A DNA stretch of 64,000 bases from Aquila chrysaetos chrysaetos (taxonomy: Eukaryota > Chordata > Aves > Accipitriformes > Accipitridae), in assembly GCF_900496995.4 (NCBI RefSeq), contig NC_054457.1, forward strand, positions 1,800,196 to 1,864,195, in the 5' to 3' direction. Shown here one piece after another: positions 1 to 64,000 of the stretch (position 1 is its first letter; each line of letters opens with the position of its first letter). A program made the translations under genes and the position numbers. The notes beneath the pieces are model-generated. The model searched no databases. It was not told the origin of the DNA and saw nothing but the letters and a program-made list of their open reading frames with translations.

Positions 1-610
1 CATGATGACTGATCCTAAGAACTCTAACTCTTGAGGTTCTTGCATTACTTGAGGCAGGTGTGCATACAACAGGAAAAGTAAACATGGTGTCTCCTTGCTG
101 TAGAGCTTTTTCTCGACAGTGTTCCATCAAGCTATGTGCATTTTTTCCCAAATCATTAAGTGAATCTTCACGGATTAGACAGAGGCATAGAGTTAGAGGG
201 ATTAGCAGGAAAAGGAGATACAGGTAGTGTAGTAAAGTTAGGTTCTGTTTTAAGTTCAGCAAACCCTGGAGAGGGAGTACCAGGTGATTGGGGTGGGGGG
301 GTGGGGGACGGCGGCGGCACGGCAGTGGCCGCAGCCGCGCAGAGGCCGCGGGAGGCAGCGGTGGGGTGACCGTGGGAGGCAGCGGTGGAGGTAATGAGGG
401 ATATAAATGTGGCTCTTTTTCAGAGTCCACCCTGCCTGATGCAAAAGAATTATTATCGGAATCAGAATCCTGCTCGTTAATGGTCTGCTTACAAACTGCC
501 TCCTCAAAAGCAGTATCAGGTTGTATTGATATGATTTTCTCTGCCGGCTGTAAATGCACCAGCGTAGTATAAATGAATTTCCATGTTGACAACAAGGTTT
601 TAGCAAGCAT
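1..610 (-). pseudogene. Rearranged class II ERV gag remnant
   Basis: On the minus strand, after the stop that ends the gag frame at 611, the same frame continues briefly with capsid-like text (LAKTLLSTWKF). It then changes to a proline-rich stretch (LYPSLPPPLPP, about 345-412) of the kind found at the end of retroviral matrix. A capsid-start-like piece (TFPVVCTPAS) lies near 50-85. Matrix-end text lying downstream of capsid text implies an internal rearrangement or a second gag fragment. Stops occur in every frame. The block 288-372 is very G-rich and encodes the proline run on the other strand. The element continues past the left edge. Class II is inferred from the neighbouring gag and primer site. 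Confidence 0.45.
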
Positions 611-2045
611 TCATGAGTCATGTGGAGTTAAAGTTGACCCAGAAAATGTATGGGACAAAACTGCCTGCGTAAAAGGAGATTTTAAACCATACTGAGCAAT
701 TGTAACTTTTGTTTCTTTTATGATTTTCCAATCAAATAGAACCCATTGATTAGGTCTACCCCCTGCCCCAGCAGTAACCAGAAATGCTGTGGGAGCTGCT
801 ATGATTTCTCCCTCAATTAAGGCATCGCGAATAATTCCCCGCGCAGGTAAAAGGGGTGCATCAAAGGATACGGCTGGTGGTTTTTCTTGCTTCACAGCAG
901 GCTCCAGCTGTGCCAGCTTTTCTATTACTGACCGCAACTGCTGCGAAGTGAGCTCCGGCCCTTCTTCGTGCTCTTGAGGTGACCCGGGCGTAGACGAAGG
1001 CAACGGAGGGTATATGCTAGGTATAATTTGTTCATGTTGAGCGGTGATATCTGGGGGCTGTTTTTTCCTAGGCAGATTTTTACTCGCTTCCTGATTCTGT
1101 AGGATTTCCTTTAAGTGTACGGTTAGGGAGGCTTGGGAACTGTCAGATGGCTGATTAATATCAGCAGTCCCAGGGAGTGGAGCAGAATTCAAGGGCACAG
1201 GAGCAGGCAGACAAGCTCCGGGAAAGCCAAAAGTTTCTCTCGCTGCATTATGTTTTTCTCCCTGCGTTTCCCCTTCGCTTGTGGTTGGAGAGAGCGCAGC
1301 AAAAGCAGACGCAGACGCTTTACGATCTGCTTTCATTTCTTGTAGAGTTGTCTTAATTAATTTCCATAAAGTTGCAAGACCTTTAACTTCTTTAGACCTG
1401 TCACTAATTTCATCCCATAGGGAGGTTCCGATAGCTTCTACAATCTGTCTATCCACATTAATCACTTCCGAGTCTGCCTCGTCCGAATCAATCGGATGAG
1501 AAACGGCCCCCCCCTAACTCCTCCGTCTCTCGTGGAGTAACAGGCAGGGGGATACTTTCAGCGCCAGCGACCCGGCTGGGTATAGGCAAAGGCTGTGTCT
1601 GTACAGACGTCTCAGCACTAGCAGAAATGGATGCTCGGGGGGGTAGAGACAGCTGCGTAGAAAATCTTCCTCTAACTGCAGTGGGATAGGCTGACGCGGC
1701 TGACATGGAGGCATCAGAAGGGGTCACGGCCGCGCAGACAGCAGCGGCTGCCTGCCGTTCCACCCTCATTGCCTGCAGCACATCCCGAACTACCTTCCAG
1801 TGCGTTGCGTATTTGATTGCTTCCTTTGTCTTATCTCCCCCGGCGCTAATAGTGTCCCACAGCGCCTTGCCTACATCGTCCCAAGTCACTACTTCAAATG
1901 CAACATTTATACTCGGAATAAGTTCTCTCTCCCAAGCCCATAAAAGTAACTCCTTTATAATGGAGTTATCATATTTCAACCCTCTCTTAGAGAGAATATG
2001 TTGAAGGAGGTTTAGGACCGCTTCTTGCTGTTTGTCCAACCCCAT
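611..2045 (-). pseudogene. gag: ERVK-like (class II) gag, frameshifted
   Basis: Matrix to early capsid of a betaretrovirus-like Gag, the virion structural polyprotein. It is read in two pieces, 2045-1488 and about 1487-611. The N-terminal piece starts MGLDKQQEAV, about 190 bp downstream of the primer site. The second piece runs through a Pro/Ser-rich linker (PPLPSSTPGSP) to an early capsid block ending FDWKIIKE then AQYGLKSPFT, matching betaretroviral capsid. The break lies at a run of eight G (plus-strand C run, about 1506-1513); the frame on either side implies one extra base. The second piece ends at an in-frame TGA at 611, where capsid text would continue. Each piece contains a related block (about 55 residues; LWDTIS and LWDEIS cores), so part of matrix appears duplicated. 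Class II from capsid and the Lys primer site is well supported. Confidence 0.8.
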
Positions 2046-2238
2046 CTCCTTCTCCGACCGCTCACCTGATTAGGGCGAGATCCACCAGGGTAAGATTCCC
2101 CTATTCCGCCGCGCGCGCGGTCTTTGTCAGCCCCAGCTCAGCTGGTCATCCTGCCGGGGCAGCAGGGATAATTTCGGCCGGCTTCTCCGCTCCCTCTCTC
2201 CGTCGGCTCTCGTCGAAGAATTCAACACCGATCCGAGG
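2046..2238 (-). other. ERVK 5' leader
   Basis: GC-rich untranslated leader between the primer site and the gag start on the minus strand, with a CG-rich run near 2107-2118. No other gene is visible. In related viruses this interval carries the packaging signal and major splice donor; I cannot assign either precisely. Confidence 0.6.
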
Positions 2239-2256
2239 GTCCCTGTTCGGGCGCCA
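2239..2256 (-). promoter_or_regulatory. Primer binding site, tRNA-Lys3 type
   Basis: Minus-strand sequence TGGCGCCCGAACAGGGAC, 18 of 18 identical to the well-known tRNA-Lys3 primer site. It lies two bases downstream of the LTR end, which fixes the provirus orientation (minus) and supports class II. Confidence 0.95.
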
Positions 2257-2258
2257 AT

Positions 2259-2699
2259 TGCGGAGGCACAGGACAGCACACACAGACCAATGTGATCAGG
2301 TGAAGTCCACTTTACTAGAGCATCAGACATCATTTTATACATTAGTTACATCTGTACATGCGTTTAGCTATTTTACTATTGGTTGCACACATTATTCATG
2401 CACTGTCCACGCGCCCAGTTACACTTAATGATTGGTTATATCAACACTGTACACGTGCATAAACATAAAACATAATTGGTTATACTAACTAAAACATACA
2501 AGACTTGTCTCAGTCTAATTGGTCAAGATAAACTGCCGAAGTGAGGTTGTTTGTGCCAAGTTCTCTTTATCGTGGAATGCGCACCTGTGTTTTTCTAATT
2601 GGTATCTTTCTTATTTTTGTCTTCTGTTTATTCTGTTCAAGGCCTTCTAAAGGCGTCTGGAATGCCTTTGTGATCATTAGCTAAAAATGTTCCACAACA
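2259..2699 (-). mobile_element. 5' LTR of ERVK-like provirus
   Basis: LTR of about 441 bp, beginning TGTTGTGGAACA at 2699 and ending CCGCA at 2259 on the minus strand, with TG..CA termini. A TATAAAA box lies near 2333-2339 (minus). At 2700 the flanking DNA becomes ERVL gag without a gap, so this provirus integrated into the ERVL provirus and is the younger of the two. Its 3' LTR and the second TSD copy are outside the window. Confidence 0.88.
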
Positions 2700-3922
2700 T
2701 TGAAGGAGTACCTTTCCTTCACGCTTGACAGGAGTCACCTCCAGAGGCTGAGGGCTTGTGTCCCTTTTCCAATTGCCTTGTCAATGCCACCTTCCCTGGA
2801 AAGCGATCCCAGCTGCTTGGCTTCCCTACCTTCTAATTCCAGGCTACTAGCCCCATTGTCCCAGCATTGGAGCAGCCAGGTGATAATGTGCTCACCTGGA
2901 CGATGGCTGAAATCTTTTTGCATATCCCGCAGCTCATTCAGGGATAGGGACCAGGTTATTACCTCTGGTTCTGCCTTTTCCTCCTGTTCCCGTGATGACC
3001 CTGGTTCACCTTCATCCTTCGCTAAGTGAACTGATTTTTTTGTATATTTCTTGTGTATGGGGGCAACTGATACTGATGCAGATTGGTTCGCTGGTTCAGC
3101 TGCAGTGGCTGTTGCTGGGGTTGGAGTGGCCGCAGTGCCTGTCGCCTTGTTGTTAGATCCAGAGACCTTCTCTTCCCCTTGAGGGTACTGAATAGTGTTG
3201 AACAGGGCTCGATAGGCATGGGCCAGGCCCCTGCACATTGCAGTGATTTGTGTCTCTCTGGAATTGCCAGGGTGACAGCATAATGTTTCCACATGTTCTG
3301 CTAGTTTTTCAGTACGTGCCCACTGTCCTAGGTACTTGCCCAAACTATCCCACACACCCTGCCACTCATAATTATCCAGCCTTGGTGCAGATCTCTGGGT
3401 GATCATCTTAAATAGTTGTTTAACCCTAAACAAGACCTGAACCGCATTCAGGAACATGCTAGTTCCTAGCAATAGGACCATACTGGTTTCAACATCCCAA
3501 GGGTATTCAGAGTTTCCAAAATTCTGAAACGCCATTGTAACTAGACTGGGGAAGAAAGGTTTCTCACCCATAGATTGGCTCTCTGAGAAGGAAAGGTAAA
3601 GGGTGTAATTATTAATAGTTTCCCACAGATGGCTCCCGAAATATAGAGGTGATGCCAATGCTGAGTGCAAATACCGGATTAGTCCCACAACCGATAATTT
3701 TGTCATACCATAAGCAAGTATTACACAACACATCAAAGCGAAAACCTTAATCCACCTCCCACGGATGATAAGCAGCAGCACAGGGACTACATACAGCAAG
3801 TGAGGTGATATATAACAGAACTCAAAAAATGAGCACCATAATTCTAAGAGCTCATCAATCAACAGTGACCAGCGACTATTAGACCGATATAATGAATGCT
3901 TGTAACAAATTTGTTTTAACAA
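2700..3922 (-). pseudogene. gag: ERVL-like gag (provirus 1)
   Basis: Long open frame of about 395 codons downstream of the Lys-type primer site. The N-terminal third has two hydrophobic segments (around LLYVVPVLLLII and VFALMCCVILAYG). Then follow a hydrophilic part with Trp/Cys (WQGVWDSLGKYLGQW, ETLCCHPG), an Ala/Thr/Pro-rich linker, and a conserved C-terminal block (GEHIITWLLQCWDNG to GKGTQALSLWR). The same C-terminal block recurs at 16.6 kb and 39.2 kb. No ATG is seen at the expected start; the provirus 2 copy has one there (near 6904). A TGA stops the frame at about 2732-2734, 35 bp before the ERVK insertion at 2700. ERVL assignment rests on the linked pol copies, lack of env and 5-bp TSDs. 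Confidence 0.75.
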
Positions 3923-3958
3923 GCTCTGGTTAGGTTTGTCGTTATCTCAGCCCTTTGT

Positions 3959-3976
3959 GCCCCACGTTGGGCGCCA
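3959..3976 (-). promoter_or_regulatory. Primer binding site, tRNA-Lys1,2 type (provirus 1)
   Basis: Minus-strand TGGCGCCCAACGTGGGGC, identical to the tRNA-Lys1,2 primer site used by mouse mammary tumour virus. It sits 8 bases downstream of the LTR end at 3985. Confidence 0.9.
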
Positions 3977-3984
3977 AAATGGAC

Positions 3985-5154
3985 TGTCGTGGTTTAACCC
4001 CAGACAGCAACTAAGCACCACGCAGCTGCCCACTCATTTCCCCCCTACCCAGTGGGATGGGGGAGAGAATTGGAAAAAAAAAGGTAGAACTTGTGGGTTG
4101 GATAAGAACTCTTTCATAGAACACAAAAGAATAAACCAATAATGATAATGATAACATTCATAAAATTACAATAGTAATAATAAAAGGATTGGAATATACA
4201 AGTGATGCACAATGCAATTGCTCACCACTCGCTGACCACTGCTGTCCTGGTTTCAGCTGGGATAGAGTTAATTGTCTTCCTAGTAGCTGGTATAGTGCTA
4301 TGTTTTGAGTTCAGTATGTGAAGAATGTTGATAACACTGATGTTTTCAGTTGTTGCTAAGTAGTGTTTAGTCTAAAGTCAAGGATTTTTCAGCTTCTCAT
4401 GCCCAGCCAGCAAGAAAGCTGGAGGGGCACAAGAAGTTGGGAGGGGACACAGCCAGGGCACCTGACCCAAACTGGCCAACAGGGTGTTCCATACCATGTG
4501 ACGTCACATCTAGTATATAAACTGGGGGGAGTGGGGGCTGTGGATCGCCTCTCGGGGACTAGCTGGGTGTCGATCGGTGGGTGGTGAGCAATTGCACTGT
4601 GCATCATTTGTACATTCCAATCCTTTCATTATTGCTGTTGTCATTTTATTAGTGTTATCATTATCATTATTAGTTTCTTCTTTTCTGTTCTATTAAACCG
4701 TTCTTATCTCAACCCACGAGTTTTACTTCTTTTCCCGATTTTCTCCCCCATCCCACTGGGTGGGGGGGGAGTGAGTGAGCGGCTGCATGGTGCTTAGTTG
4801 CTGGCTGGGTTTAAACCACGACAACTGCCCAGTTAGTTCCCAAGTAGTGATCCCTCCCAGGCCAACTCCCTGCAGTTTATATACTAGGCGTGACATCACA
4901 TGGTATGGAATACCCCTTTGGCCAATTTGGGTCAGCTGCCCTGGCTGTGTCCCCTCCCAACTTCTTGTGCCCCTCCAGCCTTCTTGCTGGCTGGGCATGA
5001 GAAGCTGAAAAACCCTTGACTTGAGGCTAAATGTTACTTAGCAACAACTGAAAACATCAGTGTTATCAACAGTCTTCTCCTACTGTACCCAAAACATAGC
5101 ACTATACTAGTTACTAGGAAGACAATTAGCTCTATCCCAGCTGAAACCAGGACA
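3985..5154 (-). mobile_element. ERVL 5' LTR (provirus 1), split by nested LTR
   Basis: Minus-strand LTR beginning TGTCCTGGTTTCAGCTGGG at 5154 and ending TTAAACCACGACA at 3985. Without the nested 581-bp LTR and one 5-bp duplication it is about 584 bp, the normal size for this family in the window. TATATACTAG near 4870-4880 is a likely core promoter. Confidence 0.92.
4243..4823 (+). mobile_element. Solo ERVL LTR nested in opposite-strand LTR
   Basis: Complete plus-strand LTR of 581 bp from TGTCCTGG to ACCACGACA. It is flanked by ACTGC at 4238-4242 and again at 4824-4828, and the interrupted LTR resumes after the second copy. The direct TSD shows insertion into the older LTR followed by LTR-LTR recombination. 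Confidence 0.95.
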
Positions 5155-5258
5155 AAAATATAGTTTATATAAGAGATGGTAGTCCACTGAAATTGTATCC
5201 TTTCCTAGTAAAGACATGACCTCAGCCTCTGTCAGAATGACTTTCAGGAGCACAAGTA

Positions 5259-6093
5259 TTGTTTTCCTCTATCCTTCTAGTTGCGGGGAATGATGTTGGA
5301 AGAAAGAGGAAGTTCCAGCTGATCAATACCTGGTTCTGTGACTGTTGTCACCAACAGAATTTTGGGTTTTTTGACCACGGGTCGGTCTACATGACACTAG
5401 GCCTGCTGGCGATAGATGGGGTATGCCTGTCTGAAAGGGCGAAAAGTATCTTTGTGCAGGAATTATCAGCTCATCAAAAGAGCTTCAAACCAGATTTGAA
5501 GAAGGAAAGGGATAAAACCACGCTCAGTAGTGATAAGCCTGCGGGTGGCTCACCAGTGTTTGGGGGACAGTGTGCTAGTGAGGTGCTTCAGTCTGCTCCA
5601 CAATGTGCTGAGTACAGTGGAGCGTATCTGAAATGTCTTTATACTAATGCGTGTAGCATGATGAATAAACAAGAGGAGCTAGAAGCTTTGGCCCAGTCCC
5701 AGAGCTATGACATCATTGGCATAAGCAAAACCTGGCAGGATGAGTCCTGTGACTGGGGTGCTGTGATGGACAGTTATAGGCTCTTCGGGACGGATAGGCA
5801 GGGCAGGCAAGGTGAGGGGGTGGCACTGTATGTAAGGGAGGGGTTTGATTGTATGGTGCTTTCGGTTGGCGACGACGCGGTTGAGAGCCTCTGGGTAAGG
5901 ATGAAGGGGAAAGCAAATAAAGTGGATGTTGTTGTGAGAGTCTACTATTGACCACCCAGCCAGGATGACAATACTGATGAATTATTCTACAAGGAATTAA
6001 GGGGTGTCTCTAGATCTGCTGCCTTTGTCCTTATGGGTGATTTTATCTTCCCAGACATCAACTGGGAATGTCATACAGCAGACACAAACAGGT
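5259..6093 (+). mobile_element. CR1 LINE, ORF1 end and ORF2 endonuclease
   Basis: An open frame (5259-5951, 230 residues) joins two CR1 parts. The first resembles the end of the ORF1 SGNH esterase (FFDHGSVYM, then LAIDGVCLSERAKSIF; the usual His of the DGxHLS block is Cys). The second is the start of the ORF2 endonuclease (LYTNACSM, YDIIGISKTW, EGVALYVREGF, VESLWVRM). A stop follows VRVYY and the frame continues through LMGDFIFPDINW to 6093. The usual catalytic Glu (ITETW) is Lys and the GDFN Asn is Ile, so it is inactive. The element is cut off at 6094 by an LTR piece. Confidence 0.88.
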
Positions 6094-6478
6094 TGTATTG
6101 GGTTTGCATGGCAAGGTTTTGGTAGTGGGGGGGGGGGGGGGGTTACAGGGGTGGCTTCTGTGAGAAGCTGCTAGAAGTTTCCCCCAAGTCCGATAGAGCC
6201 AATACCAAGACGGACCCACTGCTGGCCACGGCCGAGCCAATCAGCAATAGTGGTAGCGCCTCTGTGATAACATATTTAAGAAGGGGAAAAAAAAAAACCA
6301 ACTGCGCAACTGCAGCCGGAGAGAGGAGTGATAATATGTGAGAGAAACAACTCTGCAGACACCAAGGTCAGTGAAGAAGGAGGAGGAGGAGGCGCTCCAG
6401 GCGCCAGAGCAGAGATTCCCCTGCAGCCCATGGTGAAGACCATGATGAGGCAGGCTGTCCCCCTGCAGTCCATGGAGG
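6094..6478 (+). mobile_element. 5' third of a TGTATTGGG-type LTR
   Basis: First 385 bp of the LTR family seen complete at 28024, 58723 and 61161. It starts TGTATTGGGTTTGCATGG and stops at the CCATGGA box, joined directly to ERVL gag at 6479. A run of 16 G lies at 6127-6142. The remaining two thirds are missing. Confidence 0.88.
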
Positions 6479-6958
6479 AACATGCTAGTTCCTAGCAAGA
6501 GGACCATGCTGTTCTCAACATCACAAGGGATATTCAAATTTTTCAAAATTCTCAAATGCCATTGTAACTTGACTGGAGAAGGGAAAGGGGAAGAAAGGTG
6601 TCTCACCCATAGATTGGCTCTCTGAGAAGGAAAGGTAAAGGGTGTGATTGTTAATAGTTTCCCACAGATGGCTCTCGAAGTGTAGAGGTGACAACAATGC
6701 TGAGTGCAAATACCAGATTAGTCCCACGACTGATAATTTTATCATACCATAAGGCAGTATTACACAGTACATCAAAGCAAAAACCTTAATCCACCTCCCA
6801 TGGATCATAAGCAGCAGCACAGGGACTACATACAGCAAGTGAGGTGATACATAACAGAACTCTAAAAACGAGCGCCACAACTCTAAGAACTCATAAATCA
6901 ACATTGTGACCAGCGACTATTAGACCGATATAATGAATGCTTGTAAGAAATTTGTTTT
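6479..6958 (-). pseudogene. gag: ERVL-like gag N-terminal fragment (provirus 2)
   Basis: Minus-strand gag start nearly identical to provirus 1 (3445-3922), beginning with ATG at 6904 (MLIYEFLELWRSF). It has the same two hydrophobic segments, then a frame break around 6520. The gag is cut off at 6479 by the LTR piece; nothing of pol remains. Its 5' end leads to the primer site at 7017. Confidence 0.8.
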
Positions 6959-6999
6959 AACACGCTCTGGTCAGGTTTGTCGTTATCTCAACCCTTTGT

Positions 7000-7017
7000 G
7001 CCCCATGTTGGGCGCCA
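7000..7017 (-). promoter_or_regulatory. Primer binding site, tRNA-Lys1,2 type (provirus 2)
   Basis: Minus-strand TGGCGCCCAACATGGGGC, one mismatch from the tRNA-Lys1,2 primer site, 8 bases from the LTR end at 7026. Confidence 0.85.
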
Positions 7018-7025
7018 AAATGGAC

Positions 7026-7609
7026 TGTCGTGGTTTAACCCCAGACAGCAACTAAGCACCACGCAGCCGCTCACTCACTCCCCCCCACCCAGTGGGATGG
7101 GGGAGAGAATCTGGAAAAAAACAAGTAAAACTCGTGGGTTGAGATAAGAACAGTTTAACAGAACAGAAAGGAAGAAACTAATAATGATAATAACAATAAT
7201 AAAATGACAATAATAATAAAAGGATTAGCATATACAAAACAAGTGATGGACAATGCAATTGCTCATCACTTGCTGACTGACGCCCAGTTACTTCCCAAGC
7301 AGCAATCCCTCCCAGGCCAACTCCCCCCAGTTTATATACTAGATGTGACGTCACATGGTATGGAATACCCCGTTGGCCACTTTGGGTCAGCTGCTCTGGC
7401 TGTGTCCTGTGCCAACTTCTTGTGCCCCTCCAGCTTTCTCGCTGGCTGGGCATGAGAAGCTGAAAAATCCTTGACTTTAGTCTAAAGACTACTTAGCAAC
7501 AACTGAAAACATCAGTGTTATCAACATTCTTCACATACTGAACTCAAAACATAGCACCATACCAGCTACTAGGAAGACAGTTAACTCTATCCCAGCTGAA
7601 ACCAGGGCA
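7026..7609 (-). mobile_element. ERVL 5' LTR (provirus 2)
   Basis: Uninterrupted 584-bp minus-strand LTR of the same family as 3985-5154, ending TTAAACCACGACA at 7026. The opposite end reads TGCCCTGG instead of TGTCCTGG. Host sequence follows at 7610. Confidence 0.92.
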
Positions 7610-10600
7610 CCTTAAATATGTTGAGAAGCATGTAGGGTCTGCCTATGAGCGAGCTATCCAAAAGCCAGGTGAGCATTAAAACACGGGTTCAAGCCTGAGC
7701 TGATAAGTTCTGCTGAGGCATGGAATATATTTGTTTGGGCTCAACACTGTGTTGACATAGTCCCATAGCTTTTGGATTAGACCTTCTTCATGTCCCAGGA
7801 ATTTGGCAGATGGTGGAGAGCTTATGTGTGTGTGTGTGTGTATATACACACACACCTGCAGTACAGTAGAGGCATGGTGTAGTCCTATTCTTAAGGCAAC
7901 CAAAAGTAAATGGGACTTGGCTAACTAAGACCCTTGGTTGCTGTTGAAAATGAGATTTAAAAGAGTTTTCCACACTGTACACTGCAGTGTAAGGATATAT
8001 GAGCAGTTAATCTGCAATAGCAGGAATAGACTTGGGTATCTCTATGATGTAGTGCAGCTAAGGTGCTAAATAAAGGCAAGATTTAGATGCATGGCAAGTC
8101 TTTGAGATATATCCCTCCTGGTCTCCAGCTGCCACTGTGGAAGGGGCTTCTGTAGGTCTTGCATCAGATCAGCCAGCCCTGTGTGGGAGGATCCTAAAGC
8201 ACTTCAGATGGCACTAGTTACATTTGCATGGGCAAGTGATTGGAGTCAGATTCAGCTCCAGAGAGCCTACATGTGAGGGAAGCATCTAAGCTCCCATTAC
8301 AATTACTGGGGATCTAGAAGAGCAACTCAGCTTAATCTGATGGTCACTGCTGCTTTTAGGCAAATGGGATTTCAGACACCACAGCGTATAATATAGATCT
8401 CTAGAAACTATAAGGGAGTTTACATCCTCACTCACACATACACACTTAAATGTAATTGTCTTAGTCTTGATCTGAATCATACCCCCTAAACCCAGTTCAC
8501 CACAGAAAGGACAAAATGGGATATAGCAGACATGCACAAAAAGAAATCCCACTTCCAAACCTTTTGACTATGGGGAAAACCGAAGTTCTGATCTATTTAC
8601 AGATCTACGCCTTTTAACTGAAAGATACTGTTTCCCAATAACAGTCATTCATATATGTTTTATATCCTCATAAAAGGCATGCAAATTAACAACAAAATCA
8701 ACAGTACAACCAATGTGTGCAGTGTGGGAAAATGGCTTCGGATTTCTTGGCATTGTATGTGTTTGAATTCTCCACCCTAGGTTGCATGAAGATGGGATAA
8801 TTGCACAAAATAAAATTCACAATGAAAATAGTTTCCAAAATTACTGGACTTCTGTAATAAAGCAGAATTATTTTATTATTCTTAAAGAATTAACTGGAAT
8901 TAACATTATAGCTGAATATCTTAAAAAACATATTTGTAATGACATTCAACATATATCCTTTTGCAATTTTAAAATGAGCTATCAGTAATTTTTTCTTACA
9001 TAAACATAGTGGCAGTAATTTAATTAAAAACTGAATAATGAAAGGGGGTGACTAACAAAGGCTCATATTGCAATACCTATTTCCAAGTAAAATTCCATCA
9101 CTGTTTTTAATAGATGTGCTTAAAAATTCTTTACACAGTATAGCATATCATTTCTTGTTAACATTATGCTTAAGAATTTGAGAGAGGGGAATAGGGAGAG
9201 GAGAAAACACTTTTGAATACAATACTGTTTTAAGTACAGGATTCTTTTGAAAGACTTGGCATGTCCATGTTGATCTGCTACTTCAAAATGAGACCTAGGG
9301 AGAAAGGACATCTTTTTCAACTCTTCTGATCAGCCCAAGAAAAGTAGCTTGCAGACAAAGAGAATGTGAAATAGAATCTAGACAAAAAGTAATAAATTCC
9401 ATCAAGCTGCCATTGCAGCTGCTTTGCTTTAACACATGATGAACTTTGATGTGATCCTGGCTGAGAAGCAAGAAGTTAACAGTTTTCTGTCATAGAAAAT
9501 GCATCCATGCAGGGATAAGGAAAATCAGCCCAAGCTTTCAGCTTACACCTGGAGCTCCTCAAATTTCTGAGCAGATGGCTAATGATTTCCATTGTTTGAT
9601 CCGGACTTGCATTTGATTTTGCCTGTTTTGGTTTTGTTCTCATTTGGATCTGAAATCAAAAGTAGTTCTGGGTTTGTTTTTTTTAAATACCAGTATATCT
9701 GGAATCTCATGAAAAACATCATTTTTGTGAGGAGCAGTAACAACTGTAATTGAACACTTTTCATCTAAGAAGTTAAGAGAGAGAAATAAAATGCCAAGTC
9801 ACTATGTGACCTTCTGGCATCCAGGTGCAGCAATTCTGCCTGTACCCCATCAGTATACTGACAGTCAGATGGGGGAATCACAGACTCACAGAAGAGATAA
9901 CCCCCTTCCCTGTCCATGCAAGATGGTTCTCTATAGGTCGTTCCCTGGTATCTTACTGAGGGTAATCTGAATTGTCCAATGTGGGAGGTTCTGCACTGCT
10001 TCCTATGAAACATTTTCCACAGCCAATACGTCTCACTGCAAGAAGTGTAATATGAAGTTGAAGCACAGTTTTCACTTCCTTAGTTTCCTCTTTTGATGTC
10101 CACCACCCTCCGTTGTCATGACTGAGGGGTACAGGGCAACTGGTAAGAGAGAAAAAGCGCTGACTTTTGAGTTCCAGCCACTGCACTTCTAGGGGACCTC
10201 TAATAAAAATGCTTAATGTATCTCTGAAAGTATTTAGCAAGAAACACTAATGTGTATGGATTTTACCAAGCATTATTTATTTCACACATTCAGTTAAAAG
10301 CAATATCCATTCTAAATGCACTGGGGAACATATAAAAACTGATTAAATCACTTTTATCGAAAACACCATACATTTCAATACCAGTTTTCTATTGCATCAT
10401 TCTAGAGAGAGTTAAAGGTAAATAAAATCCCAAATGAAGATCGTGACCTGCAAACGCTTGCCCATACACTTACCTTTACAGTCATGAATAGTCCAATCGA
10501 ATATAAGAAGCCTAGTCCTCTTCCAGTTTTATTCAATGGGAGTTTTGTTACTGGAGTTTAATGGCCTTGGAGCAGGCCCTAGAAGAACATCTCTGTCAGG

Positions 10601-10702
10601 AAAATAAACAGACTGCAAATACAGGAAAAAAATCTGTACCTGATTCCTCTATACAAGTGCATTTAATGAACGACTGACTGACTAAGAACTACATTTTGGC
10701 AG
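7610..10702. other. Host non-coding sequence, no gene seen
   Basis: About 3.1 kb of AT-rich, low-copy-looking sequence. Short open frames on both strands show no recognisable domain. A (GT)n/(TA)/(CA)n microsatellite lies at about 7826-7856. By position it would be C1QTNF3 intron upstream of the exon at 10703. I looked for collagen-repeat exons (Gly-X-Y coding) and saw none. Confidence 0.6.
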
Positions 10703-11423
10703 GTTGCATTCATGGCTTCCATGGTGTCCTGGTTTCAGCTGGGATAGAGTTAACTGTCTTCCTAGTAGCTGGTATAGTGCTATGCTTTGGGTTCAGTAGG
10801 AGAAGACTGTTGATAACACACTGATGTTTTCAGTTGTTGCTAAGTAATGTTTAGCCTCAAGTCAAGGATTATTCAGCTTCTCATGCCCAGCCAACAAGAA
10901 GGCTGGAGGGGCACAAGAGGTTGGGAGGGGACACAGCCAGGGCAGCTGACCCAAGGTGATCAAAGGGGTATTCCATACCATGTGACGTCACATCTAGTAT
11001 ATAAACTGGGGGGAGTTGGCCTGGGAGGAATCACCGCTCGGGGACTAACTGGGCATTGGTCGGCGGGTGGTGAGCAATTGCATTGTGCATCACTTGTATA
11101 TTCCAATCCTTTTCTTATTATTATTGTCATTTTATTATTGTTATTATTATCATTATTAGTTTCTTCCTTTCTGTTCTGTTAAACTGTTCTTATCTCAACC
11201 CACGAGTTTTACTTGTTTTTTCCCAATTCTCTCCCCCATCCCACTGGGTGGGGGGGAGCGAGCGAGCAGCTGTGTGGTGCTTAGTTGCTGGCTGGGGTTA
11301 AACCACGACACATGGCTACTCACTTCAGCAACCAGAACAGTGGGATCATCTTCAATAGTGTCGAATCCAATGTTGGGAATTTCTTTGATGTCATGACTGG
11401 GAGACTTGGGGCTCCAGTGAACG
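10703..11423 (+). pseudogene. C1QTNF3: C1QTNF3 (CTRP3) C1q-domain exon split by LTR
   Basis: After an acceptor (TTTGGCAG at 10695-10702) the frame reads VAFMASM and is interrupted at 10724. It resumes at 11316 with ATHFSNQNSGIIF, then VGNFFDVMTGRLGAP, ending at a GTGAGT donor at 11424. This matches the start of the globular C1q head of C1QTNF3, a secreted adipokine-type protein. The exon would be 130 bp (22 + 108). A 586-bp ERVL LTR plus a 5-bp duplication of coding bases sit inside it. No other C1QTNF3 exon was found nearby, so this is a broken copy. The family match is from memory of the human protein but is long and distinctive. Confidence 0.87.
10725..11310 (+). mobile_element. Solo ERVL LTR inside the C1QTNF3 exon
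   Basis: Complete plus-strand LTR of 586 bp, TGTCCTGG to ACCACGACA. It is flanked by the 5-bp direct repeat CATGG at 10720-10724 and 11311-11315. The repeated bases belong to the C1QTNF3 reading frame, which fixes the insertion point exactly. Confidence 0.97.
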
Positions 11424-11655
11424 GTGAGTGTTTGCAAAACAAAATAATGCAATTCTGGGAGGTATGGGGAGAAGCGTGATCAATAATGATGAGAAAATAG
11501 TAACTGCCTTTGTACAAGGCACTGGTGAGACTCGCTCTGCATTGCTCTTGCCACCTACCTTCAGGAAAAATGAAATTGGAAACTGAGCAAGCCAAGAGAA
11601 GGCTTTCCAGCCAGTGAGACTAGTGCTGGCAGAAAGGCAGGATGAAGAGACATGG
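11424..11655. other. C1QTNF3 intron remnant
   Basis: Short stretch after the exon donor with no coding or repeat signal that I recognise. It ends at an inverted LTR junction. Confidence 0.5.
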
Positions 11656-11743
11656 TGTTGTGGTTTAACCCCAGCCAGCAACTAAGTACTCACTCACAGT
11701 GGCTGCGTGGTGCTTAGTTGCTGGCTGGGGTTAAACCACGACA
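11656..11743. repeat. Inverted LTR-end junction (palindrome)
   Basis: A minus-strand LTR 3' end (TGTTGTGGTTTAACCCCAG, from 11656, about 31 bp) faces a plus-strand LTR 3' end (about 11700-11743, ending TTAAACCACGACA), separated by about 13 bp. The two LTR tails are head to head and could form a hairpin. ERVL integrase sequence begins immediately at 11744. Confidence 0.85.
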
Positions 11744-12551
11744 GCACTACAGGGACTTTATACCCTTCTACAGTATGTAAAAGTTCTGACTGGGCAGGGC
11801 CAGCCCGATTGCCAGAACCTCTGGTGTTGACTAACCAGGTGGCTTTTGCTAACTGTGTATCCCAATGTTTGAAAGTTCCACCCCCCATTGCTCTCAATGT
11901 AGTTTTCAGCAGTCCATTGTATCGTTCAATTTTCCCAGACGCTGGTGCGTGATAAGGGATGTGATATACCCACTCAATGCCATGCTCTTTGGCCCAGGTG
12001 TCTATGAGGTTGTTTTGGAAGTGAGTCCCGTTGTCCGACTCAATTCTTTCTGGGGTGCCGTGTCACCATAAAACTTGCTTTTCAAGGCCCAGGATAGTAT
12101 TCCAGGCAGTGGCATGGGGCACGGGATATGTTTCCAGCCATCCAGTGGTTGCTTCCACCATTGTAAGCACATGGCGCTTGCCTTGGCGAGTTTGTGGGAG
12201 TGTGATATAGTCAATCTGCCAGGCCTCCCCATATTTATATTTCAGCCATCACCCTCCATACCACAGGGGCTTTAACCGCTTGGCTTGCTTAATTGCAGCA
12301 CATGTTTCACATTCATGGATAATCTGCGCGACAATGTCCATGGTCAGGTCCACCCCTCGACCATGAGCCCATCTATATGTTGCATCTCTTCCCTGATGGC
12401 CTGAGGTGTCATGGGCCCACTGAGCCATAAATAGCTCACCCTTATGTTGCCAGTCCAGGTCCACCTGAGCCACTTCAATCTTGGCAGCCTGATCCACCTG
12501 CTGGTTGTGTTGTTCTTCAGTGGCCCGACTCTCGTGTACGTGAGCATCTAC
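11744..12551 (-). pseudogene. pol: ERVL-like integrase (provirus 3)
   Basis: C-terminal part of pol on the minus strand. It includes the zinc-binding type region (AHDTSGHQG, then HECETC), the core (QIDYITLPQTRQGK on the strand near 12200) and the late integrase block (LAKATWLVNTRG, SELLHTVEGYKVPV). Several stops and frame changes break it, including one near 12250. The 3' end is lost at 11744, where LTR sequence is joined. The tract reads continuously into the RNase H part at 12988 apart from a nested LTR. Confidence 0.8.
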
Positions 12552-12987
12552 AGGACTTTCATGGTTTAAGCAGAACCGGTAACAAAGCACCACGCAGATG
12601 CTCGCTCACTCCTCCCCGCCCCCTCCTAGTGGGATGGGGAGGAGAAATCAGAAAGGAGAAAGAAAAAAAAATGGAACCTCGTGGGCTGAGATAAGGACAG
12701 TTTACTGGGACAACACAAAGAGAAAAGTTACAACAACAAAGGTACTAATAAAAGAATATACAAAACGAGTAATGCACAGTGCAACTGCTCACCACCCAGA
12801 ACCCGACAGTCTGCCACTTGCCACACCAAGAGACCAAGGCTTCCCCCAGCCTGCTCCCCATTTATATACTGAGCATGATGTCACATGGTATGGAATTCCT
12901 CCTTGGCTAGTTCAGGTCAGCTGTCCTGGCTGTGCCCCCTCCCAGGCTCCTGTGAAAATTAACTCTATCCCAACCGAACGCAGGACA
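12552..12987 (-). mobile_element. Diverged ERVL LTR nested in pol (provirus 3)
   Basis: Minus-strand LTR of an older, shorter subfamily (about 436 bp), starting TGTCCTGCGTTCGG at 12987 and ending near CCATGA at 12557. It interrupts the pol codons around the RNase H end (HVDAH); the plus-strand ERVL copy is continuous there (near 19040). No clean TSD is readable; a few extra bases lie at the left junction. Confidence 0.85.
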
Positions 12988-13638
12988 GTGACGTACTTTG
13001 ACAACCAGATTCTCTAGCCAGGACGCAATATCTTGCCACAGTGCGGCAGCCCAAATGGGTTTGCCTCTGCGCTGCCAGTTGCTCTGCTTCCATTGCTGTA
13101 GCCACCCCCACAGGGCATTTGCCACCATCCATGAGTCAGTATAGAGATAGAGCACTGGCCACTTCTCTCTTTCAGCAATGTCTAACGCTAGCTGGATGGC
13201 TTTCACCTCTGCAAACTGACTCGATTCACCTTCTCCTTCAGCAGTTTCTGCGACTTGTCGTGTAGGACTCTATACAGCAGCCTTCCACCTCCGATGCTTT
13301 CCCACAATACAACAGGACCCATCAGTGAACAGGGCATATTGCCTCCCATTTTCTGACAGTTCATTATACAGTGGGGCCTCTTCAGCATGTGTCACCTCCT
13401 CCTCTGGAGACATTCCAAGATCTTTGCCTTCTGGCCAGTCTGTGATCACTTCCACAATTCCTGGGCGACTGGGGTTTCCTATGCGAGCCCTTTGTGTGAT
13501 CAGTGCAATCCACTTACTCCATGTGGCGCCAGTTGCATGATGCGTAGAGGAGACCCTCCCTTTGAACATCCAGCCCAGCACTGGCAGTCGGGGTGCTAAG
13601 AGGAGCTGTGTTTCAGTACCAACCACTTCTGAGGCAGC
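12988..13638 (-). pseudogene. pol: ERVL-like RNase H (provirus 3)
   Basis: Minus-strand RNase H domain with its acidic residues visible: YALFTDGSCCIVG (first Asp), FAEVKAIQLALDIA (Glu), LYLYTDSWMVANAL (second Asp). The frame is interrupted by a stop after WKAAV (about 13270) and by changes near 13206. It corresponds to 18.4-19.05 kb in the inverted copy. Confidence 0.85.
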
Positions 13639-14653
13639 TCAAACTCCTTCATATGCTGCCAATATCTCTTTTTCAGTTGGAGTATAGCGAGCCTCGGATC
13701 CTCGATATCCCCAACTCCAAAACCCCAGGGGTCGACCTCGGGTCTCCCCAGGTGCTTTCTGCCAGAGGCTCCAGGTCGGGCCATTCTCCCCAGCTGCAGT
13801 GTAGAGCACATTTTTAACATCTTGTCCTGCCCGGACTGGTCCAAGGGCTACTGCATGAACAATCTCCCGCTTAATTTGTTCAAAGGCTTGTCGTTGCTCA
13901 GGGCCCCATTTAAAATCATTCTTCTTCCGGGTCACTTGATAGAGAGGGCTTACAATCAGACTGTAATTTGGAATATGCATTCTCCAAAAACCCACGACAC
14001 CTAAGAAGGCCTGTGTTTCCTTTTTATTAGTTGGTGGAGACATAGCTGCTATTTTGTTGATCACATCCATTGGGATCTGACGACGCCCGTCTTGCCATTT
14101 TACTCCTAAGAACTGGATCTCCTGTGCAGGTCCCTTGACCTTATTTTGGTTTATGGCAAAACTGGCCTTCAGAAGGATTTGGATTATTTCCTTCCCTTTC
14201 TCAAAAACTTCTTCTGCTGTGTTACCCCATACGATGATGTCATCAATGTGTTGCAGGTGTTCCAGAGCTTCACCTTTTTCCAGTGCATCTGGATTAGTCC
14301 ATGGCAAATGGTGGCGCTGTGTTTCCACCCCTGGGGCAATCGATTCCAAGCATACTGGACACCTCTCCAAGTAAAGGCAAATTGTGGATGACACTGCTGC
14401 CAGAGGGATTGAGAAAAAATGCATTAGCAATGTCCATTGTGGTGTACCACTTGGCTGCCTTTGACTCTAGTTCGTATTGAAGTTCTAGCATATCTGGAAT
14501 GGTAGCACTCAGCGGTGGCATGACTTCATTCAGGCCACGATAGTCAACTGTTAGTCTCCACTCCCCATTAGACTTTTGCACTGGCCATATGGGACTATTA
14601 AAAGGTGAACAAGTTTTGCTGATCACTCCTTGGCTCTCCAGTCGACGAATCAA
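13639..14653 (-). pseudogene. pol: ERVL-like reverse transcriptase (provirus 3)
   Basis: Minus-strand reverse transcriptase from fingers (SPFNSPIWPVQKSNG, RLTVDYRGLNEV) through palm to connection (VVGFWRMHIPNYS, TPTEKEILAAYEGV). The catalytic box at 14239-14250 reads HIDD instead of YIDD. A frameshift near 14400-14430 separates fingers and palm. The rest is open for about 260 codons, suggesting moderate age. Confidence 0.88.
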
Positions 14654-14677
14654 CTTGTGGATGGGAATCAGAGAGTC

Positions 14678-15160
14678 TCAGTTGGTGCGATATTGCCACT
14701 GGTGCACTATTGTGGTAGCAATTGGCACTTGTTGTTCTTCAACCCTCAGCAACCCCACAACCGAAGGGTCTTGAGAGAGACCAGGCAGGGTAGACAGCTG
14801 TTCAGTGCCCTCCGTCTCCAAGGCAGCTATACCAAAAGCCCATCGATACCCCTTCGGGTCCTTAAAATACCCTCTCCTGAGATAGTCTATGCCAAGGATA
14901 CACGGAGCCTCTGGACCAGTCACAATGGGGTGTTTCTGCCACTCATTCCCAGTTAGGCTTACTTCAGCTTCCAATACAGTTAACTCTTGGGATCCCCCTG
15001 TCACACCAGAAATACAAATGGGTTCTGCCCCTTTATAACTTGATGGCATTGGAGTATACTGTGCACTGGTGTCTACTAGAGCCTTATACTCCTGTGGGTC
15101 TAACATGCCAGGCCATCGAATCCACACAGTCCAATAGACCCGGTTATCCCTTTCCTCCAC
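14678..15160 (-). pseudogene. pro: ERVL-like protease region (provirus 3)
   Basis: Open stretch of 160 codons carrying a retroviral aspartic protease (KALVDTSAQYTPMPSSY; the usual DTGA has Ser for Gly). The conserved block SGVTGGSQELTVLEAEVSL and a linker to reverse transcriptase follow. The Gly-to-Ser change in the flap-side active site should inactivate it. Confidence 0.85.
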
Positions 15161-15181
15161 CTGGCTGGAGGCAGGGCCCCT

Positions 15182-15633
15182 CTAATTCTGGCCAGAGTAT
15201 CCAGTACTCACTTCTTGTAAAATTGGCTCAGAAGCCCCTTCAAGAGGATCAGAAATAAGATCAGCCCTTCTACTCTCTTTGGAATCTGGAGCGGCATTTT
15301 TCCTAGTAGAATCCCCTTTTGTGGTGGTTTTTCCTCGCAGCTCACGTACCCGTGCATTTAGGACTGAGGTAGGGTTTCCATCCCATTTCCTCATGTCCTC
15401 TCCATGATCACCTAGGTAAAACCACAGGGCACCTCGCGGTGTGTACCTTCTATATTCTCTCTCTTGGGCAGAGGAGCGCTCACTCCTAATAGCTGAGACA
15501 TTGGTCCTTACAGGTGGGGAGTAGGACATATCCTCTTTGAATTGCTGGAAATCCTCGGACAGCTTCTCCACAGCTGAAATGCAGGCTTGTAGGGAGGAGG
15601 AGAGATTTTCTTCATATTGCCGGTGTTGGCATG
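15182..15633 (-). pseudogene. gag: ERVL-like gag-pro junction (provirus 3)
   Basis: Minus-strand frame of about 130 codons just upstream of protease: a helical start (MEKLSEDFQQFKED), Arg/Ser-rich text, then a charged tail ending at a TAG. It extends upstream in frame as QHRQYEENLSSSLQA to about 15633, where a plus-strand LTR cuts it. Likely the C-terminal part of Gag; no CCHC zinc knuckle is visible. Confidence 0.65.
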
Positions 15634-16219
15634 TGTCTTGGTTTCAGCTGGGAAAGAGTTTATTGTCTTCCTAGTAGCTAGTACAGTGCTATGTTTTGAG
15701 TTCAGTATGTGAAGAATGTTGATAACACTGATGTTTTCAGTTGTTGCTAAGTAGTGTTTAGTCTAAAGTCAAGGATTTTTCAGCTTCTCACGCCCAGCCA
15801 GCGAGAAAGCTGGAGGGGCACAAGAAGTTGGCAAAGGACACAGCCAGGGCACGTGACCCAAACTGGCCAACGGGGTATTCCATACCATGTGACGTCACAT
15901 CTAGTATAGAAACTGGGGGGGGGGTGGGGGCAGGGGGAATCGCCGCTCGGGGACTAACTGGGTGTCGATCGGCGAGTGGTGAGCAATTGCACTGCGCATC
16001 ATTTGTATATTCCAATCCTTTTATTATTACTGTTGTCATTTTATTAGTGTTATCATTATCATTATTAGTTTCTTCTTTTCTGTTCTATTAAACTGTTCTT
16101 ATCTCAACCCATGGGTTTTGCTTCTTTTTCCCGATTTTCTCCCCCATCCCACTGGGTGGGGGGGGAGTGAGTGAGCGGCTGCGTGGTGCTTAGTTGCTGG
16201 CTGGGGTTAAACCACAACA
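15634..16219 (+). mobile_element. ERVL LTR between two inverted proviruses
   Basis: Plus-strand LTR of 586 bp, TGTCTTGGTTTC to ACCACAACA, of the young subfamily. It separates minus-strand provirus 3 from plus-strand provirus 4. The flanks (GCATG left, ACTGT right) do not match, so it is not a simple solo insertion. It may be the 5' LTR of a deleted provirus or a recombination product. Confidence 0.88.
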
Positions 16220-17022
16220 ACTGTCTATCTCTACTCCCATCCCCCTGCATTCACCGGGCAGCAGGAGTCCTTGAGACACACAGCATATCTCCCTGTCTTA
16301 GCTGTGTAAGAGTTCCTGGCACAGTCAAGGGTTGCTTAACTGCCCGACTCATTACACTTATGCTAAGGCCTAGCGAGCCTTCCTGAGTTTGTAAATCAGC
16401 CTGGAGAGGGGGAAAGAAATGCACCACCTCACACCGGTGGCAGGCACTGCATTTACTCCAACTCCCACAACAGGCACTGCAGCTGAACCAGAGAACCAAT
16501 CTGTGCCAGTATCAGTTGCCCCTATACAGAAAAAGAAACACAAAAAAATCAGTTCACTTAGTGAGGGATGAAGGTGAACAAGGGTCATCACGAGAACAGG
16601 AGGAAGAGGCTGAACCAGAGGTAATCACCCGATCCCTATCCCTGAGTGAGCTGTGGGATATGCAAAAAGATTTCAGTAGCCATCCAGGCGAGCACATTGT
16701 TACCTGGCTGCTCCGATGCTGGGATAACGGGGCAGTAGTGTGGAATTAGAGGGTAGGGAGGCCAAGCAGCTAGGATCCCTGTCTAGGGAAGGGGGCATTG
16801 ACAAAGAGATTGGAAAAGGGACACAAGCCCTCAGCCTCTGGAGGCAAATCCTGTCAAGCATGAAGGAAAGGTACCCCTTCAAGGAAGATGTTATATGTCA
16901 ATCAAGCAAGTGGACCACCATGGAGAGAAGTATCCAATATCTGAGGGAATTAGCCATGCTGGAGGTGATTTATAATGATCCAAATAACGAGCAGTTACCC
17001 ACAGATCCAGATGAAGTCCAAT
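16220..17022 (+). pseudogene. gag: ERVL-like gag remnant (provirus 4)
   Basis: Plus-strand gag without primer site or N-terminal third. The region 16220-16430 aligns poorly and has stops (HYTYAKA resembles AHAYRAL of provirus 1). From 16430 the Thr/Pro linker, then the C-terminal block (EVITRSLSLSELWDMQKDF, GEHIVTWLLRCWDNG, AKQLGSLSREGGIDKEIGKG, SMKERYPFKEDVIC) is clear, with one frame change near 16535 and another near 16735. It ends at TGA at 17022. Confidence 0.78.
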
Positions 17023-17280
17023 GAACACATATGTATTTCTGGTGTGACAGGAGGATCCCAGGAGTTAACTGTATTGGAGGCTGAAGTAAGCCTAACTGGG
17101 AATGAGTGGCAGAAACACCCCATTGTGACAGGCCCAGAGGCTCTGTGCATCCTTGGCATAGACTACTCAGGAGAGGGTATTTCAAGGACCCAAGGTGGTA
17201 TTGGTGGGCTTTTGGTATAGCTGCCTTGGAGACAGAAGGAATTGAACAGCTGTCTACCCTGCCTGGTCTCTCTCAAGACC
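17023..17280 (+). pseudogene. pro: ERVL-like protease C-terminal part (provirus 4)
   Basis: Begins directly with ICISGVTGGSQELTVLEAEV. The preceding protease half with the catalytic Asp, present in provirus 3, is missing. A deletion therefore joins the gag end to mid-protease. A frame change occurs near 17165. Confidence 0.8.
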
Positions 17281-18010
17281 CTTCGATTGTGGGGTTGCTG
17301 AGGGTTGAAGAACAACAGGTGCCAATTTTTACTACAATGGTGCACCAGTGGCAATATCGCACCAACCGAGACTCCCTGATTCCCATCCACAAGCTGATTC
17401 GTCGACTGGAGAGCCAAGGAGTGATCAGCAAAACTTGCTCACCCTTTAACAGTCCCATTTTGCCAGTTTGAAATTCTAAAGGAGAGTGGAGACTAACATT
17501 GACTATCATGGCCTGAATGAATCACGCCGCCACTGAGTGCTGCCATTCCAGATATGCTAGAACTTCAGTACGAACTAGAGTCAAAGGCAGCCAAGTGGTA
17601 TGCTACAATTGACATTGCTAATGCATTTTTCTCCATTCCTTTGGCAGCAGAGTGCCGGCCACAGTTTGCTTTTACTTGGAGGGGTGTCCAGTACACCTGG
17701 AATTGATTGCCCCAGGGGTGGAAACACAGCCCCACCATTTGCCATGGACTGATCCAGACTGCACTGGAGAAGGGTGAAGCTCCGGAACACCTGCAATACA
17801 TTGATGACATCATCGTATGGGGCAACACAGCAGAAGAAGTTTTTGAGAAAGGGAAGGAAATAATCCAAATCCTTCTGAAGGCCAGTTTTGCCATAAACCA
17901 AAATAAGGTCAAGGGACCTGCACAGGAGATCCATTTTTTAGGAGTAAAATGGCAGGATGGGTGTCGTCAGATTCCAATGGACGTGATCAACAAAATAGCA
18001 AACTAATAAA
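17281..18010 (+). pseudogene. pol: ERVL-like reverse transcriptase (provirus 4)
   Basis: Fingers (RRLESQGVISKTCSPFNSPI) are followed by stops near 17471 and 17503. The palm carries an intact YIDD box at 17797-17808 (LQYIDDIIVWGN), then ILLKASFAINQNKVKGPAQEI. A TAA at 18004 and a small deletion follow. It is the counterpart of 13639-14653 on the other strand. Confidence 0.87.
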
Positions 18011-19045
18011 AAGGAAACACAAGCTTTCTTAGGTGTCGTGGGTTTTTGGAGAATGCATATTCCAAATTACAGTCTGATTGTAAGCCCTCTCTATCAAGTG
18101 ACCCGGAAGAAGAATGATTTTAAATGGGGCCCTGAGCAACGAAAAGCTTTGAACAAATTAAATGGGAGATAGTTCATGCAGTAGCCCTTGGGCCAGTCCG
18201 GGCAGGACAAGATGTTAAAAATGTGCTCTACACTGCAGCTGGGGAGAATGGCCCGACCTGGAGCCTCTGGCAGAAAGCACCGGAGGAGACCCGAGGCCGA
18301 CCCCTGGGGTTTTGGAGTTGGGGATATCGAGGATCCGAGGCTCGCTATACTCCAACTGAAAAAGAGATATTGGCAGCATATGAAGGAGTTCGAGCTGCCT
18401 CAGAAGTGGTTGGTACTGAAACACAGCTCCTCTTAGCACCCCGACTGCCAGTGCTGGGCTGGATGTTCAAAGGGAGGGTCTCCTCTACACATCATGCAAC
18501 TGATGCCACGTGGAGTAAGTGGGCCACACTGATCACACAACGGGCTCGCATAGGAAAACTCATTCGCCCAGGAATTGTGGAAGTGATCACAGACTGGCCA
18601 GAAGACAAAGATTTTGGAATGTCTCCAGAGGAGGAGGTGACACGTGCTGAAGAAGCCCCGCTGTATAATAAACTGACAGAAAATGAGAGGCAATATGCCC
18701 TGTTCACTGATGGGTCCTGTTGCATTGTGGGAAAGCATCGGAGGTGGAAGGCTGCTGTATGGAGTCCTACATGACAAGTCACAGAAACTGCTGAAGGAGA
18801 AGGTGAATCGAGTCAGTTTGCGGAAGTGAAATCCATCCAGCTAGCATTAGATATTGCTGAAAGAGAGAAGTGGCCAGTGCTCTATCTCTATACTGACTCA
18901 TGGATGGTGGCAAATGCCCTGTGGGGGTGGCTACAGCAATGGAAGCAGAGCAACTGGCAGCGCAGAGGCAAACCCATTTGGGCTGCCGCACTGCGGCAAG
19001 ATATTGCGTCCCAGCTAGAGAATCTGGTTGTAAAATATGTCACGT
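18011..19045 (+). pseudogene. pol: ERVL-like connection and RNase H (provirus 4)
   Basis: Connection domain (GFWRMHIPNYSLI; TPTEKEILAAYEGVRAASEV) and RNase H (QYALFTDGSCCIVG; SIQLALDIAEREKWPVLYLY; TDSWMVANALWGW). One frame runs open for 183 codons (18223-18774), then a TGA at 18772. The acidic residues are retained. Confidence 0.85.
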
Positions 19046-19830
19046 AGATGCTCATGTACCCAAGAGTTGGGCCACTGAAGAACATCAAAATAACCAACAG
19101 GTGGATCAGGCTGCCAAGATTGAAGTGTCTCAGGTGGACCTGGACTGGCAACATAAGGGTGAGCTATTTATGGCTCAGTGGGCCCATGATACCTCAGGCC
19201 ATCAGGGAAGTGATGCAACATATAGATGGGCTTGTGATAGAGGGGTGGACTTGACCATGGATACTATCGCGCAGGTTATCCATGAATGTGAAATGTGCTG
19301 CAATGAAGCAAGCCAAGCAGTTAAAGCCCCTGTGGTATGGCGGGAAATGGCTGAAATATAAATACGGGGAGGCCTGGCAGATTGACTATATCACACTCCC
19401 ACAAACTCGCCAAGGCAAGCGCCATGTGCTTACAATGGTTGAAGCAACCACCAGGTGGCTAGAAATATATCCCGTGCCCCATGCCACTGCCTGGAACACT
19501 ATCCTGGGCCTTGAAAACTAAGTCTTATGGTGACACGGCACCCCAGAAAGAATTGAGTCAGACAAGGGGACTCATTTCTGAAAGAACCTCATAGATACCT
19601 GGGCCAAAGAGCATGGCATTGAGTGGGTGTATCACATCCCCTATCATGCACCAGCCTCTGGGAAAATCAAACAATGCAAAGGATTGTTAAAGACTACATT
19701 GAGAGCAATGGGGGGGTGGAACCTTCAAACACTATATACGCATTTAGCAAAAGCCACCTGGTTAGTTAACACTAGGGGATGTACCAATCCAACTGGCCAT
19801 GCCCAATCAAAACTTTTATGATGTACTGTG
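19046..19830 (+). pseudogene. pol: ERVL-like integrase (provirus 4)
   Basis: Zinc-binding region (AHDTSGHQG), core (WQIDYITLPQTRQGKRHVL, MVEATTRWLEIYPVPHATAWN) and C-terminal part (WVYHIPYHAPASGKI, LAKATWLVNTRGCTN). Stops near 19520, 19580 and 19819 break it. It overlaps the RNase H end (DAHVPKSWATEE). Confidence 0.83.
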
Positions 19831-20550
19831 GAAAGGGATAAAGTCCCCATAGTGCACAGGAAAAATATGTTAGGGAAGACAGTCTGGGTTAGTCCTGCCT
19901 TGGCAAAGGAAACCCATTTTTGGGGCTGCTTTTGCTCAAGGACCTAGGTGCAATTGGTGGGTGATGCGAAAGGCTGGGGAAGTTCAATGTGTGTCTCAAG
20001 GGGATTTGATTTTGGGTGAGAACAGCCAATGAATTAAACTGTATGACGTTAATTGCTAAATAACTCTGCCAGTGGATGTCATCACTACTACAGTTGCTAT
20101 ATGCCATATCAATGGTATTACATTAAGAATCACCCAAATTCAGTGAAGGATGGACTTTGATGAAACCAAGTGAAATGCAGTGGTGATGGAACTTGAACTG
20201 GCTTCAGCAACTGGTGCCCAGCCTCTTCCCCTAGATCGACATCTTGAACCTGCAGACCGTGGGCATGGGCCATGCCAAATACACCAGCTGCAATCTCCGG
20301 ATGCAGCATGCAACAATCCAACACCACACACCATCTCTCCTGCCCCGAAAGACTGTTACAACAGATGAAGCCCCAAGTCATGGATTAAATGAACTCAACA
20401 GACACGTTAGAGGGGTGGCCCATAGACTAAGGGAATGATATCTCTCTGTGTGTATATATATATCTCTCAAAGACAGGAAAATGGTTGTGATTAATCGCAA
20501 AGTGTAGGATCTGGGCATGACATAGATGGTATTGAATGAGGGGTGGATAA
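19831..20550 (+). other. ERVL 3' internal region, no env
   Basis: From the integrase end to the LTR there is no env-like frame, as expected for ERVL. It holds a short (TG)/(TA)n tract at 20448-20465 and ends with the purine-rich GAGGGGTGGATAA (20538-20550) directly before the LTR, the likely polypurine tract. Confidence 0.7.
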
Positions 20551-20967
20551 TGTCCTGGGTTCAGCTGGGATAGAGTTAATTTTGACAAGATGCTGGGAGG
20601 GGACACAGCCAATATAGCTGACCCAAACTAGCCAAGGGGATATTCAATATCATATGATGTCATGCTCAGTATATAAACTGGGAGAGCTGGCTGGCTGGGG
20701 GAGAAGGATCGCAGCTCAGGAATGCGCTGGGCATCGTGTTCGGGATGGTGAGCAATTGCATTGTGCATCACTCCATATATTCTTTTATTAGTAGTAGTAT
20801 TATTATTATTTCTTCTCTCCTTGTGTTGTCCTGTTAAACTGTCCTTATCTCAACCCATGAGTTATTTACCTTTTCCTTGTGATTCTCCTCCCCATCCCAC
20901 CAGGGTGGTAAGGAGTGAGCGATTGGCTGCGTGGTGCTTAGTTGCCGGCTGGGCCTAAACCATGACA
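20551..20967 (+). mobile_element. 3' LTR of provirus 4 (older subfamily)
   Basis: Plus-strand LTR of 417 bp, TGTCCTGGGTTC to ACCATGACA, placed right after the polypurine tract. It is shorter and more diverged than the LTR at 15634-16219 (about 170 bp missing near the 5' part). The two therefore are not a matched LTR pair. Confidence 0.88.
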
Positions 20968-21270
20968 CTAAGTACATATAATAAACATTCATTTGTATAA
21001 ACACTTCATAAGAGTAGCAGCTGCCTAGAGATAACATTTTGTCCTGAGAACATTTTCTATAATAAGTATTGTATTATCTACGAGGCAGTAGCAACACAAA
21101 AGTCTCCTGAATGGGTCTAGGGCTACATCAATACACTTATCTTATAGAAGCCAGTACATATGCCAGAGCTGGACATTCAGCAAGCTATAGTGTTTGAAGT
21201 CCAACATAATCAGATATATCTATGTCAGAGATGAGAAGATGGTGTGGATGGATATTCTCAGGCTCGATGT
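20968..21270. other. Unassigned host spacer
   Basis: About 300 bp of AT-rich sequence between two ERV structures. I recognise no gene or repeat in it. Confidence 0.5.
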
Positions 21271-21379
21271 TGTCACGACCCGGGCTGGACAGAGCAGGGA
21301 GTCATGTTTAATTCGAAATTCCCTCAGGCTAAATTAAGGTGAAATGACACCAAACGATCAGTTAAACATTTTATTCATG
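21271..21379 (-). mobile_element. LTR-A, distal piece (interrupted LTR)
   Basis: Minus-strand end of an LTR (TGTCACGACC on the plus strand) matching the LTR at 42518. It is interrupted at 21379 by the Ser-primed provirus and continues at 26448-26630 and 27307-27551. Confidence 0.82.
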
Positions 21380-21895
21380 TGTGGCAGTACATCCCGCCCC
21401 CCCCCATCCTGCCAGCAGGAAACGAAACTTCTCCAGAAGGGAGAAGGGGAAGGAAACCCTGGAGGCTGCAGGTTGAAATTTGAACTGGCCAATCGAGATG
21501 CGCTAGGTACACCGAGGTGACCCTCCTAGCCAATAGAATTAAATGACCACAGGTCAGATTCAACAGGGGTATAAACGGGGTCCCGCCAGAGGACACGTTG
21601 GCAGTCCTCCTCGGAGCAGCGGCTCTGCAGTCGGGGACTCCCCCTCGGGTCGGGGCACCGCCCCAGGTAACTCCTCGAGGGAGAGAGCCCTCAGCTTTTA
21701 GGTGAGCGATACGCGCATTTTGAGCCATCACTTTAAATCTTGGGGATTCTTAAGTCGGCCGTGTAGTATTAATTCTCTTTACATCATTGAGCCTGTGGTT
21801 TTATAAAATGTTACCGGACTTCTAACTAACTTTTGCTGAAGAATAAATCTGAGTTTTAACACCTGTTGGATTTGGTTAGTCGTGCATCCGTAACA
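21380..21895 (+). mobile_element. 5' LTR of the Ser-primed provirus
   Basis: 516 bp, TGTGGCAGTA to CCGTAACA. A TATAAACGGG box lies near 21571-21581 and an AATAAA signal near 21842-21847. The 3' LTR at 25921 is almost identical from the TATA box onward. Confidence 0.93.
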
Positions 21896-21903
21896 TTTTA
21901 AAT

Positions 21904-21921
21904 TGGCGTAGTCGGCAGGAT
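21904..21921 (+). promoter_or_regulatory. Primer binding site, tRNA-Ser type
   Basis: TGGCGTAGTCGGCAGGAT, complementary over 18 bases to the 3' end of vertebrate tRNA-Ser(AGA/TGA) as I recall it (ending CCTGCCGACTACG plus CCA). It lies 8 bases after the LTR end. Confidence 0.82.
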
Positions 21922-22825
21922 GGTGTTAATGGAGGAATTATTACGGAGGCACGGCTGCAGCCCTTCTCCCCCAGGTCTGGACTGGGCGAAGGAGAAGTGG
22001 TCCGACCCGGCAGCGGTCGTGGAGAGAGTAGAACTACGCTGCGGAAGTAGTCCGCGAGACAGCAAAGGCAGCGTGTGGGCCCTCCTGGGCGCCTGCTGGA
22101 TTCAAGCACAGAACTGAAAGAGTGATTCTGCTAAAAGGCAAGGGGAAATAGATTGTCTGAAGGTGGAATTGGAGGAAAGGGATGTGCGGCCCCTTATTGA
22201 AACAGAAGGGCACGCGGGTCCACACGGTGGGAGCGCTGTATGCACAGCCCCTTGGTCGGGACCCGAACTCGGCGAGTTGCAAGCTAAGTTTTCGCGCATG
22301 CCGGGCGAAACCGAAACTGAGTATTTGTGGAGAGTTTCTCTAATGGGGGAGAATCAGATACTGTTGAGTGATGATGAAGCGAGAGGTTACTGGGGACCGG
22401 GAGTGTTTCTGAGTGCCGGACCGGCAGGTGTTCAGTCGATAACATCCCAAGTAGCTTACTGGGCTGGGGGTGTGGACCCCAAGGAGAGAGGAGAATCTGT
22501 TACTATCCGGGCAAAGGGACTGTCGGAGTTAACGGAGGGCAGCAGGAAGGTCCGCCCAGCCGGTTGTAAACCCCGCCCCGAGCGGTCTCGAACTCGCGGT
22601 CGGTCGGGTCAGAACTGCGATCCGGGAAGGGAAGGTCTCTGGCGGAAGGCACCGGCACTGGGGGCAGCCCCAGCCGTGCTGCACGGGCAGTCCGCCGGCG
22701 GCATCCGGGAGTGGGATTGCTGGAGGGGAAAGCTGGAGACCAAAGGGAAGCGCCAGCAACCCCGCCCCCTCGGGAGGAGAAACGGAGCCCTTTCGCGGCA
22801 CTGCGAGAGGAACTGGAAGGGCTAA
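21920..22825 (+). pseudogene. gag: gag of the Ser-primed provirus
   Basis: Two open pieces. The first (21920-22117, 65 codons) starts MVLMEELLRRHG and resembles the gag start at 42.1-42.4 kb (DPAAVVERV against DPKSVVERI). The second (22163-22825, 220 codons) contains KFSRMPGETETEYLWRVSL and RGYWGPGVFLSAG, matching FSHLAKETETEYVWRVLL and QGYWGPGVFLTV at 41.5 kb. The tail is Arg/Gly-rich, as in a nucleocapsid of the Gly-Arg type; no CCHC motif is seen. A stop at 22115 separates the pieces. Confidence 0.75.
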
Positions 22826-22868
22826 AAAACTAGGAGCTGCGGTTTGGGGTTCAGGCTGCCCAATCCGC

Positions 22869-23783
22869 ATGGTGAATACCTGCCAATGGTCTGCTGATAA
22901 GGAGCCTTATATACACATTCCTGTGGGCCCAAACCAGATAAGTTTGGAATTCTTAATCGATACAGGAGCCCAAATTAGTGTTTTAAATGATCTACAAGCT
23001 AGTGAGCTGGGAATTAGGCCATCAAGAAAGGCTATAAACATTAGAGGAGTAACAGGGGCGACAGAAAAATGCCCCATAGCTCAAACCCAACTTTGGCTAC
23101 CAGGGGAAAAAAGAATGACAGCTGTGGAGGTGGCTTTAAGCCCCTATGAGGGAAATATACTGGGATTTGATGTGCTGGCAGGCAGGCAATGGTACCTACC
23201 CAATGGCAGGGTGTGGAGCTTTGGGGGCAGGGAGGCAGAGGCTATTCATGTGAGAACATTGCAGGTTGCTCCTGCGCTACCGCAATCAAAGGTAACCCGT
23301 GTCCCTCAATACCCGCTTCCAGCCACGGCCAAACGGGGAATTTTGGAAGTAATTAATGATCTGGAGAAAAGAGAGATCATCAGTCACACACATTCTCCTT
23401 ACAATTCCCCTGTTTGGCCAGTCCGTAAATCAGATGGAAGGTGGCGACTAACAATTGATTATAGAAGATTGAACAGTAATACCCCACCATTAACTTCTGC
23501 TGTTCCAAGTATTACCTCAGTGATTGCCCACCCTCTCTATGACTTGCTCCGAAAAAACAGAAAATGGGATTCAACTTTGCAACATACAGAAGCCCTCACC
23601 ACTCTGAAAGATGAGTTTAAGGCTTATCAGAGACTAGGTCCATTGCACCCACGAGATCCTTTAAGGGTGGAATGGGGATTTGCTGAACATGCCTCGTACT
23701 GTGGCATGTTTCAAAAGGGGCCACAGGGACCAGCCAGACCTTTATTATTTTCTTCCACTGCATTCAAAGAAACGGAGCAATGA
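22869..23783 (+). pseudogene. pro-pol: Protease and truncated RT of the Ser-primed provirus
   Basis: A 304-codon open frame. The aspartic protease has the intact active site LIDTGAQISVLND (DTGA at 22959-22970). The reverse transcriptase fingers follow (YNSPVWPVRKSDGRWRL, TIDYRRLNSNTPPL). The palm with the YxDD box is missing: the frame passes from TSAVPSITSVIAHP directly to connection text (LYDLLRKNRKWDS, LGPLHPRDPLRVEWGF) near 23520-23540. A TGA follows ETEQ. Confidence 0.85.
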
Positions 23784-24661
23784 TATTCAGATTGGGAAAA
23801 GGGGGTCCTCTCCCTCACTAGAGCAGTTAAAGAGGCTGAAAAGCTGTGTACTTCACAGGATGTTATAGTACAGGGTCCTTTCCCTCTCTTAAATTCAATC
23901 CTCAATGGGTCACCTCCTCCAGAGGGAGTAGCCCAAAAGCCACAGTTAGGAAATGGTATGCATACCTAGAAGGGATAAGCCAATTGCTCCCACTAAAGGA
24001 TGGTCTGACTAAGGTTTTCAAACTACAGCCACCTGTAAACCCTGACCCAGCCTTGCTGGGTCAACCGTATAAACCTTCTCTGATTGAGGAGGCACCCGAA
24101 TTTGTGGCAGGCTCAGATATGCAAGGAGTGTGGTTCACAGATGCATCTGCCCATCGAGTGGGATCAAAACGGCAATATAAAGCAGTGGCATTGGAGATTG
24201 GTACTGGGAAGACAGTCAAGGAAGAGGATGAAGGTAGTGCACAAGTAGGAGAACTACGGGCTTTATTACTAGCCATAGAGAATGGTGCTACCATCATCTA
24301 TACTGACTCTTACGCAACCTTTAAGGGTGCTACAGAGTGGCTATGTCAGTGGGAATCTAGTAAGTGGGAAGTAGGTCATGTGAAAGTGTGGAGGACAGGG
24401 GACTGGCAACATCTCCTGGCAGTAGGGAGATCCCGACCTTTAAAGGTGGGATGGGTGAAGGGACATGCTCGGGATGGAACCCCAGCTGCGAAATGGAATC
24501 AGCAGGTGGACAACCTGGCCCAAATCAGGATGGTCACCAGTGAGAAGGAGGATTGGGATAGACTAGCAGAATGTTGCATATCAAACGAGGCCACTCAGGG
24601 AAAGCAGATCTCTATTATGAATGCCGATCTCGGGTTGGCCAGTGTCTATGAAAGCCTGTGA
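23784..24661 (+). pseudogene. pol: RNase H of the Ser-primed provirus
   Basis: Frame of up to 271 codons (from 23846) with RNase H features: GVWFTDASAHRVG (Asp), AQVGELRALLLAIENG (Glu), IIYTDSYATFKGATEWL (Asp) and LKVGWVKGHARDGTPAAKWNQQVD (His/Asp). It is preceded by a frame change near 23785-23880. The catalytic set is complete, but it is not linked to a working RT. Confidence 0.82.
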
Positions 24662-24862
24662 AGTCAATTCTTACAGCTTGCCCGCAATGCCGAATAAGGC
24701 TAAAGCTAATTACCCAAACCAAGCTCCGTCCCAGCATATCGGACAAGGCAAGGCTCTTTGGAGCACGTGGCAGGTTGATTACATTGGTCTTCTGAGACCA
24801 TCTCATGGGAGTGGAAAGACTCACCACATCAGTGCCCGGTGGATAATCCCGGACTTCTAACC
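24662..24862 (+). pseudogene. pol: Integrase remnant of the Ser-primed provirus
   Basis: Short integrase start: MPNKAKANYPNQAPSQHIGQG, then WSTWQVDYIGLLRPSHGSGK with the first core Asp. It ends at TAA near 24858. The rest of the catalytic core (second Asp and Glu) is not visible, so most of the integrase has been deleted. Confidence 0.7.
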
Positions 24863-25920
24863 CCTGTCACCCAGTTTTAAGACCGAGGCCTAGTTTGTGC
24901 TTTCTTACAGGACCATGAAGGAACGAGTCATTCCAGTCCTTTGCTGACAGTGATGACGGTGACAGGCGTGGATGGTGAAGATCTGGATGATAATGTCGTG
25001 GCAAAAATGATGGACATTAATATATCGCAAGTCCTTGAGCTCGCATGAGAGCAATGTAACAATTATAGTTGGAGGTTCAGATTGGATGGGGGAGGAGGTT
25101 ATACTCATGTTGTTTATAGTTGGTCACCAGGTGTGGTAAATGCTAGTTCAGTATGAAACACCAGATGTGACTATATCCTCCAAGTAACCCATGGGATCAC
25201 GGGGTGGATTTGGAATGGTACTACGCTATGCCCGGAAATTCCATGGGGGCAACTGTATGGTACTCTAGGAACATCGATAGAGCACCCTAGAACCGAGTTT
25301 ACAGCTATCAACCTTAGCCAATGCTACATCTAACAATTTGGGGATTCAAACAATCGGTTATAACATATCGGGTAAAATGACTACAAAATTGGGCTGTATT
25401 GGATTAGATGCCAAAGAAGAGAAGGGTCTTATAAAGTTTTGAACATGTCAATGGACAACTGCTGTGTTCACTCCAAATGTGTCAATGTGGCTTCAAGACT
25501 AAATCAATGAGAGAATACGGCAAGAGACTCAGAGGCAATTGCTTCTGTACCAGGGACCAACTGGTTGGGAAAAGTTTTGATATGTTCAGATTTTCTTTCA
25601 CGGGGTGGGCGACCAGCCTTCTCTAATCTTTAATAATGCTTGTAGTTATGATTACGGTAATCTATATTGCAATAAGTTTCTATCAAAACGCTTGGTAGTA
25701 AAGCCTGTACTAACGGTTAAGTAATACTCCTTTAAACTGTCCATACACTGAATATTCCTGTGTTCATATTCCACTTTAGTTCTAGACCAGAAGGGAACAT
25801 GACCCACAAATGAGCGTCAAACTCGCCCAACTGCACCCCTTTTAACTTTGGAGGCAAGAGGTGACTGTACCACCACTTCCAAGAAACCAGTTGAATCATG
25901 ACTGTGGTCACGGGGTGGAT
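24863..25920 (+). pseudogene. Env-like remnant of the Ser-primed provirus
   Basis: Broken frames only. Around 25195-25260 the plus strand reads GWIWNGTTLCPEIPWGQLYG, glycoprotein-like. Around 25607-25690 a hydrophobic stretch (LIMLVVMITVIYIAISF) resembles a transmembrane anchor. The segment ends with GGGGTGGAT just before the 3' LTR, a likely polypurine tract. Assignment to env rests on position and these fragments only. Confidence 0.4.
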
Positions 25921-26447
25921 TGTGGCAGTACAGTCCCGCCCCCCCCATCCGGCCAGCAGAAACGAAACTTCTCCAGGAAGGGAGAAGGGGAACGGAAACC
26001 CATGGAGGCCTGCAGGTTGAAATTTGAACTGGCCAGTCGAGATGTGCCTAGGTACAATTCCAGAGGTGACCCTCCTAGGGCCAATAGAATTAAATGACCA
26101 CAGTCAGATTCAAGCAGGGGGTATAAACGGGGTCCCGCCGAGGACACGTTGGCAGTCCTCCTCGGAGCAGCGGGTCTCTGCAGTCGGGGACTCCCCCTCG
26201 GGTCGGGGCACCGCCCAGGTAACTCCTCGAGGGAGAGAGCCCTCAGCTTTTAGGTGAGCGATACGCGCATTTTGAGCCATCACTTTAAATCTTGGGGATT
26301 CTTAAGTCGGCCGTGTAGTATTAATTCTCTTTACATCATTGAGCCTGTGGTTTTATAAAATGTTACCGGACTTCTAACTAACTTTTGCTGAAGAATAAAT
26401 CTGAGTTTTAACACCTGTTGGATTTGGTTAGTCGTGCATCCGTAACA
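25921..26447 (+). mobile_element. 3' LTR of the Ser-primed provirus
   Basis: 527 bp, TGTGGCAGTA to CCGTAACA. Compared with the 5' LTR, the first 200 bp or so carry many one- to three-base indels and substitutions, while from GAGGACACG to the end the two are nearly identical. Confidence 0.93.
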
Positions 26448-26630
26448 TCATGACAGAAGCAAACTGAACTGGGGAGGCATAATAGTAGGTGGCGGGTTTT
26501 TGCACAACAGGAATTGGCATGAGACTACTTATGTAAACCGTGTAACCCAGGGTAACCATATACATCAATTCAGGGAATGAGGAGATCCCTCCTGTCGAGT
26601 CATGAGGTTCAGAGCAGACCCCCTTGCTTT
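26448..26630 (-). mobile_element. LTR-A, middle piece
   Basis: Continuation of LTR-A after the Ser-primed provirus. It matches 42650-42800 (shared ATTGGCATGA, GAGGTTCAGAG and ACCCCCTTGCTTT boxes in similar order). It stops at 26630, where LTR-B is inserted. Confidence 0.82.
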
Positions 26631-27306
26631 TGTCCTGATCCAATGTCGGGGAAGGTTTTGATATGATCCCAAGAGCGAAATTAAGACACAAACGAGGTCA
26701 AATGTCGTATACCCAGAAGAGCTTTTATTATCAAAAGTATCAAAAGTAGAAAATAGTAGCGATAGGATAGAATGGAAGAAAAGGCAGAAGTCAAGCAAGC
26801 AGTCGGAATAGAGTTGCAAGGATAGTCACCACCATGGATCCAGTGGCATCCCGTTGGTCCTCAGTCTTCAATTCTTCGGTGGTGGGTGCACACCACGGCT
26901 TGTCTCCACGGTTTTTTATAGGGCATAGTTCGATGATGTATGCACATACATAATGTTCACGCACTGTTCACATGCTGCAGGTTTCGTCTGTCACACGACC
27001 TTCACGTGATCAACACCAGAAACCAGTACCTTATCTCAAAGACTACAGTTTCCATGAGAATGGTAGCCTCCACATTCTTGCATGCTTGTCAGCTTCAGCC
27101 CGTTTCCTCTACTGGATGCCTCAGTGGCCTAGTAATCATCCTTATGGACGGAGGAATGTCCTCTTTAGACAGGCTATCCCAGAGACAAAAGGCTCGAGAT
27201 AAGCAGTAACAATCCTTCAGATGAATGGCTTGAGATGGCAGTCCACTCTCTCACACCTAACAATCTTTGAGACAAACAGCTCGAGATAACAATTCAGTCT
27301 CTCAGA
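26631..27306 (-). mobile_element. LTR-B nested in LTR-A
   Basis: 676-bp insertion flanked by GCTTT at 26626-26630 and 27307-27311. On the minus strand it begins TCTGAGAGACTG (the related LTR at 43349 begins TGTGAGAGACTG, so one end base is mutated) and ends GATCAGGACA. The TSD shows it entered LTR-A as a separate solo LTR. Confidence 0.83.
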
Positions 27307-27551
27307 GCTTTCTAGACTCCTCAGAGAAGGGCCCAGGGGTGGCTGGATCCGCTCTTAGTGTCAGACTTGGTCAACGGTTTTATTTCTTAAGGGGATGAGG
27401 TGTAGAGATTGTGGAAAAGGAAAAGGAAAGAGAGAACAAGACAGAGAGAGAGAAAAAGGAAGAGAGAAAGATTTCACTGATCCTGGGTCCAGCATTGGTT
27501 CAGTCAGCCGAGGGTCTCTGACCCGAAGAGCAGCATATTGGGCAGGTGGAT
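27307..27551 (-). mobile_element. LTR-A, proximal piece
   Basis: Resumes with CTAGACTCC and matches 42797-42990 (CAGACTTGGTCAA, GGGATGAGG, AAGATTTCAC, CCTGGGTCCAG). It ends abruptly at 27551 where ERVL integrase begins, so the start of LTR-A is missing. Confidence 0.8.
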
Positions 27552-28023
27552 TGCATGGCATTGAGTGGGTGTATCACATCCCCTATCATGCACCAGCCTC
27601 TGGGAAAATTGAATGATACAATGGACTGTTAAAGACTACATTGAGAGCAATGGGGGGTGGAACCTTCAAACATTGGGATACACATTTAGCAAAAGCCACC
27701 TGGTTAGTCAACACCAGAGGATCTGCCAATCAGGGTGGCCCTGCCCAGTCAGAATTTTTAACGTACTGTAGAAGGGGATAAAGTCCCTGTAAGTGCACAT
27801 AAAAAATATGTTAGGGAAGACGGTGTGGATTACTCCTGCCTCAGGCAAAGGTAAACCCATTCGTGGGATTGCTCTTGCTCAAGGGCCTGGGTGCACTTGG
27901 TAGGTGATGCGAAAAGACGGGGAAGTCCGATGTGTGCCTCAAGGGGGTTTGATTTTAGGTGAGAATAGCCAGAATTGAACTGTATGATATTAGTTGCTAT
28001 ATAACTCTGCTACTATATGTTAT
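27552..28023 (+). pseudogene. pol: ERVL integrase C-terminus (provirus 5)
   Basis: Plus-strand integrase tail (GIEWVYHIPYHAPASGKIE, then LAKATWLVNTRGSANQ) with stops, followed by the ERVL 3' region. It is truncated at 27552 by LTR-A and interrupted at 28024 by a solo LTR. Confidence 0.82.
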
Positions 28024-29164
28024 TGTATTGGTTTTGTGTGGCAAGGTTTTGGTAGCGGGAGGGGGTTACAGGGGGTGGCTTCTGTAAGAAGCTGCTGGAA
28101 GCTTCCCCTGTGTTCGAGAGAGAGCCAATACCAGCCAGCTCTAAGACGGACCCGCCGCCGGCCAAGGCCGAGCCAATCAGTGATAGTGGTAACGCCTCTG
28201 TGATAACATTTTTAAGAAGGAAAAAGTTGGGACAGAGGGAAAACGGCAGCCGGAGAGAGGAGTGAGAACATGTAAGAGAAACAACCCTGCAGACACCAAG
28301 GTCAGTGAAGAAGGAGGGGGAGGAGATGCTCCAGGCGCTGGAGCAGAGATTCCCCTGCAGCACATGGTGAAGACCATGGTGAGGCAGGCTGTCCCCCTGC
28401 AGCCCATGGAGGTCCACGGTGGAGCAGATATCCACCTGCAGCCCATGGAGGACCCCACGCCAGAGCAGGTGGGTGCACAAAGGAGGCTGTGACCCCATGG
28501 GAACCCCATGCTGGAGCAGGTTCCTGGCAGGACCTGCGGATATGTGGAGAGGAGCCCAGGGAGCAGGTTTTCTGGCAGGACTTGTGACCCCGTGGGGGAC
28601 CCACGGTGGAGCAGTGTGCTCCTGAAGGACTGCATGCCGTGGAAAGGACCCATGCTGGAGCAGTTCATGAAGAACTGCAGCCCGTGGGAAGGACCCACAT
28701 TGGAGAAGTTCGTGGAGGACTGTCTCCCGTGGGTGGGACCCCACGCTGGAGCAGGGGAAGAGTGTGATGAGTCCTCCCCCTGAGGAGGATGAAGCGGCAG
28801 AAAATAACATGTGATGAACTGACCGTAAACCCCATTCCCCGTCCCCCTGTGCTGCTGGGGGGGTTGGTAGAGAATCCGGGAGTGAAGTTGTGCCCGGGAA
28901 GAAGGGAGGGGTGGAGGGAAGGTGTTCTGAGATTTGGTTTTCTTTCTCATTACCCTACTCTGGTTGATTGGTAATAAATTGATTTAATTTTCCCCAAGCT
29001 GAGTCTGTTTTGCCCGTGACGGTAATTGGTGAGTGATCTCTCCCGTCCTTATCTCGACCCACAAGCTCTTTGTTATATTTTCTCTCCCCTGTCCAGCTGA
29101 GGAGGGGGAGTGATAGAACGGCTTTGGTGGGCACCTGGCATCCAGCCAGGGTCAACCCACCACA
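28024..29164 (+). mobile_element. Solo LTR, TGTATTGGT type, nested in provirus 5
   Basis: Complete 1141-bp LTR, TGTATTGGTTTTGTG to CAACCCACCACA, flanked by GTTAT at 28019-28023 and 29165-29169. The ERVL 3' region continues on the other side. Its middle carries 45/48-bp imperfect tandem units (about 28590-28760). An AATAAA lies near 28973-28978. Confidence 0.96.
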
Positions 29165-29667
29165 GTTATCATTACTATAATTGTTATATGCAAATCCATA
29201 GTACTATAGTAAGAATTACTTAGATCAAGCAAGAAAGAACTGTGATAAAACTGAGCAAAGCGCAGTAGTGATGGAATCAGAACTGACTCCAGCATGCAAC
29301 AATCCAACAGTGCACACCATCCTCCTGCTGCGTCCAATGTCACCTGCTCGTCACACTGCACTGAAGCCCAATTCTGCTCTACCGACTGAGAGGACTTTGC
29401 ACCATCCCTGCTGCCCAGAAAGACTGGTATGACAGATGGAGCCCAGAGTCAGGAACTAAGTGAACTCAATGAACATTTTATGAACATAACCCATAAACTA
29501 AAGGAATGATATCTCTGTGTGTGTATACATATATATTTTATATATATATATCATATCATTGTTCATATGTCTCAAAGGGATGGAAAGGTGATGATGATTG
29601 ACCAGGATGTAACTAAAGGTATGGGAACTGAGCATGACGTCAATGGTATAGAATAAGGGGTGGATAC
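29165..29667 (+). other. ERVL 3' internal region (provirus 5), no env
   Basis: Second half of the ERVL 3' region, paralogous to 20095-20550. It contains a (TG)/(TA)n tract at about 29515-29556 and ends in AAGGGGTGGATA before the LTR. No coding frame. Confidence 0.75.
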
Positions 29668-30245
29668 TCTCTTGGTTTCAGCTGGGATAGAGTTAATTGT
29701 CTTCCTAGTAGCTGGTACAGTGCTATGTTTTGAGTTCAGTATGTGAAGAATGTTGATAACACTGATGTTTTCAGTTGTTGCTAGTAGTGTTTAGTCTAAT
29801 GTCAAGGATTTTTCAGCTTCTCATGCCCAGCCAGCGAGAAAGCTGGAGGGGCACAAGAAGTTGGCACAGGACACAGCCAGGGCACCTGACCCAAACTGGC
29901 CAACAGGGTATTCCATACCATGTGATGTCCCATCTAGTATAGGAACTGGGAAGTGGGGGCGGGGAATCGCCGCTCGGGGACTAGCTGGGTGTCTGTCGGC
30001 GGGTGGTGAGCAATTGCACTGCGCATCATTTGTACATTCCAATCCTTTCATTATTGCTGTTGCCATTTTATTAGTGTTATCATTATCATTATTAGTTTCT
30101 TCTTTTCTGTTCTATTAAACCGTTCTTATCTCAACCCACGAGTTTTACTTCTTTTCCCGATTTTCTCCCCCATCCCACTGGGTGGGGGGGGAGTGAGTGA
30201 GCGGCTGCGTGGTGCTTAGTTGCTGGCTGGGGTTAAACCATGACA
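29668..30245 (+). mobile_element. 3' LTR of provirus 5
   Basis: 578-bp plus-strand LTR of the young subfamily, ending TTAAACCATGACA. The first bases read TCTCTTGG instead of TGTCCTGG. It follows the polypurine tract directly; unique host DNA starts at 30246. Confidence 0.88.
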
Positions 30246-31210
30246 CTCTCTTAATGGATGTTTACCATTAGCAGTTAACGATTCTGCTCCTAAAAGCATT
30301 TCTTAAGATAAGTGTTAATTAGTAGTAGCGATGACTGATGTAATTATGACGAAAAAAATATGAATGCATTTACTTAAGGTTTTTTACAGCAACAGCTGTA
30401 TTAGTGTAGTAAGAGACAGCAGGCATTTTTTAAACTGTGTTAATGGAAAAAGTACAGTAACATACACAGTGTTTGAGCAGAACATGAGGCTTGTCTTCCA
30501 GGATAAATTACAATATCAAGCACAGATAAACAGAAGCATTTTTCTGAGAATGTTCTCTTTTGTTTAGAACTTGGAATCAAAGCTATTAACAATAGTCATT
30601 TATTGCTAATGAACTTAATATCTATCCACCCTGTTGTTTTTGTTGTTTTTCAAGAGTAGACAGTTGTTTTTCTCTGCTACTTGTAAAGGTATTGGGTTTC
30701 TTAACTAGTTTGTCGGTCTTTCCCCCCCATCCAAATGAATGAAACATGACCCGTTTTACACTCATACACACATGTTCCTCAGATCTGTAATCATTGCCAT
30801 CAAATCTCAGAAGAGTAGTATTATGTTATTTTTTTTTTCAGAGAGGAAGGCTACTATCTCTCAAAGTGCTTGGCTGTGAGAGTTAGGCTGCTTGTTCTAA
30901 GCCATTCAGAAATTCCTCAGTAAGATGAATGTCTCGTGTCCCTATCTTGACAGGAATTGACAAGCTTTTATGCACTGTGTAGTCCGTTGATTGTTATATT
31001 AAGTGAAATTACTAGTTTACCTTGAAAAGTATTGTATTTAGGATTATTCCTTAAGTATAAACATGTACTTGTTTACAAATATCTCTTTTAAAAGAAAATT
31101 TTGAGCAGGTACAAGCTAAGTTATAAGGATATTGTATCTAAAAATGTACTTTTTTTTCCTACTCTTAATACTGAGTGGGTTTTAAAAATACTGTTTTTCT
31201 TTCCTTGCAG
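30246..31210 (+). other. NSA2 intron, no upstream exon
   Basis: AT-rich sequence ending in a pyrimidine tract and acceptor (TTTCTTTCCTTGCAG) at 31210. I searched it for the missing NSA2 N-terminal coding exon (lysine/arginine-rich, beginning NEYIEL in human) and did not find it. Confidence 0.6.
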
Positions 31211-34200
31211 CATTAAAATGCATGAAGAGAGAAATACAAAGGAAAAGAATGATGAAAAAACACCTAAAGGAGCTGTACCAGCATACCTGCTAGACAGAGA
31301 GGGCCAGTCCTGGGCTAAGGTTCTAACATTATTAAACAGAAAAGAAAAAGCTGTAAGTAACTGTAATAAAATTCAGATACTTACTATTACTTGTGACAAT
31401 GACCACTTTGTGTTGCTGATGCTCGGGTGACTTACAGCCTATAAGCAAAGTCTAAATATTGATATTGTACAAAATCTGAAACCTTGAATTATTGAATAAT
31501 CTAGGACAAAGTAAGCATATGCAATATCTTGATCTTTCCTAACTTTAATGCTAGTTAAAATAAGTAGCTATGAGTTGTATAAAAAGTATGGTCTACCACT
31601 ACACTTTAGGGAAATTTTATTTTATGCTTTGGTTGTCCCCTTTCATGTAGCAGCGCTGCATGTAAGACTATTGACTTTTTCTTATTTTTCCCCTCCCCTC
31701 CAGGGGAAATGGGAGGTTCCTGTGCCAAAGGTCCATGCACAAGGAGAAACAGAAGTTTTAAAAGTGATTCGTACAGGAAAGAGAAAGGAGGAGGCCTGGA
31801 AGAGAACAGTTACAAAAGTTTGTTTTATTGGAGATGGCTTTACTAGGAAGCCTCCTAAATACAAATGATTCATTCAACCAATGGTAATGTTCTTGAGACT
31901 TAAAGAACATTTAAGTAATAATTCTTTTGACTTACCACTTTGAGTTCCTGTGGTAAGGAAACTTTATTCTATGATAATGCACTTGATTATTACTGATGTA
32001 GAACATTCTTATTAGTTTCCTTGCAGAAATCTAAACTTAGAATAGCCTGAGGGTGGGGAGATGCCCCTGCAGTCACAATCTGCACTGAAATATCTCAACT
32101 CTTACTCCCATAATTCAGATGATGCCAGTGAGTTAAAGCTACCAGCTGTCAAATTAGCATGGGAAGGTCTTTAGCAGAGGTACTTTGAATAGCTTTTCAA
32201 ATTGGAGGCTTCTGTCTTTTTCAAGATGCTGTGATTCTGTCAGCTGCAGAAGCCTACTCTGTTCTAGGACTCCAGAACTCCCTCCTTGTGGCTTGTTAAG
32301 TAAGCTTGAAGCACAGAGGTGACCGTATGCAAGGGAAATGCTATGCCTCCAGCCTGGCCTTTTCTTACATGGCTGCAGGAACAGCATGTGGGCTCTAGCT
32401 GCCTGGCAGTGCACAGGAGGAAAAATTAGATTCACTAAGATAGTGTATTTTTTTCTATAAATACCTGTTCCTGTTTCCTTAGAAGAATCAACAGAATCAC
32501 TATTACAGGCTGCCTGTTGGATTGTACCTCATTACTATTTTGACAGTCATCTTACACAGAAGCCTTGGATAGATTTTTATTGATGCAGAAAAGGTTATGG
32601 TACTTAGTGGTAAAGTCCCCTTTATAAAGCACAGGTCACTAGATAGAAAGTGTTATGAGAGATGGGTATTTAATATTTTACAGTATGTGAGAGGTTTTTC
32701 AGTTTTACAAGAATAAAGGAAAAATTTCTAGTCTTAAAAAACAGTAGCACTATTAAATGCTTTACCATAAACTCCTAATTTCTTCATGGAACAGAAGCCA
32801 TCTGAGGTAGCAAGTATTCTTCTTGTACTACTATTAAAAATTGGCATCCTGAAAATACACATAGAAAGCTTTATCTTGTCATTAATCAGGTTTTTAAACA
32901 AATCTGGCATTCTGTAGTAGGCAGATAGCATTCTGTATTCTAGGTGTTTCATTCTTCCCAGTCTCTTAAAACATATAAAGCTGAGGACACAATGCTAAAA
33001 GTGTTAAGCTAGATTAGTCGTGAGGGCTTAAAGCAAATATTAACTTGTTCTAACACTCCTTATGCAACAGGGCTTACGTTTCAAGAAGGCACGCATGACA
33101 CATCCTGAATTTAAAGCTACTTTTTGCCTACCTATCCTTGGTGTAAAAAAGAATCCTTCTTTTCCTTTGTATACAACACTGGGTGTAATTACCAAAGGTA
33201 CCATCATCGAGGTGAACATGAGTGAGCTTGGCCTTGCGACAGAAGGGGGCAAAGTTATCTGGGGTAAGTAAGTAGTTAAACTAGCTCTACTGCAGAACTA
33301 CTTTAAAAAGTTTTAAGTCTTTATTGTCTGATGTATTGTCAAGACCACGTCCTATAAATTGTCATAATTGATCCATTGTTAAATGTTAGGTTTGGGCTGT
33401 AGTAGAAGCAACTCCTAGGCACCTCTATAAATGCAAGTTTTAAGTTTTAATCTTAGGCTTTCAGTTCACACTTTCAACATCAAATTAGTTGAAGTTCAGA
33501 AAAAAAGACTTAACTTGCTTGCTTATGTCTCGCATTAAGTAGTGCTACAAGTCTATAAAGACCTAACTATGTGAACTATGAACAATCGTATTATGTTTTC
33601 AGTGAAAGTTCTGTATAGAAGTATATTCGTAGGACGAGATGGACTTCTTTTAACAGCGAGGTTGACTTGAACTATAGCAGAACCTATGACTAGATATAAG
33701 GAAGAATTTTTTTACAATGAGGGTGGTGAAACACTGGAACAGGTTGCCCAAAGAGGTGGTAGATACCCCATCCCTGGAAACATTCAAGGTCAGGTTGGAT
33801 GGGGCTCTGAGCAACCTGATCTAGTGAAAAATGTCCCTGCTCATTGCAGGGGGGTTGGACTAGATGACCTTTAGAGGTCCCTTCCAACCCCAAACTATTC
33901 TATGATTATTTTTTTTAATGTACCCATAACTCTAAATGATACATTTATAAAAACAGTCTGAATAAAATATTTTGAGAACCTAAGTTTGCAGCTCAGCAGC
34001 AAGTACATTTAGATTTCAAAATGCATTTCAGTTTTGGAACAGGAATTTCCTACGCTTCTAAAGCGACTTGTGGATTGAACTTGCAAACATAAAAAATTCT
34101 AATTTATTATATAAACTACTTCAAGCTTTTGTAGACATTTAATTCCCTATTCTCTTTAGGGAAATATGCACAAGTAACAAACAGTCCAGAAAATTATGGC

Positions 34201-34227
34201 TGTATTAATGCAGTTCTACTTGTCTAA
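31211..34227 (+). pseudogene. NSA2: NSA2 copy, 5' exons missing, nonsense codon
   Basis: NSA2 is a nucleolar factor for 60S ribosomal subunit assembly (about 260 residues). Four exons are readable: 31211-31352 ([18 protein letters not shown]), 31704-31883 ([18 protein letters not shown]), 33071-33263 ([18 protein letters not shown]) and 34160-34227 (GKYAQVTNSPENYGCINA, stop TAA at 34225). All introns are GT-AG. Together they cover roughly residues 65-260. Exon 4 has TGA at 31866-31868 where human has Arg. In exon 3 a 4-base and a 5-base loss shift the frame for about 25 bases (the ancestral SNIIKQKRK is readable in another frame). The first exons are absent. It is a decayed genomic copy, tail-to-tail with FAM169A as in human. 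Confidence 0.88.
33640..33907 (+). mobile_element. CR1 LINE 3' end
   Basis: Typical CR1 3' tail: GGAAGAATTTTTTTACAATG, GGTGAAACACTGGAACAGG, GGTTGGACTAGATGACC, ending CTATTCTATGATT. It lies in the NSA2 intron between exons 5 and 6. The left boundary is approximate. Confidence 0.93.
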
Positions 34228-35477
34228 GTTGTGTTTGATACTAAGCATTAGACATGGGCTCCTGCAAAAATCAGTGCAGTTTCAACAAGTTTGCAAGATC
34301 TCTGGAACCTTCAACCATTCAAGAACATTGACCTGACCCCACAAGCTGGTGAGGAACTTAAACATGCCAGAAACCGACTGCTCAGATTTTTATATTTATT
34401 ATGTTTGCTCAGCTGAACACTGTCCAAATGAAGTGATTCAATTTTCATGTTTTGCTAATGTGGTATGGATTTGATCTAAACATTCTTGGTGTTTTTACAG
34501 TAAATATATTGTATAAATACTTATTCAGCTCACATTCCTAGCGATGGGAAATACAGCCACTATCTCCCATGATGGCCTACTGTAATAGCTAAAGGTACAG
34601 AGGAACAAATTAACTTGCATTCTGCTTCTGGGAAAGCAATAGAATTGGAAGAATGCAGCTATAATCTTACTGCAGACTTGTATCAGAAATTAAACACTCA
34701 GTTTAGTACTTGCCCCTACAGAAACACAGGCTTAAGATCATATCAGCAGTGTGGGGGTGCAGTGGGGAAGGTAACTAGAAGAGCAGCTATTTCTTTTTTC
34801 CTGTTACCTCCTTTCTCCCCTTTGCCTCTGTGACTGCATTAATGGAAAGAATAAGGGCTGGGGGGTGTGGCATTGTGGTTCCAGGCAAGAGAAGAAGTTT
34901 CAGAAGTTTAAGTTTATGAAGTTGTAGGGGTTTTACAATGTGAAATTTGAGAATGGCATGACAACTGTGATAGCTACAAGTAGTTGTAGGTATCTTGGTT
35001 GCTTTAAGAAACATTCAAGAAAAACTAAAGTCCCAAGCATCAAGTGATCAATGTATATTTAGCTTACATCCTCAAAATACAAGAAACAAAAGCTGCTTCT
35101 AAACTGGAAGTTTTCAGTGATGCTGTATAATAACTGCATCAGTAATCTTCTAGTTGAGAATTTGGTGGTAACAAACTTAGCACAATCTACCACTACAAAT
35201 ACACACACCATTTTATATTCCTACTCTTAAATAGTACTTTGCTTCAAGCCAAGGAACTTTTAACACAAATTCCAAGTCAAATCCAGTTTATGAAGGCACT
35301 CTTACCCCTCAACATTGTAAAAGGGAAACTTTCAAACAAAACTTTAAGATATTTCAGAAGCCAGGATGTGAATAGGTTTTGGGTTTTTTTGCATTAACAT
35401 AGATTAAAGTTTAAGACTAGAGGTGGTCACACATGCAGTAAGCCACAGGGACAGGCAGGTTATATAGGCAGGTGATT
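34228..35477. other. NSA2 3' flank, nothing recognised
   Basis: About 1.25 kb of AT-rich sequence after the NSA2 stop. The first part would be 3' UTR. No gene or clear repeat seen. Confidence 0.5.
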
Positions 35478-35950
35478 ATAGAATCACAGAATAGTTAAGG
35501 TTGGAAGGGACCTCTTGAGATTGTCTAGTCCAAGCCCCCTACTTAAAGCAGAGTCAACTACAGTAGGTGTCTGAGGGCCGTGTCCAGTCAGGTTTTGAAC
35601 ATCTCCAAGGATGGAGACCACCACCTCTCTGGGCAACCTGATCCAGTGTTTGACCACTCTTACAGTTTAAAATGTTTTATGTTTAAATAGAATTTCCTAT
35701 ATTCCAATTTGTGCCCACTGCCTCTTGTGTCCTGTCACTGGGCACCACTGAGAAAAGGCTTGCTCCATCTTCTTTATACCCTCCCACTAGGTATTTGTAC
35801 ACAAGGGTAAGATCCCTCCTGAGCCTTCTCTTCTCCAGGTTGAACAACTGCAACTCTCAGCCTCTTGCATGACAGATGCTCCAATCCCTTAAATCATCTT
35901 CATGACTGTAACAGTACTTCCAGATCTGGAACTCTGGCCAGAAGTCAAGC
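35478..35950 (-). mobile_element. CR1 LINE 3' end, minus strand
   Basis: Plus strand reads ATAGAATCACAGAATAG, GGTTGGAAGGGACC and CACCTCTCTGGGCAACCTG through TGAGCCTTCTCTTCTCCAGG, the reverse complement of a CR1 3' end and distal ORF2. The right edge fades near 35950. Confidence 0.93.
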
Positions 35951-38900
35951 TAACTGCTTTTGTACCAGCTTTGTAACTTCTCTTACACTGTCTGATAGAG
36001 GCAGTACTTTAATTATACCAAAATTTTCTCCACTTACAGGCTATATTGTTAGTTCAACACTTTGCCCTAGTCTAGACTTAGTAACTTACTATGATTTTTA
36101 CTTATTTGTGTAGTGATAAGTGATTTGAAACTGAGAGGGTCAGTAGACAAGCCAGTAAGGCATTTGCTTGGAGAGAGGGCATTTTGTCAAAACAGATAAG
36201 CCTCCGTTTAAGTCCTTGTTGCTTTACCCTTTACTGCATGTTAACAAGTAACATGAACAGAATACTTTAATTTTCTATTACACAGTGCCCCCCTCCCACA
36301 AAGTACAGCTGTCTTAAGAACATTACTACATTTTGTGTTATAAAACACATGACTTATTGACTGAATAACAATTGTTAAACTTAAGACATTTTAATGTATT
36401 GCACTATAAGGAGTACGTTACAGCATTTCTAGTTGGCTTGTCTATAACAAACTACATTAATAACTGCTAAGTTTATACCAACTATGCAAGATGATGTAAA
36501 CAGCCTATTCTACAGCTTTTTTATAAAAGTCTGATGCATAAGCTAATTAAGTACAGGAAATTATTTTAATAGGCAAAAGATTTTTCAATTAATAATCTTT
36601 GAGCTTTTAAAGCTCCTTGGTAGCAGACGGATTGTGAAATGATGCTAGTTTCTAGTGAACTGAACCACTTTAAAACATGCCTCCTGGATAGCACAAAGGA
36701 CTCAAATACTAAAAACCAAGAAAAAAAATAATCACAAAATATAAGTTTAATTACTACTTCAAAACATTTCAAAAGCAGTCAAGACAATACTAAAAAAAGG
36801 AAAAAACTAAAACCACACTGTAACAAGACTTAAGTACAGTACTCTAGAATAGCAACACATCTTTCATAAGATTTATAAACAGGGTATCACTAGTTTAGAA
36901 AACATCTAACACCACATTTATGAAAATAAATTTAGACATGTATCCTCTTGGAAATAAAATTTTAGAACGGTCACAGGGCAGAGAAGCTGAAACAGGCTTA
37001 TTTATTGCTATGTTTAACTTAGTAGTGTTGATGACATTGTAAATGATCAATTTAATTACTGACATCTACAAATGAAATGGTATTAAAAAAAGCAACAAAC
37101 CAAGGTCAGACATCATTTAAAATAAGTTAAAAGCACTTTTAAAATAAGACATGTATACATTTTCATGTAAAGGACTATGAAACATGAGAACAGCAAACAA
37201 GAATTCTGCATGAAATGAAGAGAGACCAAAAGAGAATGTGGGAGAAGCAAAGCAAATCCTGTTAAAAGTTAACAAGCAGTACAAGAGAGATGTTTGAACA
37301 AATGTTGGATTCAAATACAAAACCATTTACCATTTAAGTCCAAAGCTGAAGTCACCAATTTAATGTTCTTTAAACTCTATTCCTAGACTAAATATAGCTC
37401 AAAAATAATACTGCTTGCTTTCACTGTACACATGTAGTTCCACATGTAATAGCATTTGGTACAAACTTGTATAAAGTCGATGTTTTAATCATTGGTTGCC
37501 GGTGAGATAAGAATTTTTAAGATCTTTAAGAGTTCGATGGTAATAAGACAGACAGTTAACAGACACCAAAAAAAAAATCATCCAAGCCTAGAAAATGCTG
37601 GTTTTCCCAAGGTAAAACACTTCAGTCAATACAGCTGTCAGATATGTTCCTTTGCATTAATGTAACAGAAGGTATAGACTATTAAACTACTATTCCAATG
37701 GGACAATCAGTACAGCAATAAAAACTATTATTTAAAGTCAGTATTTTGATTTTGCTACTCCATATTTACTGCAAGATGATTGATGCCAAAGAAGTTGTTA
37801 CAGAAATAAACTGTGCCCTTTAGTTCAAAGTACTGCTGCAATCACAATTAGAACTATGTCCAGTTTTCAAGACCATACTGGTTATCAGAATTGCTAATTG
37901 CACCCTAACTGCCCACATTCTGTACATAACAATCTGGCCATCAGGTACTATCTCAGGTACCCCAGATTTACAGAGGTATCTACTCAAATTCATATTTTTA
38001 AGTGTACTCTTAAGTTCAGTATTTAAAATTGACTCACTGAAATTAGATCAGAAACCTGACTGTTCTCAGCAGAAACCAAGATTGACCTAATCTAATAATC
38101 CTGTTGTAATATTTATGCATTCAACATACAAATGTCTTAAAAGTATGATATTAATTGAAATCAGTTCCAACTTAGCCATGAAAAGTAAAAGCCAGATGAG
38201 TGAAATAATTACCTTCTCACAAACACTGTTTTCCAACCTCACAGGGAATACAAGTGATAAACATATGTATCAAAAATCCACCTAGAAGTAATTGAAATAA
38301 CTGGGACTCACTTTTCATAAACAAAAAAATCCTTAACTTATTGAAAGTGGATTCAATTGTTTCAATTGAAGTATTCAGCAGATTACTGTTTAGTAAAGCT
38401 TGCTCTAACAAATAGAAGATGAGTCACAATATACTGCATACAGCCACCCTTAAGCCATCAGCCCTCACAAATCCCAAATTCTTAGCAATGCAATAGATGT
38501 GTTTTCTAGCCACTTTTTTTAACACAATAAATATTAGCACTAAAAGAGAAGCCATACAGAAGATAACAAGTTTTGTCTCATGTGCTTCAAAAAAAATGTT
38601 TGATTAGTTTTAGAAATGCTTATGGTTAGCTTGAATATGTTTACAAACAATCATGAAAGATAGTGAACATTTATCAGTCACAGGGTTCATAAGGAGTACC
38701 TGTATGTACATTGATAGGAAGTTATAGATACGTAAAATGGTGCAAGAAACCCAGATTTAACTAGTTAATCCCATACACCCTAAATCTAAAGTTTAGGTAA
38801 TACATGTTTCTTAAAAACTGCCTTTTTTCCATAAGCTTCTCTTAACGGATTAAAAAGGAGCATGCTACTTCATCAACTGAAATAAATAATAAGAATATAT

Positions 38901-39024
38901 CTTATACAGTTAAAATATCTTATAAATACAGTTAAACTGCATAAGCATAAAACCCAAAACCAGATTCTTACATTAGCTTCATAGAGGGATAAAAATTAAG
39001 ACAGCATTACAACTATTCAAGTGA
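35951..39024. other. Intergenic sequence, nothing recognised
   Basis: About 3.1 kb of AT-rich DNA between the NSA2 remnant and the mosaic provirus. Open frames are short and match nothing I know. FAM169A transcription would run toward it, but its coding region ends 5.9 kb to the right. Confidence 0.5.
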
Positions 39025-39047
39025 ACCTTTGTCACGTCCCAATTTCT

Positions 39048-39487
39048 CAGGCACTACAACTGAACCAGCAAACCAACCTGTACCAGTATCAGTTGCCCCC
39101 ATACAGAAGAAGAAATATACAAAAAAATCAGTTCACTTAGAGAAGGATGAAGGTGAACCAGGGTCATCATGGGAACAGGAGGAAGAGGCAGAACCAGAGG
39201 TAATCACCCGATCCCTATCCCTGAGTGAGCTGCGGGATATGCGAAAAGATTTCAGCCCTCGTCCAGGTGAGCACATTATCACCTGGCTGCTTGGATGCTG
39301 GGAGAATGGGGCTAGTAGCCTGGAATTAGAAGGTAGGGAAGCCAAGCAGCTGGGATCACTTGCCAGGGAAGGTGGCATTGACAAGGCAATTGGAAAAGGG
39401 ACACAAGCTCTCAGCCTCTGGAAGCGACTCCTGTCAAGCGTGAAGGAAAGGTACTCCTTCAAGGAAGATGTTATATGTATGGACAGT
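39048..39487 (+). pseudogene. gag: ERVL-like gag C-terminal fragment inside the mosaic
   Basis: Open plus-strand frame from TEPANQPVPVSVAPIQ through GEHIITWLLGCWENG to SVKERYSFKEDVIC, the same C-terminal gag block as at 2.7 and 16.6 kb but without any break. It starts right at the LTR stub with shared bases CAGG and ends near 39480, where antisense pol of the other provirus begins. No ERVL LTR or pol accompanies it. Confidence 0.85.
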
Positions 39488-40330
39488 CTGTGAATTGTAA
39501 AACCCCACTTGATGTGGAGTGGATCTGTTGGGTGAATTGGCCCTAAGGCCTGATATACCCCAGCCTCAAAGATTAACAGCTTCAGAGCTTCCTCATGAAT
39601 GGGGGTCCAGTCCCAAGCAGCTCTTTTGCATGTTAAGTTATAGAGGGGCCGGGCTGTGATAGAGAAATTGGGAATATGTTTCCTCCAGAATACTAGCAAA
39701 CCTAGGGCATGTTGGAGTTCCCTCTTATTTCTAGGCATTTTAACCTGTTTGAGGGTAGTTAAGGTTTCAGGGGGAATGCACACTGTCCCACCCCTCCACC
39801 AGATACCCAGGAACTTCACTTCAGAAGATAGGAGTTGTATCTTTTCACCTGGAATTTGGAGTCCTAATTTTTCTAGGTGAGTAATTATCTCTGCTTGGGT
39901 CTGTCCCACTACTTTGGTATCAGGGCCGCCAATCAATACATCATCAATGTACTGGTATACCTACCTACTCCTTTTGCAGAAGTGATTTTGGTGAGCTCTT
40001 GAGCCAACGCATAATGAGCAATTGTCGGCGAGTGCCGATATCCCTGGGGGAGACATGTAAAAGTGAATTGCATGCCTTCCCAAGTAAAAGCGAAGCGATC
40101 TCTATCTGCTTCCTGCAAAGGGACCATAAAGAACAGATCTTTTACATCGATAGTTGCTAAAATTTGATGGGCTTGTTCTTGTATGGTTGCAATTAGCTCA
40201 ACTATGTTAGGCACTGCAGCTGTTGAGGGGGCTGTGTTGGCATTCAGGCGCCAATAGTCAATGGTCAATCACCACTTTCTGTTGGGTTTACGGACTGGCC
40301 ACACTGGGGAATTATAAGGTGAGTGTGTGG
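39488..40330 (-). pseudogene. pol: Reverse transcriptase of the mosaic provirus
   Basis: Minus-strand RT: fingers/palm (TIDYWRLNANTAPS, ATIDVKDLFFMVPL, FAFTWEGMQFTFTCLPQGY), the catalytic YIDD at 39940-39951, then thumb and connection (LGLQIPGEKIQLLSSEVKFL, GLLVFWRKHIPNFS, LGPIHPTDPLHIKWGF). A frameshift just before YIDD (near 39955-39965) and a TGA at about 40266-40268 break it. This is the palm segment that the related plus-strand provirus lacks. Confidence 0.85.
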
Positions 40331-40860
40331 GAACAACTATCCCTTGCTCCCATAATTCAGCTATCACCAAAGTGATCCCTTCTCTTGCCCGTAGGGGGAA
40401 CGGGTAAGGTTTGACATTAACAATCTTAGAAGGGGGTAGTTCAGGTGCAGGCCGTAATAGTCATACAAACACGGTGGGGAGACCAAACACCCACTCTCTT
40501 CCTCTTGAGTCCACCCAGGCTCATCCTTTCAGCAAATCTAGTCCCAAAATGTTAGTTGGTAGTGGTCCCAATATCGTTATAGTTTCTATCACAGTCTCAT
40601 CTCCTGGCAACCAGCACTTAACTTGAACAGTTGCCTGGGGCCGAGAGTTTCCAAATACATCGGTTACCCATATTTGTTTCTTGTCAGCAACTATCCCATT
40701 GCGGTCGGCAACATCTCGTCAAAGTGCTGACATTTGAGCCCCGGTATCTACTAAGAAGGTGATGGGCGTTTTAAGGGGACCAAGGGGGAAAGTAATCATT
40801 AAATCCCCTCCTTGGTTGTTCTCTGTGAGTCTCCTTACATAGACCCACCCACCATCCCCC
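40331..40860 (-). pseudogene. pro: Protease of the mosaic provirus
   Basis: Minus-strand protease with an intact active site reading FLVDTGAQMSAL (about 40727-40762). It is followed by a region matching the Ser-primed protease (DVFGNSRPQATVQV type text near 40625-40665). Several stops and frame changes occur between here and RT. Confidence 0.72.
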
Positions 40861-41242
40861 AGCTCACTTACTGGGGACAGCACGTCTCGTTTCCCGACTT
40901 CAAGTTGATTAGATCTCCCTCTGGGGCTGAGGGAGTGTTTTTCTGCAGGCTCACTTTAGGTTCTGCCCTGGTAATATCTCAAGTAGGTGGTCCTTCTTTT
41001 GGGGGTATTTCCCCCTTTCCCTTCCACACATGGACAAGCTTCTCCAGTGTCATGGCAGGCATCCCATCCATTAAATCTCAGGGAATTCCCCTCTCAATTC
41101 CTTCGGCCCATAATAAATTCCTCCTGACTCCCATTCTCCTTCCATAATTAATTAATTCCTGGGCAACCTCCCCCCAGGTTAGGGCTCTGCCTGTTCTCGG
41201 CCTGGCAGGATTTCCTGCTTGCGGAGTCAGGGCATCCTTTAA

Positions 41243-42428
41243 TCAGTCTTGCAACTGAATTGCATATAGTTTTAGGGAATCTGGCAAGCCCCTTGTAAGC
41301 AGGGTCATTCGGTCAGGATCGGCTACCAATAGCATCAGGGATGGTTGCCTCAGGATTAGTTGTCTATGATGCATAAGTTGGAGGCAGGTGGTTTTTTGGA
41401 TGCTTTCAGTTAAGTGATCAATATTGGGGGTATCAATACTGATCGGATCTCCTCTTTCTAGAGGGTCTAAACCTCCCACCCAATAAGCCACCCTTTGGGT
41501 CAGCAACCAGGGTTCTCTAGGGTCGTCTACCGTGAGAAACACCCCCGGCCCCCAATATCCTTGGGCTTCGTCCTCTGGTAGCATGATTCGGTCACCCCCT
41601 GTCAGCAAGACCCTCCACACATATTCAGTCTCGGTCTCCTTTGCTAAGTGGCTAAACTTTTCCTGGAACTTAGACAAGTCCAAGGCTGAGTACAGTATCT
41701 GTTTTACCACAGTCTCTTCATCTTCCTCCCCAGCTTCTGTTATCTCAGTCTTTATCAAAGGGCATAATACCGCTTTACCATCCTTAAGAGATAAGGTTTT
41801 CCTACAATCTTCCAAATCTATTAAAGGGTAAAGTGGTTTGGGTTTTCAGGACTCTCGTTCATCTCTCTTTGCTAGGGATGGAAAGCCAGCCTTGCTTTCA
41901 TAATTGGAGTTGCTAGCTCTGCTCCGGTCCTTAAGTGCCTCACGCAGTATTTTCTCCCTATCTCGCAAGTCAAACAGGTTGGCACAAAGTTGATGATTCG
42001 CCTTGCGTTCCACATCTAACAGGGTCTCTTGTTCTTTCCCTTCTAGCCCCTTCTTCCACCAATTGATTTTACAGCTCCCTCACTAAGTCTTGGAGAGATT
42101 TCATGCTTTCTTCCTCAGCAGATTTGCTTACACTTTTATACTGTTGGGCTGCCATTAGAGCGGCTCCCAACAATCTACATACCATTGCCTTTCCTTTTCC
42201 CAGTCTCCATTTTTGCTCTTTCGCTAATACCGTAATCCTTTCCACCACTGATTTAGGATCATGCCAACTACTGTGAGCCCATATCATCCCCGGTGGGGTG
42301 GGACATGCTTTATATTCTTCCAATTTTTCAGAAAGGGGAAAGCAGTCAAGCTCTGGCATTTCCCAGGCAGCCATGGTTTGCCACTGCTTGGACCTCTCCC
42401 AGCCAATAGCTGAGAAATCACTTCCCAA
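41243..42428 (-). pseudogene. gag: gag of the mosaic provirus
   Basis: Two open pieces. 42428-42069 (119 codons) holds the N-terminal part (MPELDCFPLSEKLEEYKACP, DPKSVVERITVLAKEQKW, VCRLLGAALMAAQQY). 41815-41243 (190 codons) holds the capsid-like part (FSHLAKETETEYVWRVLLTG, QGYWGPGVFLTVDDPREPW, VAYWVGGLDPLERG, RGLPDSLKLYAIQL). The interval 41816-42068 has stops. It is clearly homologous to the gag at 21.9-22.8 kb. Confidence 0.8.
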
Positions 42429-42492
42429 CTCTCCCCACCCATAAATCGGGTGGATTGTTGGTAGTCCCGTCAGATCCTCCTCAACTCAGGGA

Positions 42493-42510
42493 ATCCTGTC
42501 CATGATGCCA
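42493..42510 (-). promoter_or_regulatory. Degenerate primer binding site
   Basis: The minus strand reads TGGCATCATGGACAGGAT, 13 of 18 matching the tRNA-Ser site of the related provirus and at the same distance from the LTR (TTTTAAT spacer). Either a decayed Ser site or a different primer. Confidence 0.45.
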
Positions 42511-42517
42511 ATTAAAA

Positions 42518-43349
42518 TGTCACGTCCAAATTTCTCAGGACGACAACTCGGGTTCGCTGATTCTCAGGTCAGGATTAAGTTGAAACGACACCAGGGATCC
42601 TTTAACTCACAAAACACAACTTTTATTCACTCACAACAAGAATTGGCATGAAACTACATCAGTAAACTGTGTAACATGCTAACCATACATCACCAAACAT
42701 ATGCTACAAGCCTTACTTATTTGGGGATCAGTTCAGGGAAGACAATAAGGAGAGCCCTCCCATTGAGTCACAAGGTTCAGAGTGGACCCCCTTGCTTTCT
42801 AGACTCCTTCTCAGAGAGGAGGAGCCTAGGGACAGCTAGATCCACTCCTAGTCCCAGACTTGGTCAAAAGTTTATATCTAAAGGGATGAGGCGTAGGAAT
42901 TACGGGGGGAAAGAGAGAGAGATAAAAGAGAAAGATTTCACCAGTCCTGGGTCCAGTGTTGGTCCGGCCAGCCTAGAGGTCCAGGTCCGGAGGGTGCATG
43001 CACATGGGGCTTCAGTTTGTGTCCTTTTATCATCCTTGCCCCTCCTTCAGGCGGGCACTTGAACTCATTAGGCTAATTAGGTGTCATGCATGGTTTGCGC
43101 TTCCAGAACCTTTGGGAAATGGGTCGGTGGGCTTGGGGGTCGTTTGGAGAGTAACTTCTCCCTCCCTGCAGACATGACCACTGTTCGATCTTTGGCCATA
43201 TATGGTGAGCTGCCCTGCTCAGCATATCAGAACATGAACTGCCTGTGCACCCTCCTGCATGCCCTCCCCACCCTCAGTGCAGGGTTCATTGTTATGCAGA
43301 ACTTGCCCCACGACAATGTTTGAGACATTAACTCTTTCAGTCTCTCACA
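42518..43349 (-). mobile_element. 5' LTR of the mosaic provirus (LTR-A family)
   Basis: 832-bp minus-strand LTR beginning TGTGAGAGACTGAA at 43349 and ending GGACGTGACA at 42518. It includes a purine-rich tract at 42905-42937. The same family as the split LTR at 21271-27551. Confidence 0.85.
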
Positions 43350-43354
43350 ACCTC

Positions 43355-44914
43355 ATACTCAGAAGTCCTGAACAGCAATTTCTATTTTCCTACAGTGTCT
43401 CAAAAATAGAGGTAACTAGTTCATTCATCTTAGAAAAGGTATATAGCAGGACAAATAGTTGTGTGATTTCCTGTTCTTAGAACCATTGTTCTTTCTTATT
43501 CCTGAGTTTTTAACCCATTACAAGAGGAGCTTCATTTATTGAAAGAAACACATGCAAACTAAGGAGTAACTTATTTAACTTAATTTGTCATACATACAAT
43601 ATATTGTTTGCCAGGAGAACCTCTGAAGGAAAACATACATGAAGAGCCTGTTTATTTCTGTTTGCATACAGCAAAGTTTGGTTGCTGCTTTTAAGAAAAG
43701 CTATGAACTGGGAAGCTACTATCCCAGGAATTACACCCAAGTTAGAAAAAGAAAGTGGGAATCACAAGTATTTGCAGCACTCGCTTGCTAACTCCTAAAG
43801 GCATAGAAGTTTGGCAAACAAGCATTTGCTGAAACACCCACTAATATTCACACTAATGAATGTCTCAACCACCTGAAAGGCCAGAGCTCACAGGAGTCAT
43901 ACACCTGGCAGATAAAACATTTTAATAGTTACCCCACAGCACCAGCTGAGTATTTGGAAAACACAAAGCACCACTTTCATTCAGACCAAAACTAGATCAA
44001 AAGTTGTCATATCCTTTTCCTGTAACGTAACAAGTAATCAAGTACCCACTCAACACATGCAAGTAGTTAGGAAGGCAGTTCAAACAATTCCATACATGTA
44101 CTGGAGTCTACACTCCATACATTCTGGGAAAACTTAAACTTAGCGAGACGCTTGCTTTGGAAGCTACAGTACTGTGTAGACATTTCTTAATCTTCACATA
44201 AAGAACTTAATTATCAGAGTGCGCTATGGTAGATACTGCATTGATGGTGTTTCTGCTGACTCAGCTGTTTGAAGTGATTAGCAAATAGTAGTTGGGAATC
44301 AGAAGTGGAGTCAATTCTCTCCAGTCTGATTCTCGTGAAAGACAGATGCTGCTTACGTTGTTTTGATCTACTGAGTTATACCTTCTTATATATTTTGAGA
44401 CCTAGAATTACAGAATCTTACATTCTTTTAATCTCATCTGAGAAAGTCTATGGGGAGGGAACAAGAAGCAAGGAAGAATTTTTCTTGTTCTGCTTCTCCC
44501 TGCAGCAGAGAACACAAGGTTATTAAACAAATGCTAGAGTGATGTCTAGCCTCATGGAAGTCTATGGTAATTTAAGGGATCTTAGTAGTGCCAGGATTTC
44601 ACGCTTCATTTTTCTTCCAAGACTGCCACCTCAAACATACAAACTGTTCCCTTTACTAGCACAACTGTATTTAATCAGCATGTATCCTTTATAAAAGGAG
44701 ACTGGCTGTTTACTTTCATACTCTGATGAAGCTCAACATCTAGTGGTTAAAAATTCAAGAAAACTTAAAGAAAGGTGATGAATCCCAAAAGGAAGTCCAA
44801 CCCAGTATTTTAAACGTGTGTCCCGTGTCCCATATGGTTTAGTTATACCCTAGTGTTTTACACAAAATAATAACTACTTTACAAATAGATGAATTAACAA
44901 TCAATATTTCATTT
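43355..44914 (-). other. FAM169A: FAM169A 3' UTR and downstream region
   Basis: No coding frame or repeat is recognised. By position the right part is FAM169A 3' UTR. A minus-strand AATAAA is present at 43535-43540 (plus TTTATT), a candidate polyadenylation signal about 1.4 kb past the stop; its use cannot be told from sequence. Confidence 0.5.
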
Positions 44915-45469
44915 TTAAACCGGCTTTCCTTTTTTCTTGGGTGGACCTTTGTAACCTTTGGCTTTTCTTCGCAAGTTTCTCCGATCTACAATGGGTACCT
45001 CAATTTCTGCTTCCTCAGAGCTGCTGTCAGCAGCCCGCTCTGCCATTGTCTGCGTGTACTGATCCATCTGCTCAGCAGACTCTTCCGTGTGTTCTTCTAA
45101 CTGATTCTTCTGTACTTCCTGTCCAGAAGGCTGCTGAAAAGAAACACCCTCGAGTTCAACCACTATCAAAGAGCTTCGACTCAAAGCAACAGGGGCCTCC
45201 TGTGAGTTGTGCCCTGCTTCCTCATTTTGATCTTCCACTGAGGAAGCTGTTTTGGGCAATATATTTTCAGAAACAGATTCTTCTGCTACTTCAATTACCA
45301 TAGAGTTGGGCAGGCCATTGTCAGAGGGTTCTTCCTTGGGTGCCGAAGCAGCTGCATTTTCAGTGGATGACGACTTCTTTTCAGATTCTTGGTGGTGGTC
45401 TTCAGTGCCCTTCTTCTCTACTGATGTGCTTTCTTCAGTCAGCACTTCTGAATCATTTGCATTTAAAAC
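44915..45469 (-). CDS. FAM169A: FAM169A terminal coding exon
   Basis: 555 bp to a TAA stop, acceptor CCCCTGCAG. Ser/Glu-rich, ending VPIVDRRNLRRKAKGYKGPP and a lysine cluster, a nuclear-localisation-type tail conserved with human. Confidence 0.93.
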   Translation of the reverse strand, partial: VLNANDSEVLTEESTSVEKKGTEDHHQESEKKSSSTENAAASAPKEEPSDNGLPNSMVIEVAEESVSENILPKTASSVEDQNEEAGHNSQEAPVALSRSSLIVVELEGVSFQQPSGQEVQKNQLEEHTEESAEQMDQYTQTMAERAADSSSEEAEIEVPIVDRRNLRRKAKGYKGPPKKKGKPV

Positions 45470-48400
45470 CTGCAGGGGGAGGGGAAGGGTGCCAAAGCAA
45501 TCAAAGGGACAATTAATTGATGATACAAGAGGCTGAACAACTACTGCCCCTAGCTAGCAACCTCAGAGGCTATTTTGGCATTCAGCACTACTACGTGCAG
45601 AGTCAACAAACCAGTCCTCTCCTCCTTTTTGCACAAGACCATTTTGTGAACTGCATTTGATATCCACAGTTGCTCTATTTTCAAATTCAAATTATTCAAT
45701 GGATTACTCGGGTACAGTAAAAACATTCTGAAATTAATCCCAGGGAAAAAAAAAAAAGGTGTTTTATTTGAGACAGATACAATTATCATTTTGCTAGCAT
45801 ATAACAATCTGCTTATGCACTATAAACAAAACCCAGTAAAATCTATGTTCTAGAAGGGTATTTACCATTAATTAATTGCTTGTACATTTCACCAGGGCAG
45901 AATTACTAGACAAAGTAAGATGTGGCTTTTCACTCATATCCAACTAATATTTTAGTGAGAAATAGCTGTTTCATTACTGCCAAGGCAAACTGGAGCAACA
46001 TATTTTTCTTTTTGGTATCACATACTTATATGCCCACTTCTGCATATTAAAACAGAAATATTAGTATATTCTGTTTATGGATTTACATCATCTGGCCTAA
46101 TAATTGCTTCTCCCAAGAATTTCATATGATGGTAGGAGCTACTTTCTATCTGTTACTTAACAAAAGAAAAAACAGCAAGGTATGTACACTCTGAAGGAAA
46201 GACAACTTAAGATTTTGTTTCAATTCTCTCACCTCTGATACAGTATCTTCTGAAGGTTTTGCTGGAGACTCAAGGATTAATGGAACAAACAGTGTTAAGG
46301 GTTCTTCTCCTTGACTCTCAGACTGCAATTTTGATTCACCACCTAGAAATTCATTTGCTGTTTCCTCTTCAGCCATAAGTGAGGTCTTACCAATTTCTTC
46401 TGTTACCTCATCATTAAGAGGTTCAGATGGAGTTTCCTAAAAATCACATTTCTAAGTCAATATTATGCCCAACTATTGTTCCCAAACACTAGTGGGTGTA
46501 TCTGTGATCTAAATTTGCAGCTTAATCTGAGAAGCAGCTAGCTCAGGTACCTAAAAATTACTAAGAAGGTATAGCTTAGCATAGAGTAGCTATCGAACTA
46601 CTTAACCAGCATATTAGCTTGGTATCGTCACCTGCACTAAGTTTCTGACCATGGCTTACACTGTTAGGAGCCAAGTAGTTTTTATGCATCCCACAAGCAT
46701 ACATGCTGCAGTCCTTCCTTGAAACCATATGTTAATGAACCCAACATAGTATAAGATCCACTTTCTCACCAATCAGTAAGAACATAAAACCCTGGAGGTA
46801 TCACTAGGTACAGAGGGTACTCCCAGATTTTAATTCAACCTGGTAACAAGTATTTGTAGATAAAAAGTTAGATTTAAAAATCAAAGCAGGCAAGCTTTAA
46901 GGGGAGAAATAAAACGAGTCAACAGTAGTCACTGAAGCATACCAGCTATTAGCTTCTTCAAAGAATTTTTTTTTTTTTTTTTTTAAATTAGAGATACTGG
47001 ATCAGATCTTGACCCTACTTCAGTTCTCCACAATATTTGAGTAGGACAAATCAATTAAGAAAGTTAGGTTGATAGACAAGCTAGAAATTCACCTTACCGA
47101 AGATCCTATGAACTCTATAATTCAAAATAAGTAAAGGAATATTCCCCAATACTAATTCTATACTAGCTTTAGCTTCTGAGATATACTTCTCAACAAAGCA
47201 TCGGTACAAAAATAAAAAATCAAAGAGTTGATAGTCACGTGGATCAAGGCAGCAAGGACCATACTTAACAAACTGTATTTGTATTCCAAACTTCTTATTT
47301 GCTATCGCTATCACATCCAGCTCACCTCCTTCTCACTCCATTTCTCAGGGGGTGATGCATGTAACTCCATTTCTGATACAGATCGGTCCTCATTTTCAAC
47401 AATCATTTCCTCATCATTCTCAACAGCATTCTCCTCAGGTTCTTCTACTAAGTCTTCAGAGCTTTCAAATGTGTCGGCAGAAAGTTCCAGCCTGCAGCAG
47501 GTATTAAGATATATCCTTTAAGTCTTTTAGATTAATACATAATTTTGGTGATCTTAGCAGCAGAGAAATTCTTTCATGACCAATTTTAAACTGCTATATC
47601 ACATATTTGCCATAGGAAATACGAATCCAGAAAACTAAATACATCTAAAACCAGATAACTCCTAATTCAGAAAAATACATTAGCTAAACAAAATTGCTGT
47701 GACAATTATAAAATGAAAACATCTATCCCACTTCCATTTTATATGAATAAGAATCAGAAATGTGTTTAAGTCTGTTATTTTAAATTTAGAAAGCAGTAAT
47801 CAATCACATATTTGGAAGCCACAAAGGAGTGAGAAAGGAAGCAACTTCTCCCAGCCTCACTGAAGAAACAGTTTAAAATTATGGAGCTATATAAGCAAAT
47901 ATGCTCGTATCATTGAATATACATATATTACAAAGACCATGACTGGAAAAGAATTCAAGGTGATAAACACATCAAGGCTGAAGAAGATTCAATCAGCTAG
48001 AGATTAAATTAACAAAAAGCTAAAGATGAAGCTCTGATGCACCTGATAGGTAATAACACCATCTCAAACATTCAGTTCTCATTTTTGAGATGATAAAACT
48101 TAGATGCACTGGAAGTATTATATACAAGCAAAGAAAAAAGCACACACAATAGATTTGCAGGAGGCTGCTTCACAATCTCATAATAAAGGCAGTATTGGAG
48201 GGTTTTATCCCAGGTGCCAGCCTTGAGATGAAGGCAATCCAGAGGAGAAAGTCCCTAACAGAAGACCCTGCTGCATTTGCTAATGTGCATGGAAGGGAAG
48301 AACCAAGCTGATATCCTGCCCTGTTGCCATCAGGATTCACTGTAGCTCTGCTCATGAGCACTATGTTAGACATCTTGTTCAGAGGAGTAGTGGCACCTTG

Positions 48401-51400
48401 TTGACTCCACCTTGCAAGGCCCAAAATACTGATGTTCAAGAACAGGCTAGTCATCTCACATACCAACTAGCCAATTAGTAGTAACAGCAAAGAATTTCCC
48501 AACCTGTGGCAAACCATGCCATTTGGCCTGTTTTGAACCAGCTTAGGGCAGCACACTGACAGTGCAGGACAGCAATTCTGTATCTCTGTAGTTCCACAGA
48601 GCAATTTAAAATGCAAAAATTAGGCTGTAGCTAGCTGAAGAACTCAGCCTCACAGGGGGGAAAAAAAAGAAATAATAATAATTTTATCTGTTTGAAGAAA
48701 GCTAATGGAACAAGTTTGAGGGATTTCCTAGAAAATAATCATGTCATCTTCAGTTCCCAAAAAGAAGGTTTGTGGGTTTTTGTTTGTTTGTTGGGGGTGA
48801 GGGTTATTTTGGGTTTGTTTGTTTAACAGAATGAGACACAGAGAGAGAGAAAGAAGCAGTGTGTGTCTGAGCGTACATATACCCACACACAGGAAGGGGG
48901 AGAAAGGAGCTATTTATTTATTTTAAATAGGCACAGCTCTGCTTTCTAGATGAAAGCCAGTGCAAATTAGTACTTCAGGTCCTATCTTGTATGAACTGTT
49001 ATAGAACATAAGTGGTACAATTCTTCACATCCCCACTTGACAGTTATTACACAGGATAACATTCTTTAAACTGGAGATTACTTTTTTTTAAGGATGTAAG
49101 TTCGGATACGATGGGTTTAAATCAGAATTTGTCTAAACAAAGGGGTTTACTTTGAAGACAGGTGGCTCCCTGTAACTCATTCGTTAGTAAGTGACAAGCA
49201 GTAACCAGCTCCCAAACTAAACAGTCAGGCTTTATTTTACTGCAATATGCCACCATAACAAGAGGTCAGGAAGGGACCTCTCTCCAAAGATCACACATAG
49301 TATTTGTGGATACATGTCCAGTTATATTATTGCAAGAAACTATGCTGTATGAATACAGATGGTTTTACCTTAATGCAGACTCAGTTATAACAGAACACAT
49401 CCCCTTGTACATACACCCTCAGTCCTCACTGTTTTCTTATTGTTATTTCCAATATCTACTGAGCTTTCAGAGACACCAGACATTTTGATGCAATCACTCT
49501 TCAGGTGATGTCTCAATTTCCTTTCTCACACCAGGCTTTATTTTCAGTAATTTTAAAATCAAGCACTCAGAGCAGGAAAAAAGGAGAATAAATACCAATT
49601 AGCACACTGGGAGACAGTTTGTGACTGCCCAAGCAACAAAATAAAAAATAATCAATGAAATATGGGCTCCTTTACCTGCTTTCTGACACACGAAGAACAT
49701 TTTCCTCATTTCCTTGGGAAGTTTCAGGTTCAGATTCCTGGCTATTTTTTCCTATCCTGGGACATTTTAAATGACTGCTTTGTGTCTGAATGGAAATGGG
49801 AGTTATGTCAGGGTCTTAGGAAAAAAAAAAAAAAAAAAAAAAACACAACAAACAAAATAAATGCAAGTGAACAAATGCAGTCTGTAAGATCTGCACATAT
49901 TCCCCCCCCCCAATTTCATTAAAGTGACTGAGTGCAAGTAAAACATTTCCCTGTGGTACTTATTTTCTGAATATACATGCATAGTCTCTTTACCAAGACT
50001 CAACAATTTTATCCAAAAACCTCAAAATGTTTATGAATTGAGCCTCAGCACCTCAAAGGAAGGCATGTTTTTTTATACGCTTTGCAGATGAATACGCTAA
50101 GCTTGAAAGCAGTAAAAGAGCCTGCTAGTCTACTAATCCACAGTAATCACAATACTGATAATCAAGGTTATTTTTACCTTCAGATGTGCTTGCATGGACA
50201 TCTATTGATTCTTTACCTTTTTGAGAGTTAGCCTGTGAAGTAAAAGCAAGGCTAACATTATTCCAAAAACTTCTGAATTGACTGAAATACCTTCATCTCC
50301 CTACCTGTGGTTGCATCTTTCTAAAGCACTATTTCATAGTAATGATCCTATGGAAGAGCAGCTATAACTATTCTTATTTTAAGACACTTATACGTATGTA
50401 TCTTATCTCTCAACAGATTAAATATTTTTTTATCATCTTTACTACAAGCATGAATATTTTTTCTGCATTTTACTTCTGGCCTCAACATAGAAGATAAGAC
50501 TTGAAAGTAACCTGACATTATAAACAACACTACCAAGTTTTTTCCTTACCATTCAGTTTATAATAGGTGTCCACAGAATTAAATGCTAGAAGTATTTTTT
50601 TTTCTTTTTTTCTTTTTGTGTAAGCCCAAGGGACTGTACTACAGTAGTTGACAAAATTTATCAGGACAGTTTTATATTTATACTTCTATTCTATTTTGTA
50701 GTCTGTCATGGTTTAACCCAGCAGGCAGGTAAACACCACACAGCTGCTCACTCACTCCCCCCCAAGCGGGATGGGGGGAGAGAATTGGAAGGGTAAAAGT
50801 GAGAAAATTCGTGGGTTGATATAAAGACAGTTTAATAATTGAAATAAAATATAATAATAATAAATTGTAATTAAAAAGCTGCTCGTTCACCCCCCTCCCC
50901 AAGTGGGATGGGGGAGAGAATCAGGAAAAAAAAAAAAAAAAAAAAGTACAATTCATGGGTTGAGATAAAGACAGTTTAATAGGACAGAAAAGAAAGGAAA
51001 AACAATAATAATAATTATAATAATAGTAATAAAAGATTTAGAATATACAAAACAAGTGATGCACAATGCAATTGCTCACCACCTGCCAACCAGTGCCCAG
51101 CCAGTTCCTGAGCAGCAGCCCCCGGCTAGCTTTCCCTCTAGTTTATAAACTGAGCATGACGTCATATGGTATGGAATATCCCTTTAGCCAGTTTGGGTCA
51201 GCTGTCTTGGCTGTGTCTCCTCACAGCTTCTTGTGCCCCCCAGCCTATTTGCTGGTGGGGTGGTGTGAGAAGCTAAAAAGTCCTTGACTTAGTGTAAACA
51301 CTGCTTAGCAACAACTAAAACATCAGTGTGTTATCAACAATATTCTAGTCCTAAATCCATAACACAGCACTATACCAGCTACTAGGAAGAAAATTAACTC

Positions 51401-51472
51401 TATCCCAGCCAAAACCAGGAAACAGTCTTATTTTTATTGTGACATGCAATAAAATATGGCAGCCCATGGGTT

Positions 51473-51508
<36 letters not shown>

Positions 51509-54500
51509 AGAGAAATCAGACAAGAAAAAAACCCCAGAACTTAGTGATTCAGCAGTAATGCAGGTTACATGCAGAGTCAGCACAAGTGGCTGCTTATGTC
51601 AGAGCTCCCTCTCCCTAGAGCTTTTTTGCCTCTTGTTCTTCCCTACCACCACGTTTTTTTCCTGCAAGTTAGCTGAGGACTCAGTGATCAGGCACTTGGT
51701 ACTCTGAAGTGGGTGCAAGCTATACGCATTAAAATAGAAATATGCACATTGCTCGCTCTTAGCTGCTGTAAGTAATCTAGAACTGGCAATAACCAGCATC
51801 CAGGTGTTTTGCCACCTTTTCAGCCTCACTTCCAGTACTACCCAAGGCGGCCAGAAACAAGTGGCCATATCTACATTCTGGTGCCTGAAATAGTTTCAAG
51901 TAAGCTTCAAATACATAAGAATTTGTAGGCTAATGATAAATCATTCTAGCATCAAAACACACAAAAATAGGGAACACTAAGTAAAAGGTGAAAATGTAAT
52001 TTGGGGAATGTTTTTTTTTCTGGTTTGGGGGAAGGTGAGGTGTTTTGTTTTTGTTTAGTGGTCCAACAATTTTCAAAGTGTTGCAGAACTCGTTACAGAT
52101 AGTGCAGGTGCCAAGAGACCTCCCAGCAATTCTACCAAGCTATGAGGAGTTGGAGCACTTTGGTATCTATCATCTTCCTCTTCTGGAAGAAGGCAAGAGA
52201 CAGGGCTTGAGTTCTTAACTCACAGCCACAAAAATTTTAACAACTACTAATATCCCTCTGCTATTTTCTCCAAGTATATCCATGTAGCTCTACAACCAAA
52301 ACATGCATTTTTGAGATCGTTTTGCTGATATTATCATTATTGGAATCTGAATCTAGAACTCAGTGATGATGCTTAAGACACTGTTACAAATTAAAGATAA
52401 TTAAGAGTTGTTGCTTCTGATCATTTAGAGACTAAAAACATCACTACTTTGCTGACAGTTTTGCTCTGGGAAATGCTAATTTTCTTAACTGGGAAAAGGG
52501 ACATTTGATTTACATTTCAAATCTGAAGTTTAGATACAAAGAGCTGAGAGTACCGATTCAACCATTATTTCCTACTTTTAATTAAAGCATTGACTTCTAT
52601 GAGAGCATGGTCATGTCAATACTACAGACAGTCCTGAAGCACACATATCCATCCTCACTGTATTTGGAGCTACAAGTTTTTCTCAAGCACATTCTGTGTG
52701 GCCTCAGAACACAAATGAGATAGAGGAACAGCTCCATAATATTCCAAGACACAAATATATTCATGACCACATATCCATATGTAGCTGAAGTCTGGTTGAT
52801 ATTTCAACTATGTACAAAGAAAGCTGCAGTCCTCCTATACAGTCAATGTATAATTCTGAATGCAAACTAAACACTTCCCATTGTATTGAACTGTGATGTG
52901 AATGTGCACTTCTATAAACACTTTTCCTCATTCTCTCCACTCTTATGACAACTCTACTGTTCAACAACCTTTCTAGACAGTTTAATCTCAGAGCCAGTTG
53001 AAAAACTCTCCTTCTCTAAGCTGCTAGCAAACAGCTCAAATTACTAGACCCTGACAGGTGTGACAGACCCCTCTACATTCATGGGACACCCCCCCCCCAA
53101 AAGTGTATTTTTTAACCCCAGCTTAGTCATCAGCGTTACATCAGTGGAAAGCATAACAACCACCCAAAAAGTAACAAAAGCATTTGTCTTTTATATATAG
53201 TGCAGACTTGAGCCAATTCAATTATGATGAGATGGACAAAAGGCATTTCTTATATTTTTATGGGGTTTTTTTTAGTAACAAAGCAATCAAAAAAAAGAGG
53301 TATCACTTTCTGGTGATACTTCTGATAGAATCATGGGTTCTGTCAGACTGGCTGCCACTTAGACAAAGTGAAGAGATACAGGAAGTACAAGCTCTCTGCA
53401 TAACCCAGGACTGTTCTTTGAGAACCTGAAATAGAAATATCAAGCAAGCATAACATACAGTTGATCAAAAATACTAATCTGCTGAAAACCTACATTTTTA
53501 AATTTCAGAAACATATTCTTTTGTAGAAATTAAAAATATTTACCAAGTATAAAGAACAGGTAATTAAAGTCAGAAGAATAGGACAAGATACATTATTTTA
53601 TTATAGAAAACTCTTAAAAGCTCTCAAGCCTTTTTAATATATGGAAAACAGTCTGTATACCTACACTTAGCTGTGTTTCTAGCTCAGTCTTTTGTCCACT
53701 TGCTTCAGATTCTGCTGCAGACTGTCGAAAATAATCCTCTGCTTGGAAACTTGTATTTTCTTTCTGAGAGACTTCTGCTATTAAGATTTAAAAGAGGAAA
53801 CAGGGAAAAGGAAAATTATAGTACCTTTATATAACAATTAACCATTCCAAATATGATCTCACTGATCTCGGGACAAATAAAAATCTTTCTGCTAGTTTCC
53901 ATGGGCAATGTTCACAGAAGTCACTGTTGAACAAACACTCTACAGTACAACTTTTACAAAGCATCAGAAAACAAAACAAAGCATCCATACCTGCAATTTT
54001 GAGCTTTTCTCTTTGCAATACAGTGGTAATAGGTGTTCTCTGGAACCAACATCCTGCTCCCTCCACTTCCCAAAAAAGGTCACGATCCCCAGGGTACTTC
54101 TCAAGATAGTGCTTACAAGCTGAACAAACATAATAAAAAACACACTACTATATATACACTATATACTCGTCTATACCTCAGTTTTTAAAGTTTATATGAA
54201 ATCAAATTCATTTGCAATCTTCCATCATACACATAAACCAGCACAGAAAGAACCATTCAACAAAACAGTTCAGTCTGAAATAAACATAATATTGCTTTAC
54301 CCTACCTAGTCATCCTTCTCAATAAATCCCTTCTTCAAGTTTAAGCACTTTCCATTATTATCTTAAACTGCAAACAAAGATAGATGGGATTTTTTTTCTT
54401 CTTCTCTAAGCACCCACTTTGGAGTTTTACAACTTCACTGGTCACTGTCCCTGCCAATCACAAGACCCAACCAGAATGGAAAGGGTCTTAGAGGATGTAG

Positions 54501-57500
54501 TCAAGTGTTTTTCATCACCTCGTGTTATTATAGGCACTTGTGAAAAGCACTCTTTGGGAACATGAACACGTTGCCATTGCATGGTTTATCATCCACTCAC
54601 TGTTCACTTTAGGAATATTTTCTTCTCTGCTGTCCCTCGATCTCTTTCCTCTCAATACACATACTAAACATCCACATGGAGAGGAATGTTTTTACATTAT
54701 TCTGTAGTAGCTACCAGGAAAGCTACCATTTTTCACCTGATTCACTACTGATGCATAATCTCAGTGGACAAGATCCCTGCCATATCATTCCTTGGGCAGG
54801 GAAATGGATTAGTCATTAAATTCTGCTCAAGACAGTTTGCTGTTTGAAGCCTAACAAACCAGGTCTAGACAGATCCAACAGCAGACAGTGGTACTTGGAA
54901 AAGCAGAAAATTCCCAGTGCCTAAGTAAGAAGGACAGATGAAAATGTTAATAGAAGGAAGCCTGACAGATGGCCCGAGAGTAAGCCTTGAGAAACTGGAC
55001 AAAGGAAATCCTTCTTGCCTAAACACAATCCCAAGCAACATCGTTTCCAAAATGCGTGTCATTTCCTAGCTGACATAACCCTCTTGGGTTGTTAACAGAA
55101 GAGCCATAAGTGTTTTCCTTGTACATTAGAACTGTGCTTTCTTATACTCAAGTTAAAACATAGCCTGGTATGTCCACTTGACCAGAAGTTCTGAGAAAGC
55201 ACAAATTAAATGACCTTGTGAGGCTTAGGAGTGAGCAACAAAAAGGTGCTACAATGAAGATATACGTTAGGAGATCATACACAAAACCACCTCAGCCCAC
55301 TCTGGAGGCTGGGGGGGGGGGGGGGAAGGAATATAGCAGTAAACTGCACAGTAGCAGAAAGCCAACACAGATCCAATAATCTAACCTCACACAGAGAATT
55401 AAAATCTAATCAGGAAATACTTCACCATCTTCAACAAATCAGGATTTTTAACCGTCACTGAAGAGCAGGACATTTCATACAAAAACTGAGGATGCAGCCA
55501 CAAACATGGAGCTTGAACAACAGCACTCATTTGGACATGTAAAGAAAGCACAAAGAAGATCAGAAGAATAAATCAAAGAGCTTGCCTATGTACGTGAAGG
55601 ATGACAGTGGGTATCGTAGGCCAAGAGTGTCTTCAGTAAAGGAATCCGCAAAGTCTTCCAACATGATTAGCCCAAAGTCTTTCCCACGATGTTTCTTTCT
55701 TACAAACATTGTGTCTAGCACTGGCAGCTGATAACTCTGAGTAAGAGAAGAGCTACAAATACTTCCTGAAATAATAGGGGGGGGGTGTCCATCAGTACTT
55801 CAGCATTGACATGTTGCCACATGGATTTTAGCATATTCAAATAAAGACCTTTATAATTTTTATAAATTATATCAAACTGAATATTAAGTCATATAAATAT
55901 ATAAAGTTATATTAAAGTTATAAAAATTAAAAATTGCTATCAGACATTTATTGGCTCTTTGGGCAGGCTTCATAATGTTGCCAAGATATATCATAGATTA
56001 ATATGTTAGAAAGAGTCTGCTAAAGCAGTCTGGTAGTACCAGAAAAGAATAGCAGAGAGAGAGAGAGGAAAGGCTCGCTTTGAAATCTCACTATACAATT
56101 CCATAGGAAAACCATACTAAAAATGAAGCTGAAAAAGGGAGGAGGGAAAAGGAGACAATAAAATCCTTGAATTGCACTTTTATGTAGATTATATAACTCC
56201 TCAGGACAAATATGAAGACTACAATTCAGCTCTTGTTTAAGGACTGAAACAATAATTCCAATTTTTTTTTTAAATGAAACCACAAAAAAAAAATCTTAGG
56301 ATGCTTTACATCGAAATTCTCCCATAAATAATACATTATCCATAATTAAATGAAGATGAAACACTGTCACAACATATCTGTACTTCAGCATCAGAGGATT
56401 CAAAGGGTAGCTATGGACTCAATGGTGACAAAGTGATGCCATATAATGGCATTAAGATAGCATGTCAACTATCCAATCCATTTTCAGGCCCTCATTTTGC
56501 CAGTCAGTGTGAATAATGTGTTAAAAAAAAAAAAAAATAGCCCTTTCCTCTAACAAGGCCAAAGAGAAGCATACAGTCGTCTATACAACATATTTTGTCT
56601 TCGCAACCTTGTACTTTTGAGACCAACGAACATACTTATCTTCATTTTTCAAGCAAGGAAAATGTGGGCAGAGAGGTTACATTACATGGGTACCCTTTGG
56701 GATACCAGTCAAGCTCCACCACTCTTTCCTAACCACCTGTATCCAGAACCGTCTTTCTCCACATGGGCTACTCATTTGGAGAATACATCACACAATCAAA
56801 CGGGGGTGAAATATTGATAACGCCGTCAGTGTTTGCTAACTCACGACAAGTAAATGGGAGAGCATCAAGAAAGCTATAACAAATGAGCATGAGTATAGCA
56901 AAACTTCAGTGCCACATAAACAAGCGTCCCCATTCTAGACTAAAAATGGAACCACTACTCTAATTTCCAGCTTTATAAGGCCATAACAAAAACCATTGCA
57001 ATGCAAATACTACTTTGTGACCACCATGCTACAGCATTTTTTTACATTAAAAAAAATACTGAGAATTATACAAATTATGCAATGTATCATTTCTTTAAAA
57101 AAAAAAAAAAAATCCACAAAAAGATAACAAAAGACAATCAGAACAAATTAGCTGGTTGCTTTCCTATCTTGATTGCCAGACCAGAATAGGTCAGTGATCC
57201 ACAGTTTACTACTGCATTTTTAACAGTTTGCAAAGGTATATACGTATGTTGGATGGGGGAAGTCTCCAGCAAGCCTCCAGTACCATCATTAATCCTGAAT
57301 TCATTAACCCCCTCTAGAGATAAAACAAAAATGCCAGATTGTTTCTTCTTGATCCAAAAGTTGATATTCTACAAAGTGCTATCAACGTGCTAAACAGCCT
57401 ACTCAAATACCAAATTTTATTCAGCAAAAATTGAAAAACACAATTAAGTCCAAAATAACTAAAGGGAAATTATAATGTTTTAGAAAAACAACAGAAAACC

Positions 57501-57863
57501 TGTACCATTAATGACAAACCTGCTAGCTAAACTGTAATCTCTGAGGGAACGCATGTGTGGAAGGAAAGGGAATCTCTTTTTGTTACCACCAAGTATAGCT
57601 GAATCTTGTGCCTGTGAACAAAGTTTCTATGTTGTAATGCTATAAAATGTTTAAGTGATAATGACATCTGATTCTACAATCATTTCAGATAAACAGAATC
57701 TCTGCATTCTGGAGCTAGGTTAAAAAAAAAAAACAAAAACAAACAAACAAAAAAAAACACACAAAAAAACCCCAAAAACCACAAACAAACAAAACACACA
57801 CACACACAAAACCCAAAAACAAAGCATAGCCCAATCTAACAGTAAACAATTGTTCTACAGAAG

Positions 57864-57894
<31 letters not shown>

Positions 57895-60800
57895 AAAGCT
57901 TTCAGGTATACTTCATTTCTACAATTTTAAATCAATTTTGTAGAATATGAAGAAACCTAAAAACTTTCTTAGATTACTAAAGGACATCAGCATTTAAACC
58001 AGAAATTTTAACTGCAATCTGACTTCTTATCAATTTAAGAAAACACCAACTCACTAGGCCTGCAAGGCTTGTAAAGTCTACTAAACAATATTCTTCAAAT
58101 AAGCTCCCTATCTCCCCCTCTTCTACCCCCCTCAAATCCCACAATACACACGTTTTACCTGTAGGTTTAACAGAATAGAACCCAACAGCCTCTCCTTTTG
58201 TCCACATGATCTTAGCATAGTCGTTGCTACCGTGACAGAGAAATGGGATCTCATTTCTTTCTATTTCTTGTTTCCGATAGATAATTCGATTCAGAACATA
58301 GAGAACCACCCTCTCTCCAACAGACTTCACCTAAGGAAACACAGAAAAACATTTTAGAAGAGTGGTCAGTTTAGTTGATACTCACACATCAGGGACCTTA
58401 TTTTTCAAGGTCGCCAGCTAACACAGCTGCAGACGGAGTCAAGAGAAGCTGTAAATGCTAAAGCAGGATGAAGCTCTGGGGTTTGTTTAAGGCCTAGGAG
58501 ATGCTCTGAAGCCATAGCAATAGGTTAAGTATAAAGCACTACCATAGAGGATATTTCACGACTTCAATGTCACTCCCAATCCAACGGGTAAAAGCTGAGA
58601 GACGTGCTGTGCTAGGAGTGGGGTAGTGGGGGGAATGTTTTGAATTTAACTCAGAACTATTTTTGGATTTAGGAAACATTCACCACATACAATAGCAGCA
58701 TGCCAACCTCAAATTTCCCAGGTGTATTGGCTTTGTGTGGCAAGGTTTTGGTAGCGGGAGGGGGTTACAGGGGGTGGCTTCTGTAAGAAGCTGCTGGAAG
58801 CTTCCCCTGTGTCCAACAGAGCCAATACCAGCCGGCTCTAAGACGGACCCACCGCCAGCCAAGGCCAAGCCAATCAGTGATAGTGGTAGCGCCTCTGTGA
58901 TAACATTTTTAAGAAGGAAAAAAGTTGCGGGACAGACACAGAAACGGCAGCCGGAGAGAGGAGTGAGAACATGTAAGAGAAACAACCCTGCAGACACCAA
59001 GGTCAGTGAAGAAGGAGGGGGAGGAGATGCTCCAGGCGCCGGAGCAGAGATTCCCCTGCAGCCCGTGGTGAAGACCATGGTGAGGCAGGCTGTCCCCCTG
59101 CAGCCCATGGAGGTCCACGGTGGAGCAGATATCCACCTGCAGCCCGTGGAGGACCCCACGCCAGAGCATGTGGGTTCCTGAAGGAGGCTGTGACCCCGTG
59201 GGAAGCCTGCGCTGGAGCAGGTTCCTGGCAGGACCTGCGGATCTGTGGAGAGGAGCCCAGGGAGCAGGTTTTCTGGCAGGACTTGTGACCCCGTGGGGGA
59301 CCCACACTGGAGCAGTGTGCTCCTGAAGGACTGCACCCTGTGGAAGGGACCCATGCTGGAGCAGTTCGTGAAGAACTGCAGCCCGTGGGAAGGACCCATG
59401 TTGGAGAAGTTCGTGGAGGACTGTCTCCCACGGGAGGGACCCCATGCTGGAGCAGGGGAAGAGTGTGATGAGTCCTGCCCCTGAGGAAGATGAAGCGGCA
59501 GAAATAACATGTGATGAACTGACCGTAAACCCCATTCCCCATCCCCCTGCGCCGCTGTGGGGGGTAGGTAGAGAATCCAGGAGGGAAGTTGTGCCTGGGA
59601 AGAAGGGAGGGGTGGAGGGAAGGTGTTCTGAGATTTGGTTTTCTTTCTCATTACCCTACTCTGGTTGATTGGTAATAAAGTGAGTTAATTTTCCCCAAGT
59701 TGAGTCTGTTTTGCCTGTGATGGTAATTGGTGAGTGATCTCTCCTGTCCTTATCTCGACCCACAAGCCCTTTGTTATATTTTCTCTCCCCTGTCCAGCTG
59801 AGGAGGGGGGAGTGATAGCACGGCTTTGGTGGGTACCTGGCATCCAGCCAGGGTCAACCCACCACACCAGGCTAGCAGGTAATCGGAGTCCTACAAAGAA
59901 GAAACTATGAGCCTCACAGGGTAGCAGGACTTGGCACACTCAAACACTGCTGATAGAGTGGCAAGACAACAGGACATGATGCAGTGGAAGAACTAGTTAC
60001 AACAGTTTCTGTGACATGAAACAAGGAATTCAATATCCTTTTCTCTGTTCTGCAGGGTTCCTTTTACATATGAAATTTCAAGTTCACCACTATCCTATCC
60101 ACTATGAAGGAAGAATGGAGAAACCATGTTCCCTTCCCAACGCCCAGTGTCAGCTACCCTACCTGTAAAAGATTCAGCTTTCCTGATTTACTCACCATCC
60201 TACCATTATGAAGCACAAGGAAAACAAGGCTACATGCCAAATTCTCTAGAGTAAATTTAAATACAAAGATCAAAGATGAGTGCCCAGATATGAATTACAC
60301 TCCTGGAAAAAAACAGGTTTCCAGTTTTGGAAGAAAACAAAACTCCATACTAAATAGGTGTCAGTAATGGTAACACAGCTCAATGATGACCAATAAAGCA
60401 GATACCAGGCAACTTACTTTCCTAAGCCTCATGTATTGCCACTGCAGGCCACCAGCTCCAACTTGCCTCTATCAAACAGGTTCCTTTAAATATTTTTAGC
60501 TTACTAGTCTCCTGATAAAACCAATAAGTACTGCTATGATAGAATGTACCACTCTACTAAGACATTTCAATACAATCAGACATATTATGTTCTAAAGAGT
60601 AAGGAAAAAAACTCTTCTTAACATCATTAACATCTAAATAGCTTGCATATGAAGCTACTGTACAAGAGTCCCTTTCTCTAGACACTGTCTTCACAACCCT
60701 TCCCTCTAGTACCTATTTCCTCTATTCCCATTGACCTTGCTTTTGACATGAGACAGCTAACTCATTTCTGAATGAAATGAAAACATGTAACATCTCACAC

Positions 60801-63220
60801 ACTAGCTATTTGCCATTACTTGCCATTATCTTGAAGAATAAGAATAATTGCTAGGTGAATATTGGAGCACTTTACCTGCTGAAGCCCCTCTCTAGAAGGG
60901 ATGGATGTTCTCAAGATGTCATCAATTGACCACCACCGGTCAGCAAGATGCAGGGCTACAGCTTGAAAGAAACAAGGGGAAATAAAAAGTTAGAGATTCT
61001 TAACATTCCAAAAAGAAACATTCATTAAAGCTGCTAAACAATTAGGAATAACACTGTAGTAACCAGGTTAAGCATCTTCTAGTTGGCACTATATTAATGC
61101 AGCTCTTACTACCTTAGCACAACATATGTGGTGCTATACAGCCCCTCCCATATGCAGTGCTGTATTGGGTTTGCATGACAAGGTTTTGGTAGCAGGGGGA
61201 GGGGGGCTACAGGGGTGGCTTCTGTGAGAAGTTGCTAGAAGCTTCCCCTATGTCCAATAGAGCCAATGCCAGCCGGCTCTAAGAGAGACCCACCATTGGC
61301 CAAAGCTGAGCCAATCGGCAACGGTGGTAGTGCCTCTGGGATAACATTTAAGAAGGGAAAAAAACTGCTGTGCAACAGCAGCTGGGAGAGAGAGGAGTGA
61401 GAGCATGTAAGAGAAAACCCTGCGGACACCAAGGTCAGTGAAGAAGGAGGGGGAGGAGGCACTCCAGGCACCAGAGCAGAGATTCCCCTGCAGCCCCTGG
61501 TGAAGACCATGGTGAGGCAGGCTGTCCCCCTGCAGCCTATGGAGGTCCACAGTGGAGCAGATATCCACCTGCAGCCTGGGGAGAACCCCATGCCAGAGCA
61601 GGTGGATGTGCCCTGAAGGAACCTGTGATCCAGTAGAGACCCCGTGCTAGAGCAGGCTCCTGGCAGGACCTGCGGACCCATGGAGAGGAGCCCACGCTGG
61701 AGCAGGTTTTCTGGCAGGACTTGTGACCCTGCAGGGGACCCACGCTGGAGCAGTGTGCTCCTGAAGGACTGCACCCTGTGGAAGGGACCCATGCTGGAGC
61801 AGTTCGTGAAGAACTGCAGCCCATGGGAAGGACCCACGTTGGAGAAGTTCGTGGAGGACTGTCTCCCGTGGGTGAGACCCCATGCTGGATCAGTGGAAGA
61901 GAGTGAGGAGGAAGGAGCAGCAGAGAACATGTGATGAACTGACTGCAACCCCCATTCCCCATCCCCCTGAGCGGCTCAGGGGGAAAAGAAATCGGGAATG
62001 AAGTTGAACCCAGGAAGAAGGGAGGGGTGGAGGGAAGGTGTTCTGAGATTTGGTTTTATTTCTCATTATCCTACTCTGATTTGATTAGTAATAAATTAAT
62101 TTCCCCAAGTCGAGTCTGTTTTTTGTCCATGATGGTAATTGTTGAGTGATCTCCCTGTCCTTATCTCGACCCACAAGCTTTTCGTCATATTTTTCTCCCC
62201 CTGTCCAGTTGAGGAGGGGGAGTGATAGAGTGGTTTGGTGGACACCTGGTGGCCAGCCAAGATCAATCCACCACAAATGCTCCCTGGTGCAAAACTTGTT
62301 TGAAAACTGAGAACAATAAAACCAAATGCAGATTTTGTGCAGCATGACATACAGGAACTGTGTCACTGTGCTCTAACACCTCCTTCTACTAAAAACTGGG
62401 CCTACCAAGAAGAGTCTAATTCATACATGTATTTTAGTTTTGGGTTGTTAATGGATATTGATATTTAAACTGTGCAAGTTTTAGGGAGCCAGATGAATGT
62501 AAAAAGGCTGATGGCCATGTGATTAGCAATCAGGAAGAGTTTGATCCACAGGTATTTGTGGCAAACTTAGCAATCATATACATGGCATTATATGGAAAGA
62601 GAAGGAAACATGAAGGACTAGAAAGGAAGGGAGAAAGGGAAGAAAAAAAACCCAAAAAGAGTGAGATGTCACCTTGGCCAGAGCTATGTTAGGACCTGAA
62701 GGTAAAGACAAATTTACACTTGATGCTGATTAATCACTGCTAATAAAGAGCATCTAAATTCATGGGCAAATAAATAGATTCTATGAATGCTCAATTAATT
62801 CCTTTTGGAGAGGCGAGGTGTACATAAAGCAAGACACACATGTTGTACTTGGATTCAGATGAGCACCATGTTATTTTGCTACATATCTTCTGAATTCAGT
62901 GGGTCCAGTTCTACTCTGATTAGCAAGCAATGTTTTATCACTTGTGTATATGAATCCACAACAAGCACAGTATGAGAACAAGAAGGCAGTGAACAACAAA
63001 TGCAAAAGTGTCAAAGTTATGAGCTACACTAGCATGGAATGAGCAAGAGCCTGGTTACATGTATTTGTCACAGAAAAAGAAACAGCAACACACACGGAGA
63101 TTAGAATCTTAAAATGAAACCTGTGAACAAGTCCTCTGGTGCAAACAAAGCAAGAACTTTGTGTGTCTGCTCTTCACCATAAAGAGGAACGAAGCCCACA
63201 GTTGACAAGCTAATAGGAAC
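44915..63220 (-). CDS. FAM169A: FAM169A (SLAP75), 11 coding exons, 5' incomplete
   Basis: FAM169A encodes a soluble lamin-associated protein of about 75 kDa at the nuclear periphery; its biochemical role is poorly known. Coding exons on the minus strand: 63220-63121, 60961-60876, 58330-58159, 55765-55586, 54119-53991, 53777-53665, 50232-50178, 49814-49676, 47491-47326, 46436-46233, 45469-44915. They sum to 1899 bp with phases that fit and no internal stop, about 632 residues of an expected ~675 (human about 670). The conserved N-terminal half includes VGFVPLYGEEQTHKVLALF, GERVVLYVLNRIIYRKQE and SYQLPVLDTMF. The C-terminal half is acidic and ends with a basic RRNLRRKAKGYKGPPKKK. The start exon is not in the window. 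Introns hold three solo LTRs. It appears intact, unlike NSA2. Confidence 0.92.
46233..46436 (-). CDS. FAM169A: FAM169A exon j
   Basis: 204 bp (68 codons), acceptor GATTTTTAG, donor GTGAGA. Reads ETPSEPLNDEVTEEIGKTSL through LFVPLILESPAKPSEDTVSE. Confidence 0.88.
47326..47491 (-). CDS. FAM169A: FAM169A exon i
   Basis: 166 bp, acceptor CTGCTGCAG, donor GTGAGC. Acidic: LELSADTFESSEDLVEEPEE to EKWSEKE, phase 2 to 0. Confidence 0.88.
49676..49814 (-). CDS. FAM169A: FAM169A exon h
   Basis: 139 bp, donor GTAAAG. The acceptor is CCTAAG after an uninterrupted run of 23 T. A second AG 34 bases further in (ATTCAG) would not keep the frame. Reads TQSSHLKCPRIGKNSQESEP, matching human LKRPKIGKRFQDSE. Confidence 0.85.
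50178..50232 (-). CDS. FAM169A: FAM169A exon g
   Basis: 55 bp, acceptor TACTTCACAG, donor GTAAAA. Reads ANSQKGKESIDVHASTSE, matching the human ASTSEG region. Confidence 0.85.
50704..51424 (-). mobile_element. Old ERVL LTR in FAM169A intron, with internal duplication
   Basis: Minus-strand LTR starting TGTTTCCTGGTTTTGG at 51424 and ending GGTTAAACCATGACA at 50704. The 3' part (GTTTAATA... to the GGGATGGGG box) is present twice in tandem (about 50740-50850 and 50885-50985). A poly-A run of 22 lies at 50925-50945. The LTR is 721 bp. No clear TSD. Confidence 0.85.
51425..53664 (-). other. FAM169A intron sequence
   Basis: Intron part between exons f and g, outside the LTR. It holds a poly-A run at 51478-51505 and nothing coding that I can support. 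Confidence 0.6.
53665..53777 (-). CDS. FAM169A: FAM169A exon f
   Basis: 113 bp, acceptor CTTAATAG, donor GTAGGT. Reads EVSQKENTSFQAEDYFRQSA to TELETQLS. Weakly conserved; supported by phase, splice sites and order. Confidence 0.78.
53991..54119 (-). CDS. FAM169A: FAM169A exon e
   Basis: 129 bp, acceptor TTTGTTCAG, donor GTATGG. Reads CKHYLEKYPGDRDLFWEVEG then AGCWFQRTPITTVLQREKLK, phase 1 to 1. Confidence 0.92.
55586..55765 (-). CDS. FAM169A: FAM169A exon d, GC donor
   Basis: 180 bp, acceptor TATTTCAG. Reads SICSSSLTQSYQLPVLDTMF through EDTLGLRYPLSSFTYI. The exon must end at ATAG followed by GCAAGC to keep the frame into the next exon, so the donor is GC. The nearby GT (GTACAT, 7 bases upstream) would give an immediate stop in the next exon. 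Confidence 0.88.
57721..57898. repeat. A-rich low-complexity tract
   Basis: Runs of A with CA and AAAC units, including (CA)n near 57796-57808 and long A runs near 57862-57883. It lies in a FAM169A intron with no other content. Confidence 0.85.
58159..58330 (-). CDS. FAM169A: FAM169A exon c
   Basis: 172 bp, acceptor TTTCCTTAG, donor GTAAAA. Reads VKSVGERVVLYVLNRIIYRK through GEAVGFYSVKPTG, phase 0 to 1. Nearly identical to the human protein. Confidence 0.93.
58723..59866 (+). mobile_element. Solo LTR, TGTATTGGC type, in FAM169A intron
   Basis: 1144-bp LTR, TGTATTGGCTTTGTG to CAACCCACCACA, flanked by CCAGG at 58718-58722 and 59867-59871. It is opposite to FAM169A. It contains imperfect 45/48-bp units at about 59293-59430 and an AATAAA near 59673-59678. 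Confidence 0.96.
60876..60961 (-). CDS. FAM169A: FAM169A exon b
   Basis: 86 bp, acceptor TTTCAAG, donor GTAAAG. Reads VALHLADRWWSIDDILRTSI then PSREGLQQ, phase 1 to 0. Confidence 0.9.
61161..62275 (+). mobile_element. Solo LTR, TGTATTGGG type, in FAM169A intron
   Basis: 1115-bp LTR, TGTATTGGGTTTGC to CAATCCACCACA, flanked by AGTGC (61156-61160) and AATGC (62276-62280), a 5-bp TSD with one mismatch. More diverged than the copies at 28 and 58.7 kb. Confidence 0.93.
63121..63220 (-). CDS. FAM169A: FAM169A exon a
   Basis: 100 bp, acceptor TTGTTTCAG, donor GTTTCA. Reads VPISLSTVGFVPLYGEEQTH and continues to FAPEDLFT, matching human residues from about 45. It ends in phase 1. Confidence 0.9.
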
Positions 63221-64000
63221 CTGAAACAAGAATGTACAATACTTCAATAGACTTTTGCTAGTACAACATTAGTAAGATATACAGAGAATGTTTAGCAGGG
63301 TAAGCAAGACAAATGTTGAAAAGCGAGTGCTTAACAGTTAACTGTAAAAGACAAGTATCAGACCTTGGCCCTTACTTTAGAAGTTTTCTTCCTAAAGACA
63401 GACTACATTATAGAGAGCTCTGACTCTCAAGCTTTGGCAGATTTAGCTACAGCAATTTATACTGTTACAGCTCTCTGCTGTCAGCAGTTTGCATTTATGA
63501 GCACAACTGAAGTACAGTGTGCAAAGAGCCAGCAGTACGTTCACTTCAACTGCCCCAGCTACGCAAGCTATCAAAGCTGACAGAAGAATGAGGCAGGCAG
63601 GCACAGAAACAAACTGGCACAGCAAAATTGCTGTTTGTTAACATGAGCCCTAACGTGCCAAGCTGGGAAAGTTGGATTCAAAAGGGTTTTCTTCCCTTAA
63701 ATTGCACACATTTTAGAAATTCCAAATTTGCCTGCTTGACTTTCCCTCAGGAACAACATGAGAAGGGTCAAATTAATCCACCTTTCAGGAGTTGAGAACC
63801 TTTGTGAAAATGCATTTTGATATTTAAATTTGCACATTTTCAATAATTAATTAATGCATTAAAACTAGACAGGCATTAATGGTGTGTTAAATAGACTTGC
63901 TTACCCAATTTAAGAAGATTATGATATGCTATGCCACAAACAATGATGTTAATATAAACAAATATTTAGGTATACAGCACCTGCAGAAATGCAGGAAAGT
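63221..64000. other. FAM169A upstream intron, nothing recognised
   Basis: 780 bp upstream of the first visible FAM169A exon. I found neither the missing first coding exon nor a repeat here. Confidence 0.5.

Follow-up and report, generated by a model that had tools for sequence, protein, structure and literature searches.

A coding exon of C1QTNF3 is divided in two by a retroviral LTR in the stretch of DNA analysed here, which spans 64,000 nucleotides and is referred to as "the window". Which copy of the gene was hit, and was it still a gene at the time? Here, we describe the split exon, the LTR and the neighbouring genes, and we weigh the histories that could have produced them. We consider it very likely that the window is W-chromosome sequence from the golden eagle (Aquila chrysaetos) or a species very close to it, and that it carries a decaying C1QTNF3 gametolog of the Z-linked gene whose exon was split by an ERV3/ERVL-type integration since reduced to a solo LTR.

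An LTR splits one exon of C1QTNF3

The exon lies in two parts, separated by a 586-bp solo LTR (Table 1). As an earlier note on this DNA had claimed, the frame reading VAFMASM halts at 10724 and resumes at 11316. Once the LTR is left out, the two parts form a single continuous frame of 130 bp and 43 codons (VAFMASMATHFSNQNSGIIFNSVESNVGNFFDVMTGRLGAPVN), with codons neither gained nor lost. Read through the LTR, the frame meets a stop at the eighth codon past VAFMASM; the loss of the open frame is thus confirmed. Both splice sites are intact, with the acceptor TTTTGGCAG and the donor ACG/GTGAGT.

The flanks were said to belong to C1QTNF3, and tblastn agrees: a human CTRP3 query matches the exon with E 2.9e-17, and the avian proteins P0072 and P0068 match it at 92% identity (E 2.5e-17 and 7.0e-18, respectively). 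Alignment to avian C1QTNF3, proposed earlier as a check, places the flanks in one exon. This comparison covered 12 of 95 rows (11 avian and one turtle). The exon stretch is the same in nine of the 11 avian rows (in P0122 from MASM on), and the window differs from these nine by three amino-acid changes (Table 1); therefore, the window copy has drifted where the other rows compared have not. Of the remaining avian rows, the pelican "-like" row P0121 differs at three residues and the pheasant row P0118 lacks the exon. A grouping of P0118 with W copies was rejected, since its model is merely without the exon. Being short, the exon gives weak evidence in general libraries: the 35-residue 3' part by itself scores below the cut-off of the Pfam C1q model (18.2 vs 23.7 bits), and the best match of the exon piece in a PDB search is not significant (E 0.27).

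Table 1. Positions of the features in the window.
Feature	Position	Strand	Remarks
5' part of C1QTNF3-W exon	10703..10724	+	VAFMASM and first base of next codon; after acceptor TTTTGGCAG; matches avian C1QTNF3 rows
Target-site duplication CATGG, left copy	10720..10724	+	read in sequence
Solo LTR, 586 bp	10725..11310	+	TG...CA; same direction as exon; TATA box TATATAAA at 10998
Target-site duplication CATGG, right copy	11311..11315	+	read in sequence
3' part of C1QTNF3-W exon	11316..11423	+	before donor GTGAGT; S>N, T>S, F>L at exon codons 21, 25, 38
NSA2-W exon remnant	31209..31352	+	3-residue gap vs human
NSA2-W exon remnant	31704..31888	+	in-frame stop TGA at 31866-31868; end approximate
NSA2-W exon remnant	33071..33268	+	
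NSA2-W last coding exon remnant	34159..34224	+	
FAM169A-W last coding exon	44918..45472	-	open to its stop; edges approximate
Further FAM169A-W exons	46230..63223	-	46436-46230, 47493-47326, 49815-49675, 50232-50179, 53784-53653 (tblastn, query P0182; edges approximate)
Further FAM169A-W exons, continued	within 46230..63223	-	54138-53992, 55769-55587, 58330-58148, 61001-60870, 63223-63110 (tblastn, query P0182; edges approximate)

The solo LTR and its family

The claim of a complete LTR flanked by CATGG also holds. The element begins and ends with TGTCCTGG...CCACGACA, i.e., with the TG...CA termini of an LTR, and exon rather than an internal region lies on either side of it. The CATGG copies stand exactly at these termini and the exon frame is continuous across them, which fixes the insertion point to the base, as had been proposed. 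Four other near-full-length copies of the LTR in the window are 87–90% identical to it, and the one at 4243-4823 is likewise flanked by a perfect 5-bp duplication (ACTGC); because of these copies, we take the element to be a real repeat. At the edges used, a clear 5-bp duplication is lacking in the other four copies inspected. The copy at 4243-4823 is nested in a reverse-oriented copy of the same family (3985-5154).

A minus direction for the focal LTR, suggested by nearby minus-strand pol sequence, was rejected, as the plus direction is favoured by the TATA box and by a copy that precedes a plus-strand gag/pol piece. Reverse transcriptase/RNase H and weak integrase pieces occur elsewhere in the window; a PDB search with one pol piece returned no match. 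At 15634-30245, gag-like and pol pieces, interspersed with other ERV sequence, are flanked by two LTRs of the focal family that share a direction and are 94% identical; this arrangement is perhaps a provirus with a nested insertion. A unit of ~1.1 kb occurs three times (28024-29164, 58723-59866 and 61161-62275; 83–94% alike), with long minus-strand open frames and internal tandem repeats of 39–48 bp.

The earlier note called the element an ERVL LTR, which stands in part. A tRNA-Leu primer site is expected from the name ERVL. The primer-binding site after the sister copy at 7026-7609 resembles the tRNA-Lys type and so would speak against a simple ERVL label; the class name is provisional. The 5-bp duplication does fit the ERV3/ERVL convention, the expected lengths being 4 bp in ERV1 and 6 bp in ERV2 according to portions of PMC6523648.

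One recognisable exon

In tblastn searches with human CTRP3, Aix P0072, Corythaeola P0068, Pelecanus P0121 and Gymnogyps P0129, which short collagen exons could escape, the 64 kb yielded no other part of the C1QTNF3 protein, an absence that the earlier note does not mention. Beyond the split exon, matches to these five queries have E values of 0.4 or more. To judge from the points at which aberrant models break off, the C1q head seems to continue in additional exons beyond ...APVNG. It had been argued that the LTR must be removed before a functional C1q head can be made. This is true, and yet removal would not give a head either, because the rest of the protein was not found; as judged from the sequence, the window would encode no C1q head even without the LTR. 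For the same reason, the LTR is one lesion among several in this copy. An Rfam search gave no match at gathering thresholds, and Pfam searches with a FAM169A exon and other open frames gave no host family above the cut-off.

W linkage and the neighbouring genes

C1QTNF3 itself is presumably Z-linked in birds. Evidence that the window is W-linked comes from its neighbours. The FAM169A exons of the window are identical over 368 columns to an A. chrysaetos protein on a contig of 11,729,522 bp, and the W chromosome of the same assembly measures 11.73 Mb. The published golden eagle W consists of unordered fragments, the largest of which is named W. Together, the protein identity and the match of contig to W size, rather than reads or a DNA match, indicate that the window is probably W-chromosome sequence. 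With Z and W labels of the FAM169A rows (P0135-P0247) taken from host-contig size and the "-like" label, the window protein belongs with the W clade and is separated from 18 of the 20 Z rows; ostrich and kiwi, the remaining two, form the nearest outgroup. The C1QTNF3 copy is unprocessed, being an exon with splice sites, and, as expected of a gametolog pseudogene, it bears an inactivating lesion, the LTR with its in-frame stop.

The neighbours have had unlike fates: a multi-exon NSA2-W remnant with an in-frame TGA lies beside an open FAM169A. Because FAM169A-W is open and, judging by its frame, may be functional, the region around C1QTNF3-W is not wholly dead. Of the ten birds with both FAM169A rows, nine have a W protein that resembles ostrich more closely than their Z protein does, the exception being Limosa (128 columns). 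Over residues 1–270, W differs from ostrich by 0.067–0.098 and Z by 0.14–0.30, in all eight pairs. Hence, the W copy looks more ancestral than the Z copy; a slower change in a W gene than in its Z partner is unexpected. In Pelecanus crispus, the C1QTNF3-like row P0121 and the FAM169A-like row P0166 have a common contig size of 22,193,281 bp; a more complete C1QTNF3 has therefore probably survived on the pelican W. The crane row P0122 was not used as a W copy, as it sits on a 90.6-Mb contig.

The exon could instead be a separate duplicate, not a W gametolog, that rearrangement brought among the ERVs. The presence of a single C1QTNF3 exon agrees with this, as does the gene content: a tblastn search of the 64-kb window for AMACR, the neighbour of C1QTNF3 in human, gave nothing (best E 1.1), and the next recognised genes, NSA2 and FAM169A, are found, in human, in another region of chromosome 5 than C1QTNF3. 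However, gene order is lost through rearrangement on W chromosomes, and the pelican's C1QTNF3-like model beside its FAM169A-like model (equal contig size) fits a shared W origin; we regard a separate duplicate as improbable. Much less credible is a recent knockout, as a null allele or a species-level loss, in which the LTR would have struck the Z-linked C1QTNF3 or the sole copy that the species has. The otherwise intact frame and splice sites would suit such an event, but the failure to find the rest of the protein in the window, the decay of the adjoining NSA2, the placement of the adjoining FAM169A with W rather than Z rows and the three exon changes absent from nine identical avian rows do not. 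Least credible of all is the misjoining of an LTR-bearing read into a collapsed Z/W exon: W scaffolds such as the fragmented golden eagle W are repeat-rich and hard to assemble, yet a 5-bp direct repeat placed exactly at TG...CA termini, with the frame continuous across them, is the signature of integration rather than misassembly, and an exon with its own substitutions is not a collapsed Z exon.

A W gametolog therefore remains by far the favoured reading. The description of the locus as a broken C1QTNF3 is correct as to the exon; what is broken is not a functional gene but a W gametolog with one recognisable exon.

Timing of the insertion and of the decay

The terminal branch of the focal LTR is 0.046–0.057 by triplet estimates, or 0.037–0.051 without CpG, and is an upper bound on change since insertion. 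The neutral decay of the exon was simulated with 4000 runs per K value, under assumed indel and transition rates, and the observed state was defined as no stop, frameshift or splice loss together with at most three amino-acid changes. The chance of this state under neutrality is 0.44 at K 0.03, 0.15 at 0.05, 0.04 at 0.07, 0.004 at 0.10 and 0.000 at 0.15. Roughly, then, the exon fits neutral drift up to K ~0.05, similar to the LTR terminal branch of 0.04–0.06, so the decay of C1QTNF3-W may have begun near the insertion, a cross-species comparison with rough rates. The gene had been described as still recognisable when hit, on the strength of its splice sites. This is borne out by frame, splice sites and few changes combined (15% at K 0.05 and 0.4% at K 0.10), not by splice sites alone, as a neutral exon retains frame and splice sites in 43% of simulations at K 0.05.

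In collared flycatcher, Z-W synonymous divergence is 0.26–0.33 in the values taken from PMC4468903; if the eagle behaves like the flycatcher, its W branch is perhaps 0.10–0.16. Since the observed state has a chance of 0.004 at K 0.10, the exon is unlikely to have been neutral ever since Z and W parted, on cross-species and rough rates. The condor "-like" row P0129, on a contig of 116,008 bp, has the exon without the LTR, and its model stops at the exon end. If P0129 is a W copy, the LTR inserted after hawks and condors diverged. A stronger version, that purifying selection maintained C1QTNF3-W through most of its time without recombination on the W until the LTR killed it, after hawks and eagles split from New World vultures, is possible but doubtful. 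In this version, the sense-oriented LTR, through its TATA box at 10998, may even start a female-specific transcript of the exon.

Proposed history

We infer the following order of events, including the route to a solo LTR. The W copy of C1QTNF3 would have long retained an intact exon once it no longer recombined with the Z. An ERV3/ERVL-type retrovirus would then have integrated in that exon and duplicated CATGG; its two LTRs would have recombined, leaving the solo LTR. The insertion would have placed a stop just past VAFMASM and destroyed the C1q head. The remaining C1QTNF3-W would have been lost or moved off by deletion, rearrangement or further ERV insertion, either already before the LTR arrived or subsequently.

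Here, a W-gene loss has a lesion known to the single base, whose presence or absence can be scored in hawks and eagles. Finding the LTR shared or absent at known nodes would position the death of one W gene on the phylogeny and allow a comparison with the onset of neutral drift in the same exon. Long retention of C1QTNF3 on the W, if true, would extend the set of genes thought to resist loss by a secreted factor of the C1q/TNF family.

Comparison with known systems

Our literature search found no paper linking C1QTNF3 to the bird Z chromosome or to the W, and none linking FAM169A to the W. For NSA2 with the W chromosome or a gametolog, NSA2 was absent among the matches listed; for LTR insertion in a coding exon on the W, no exon-insertion or W-linked-pseudogene phrase appeared among the matches listed. 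The main text of the W-chromosome papers searched, supplements aside, names none of the three genes.

Avian LTR insertions with 5-bp duplications serve as phylogenetic markers, according to sections of PMC4540587. The focal LTR resembles these markers as a presence/absence character with a 5-bp target-site duplication; unlike those that these sections describe, it is W-linked and in a coding exon, a comparison of kind and not of family (TguLTR5d or other). Collared flycatcher has W-linked pseudogenes of Z gametologs, among which extracts of PMC4468903 give IFNB, FCHO2, SMC2, NTRK2 and HOMER1. Eagle C1QTNF3-W is like them a Z-homologous W copy with its frame lost, but in those extracts the flycatcher lesions are stops and frameshifts, whereas in this different gene the exon is split by an LTR. 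The bird W is an ERV refugium on which ERVs accumulate (Peona et al. 2021, PMC8310711), and the window is like the W portrayed in excerpts of that paper: ERV-dense and repeat-rich, with solo LTRs and proviral pieces. Unlike the general accumulation outlined there, one insertion is here tied to a named exon, to the base. Thus, the kind of event is known, as parts of these papers show W chromosomes to be ERV-rich (PMC8310711) and to hold pseudogenes of Z genes (PMC4468903). C1QTNF3-W is a new, precise instance of ERV build-up on a degenerating W, in what is otherwise ordinary W gene loss.
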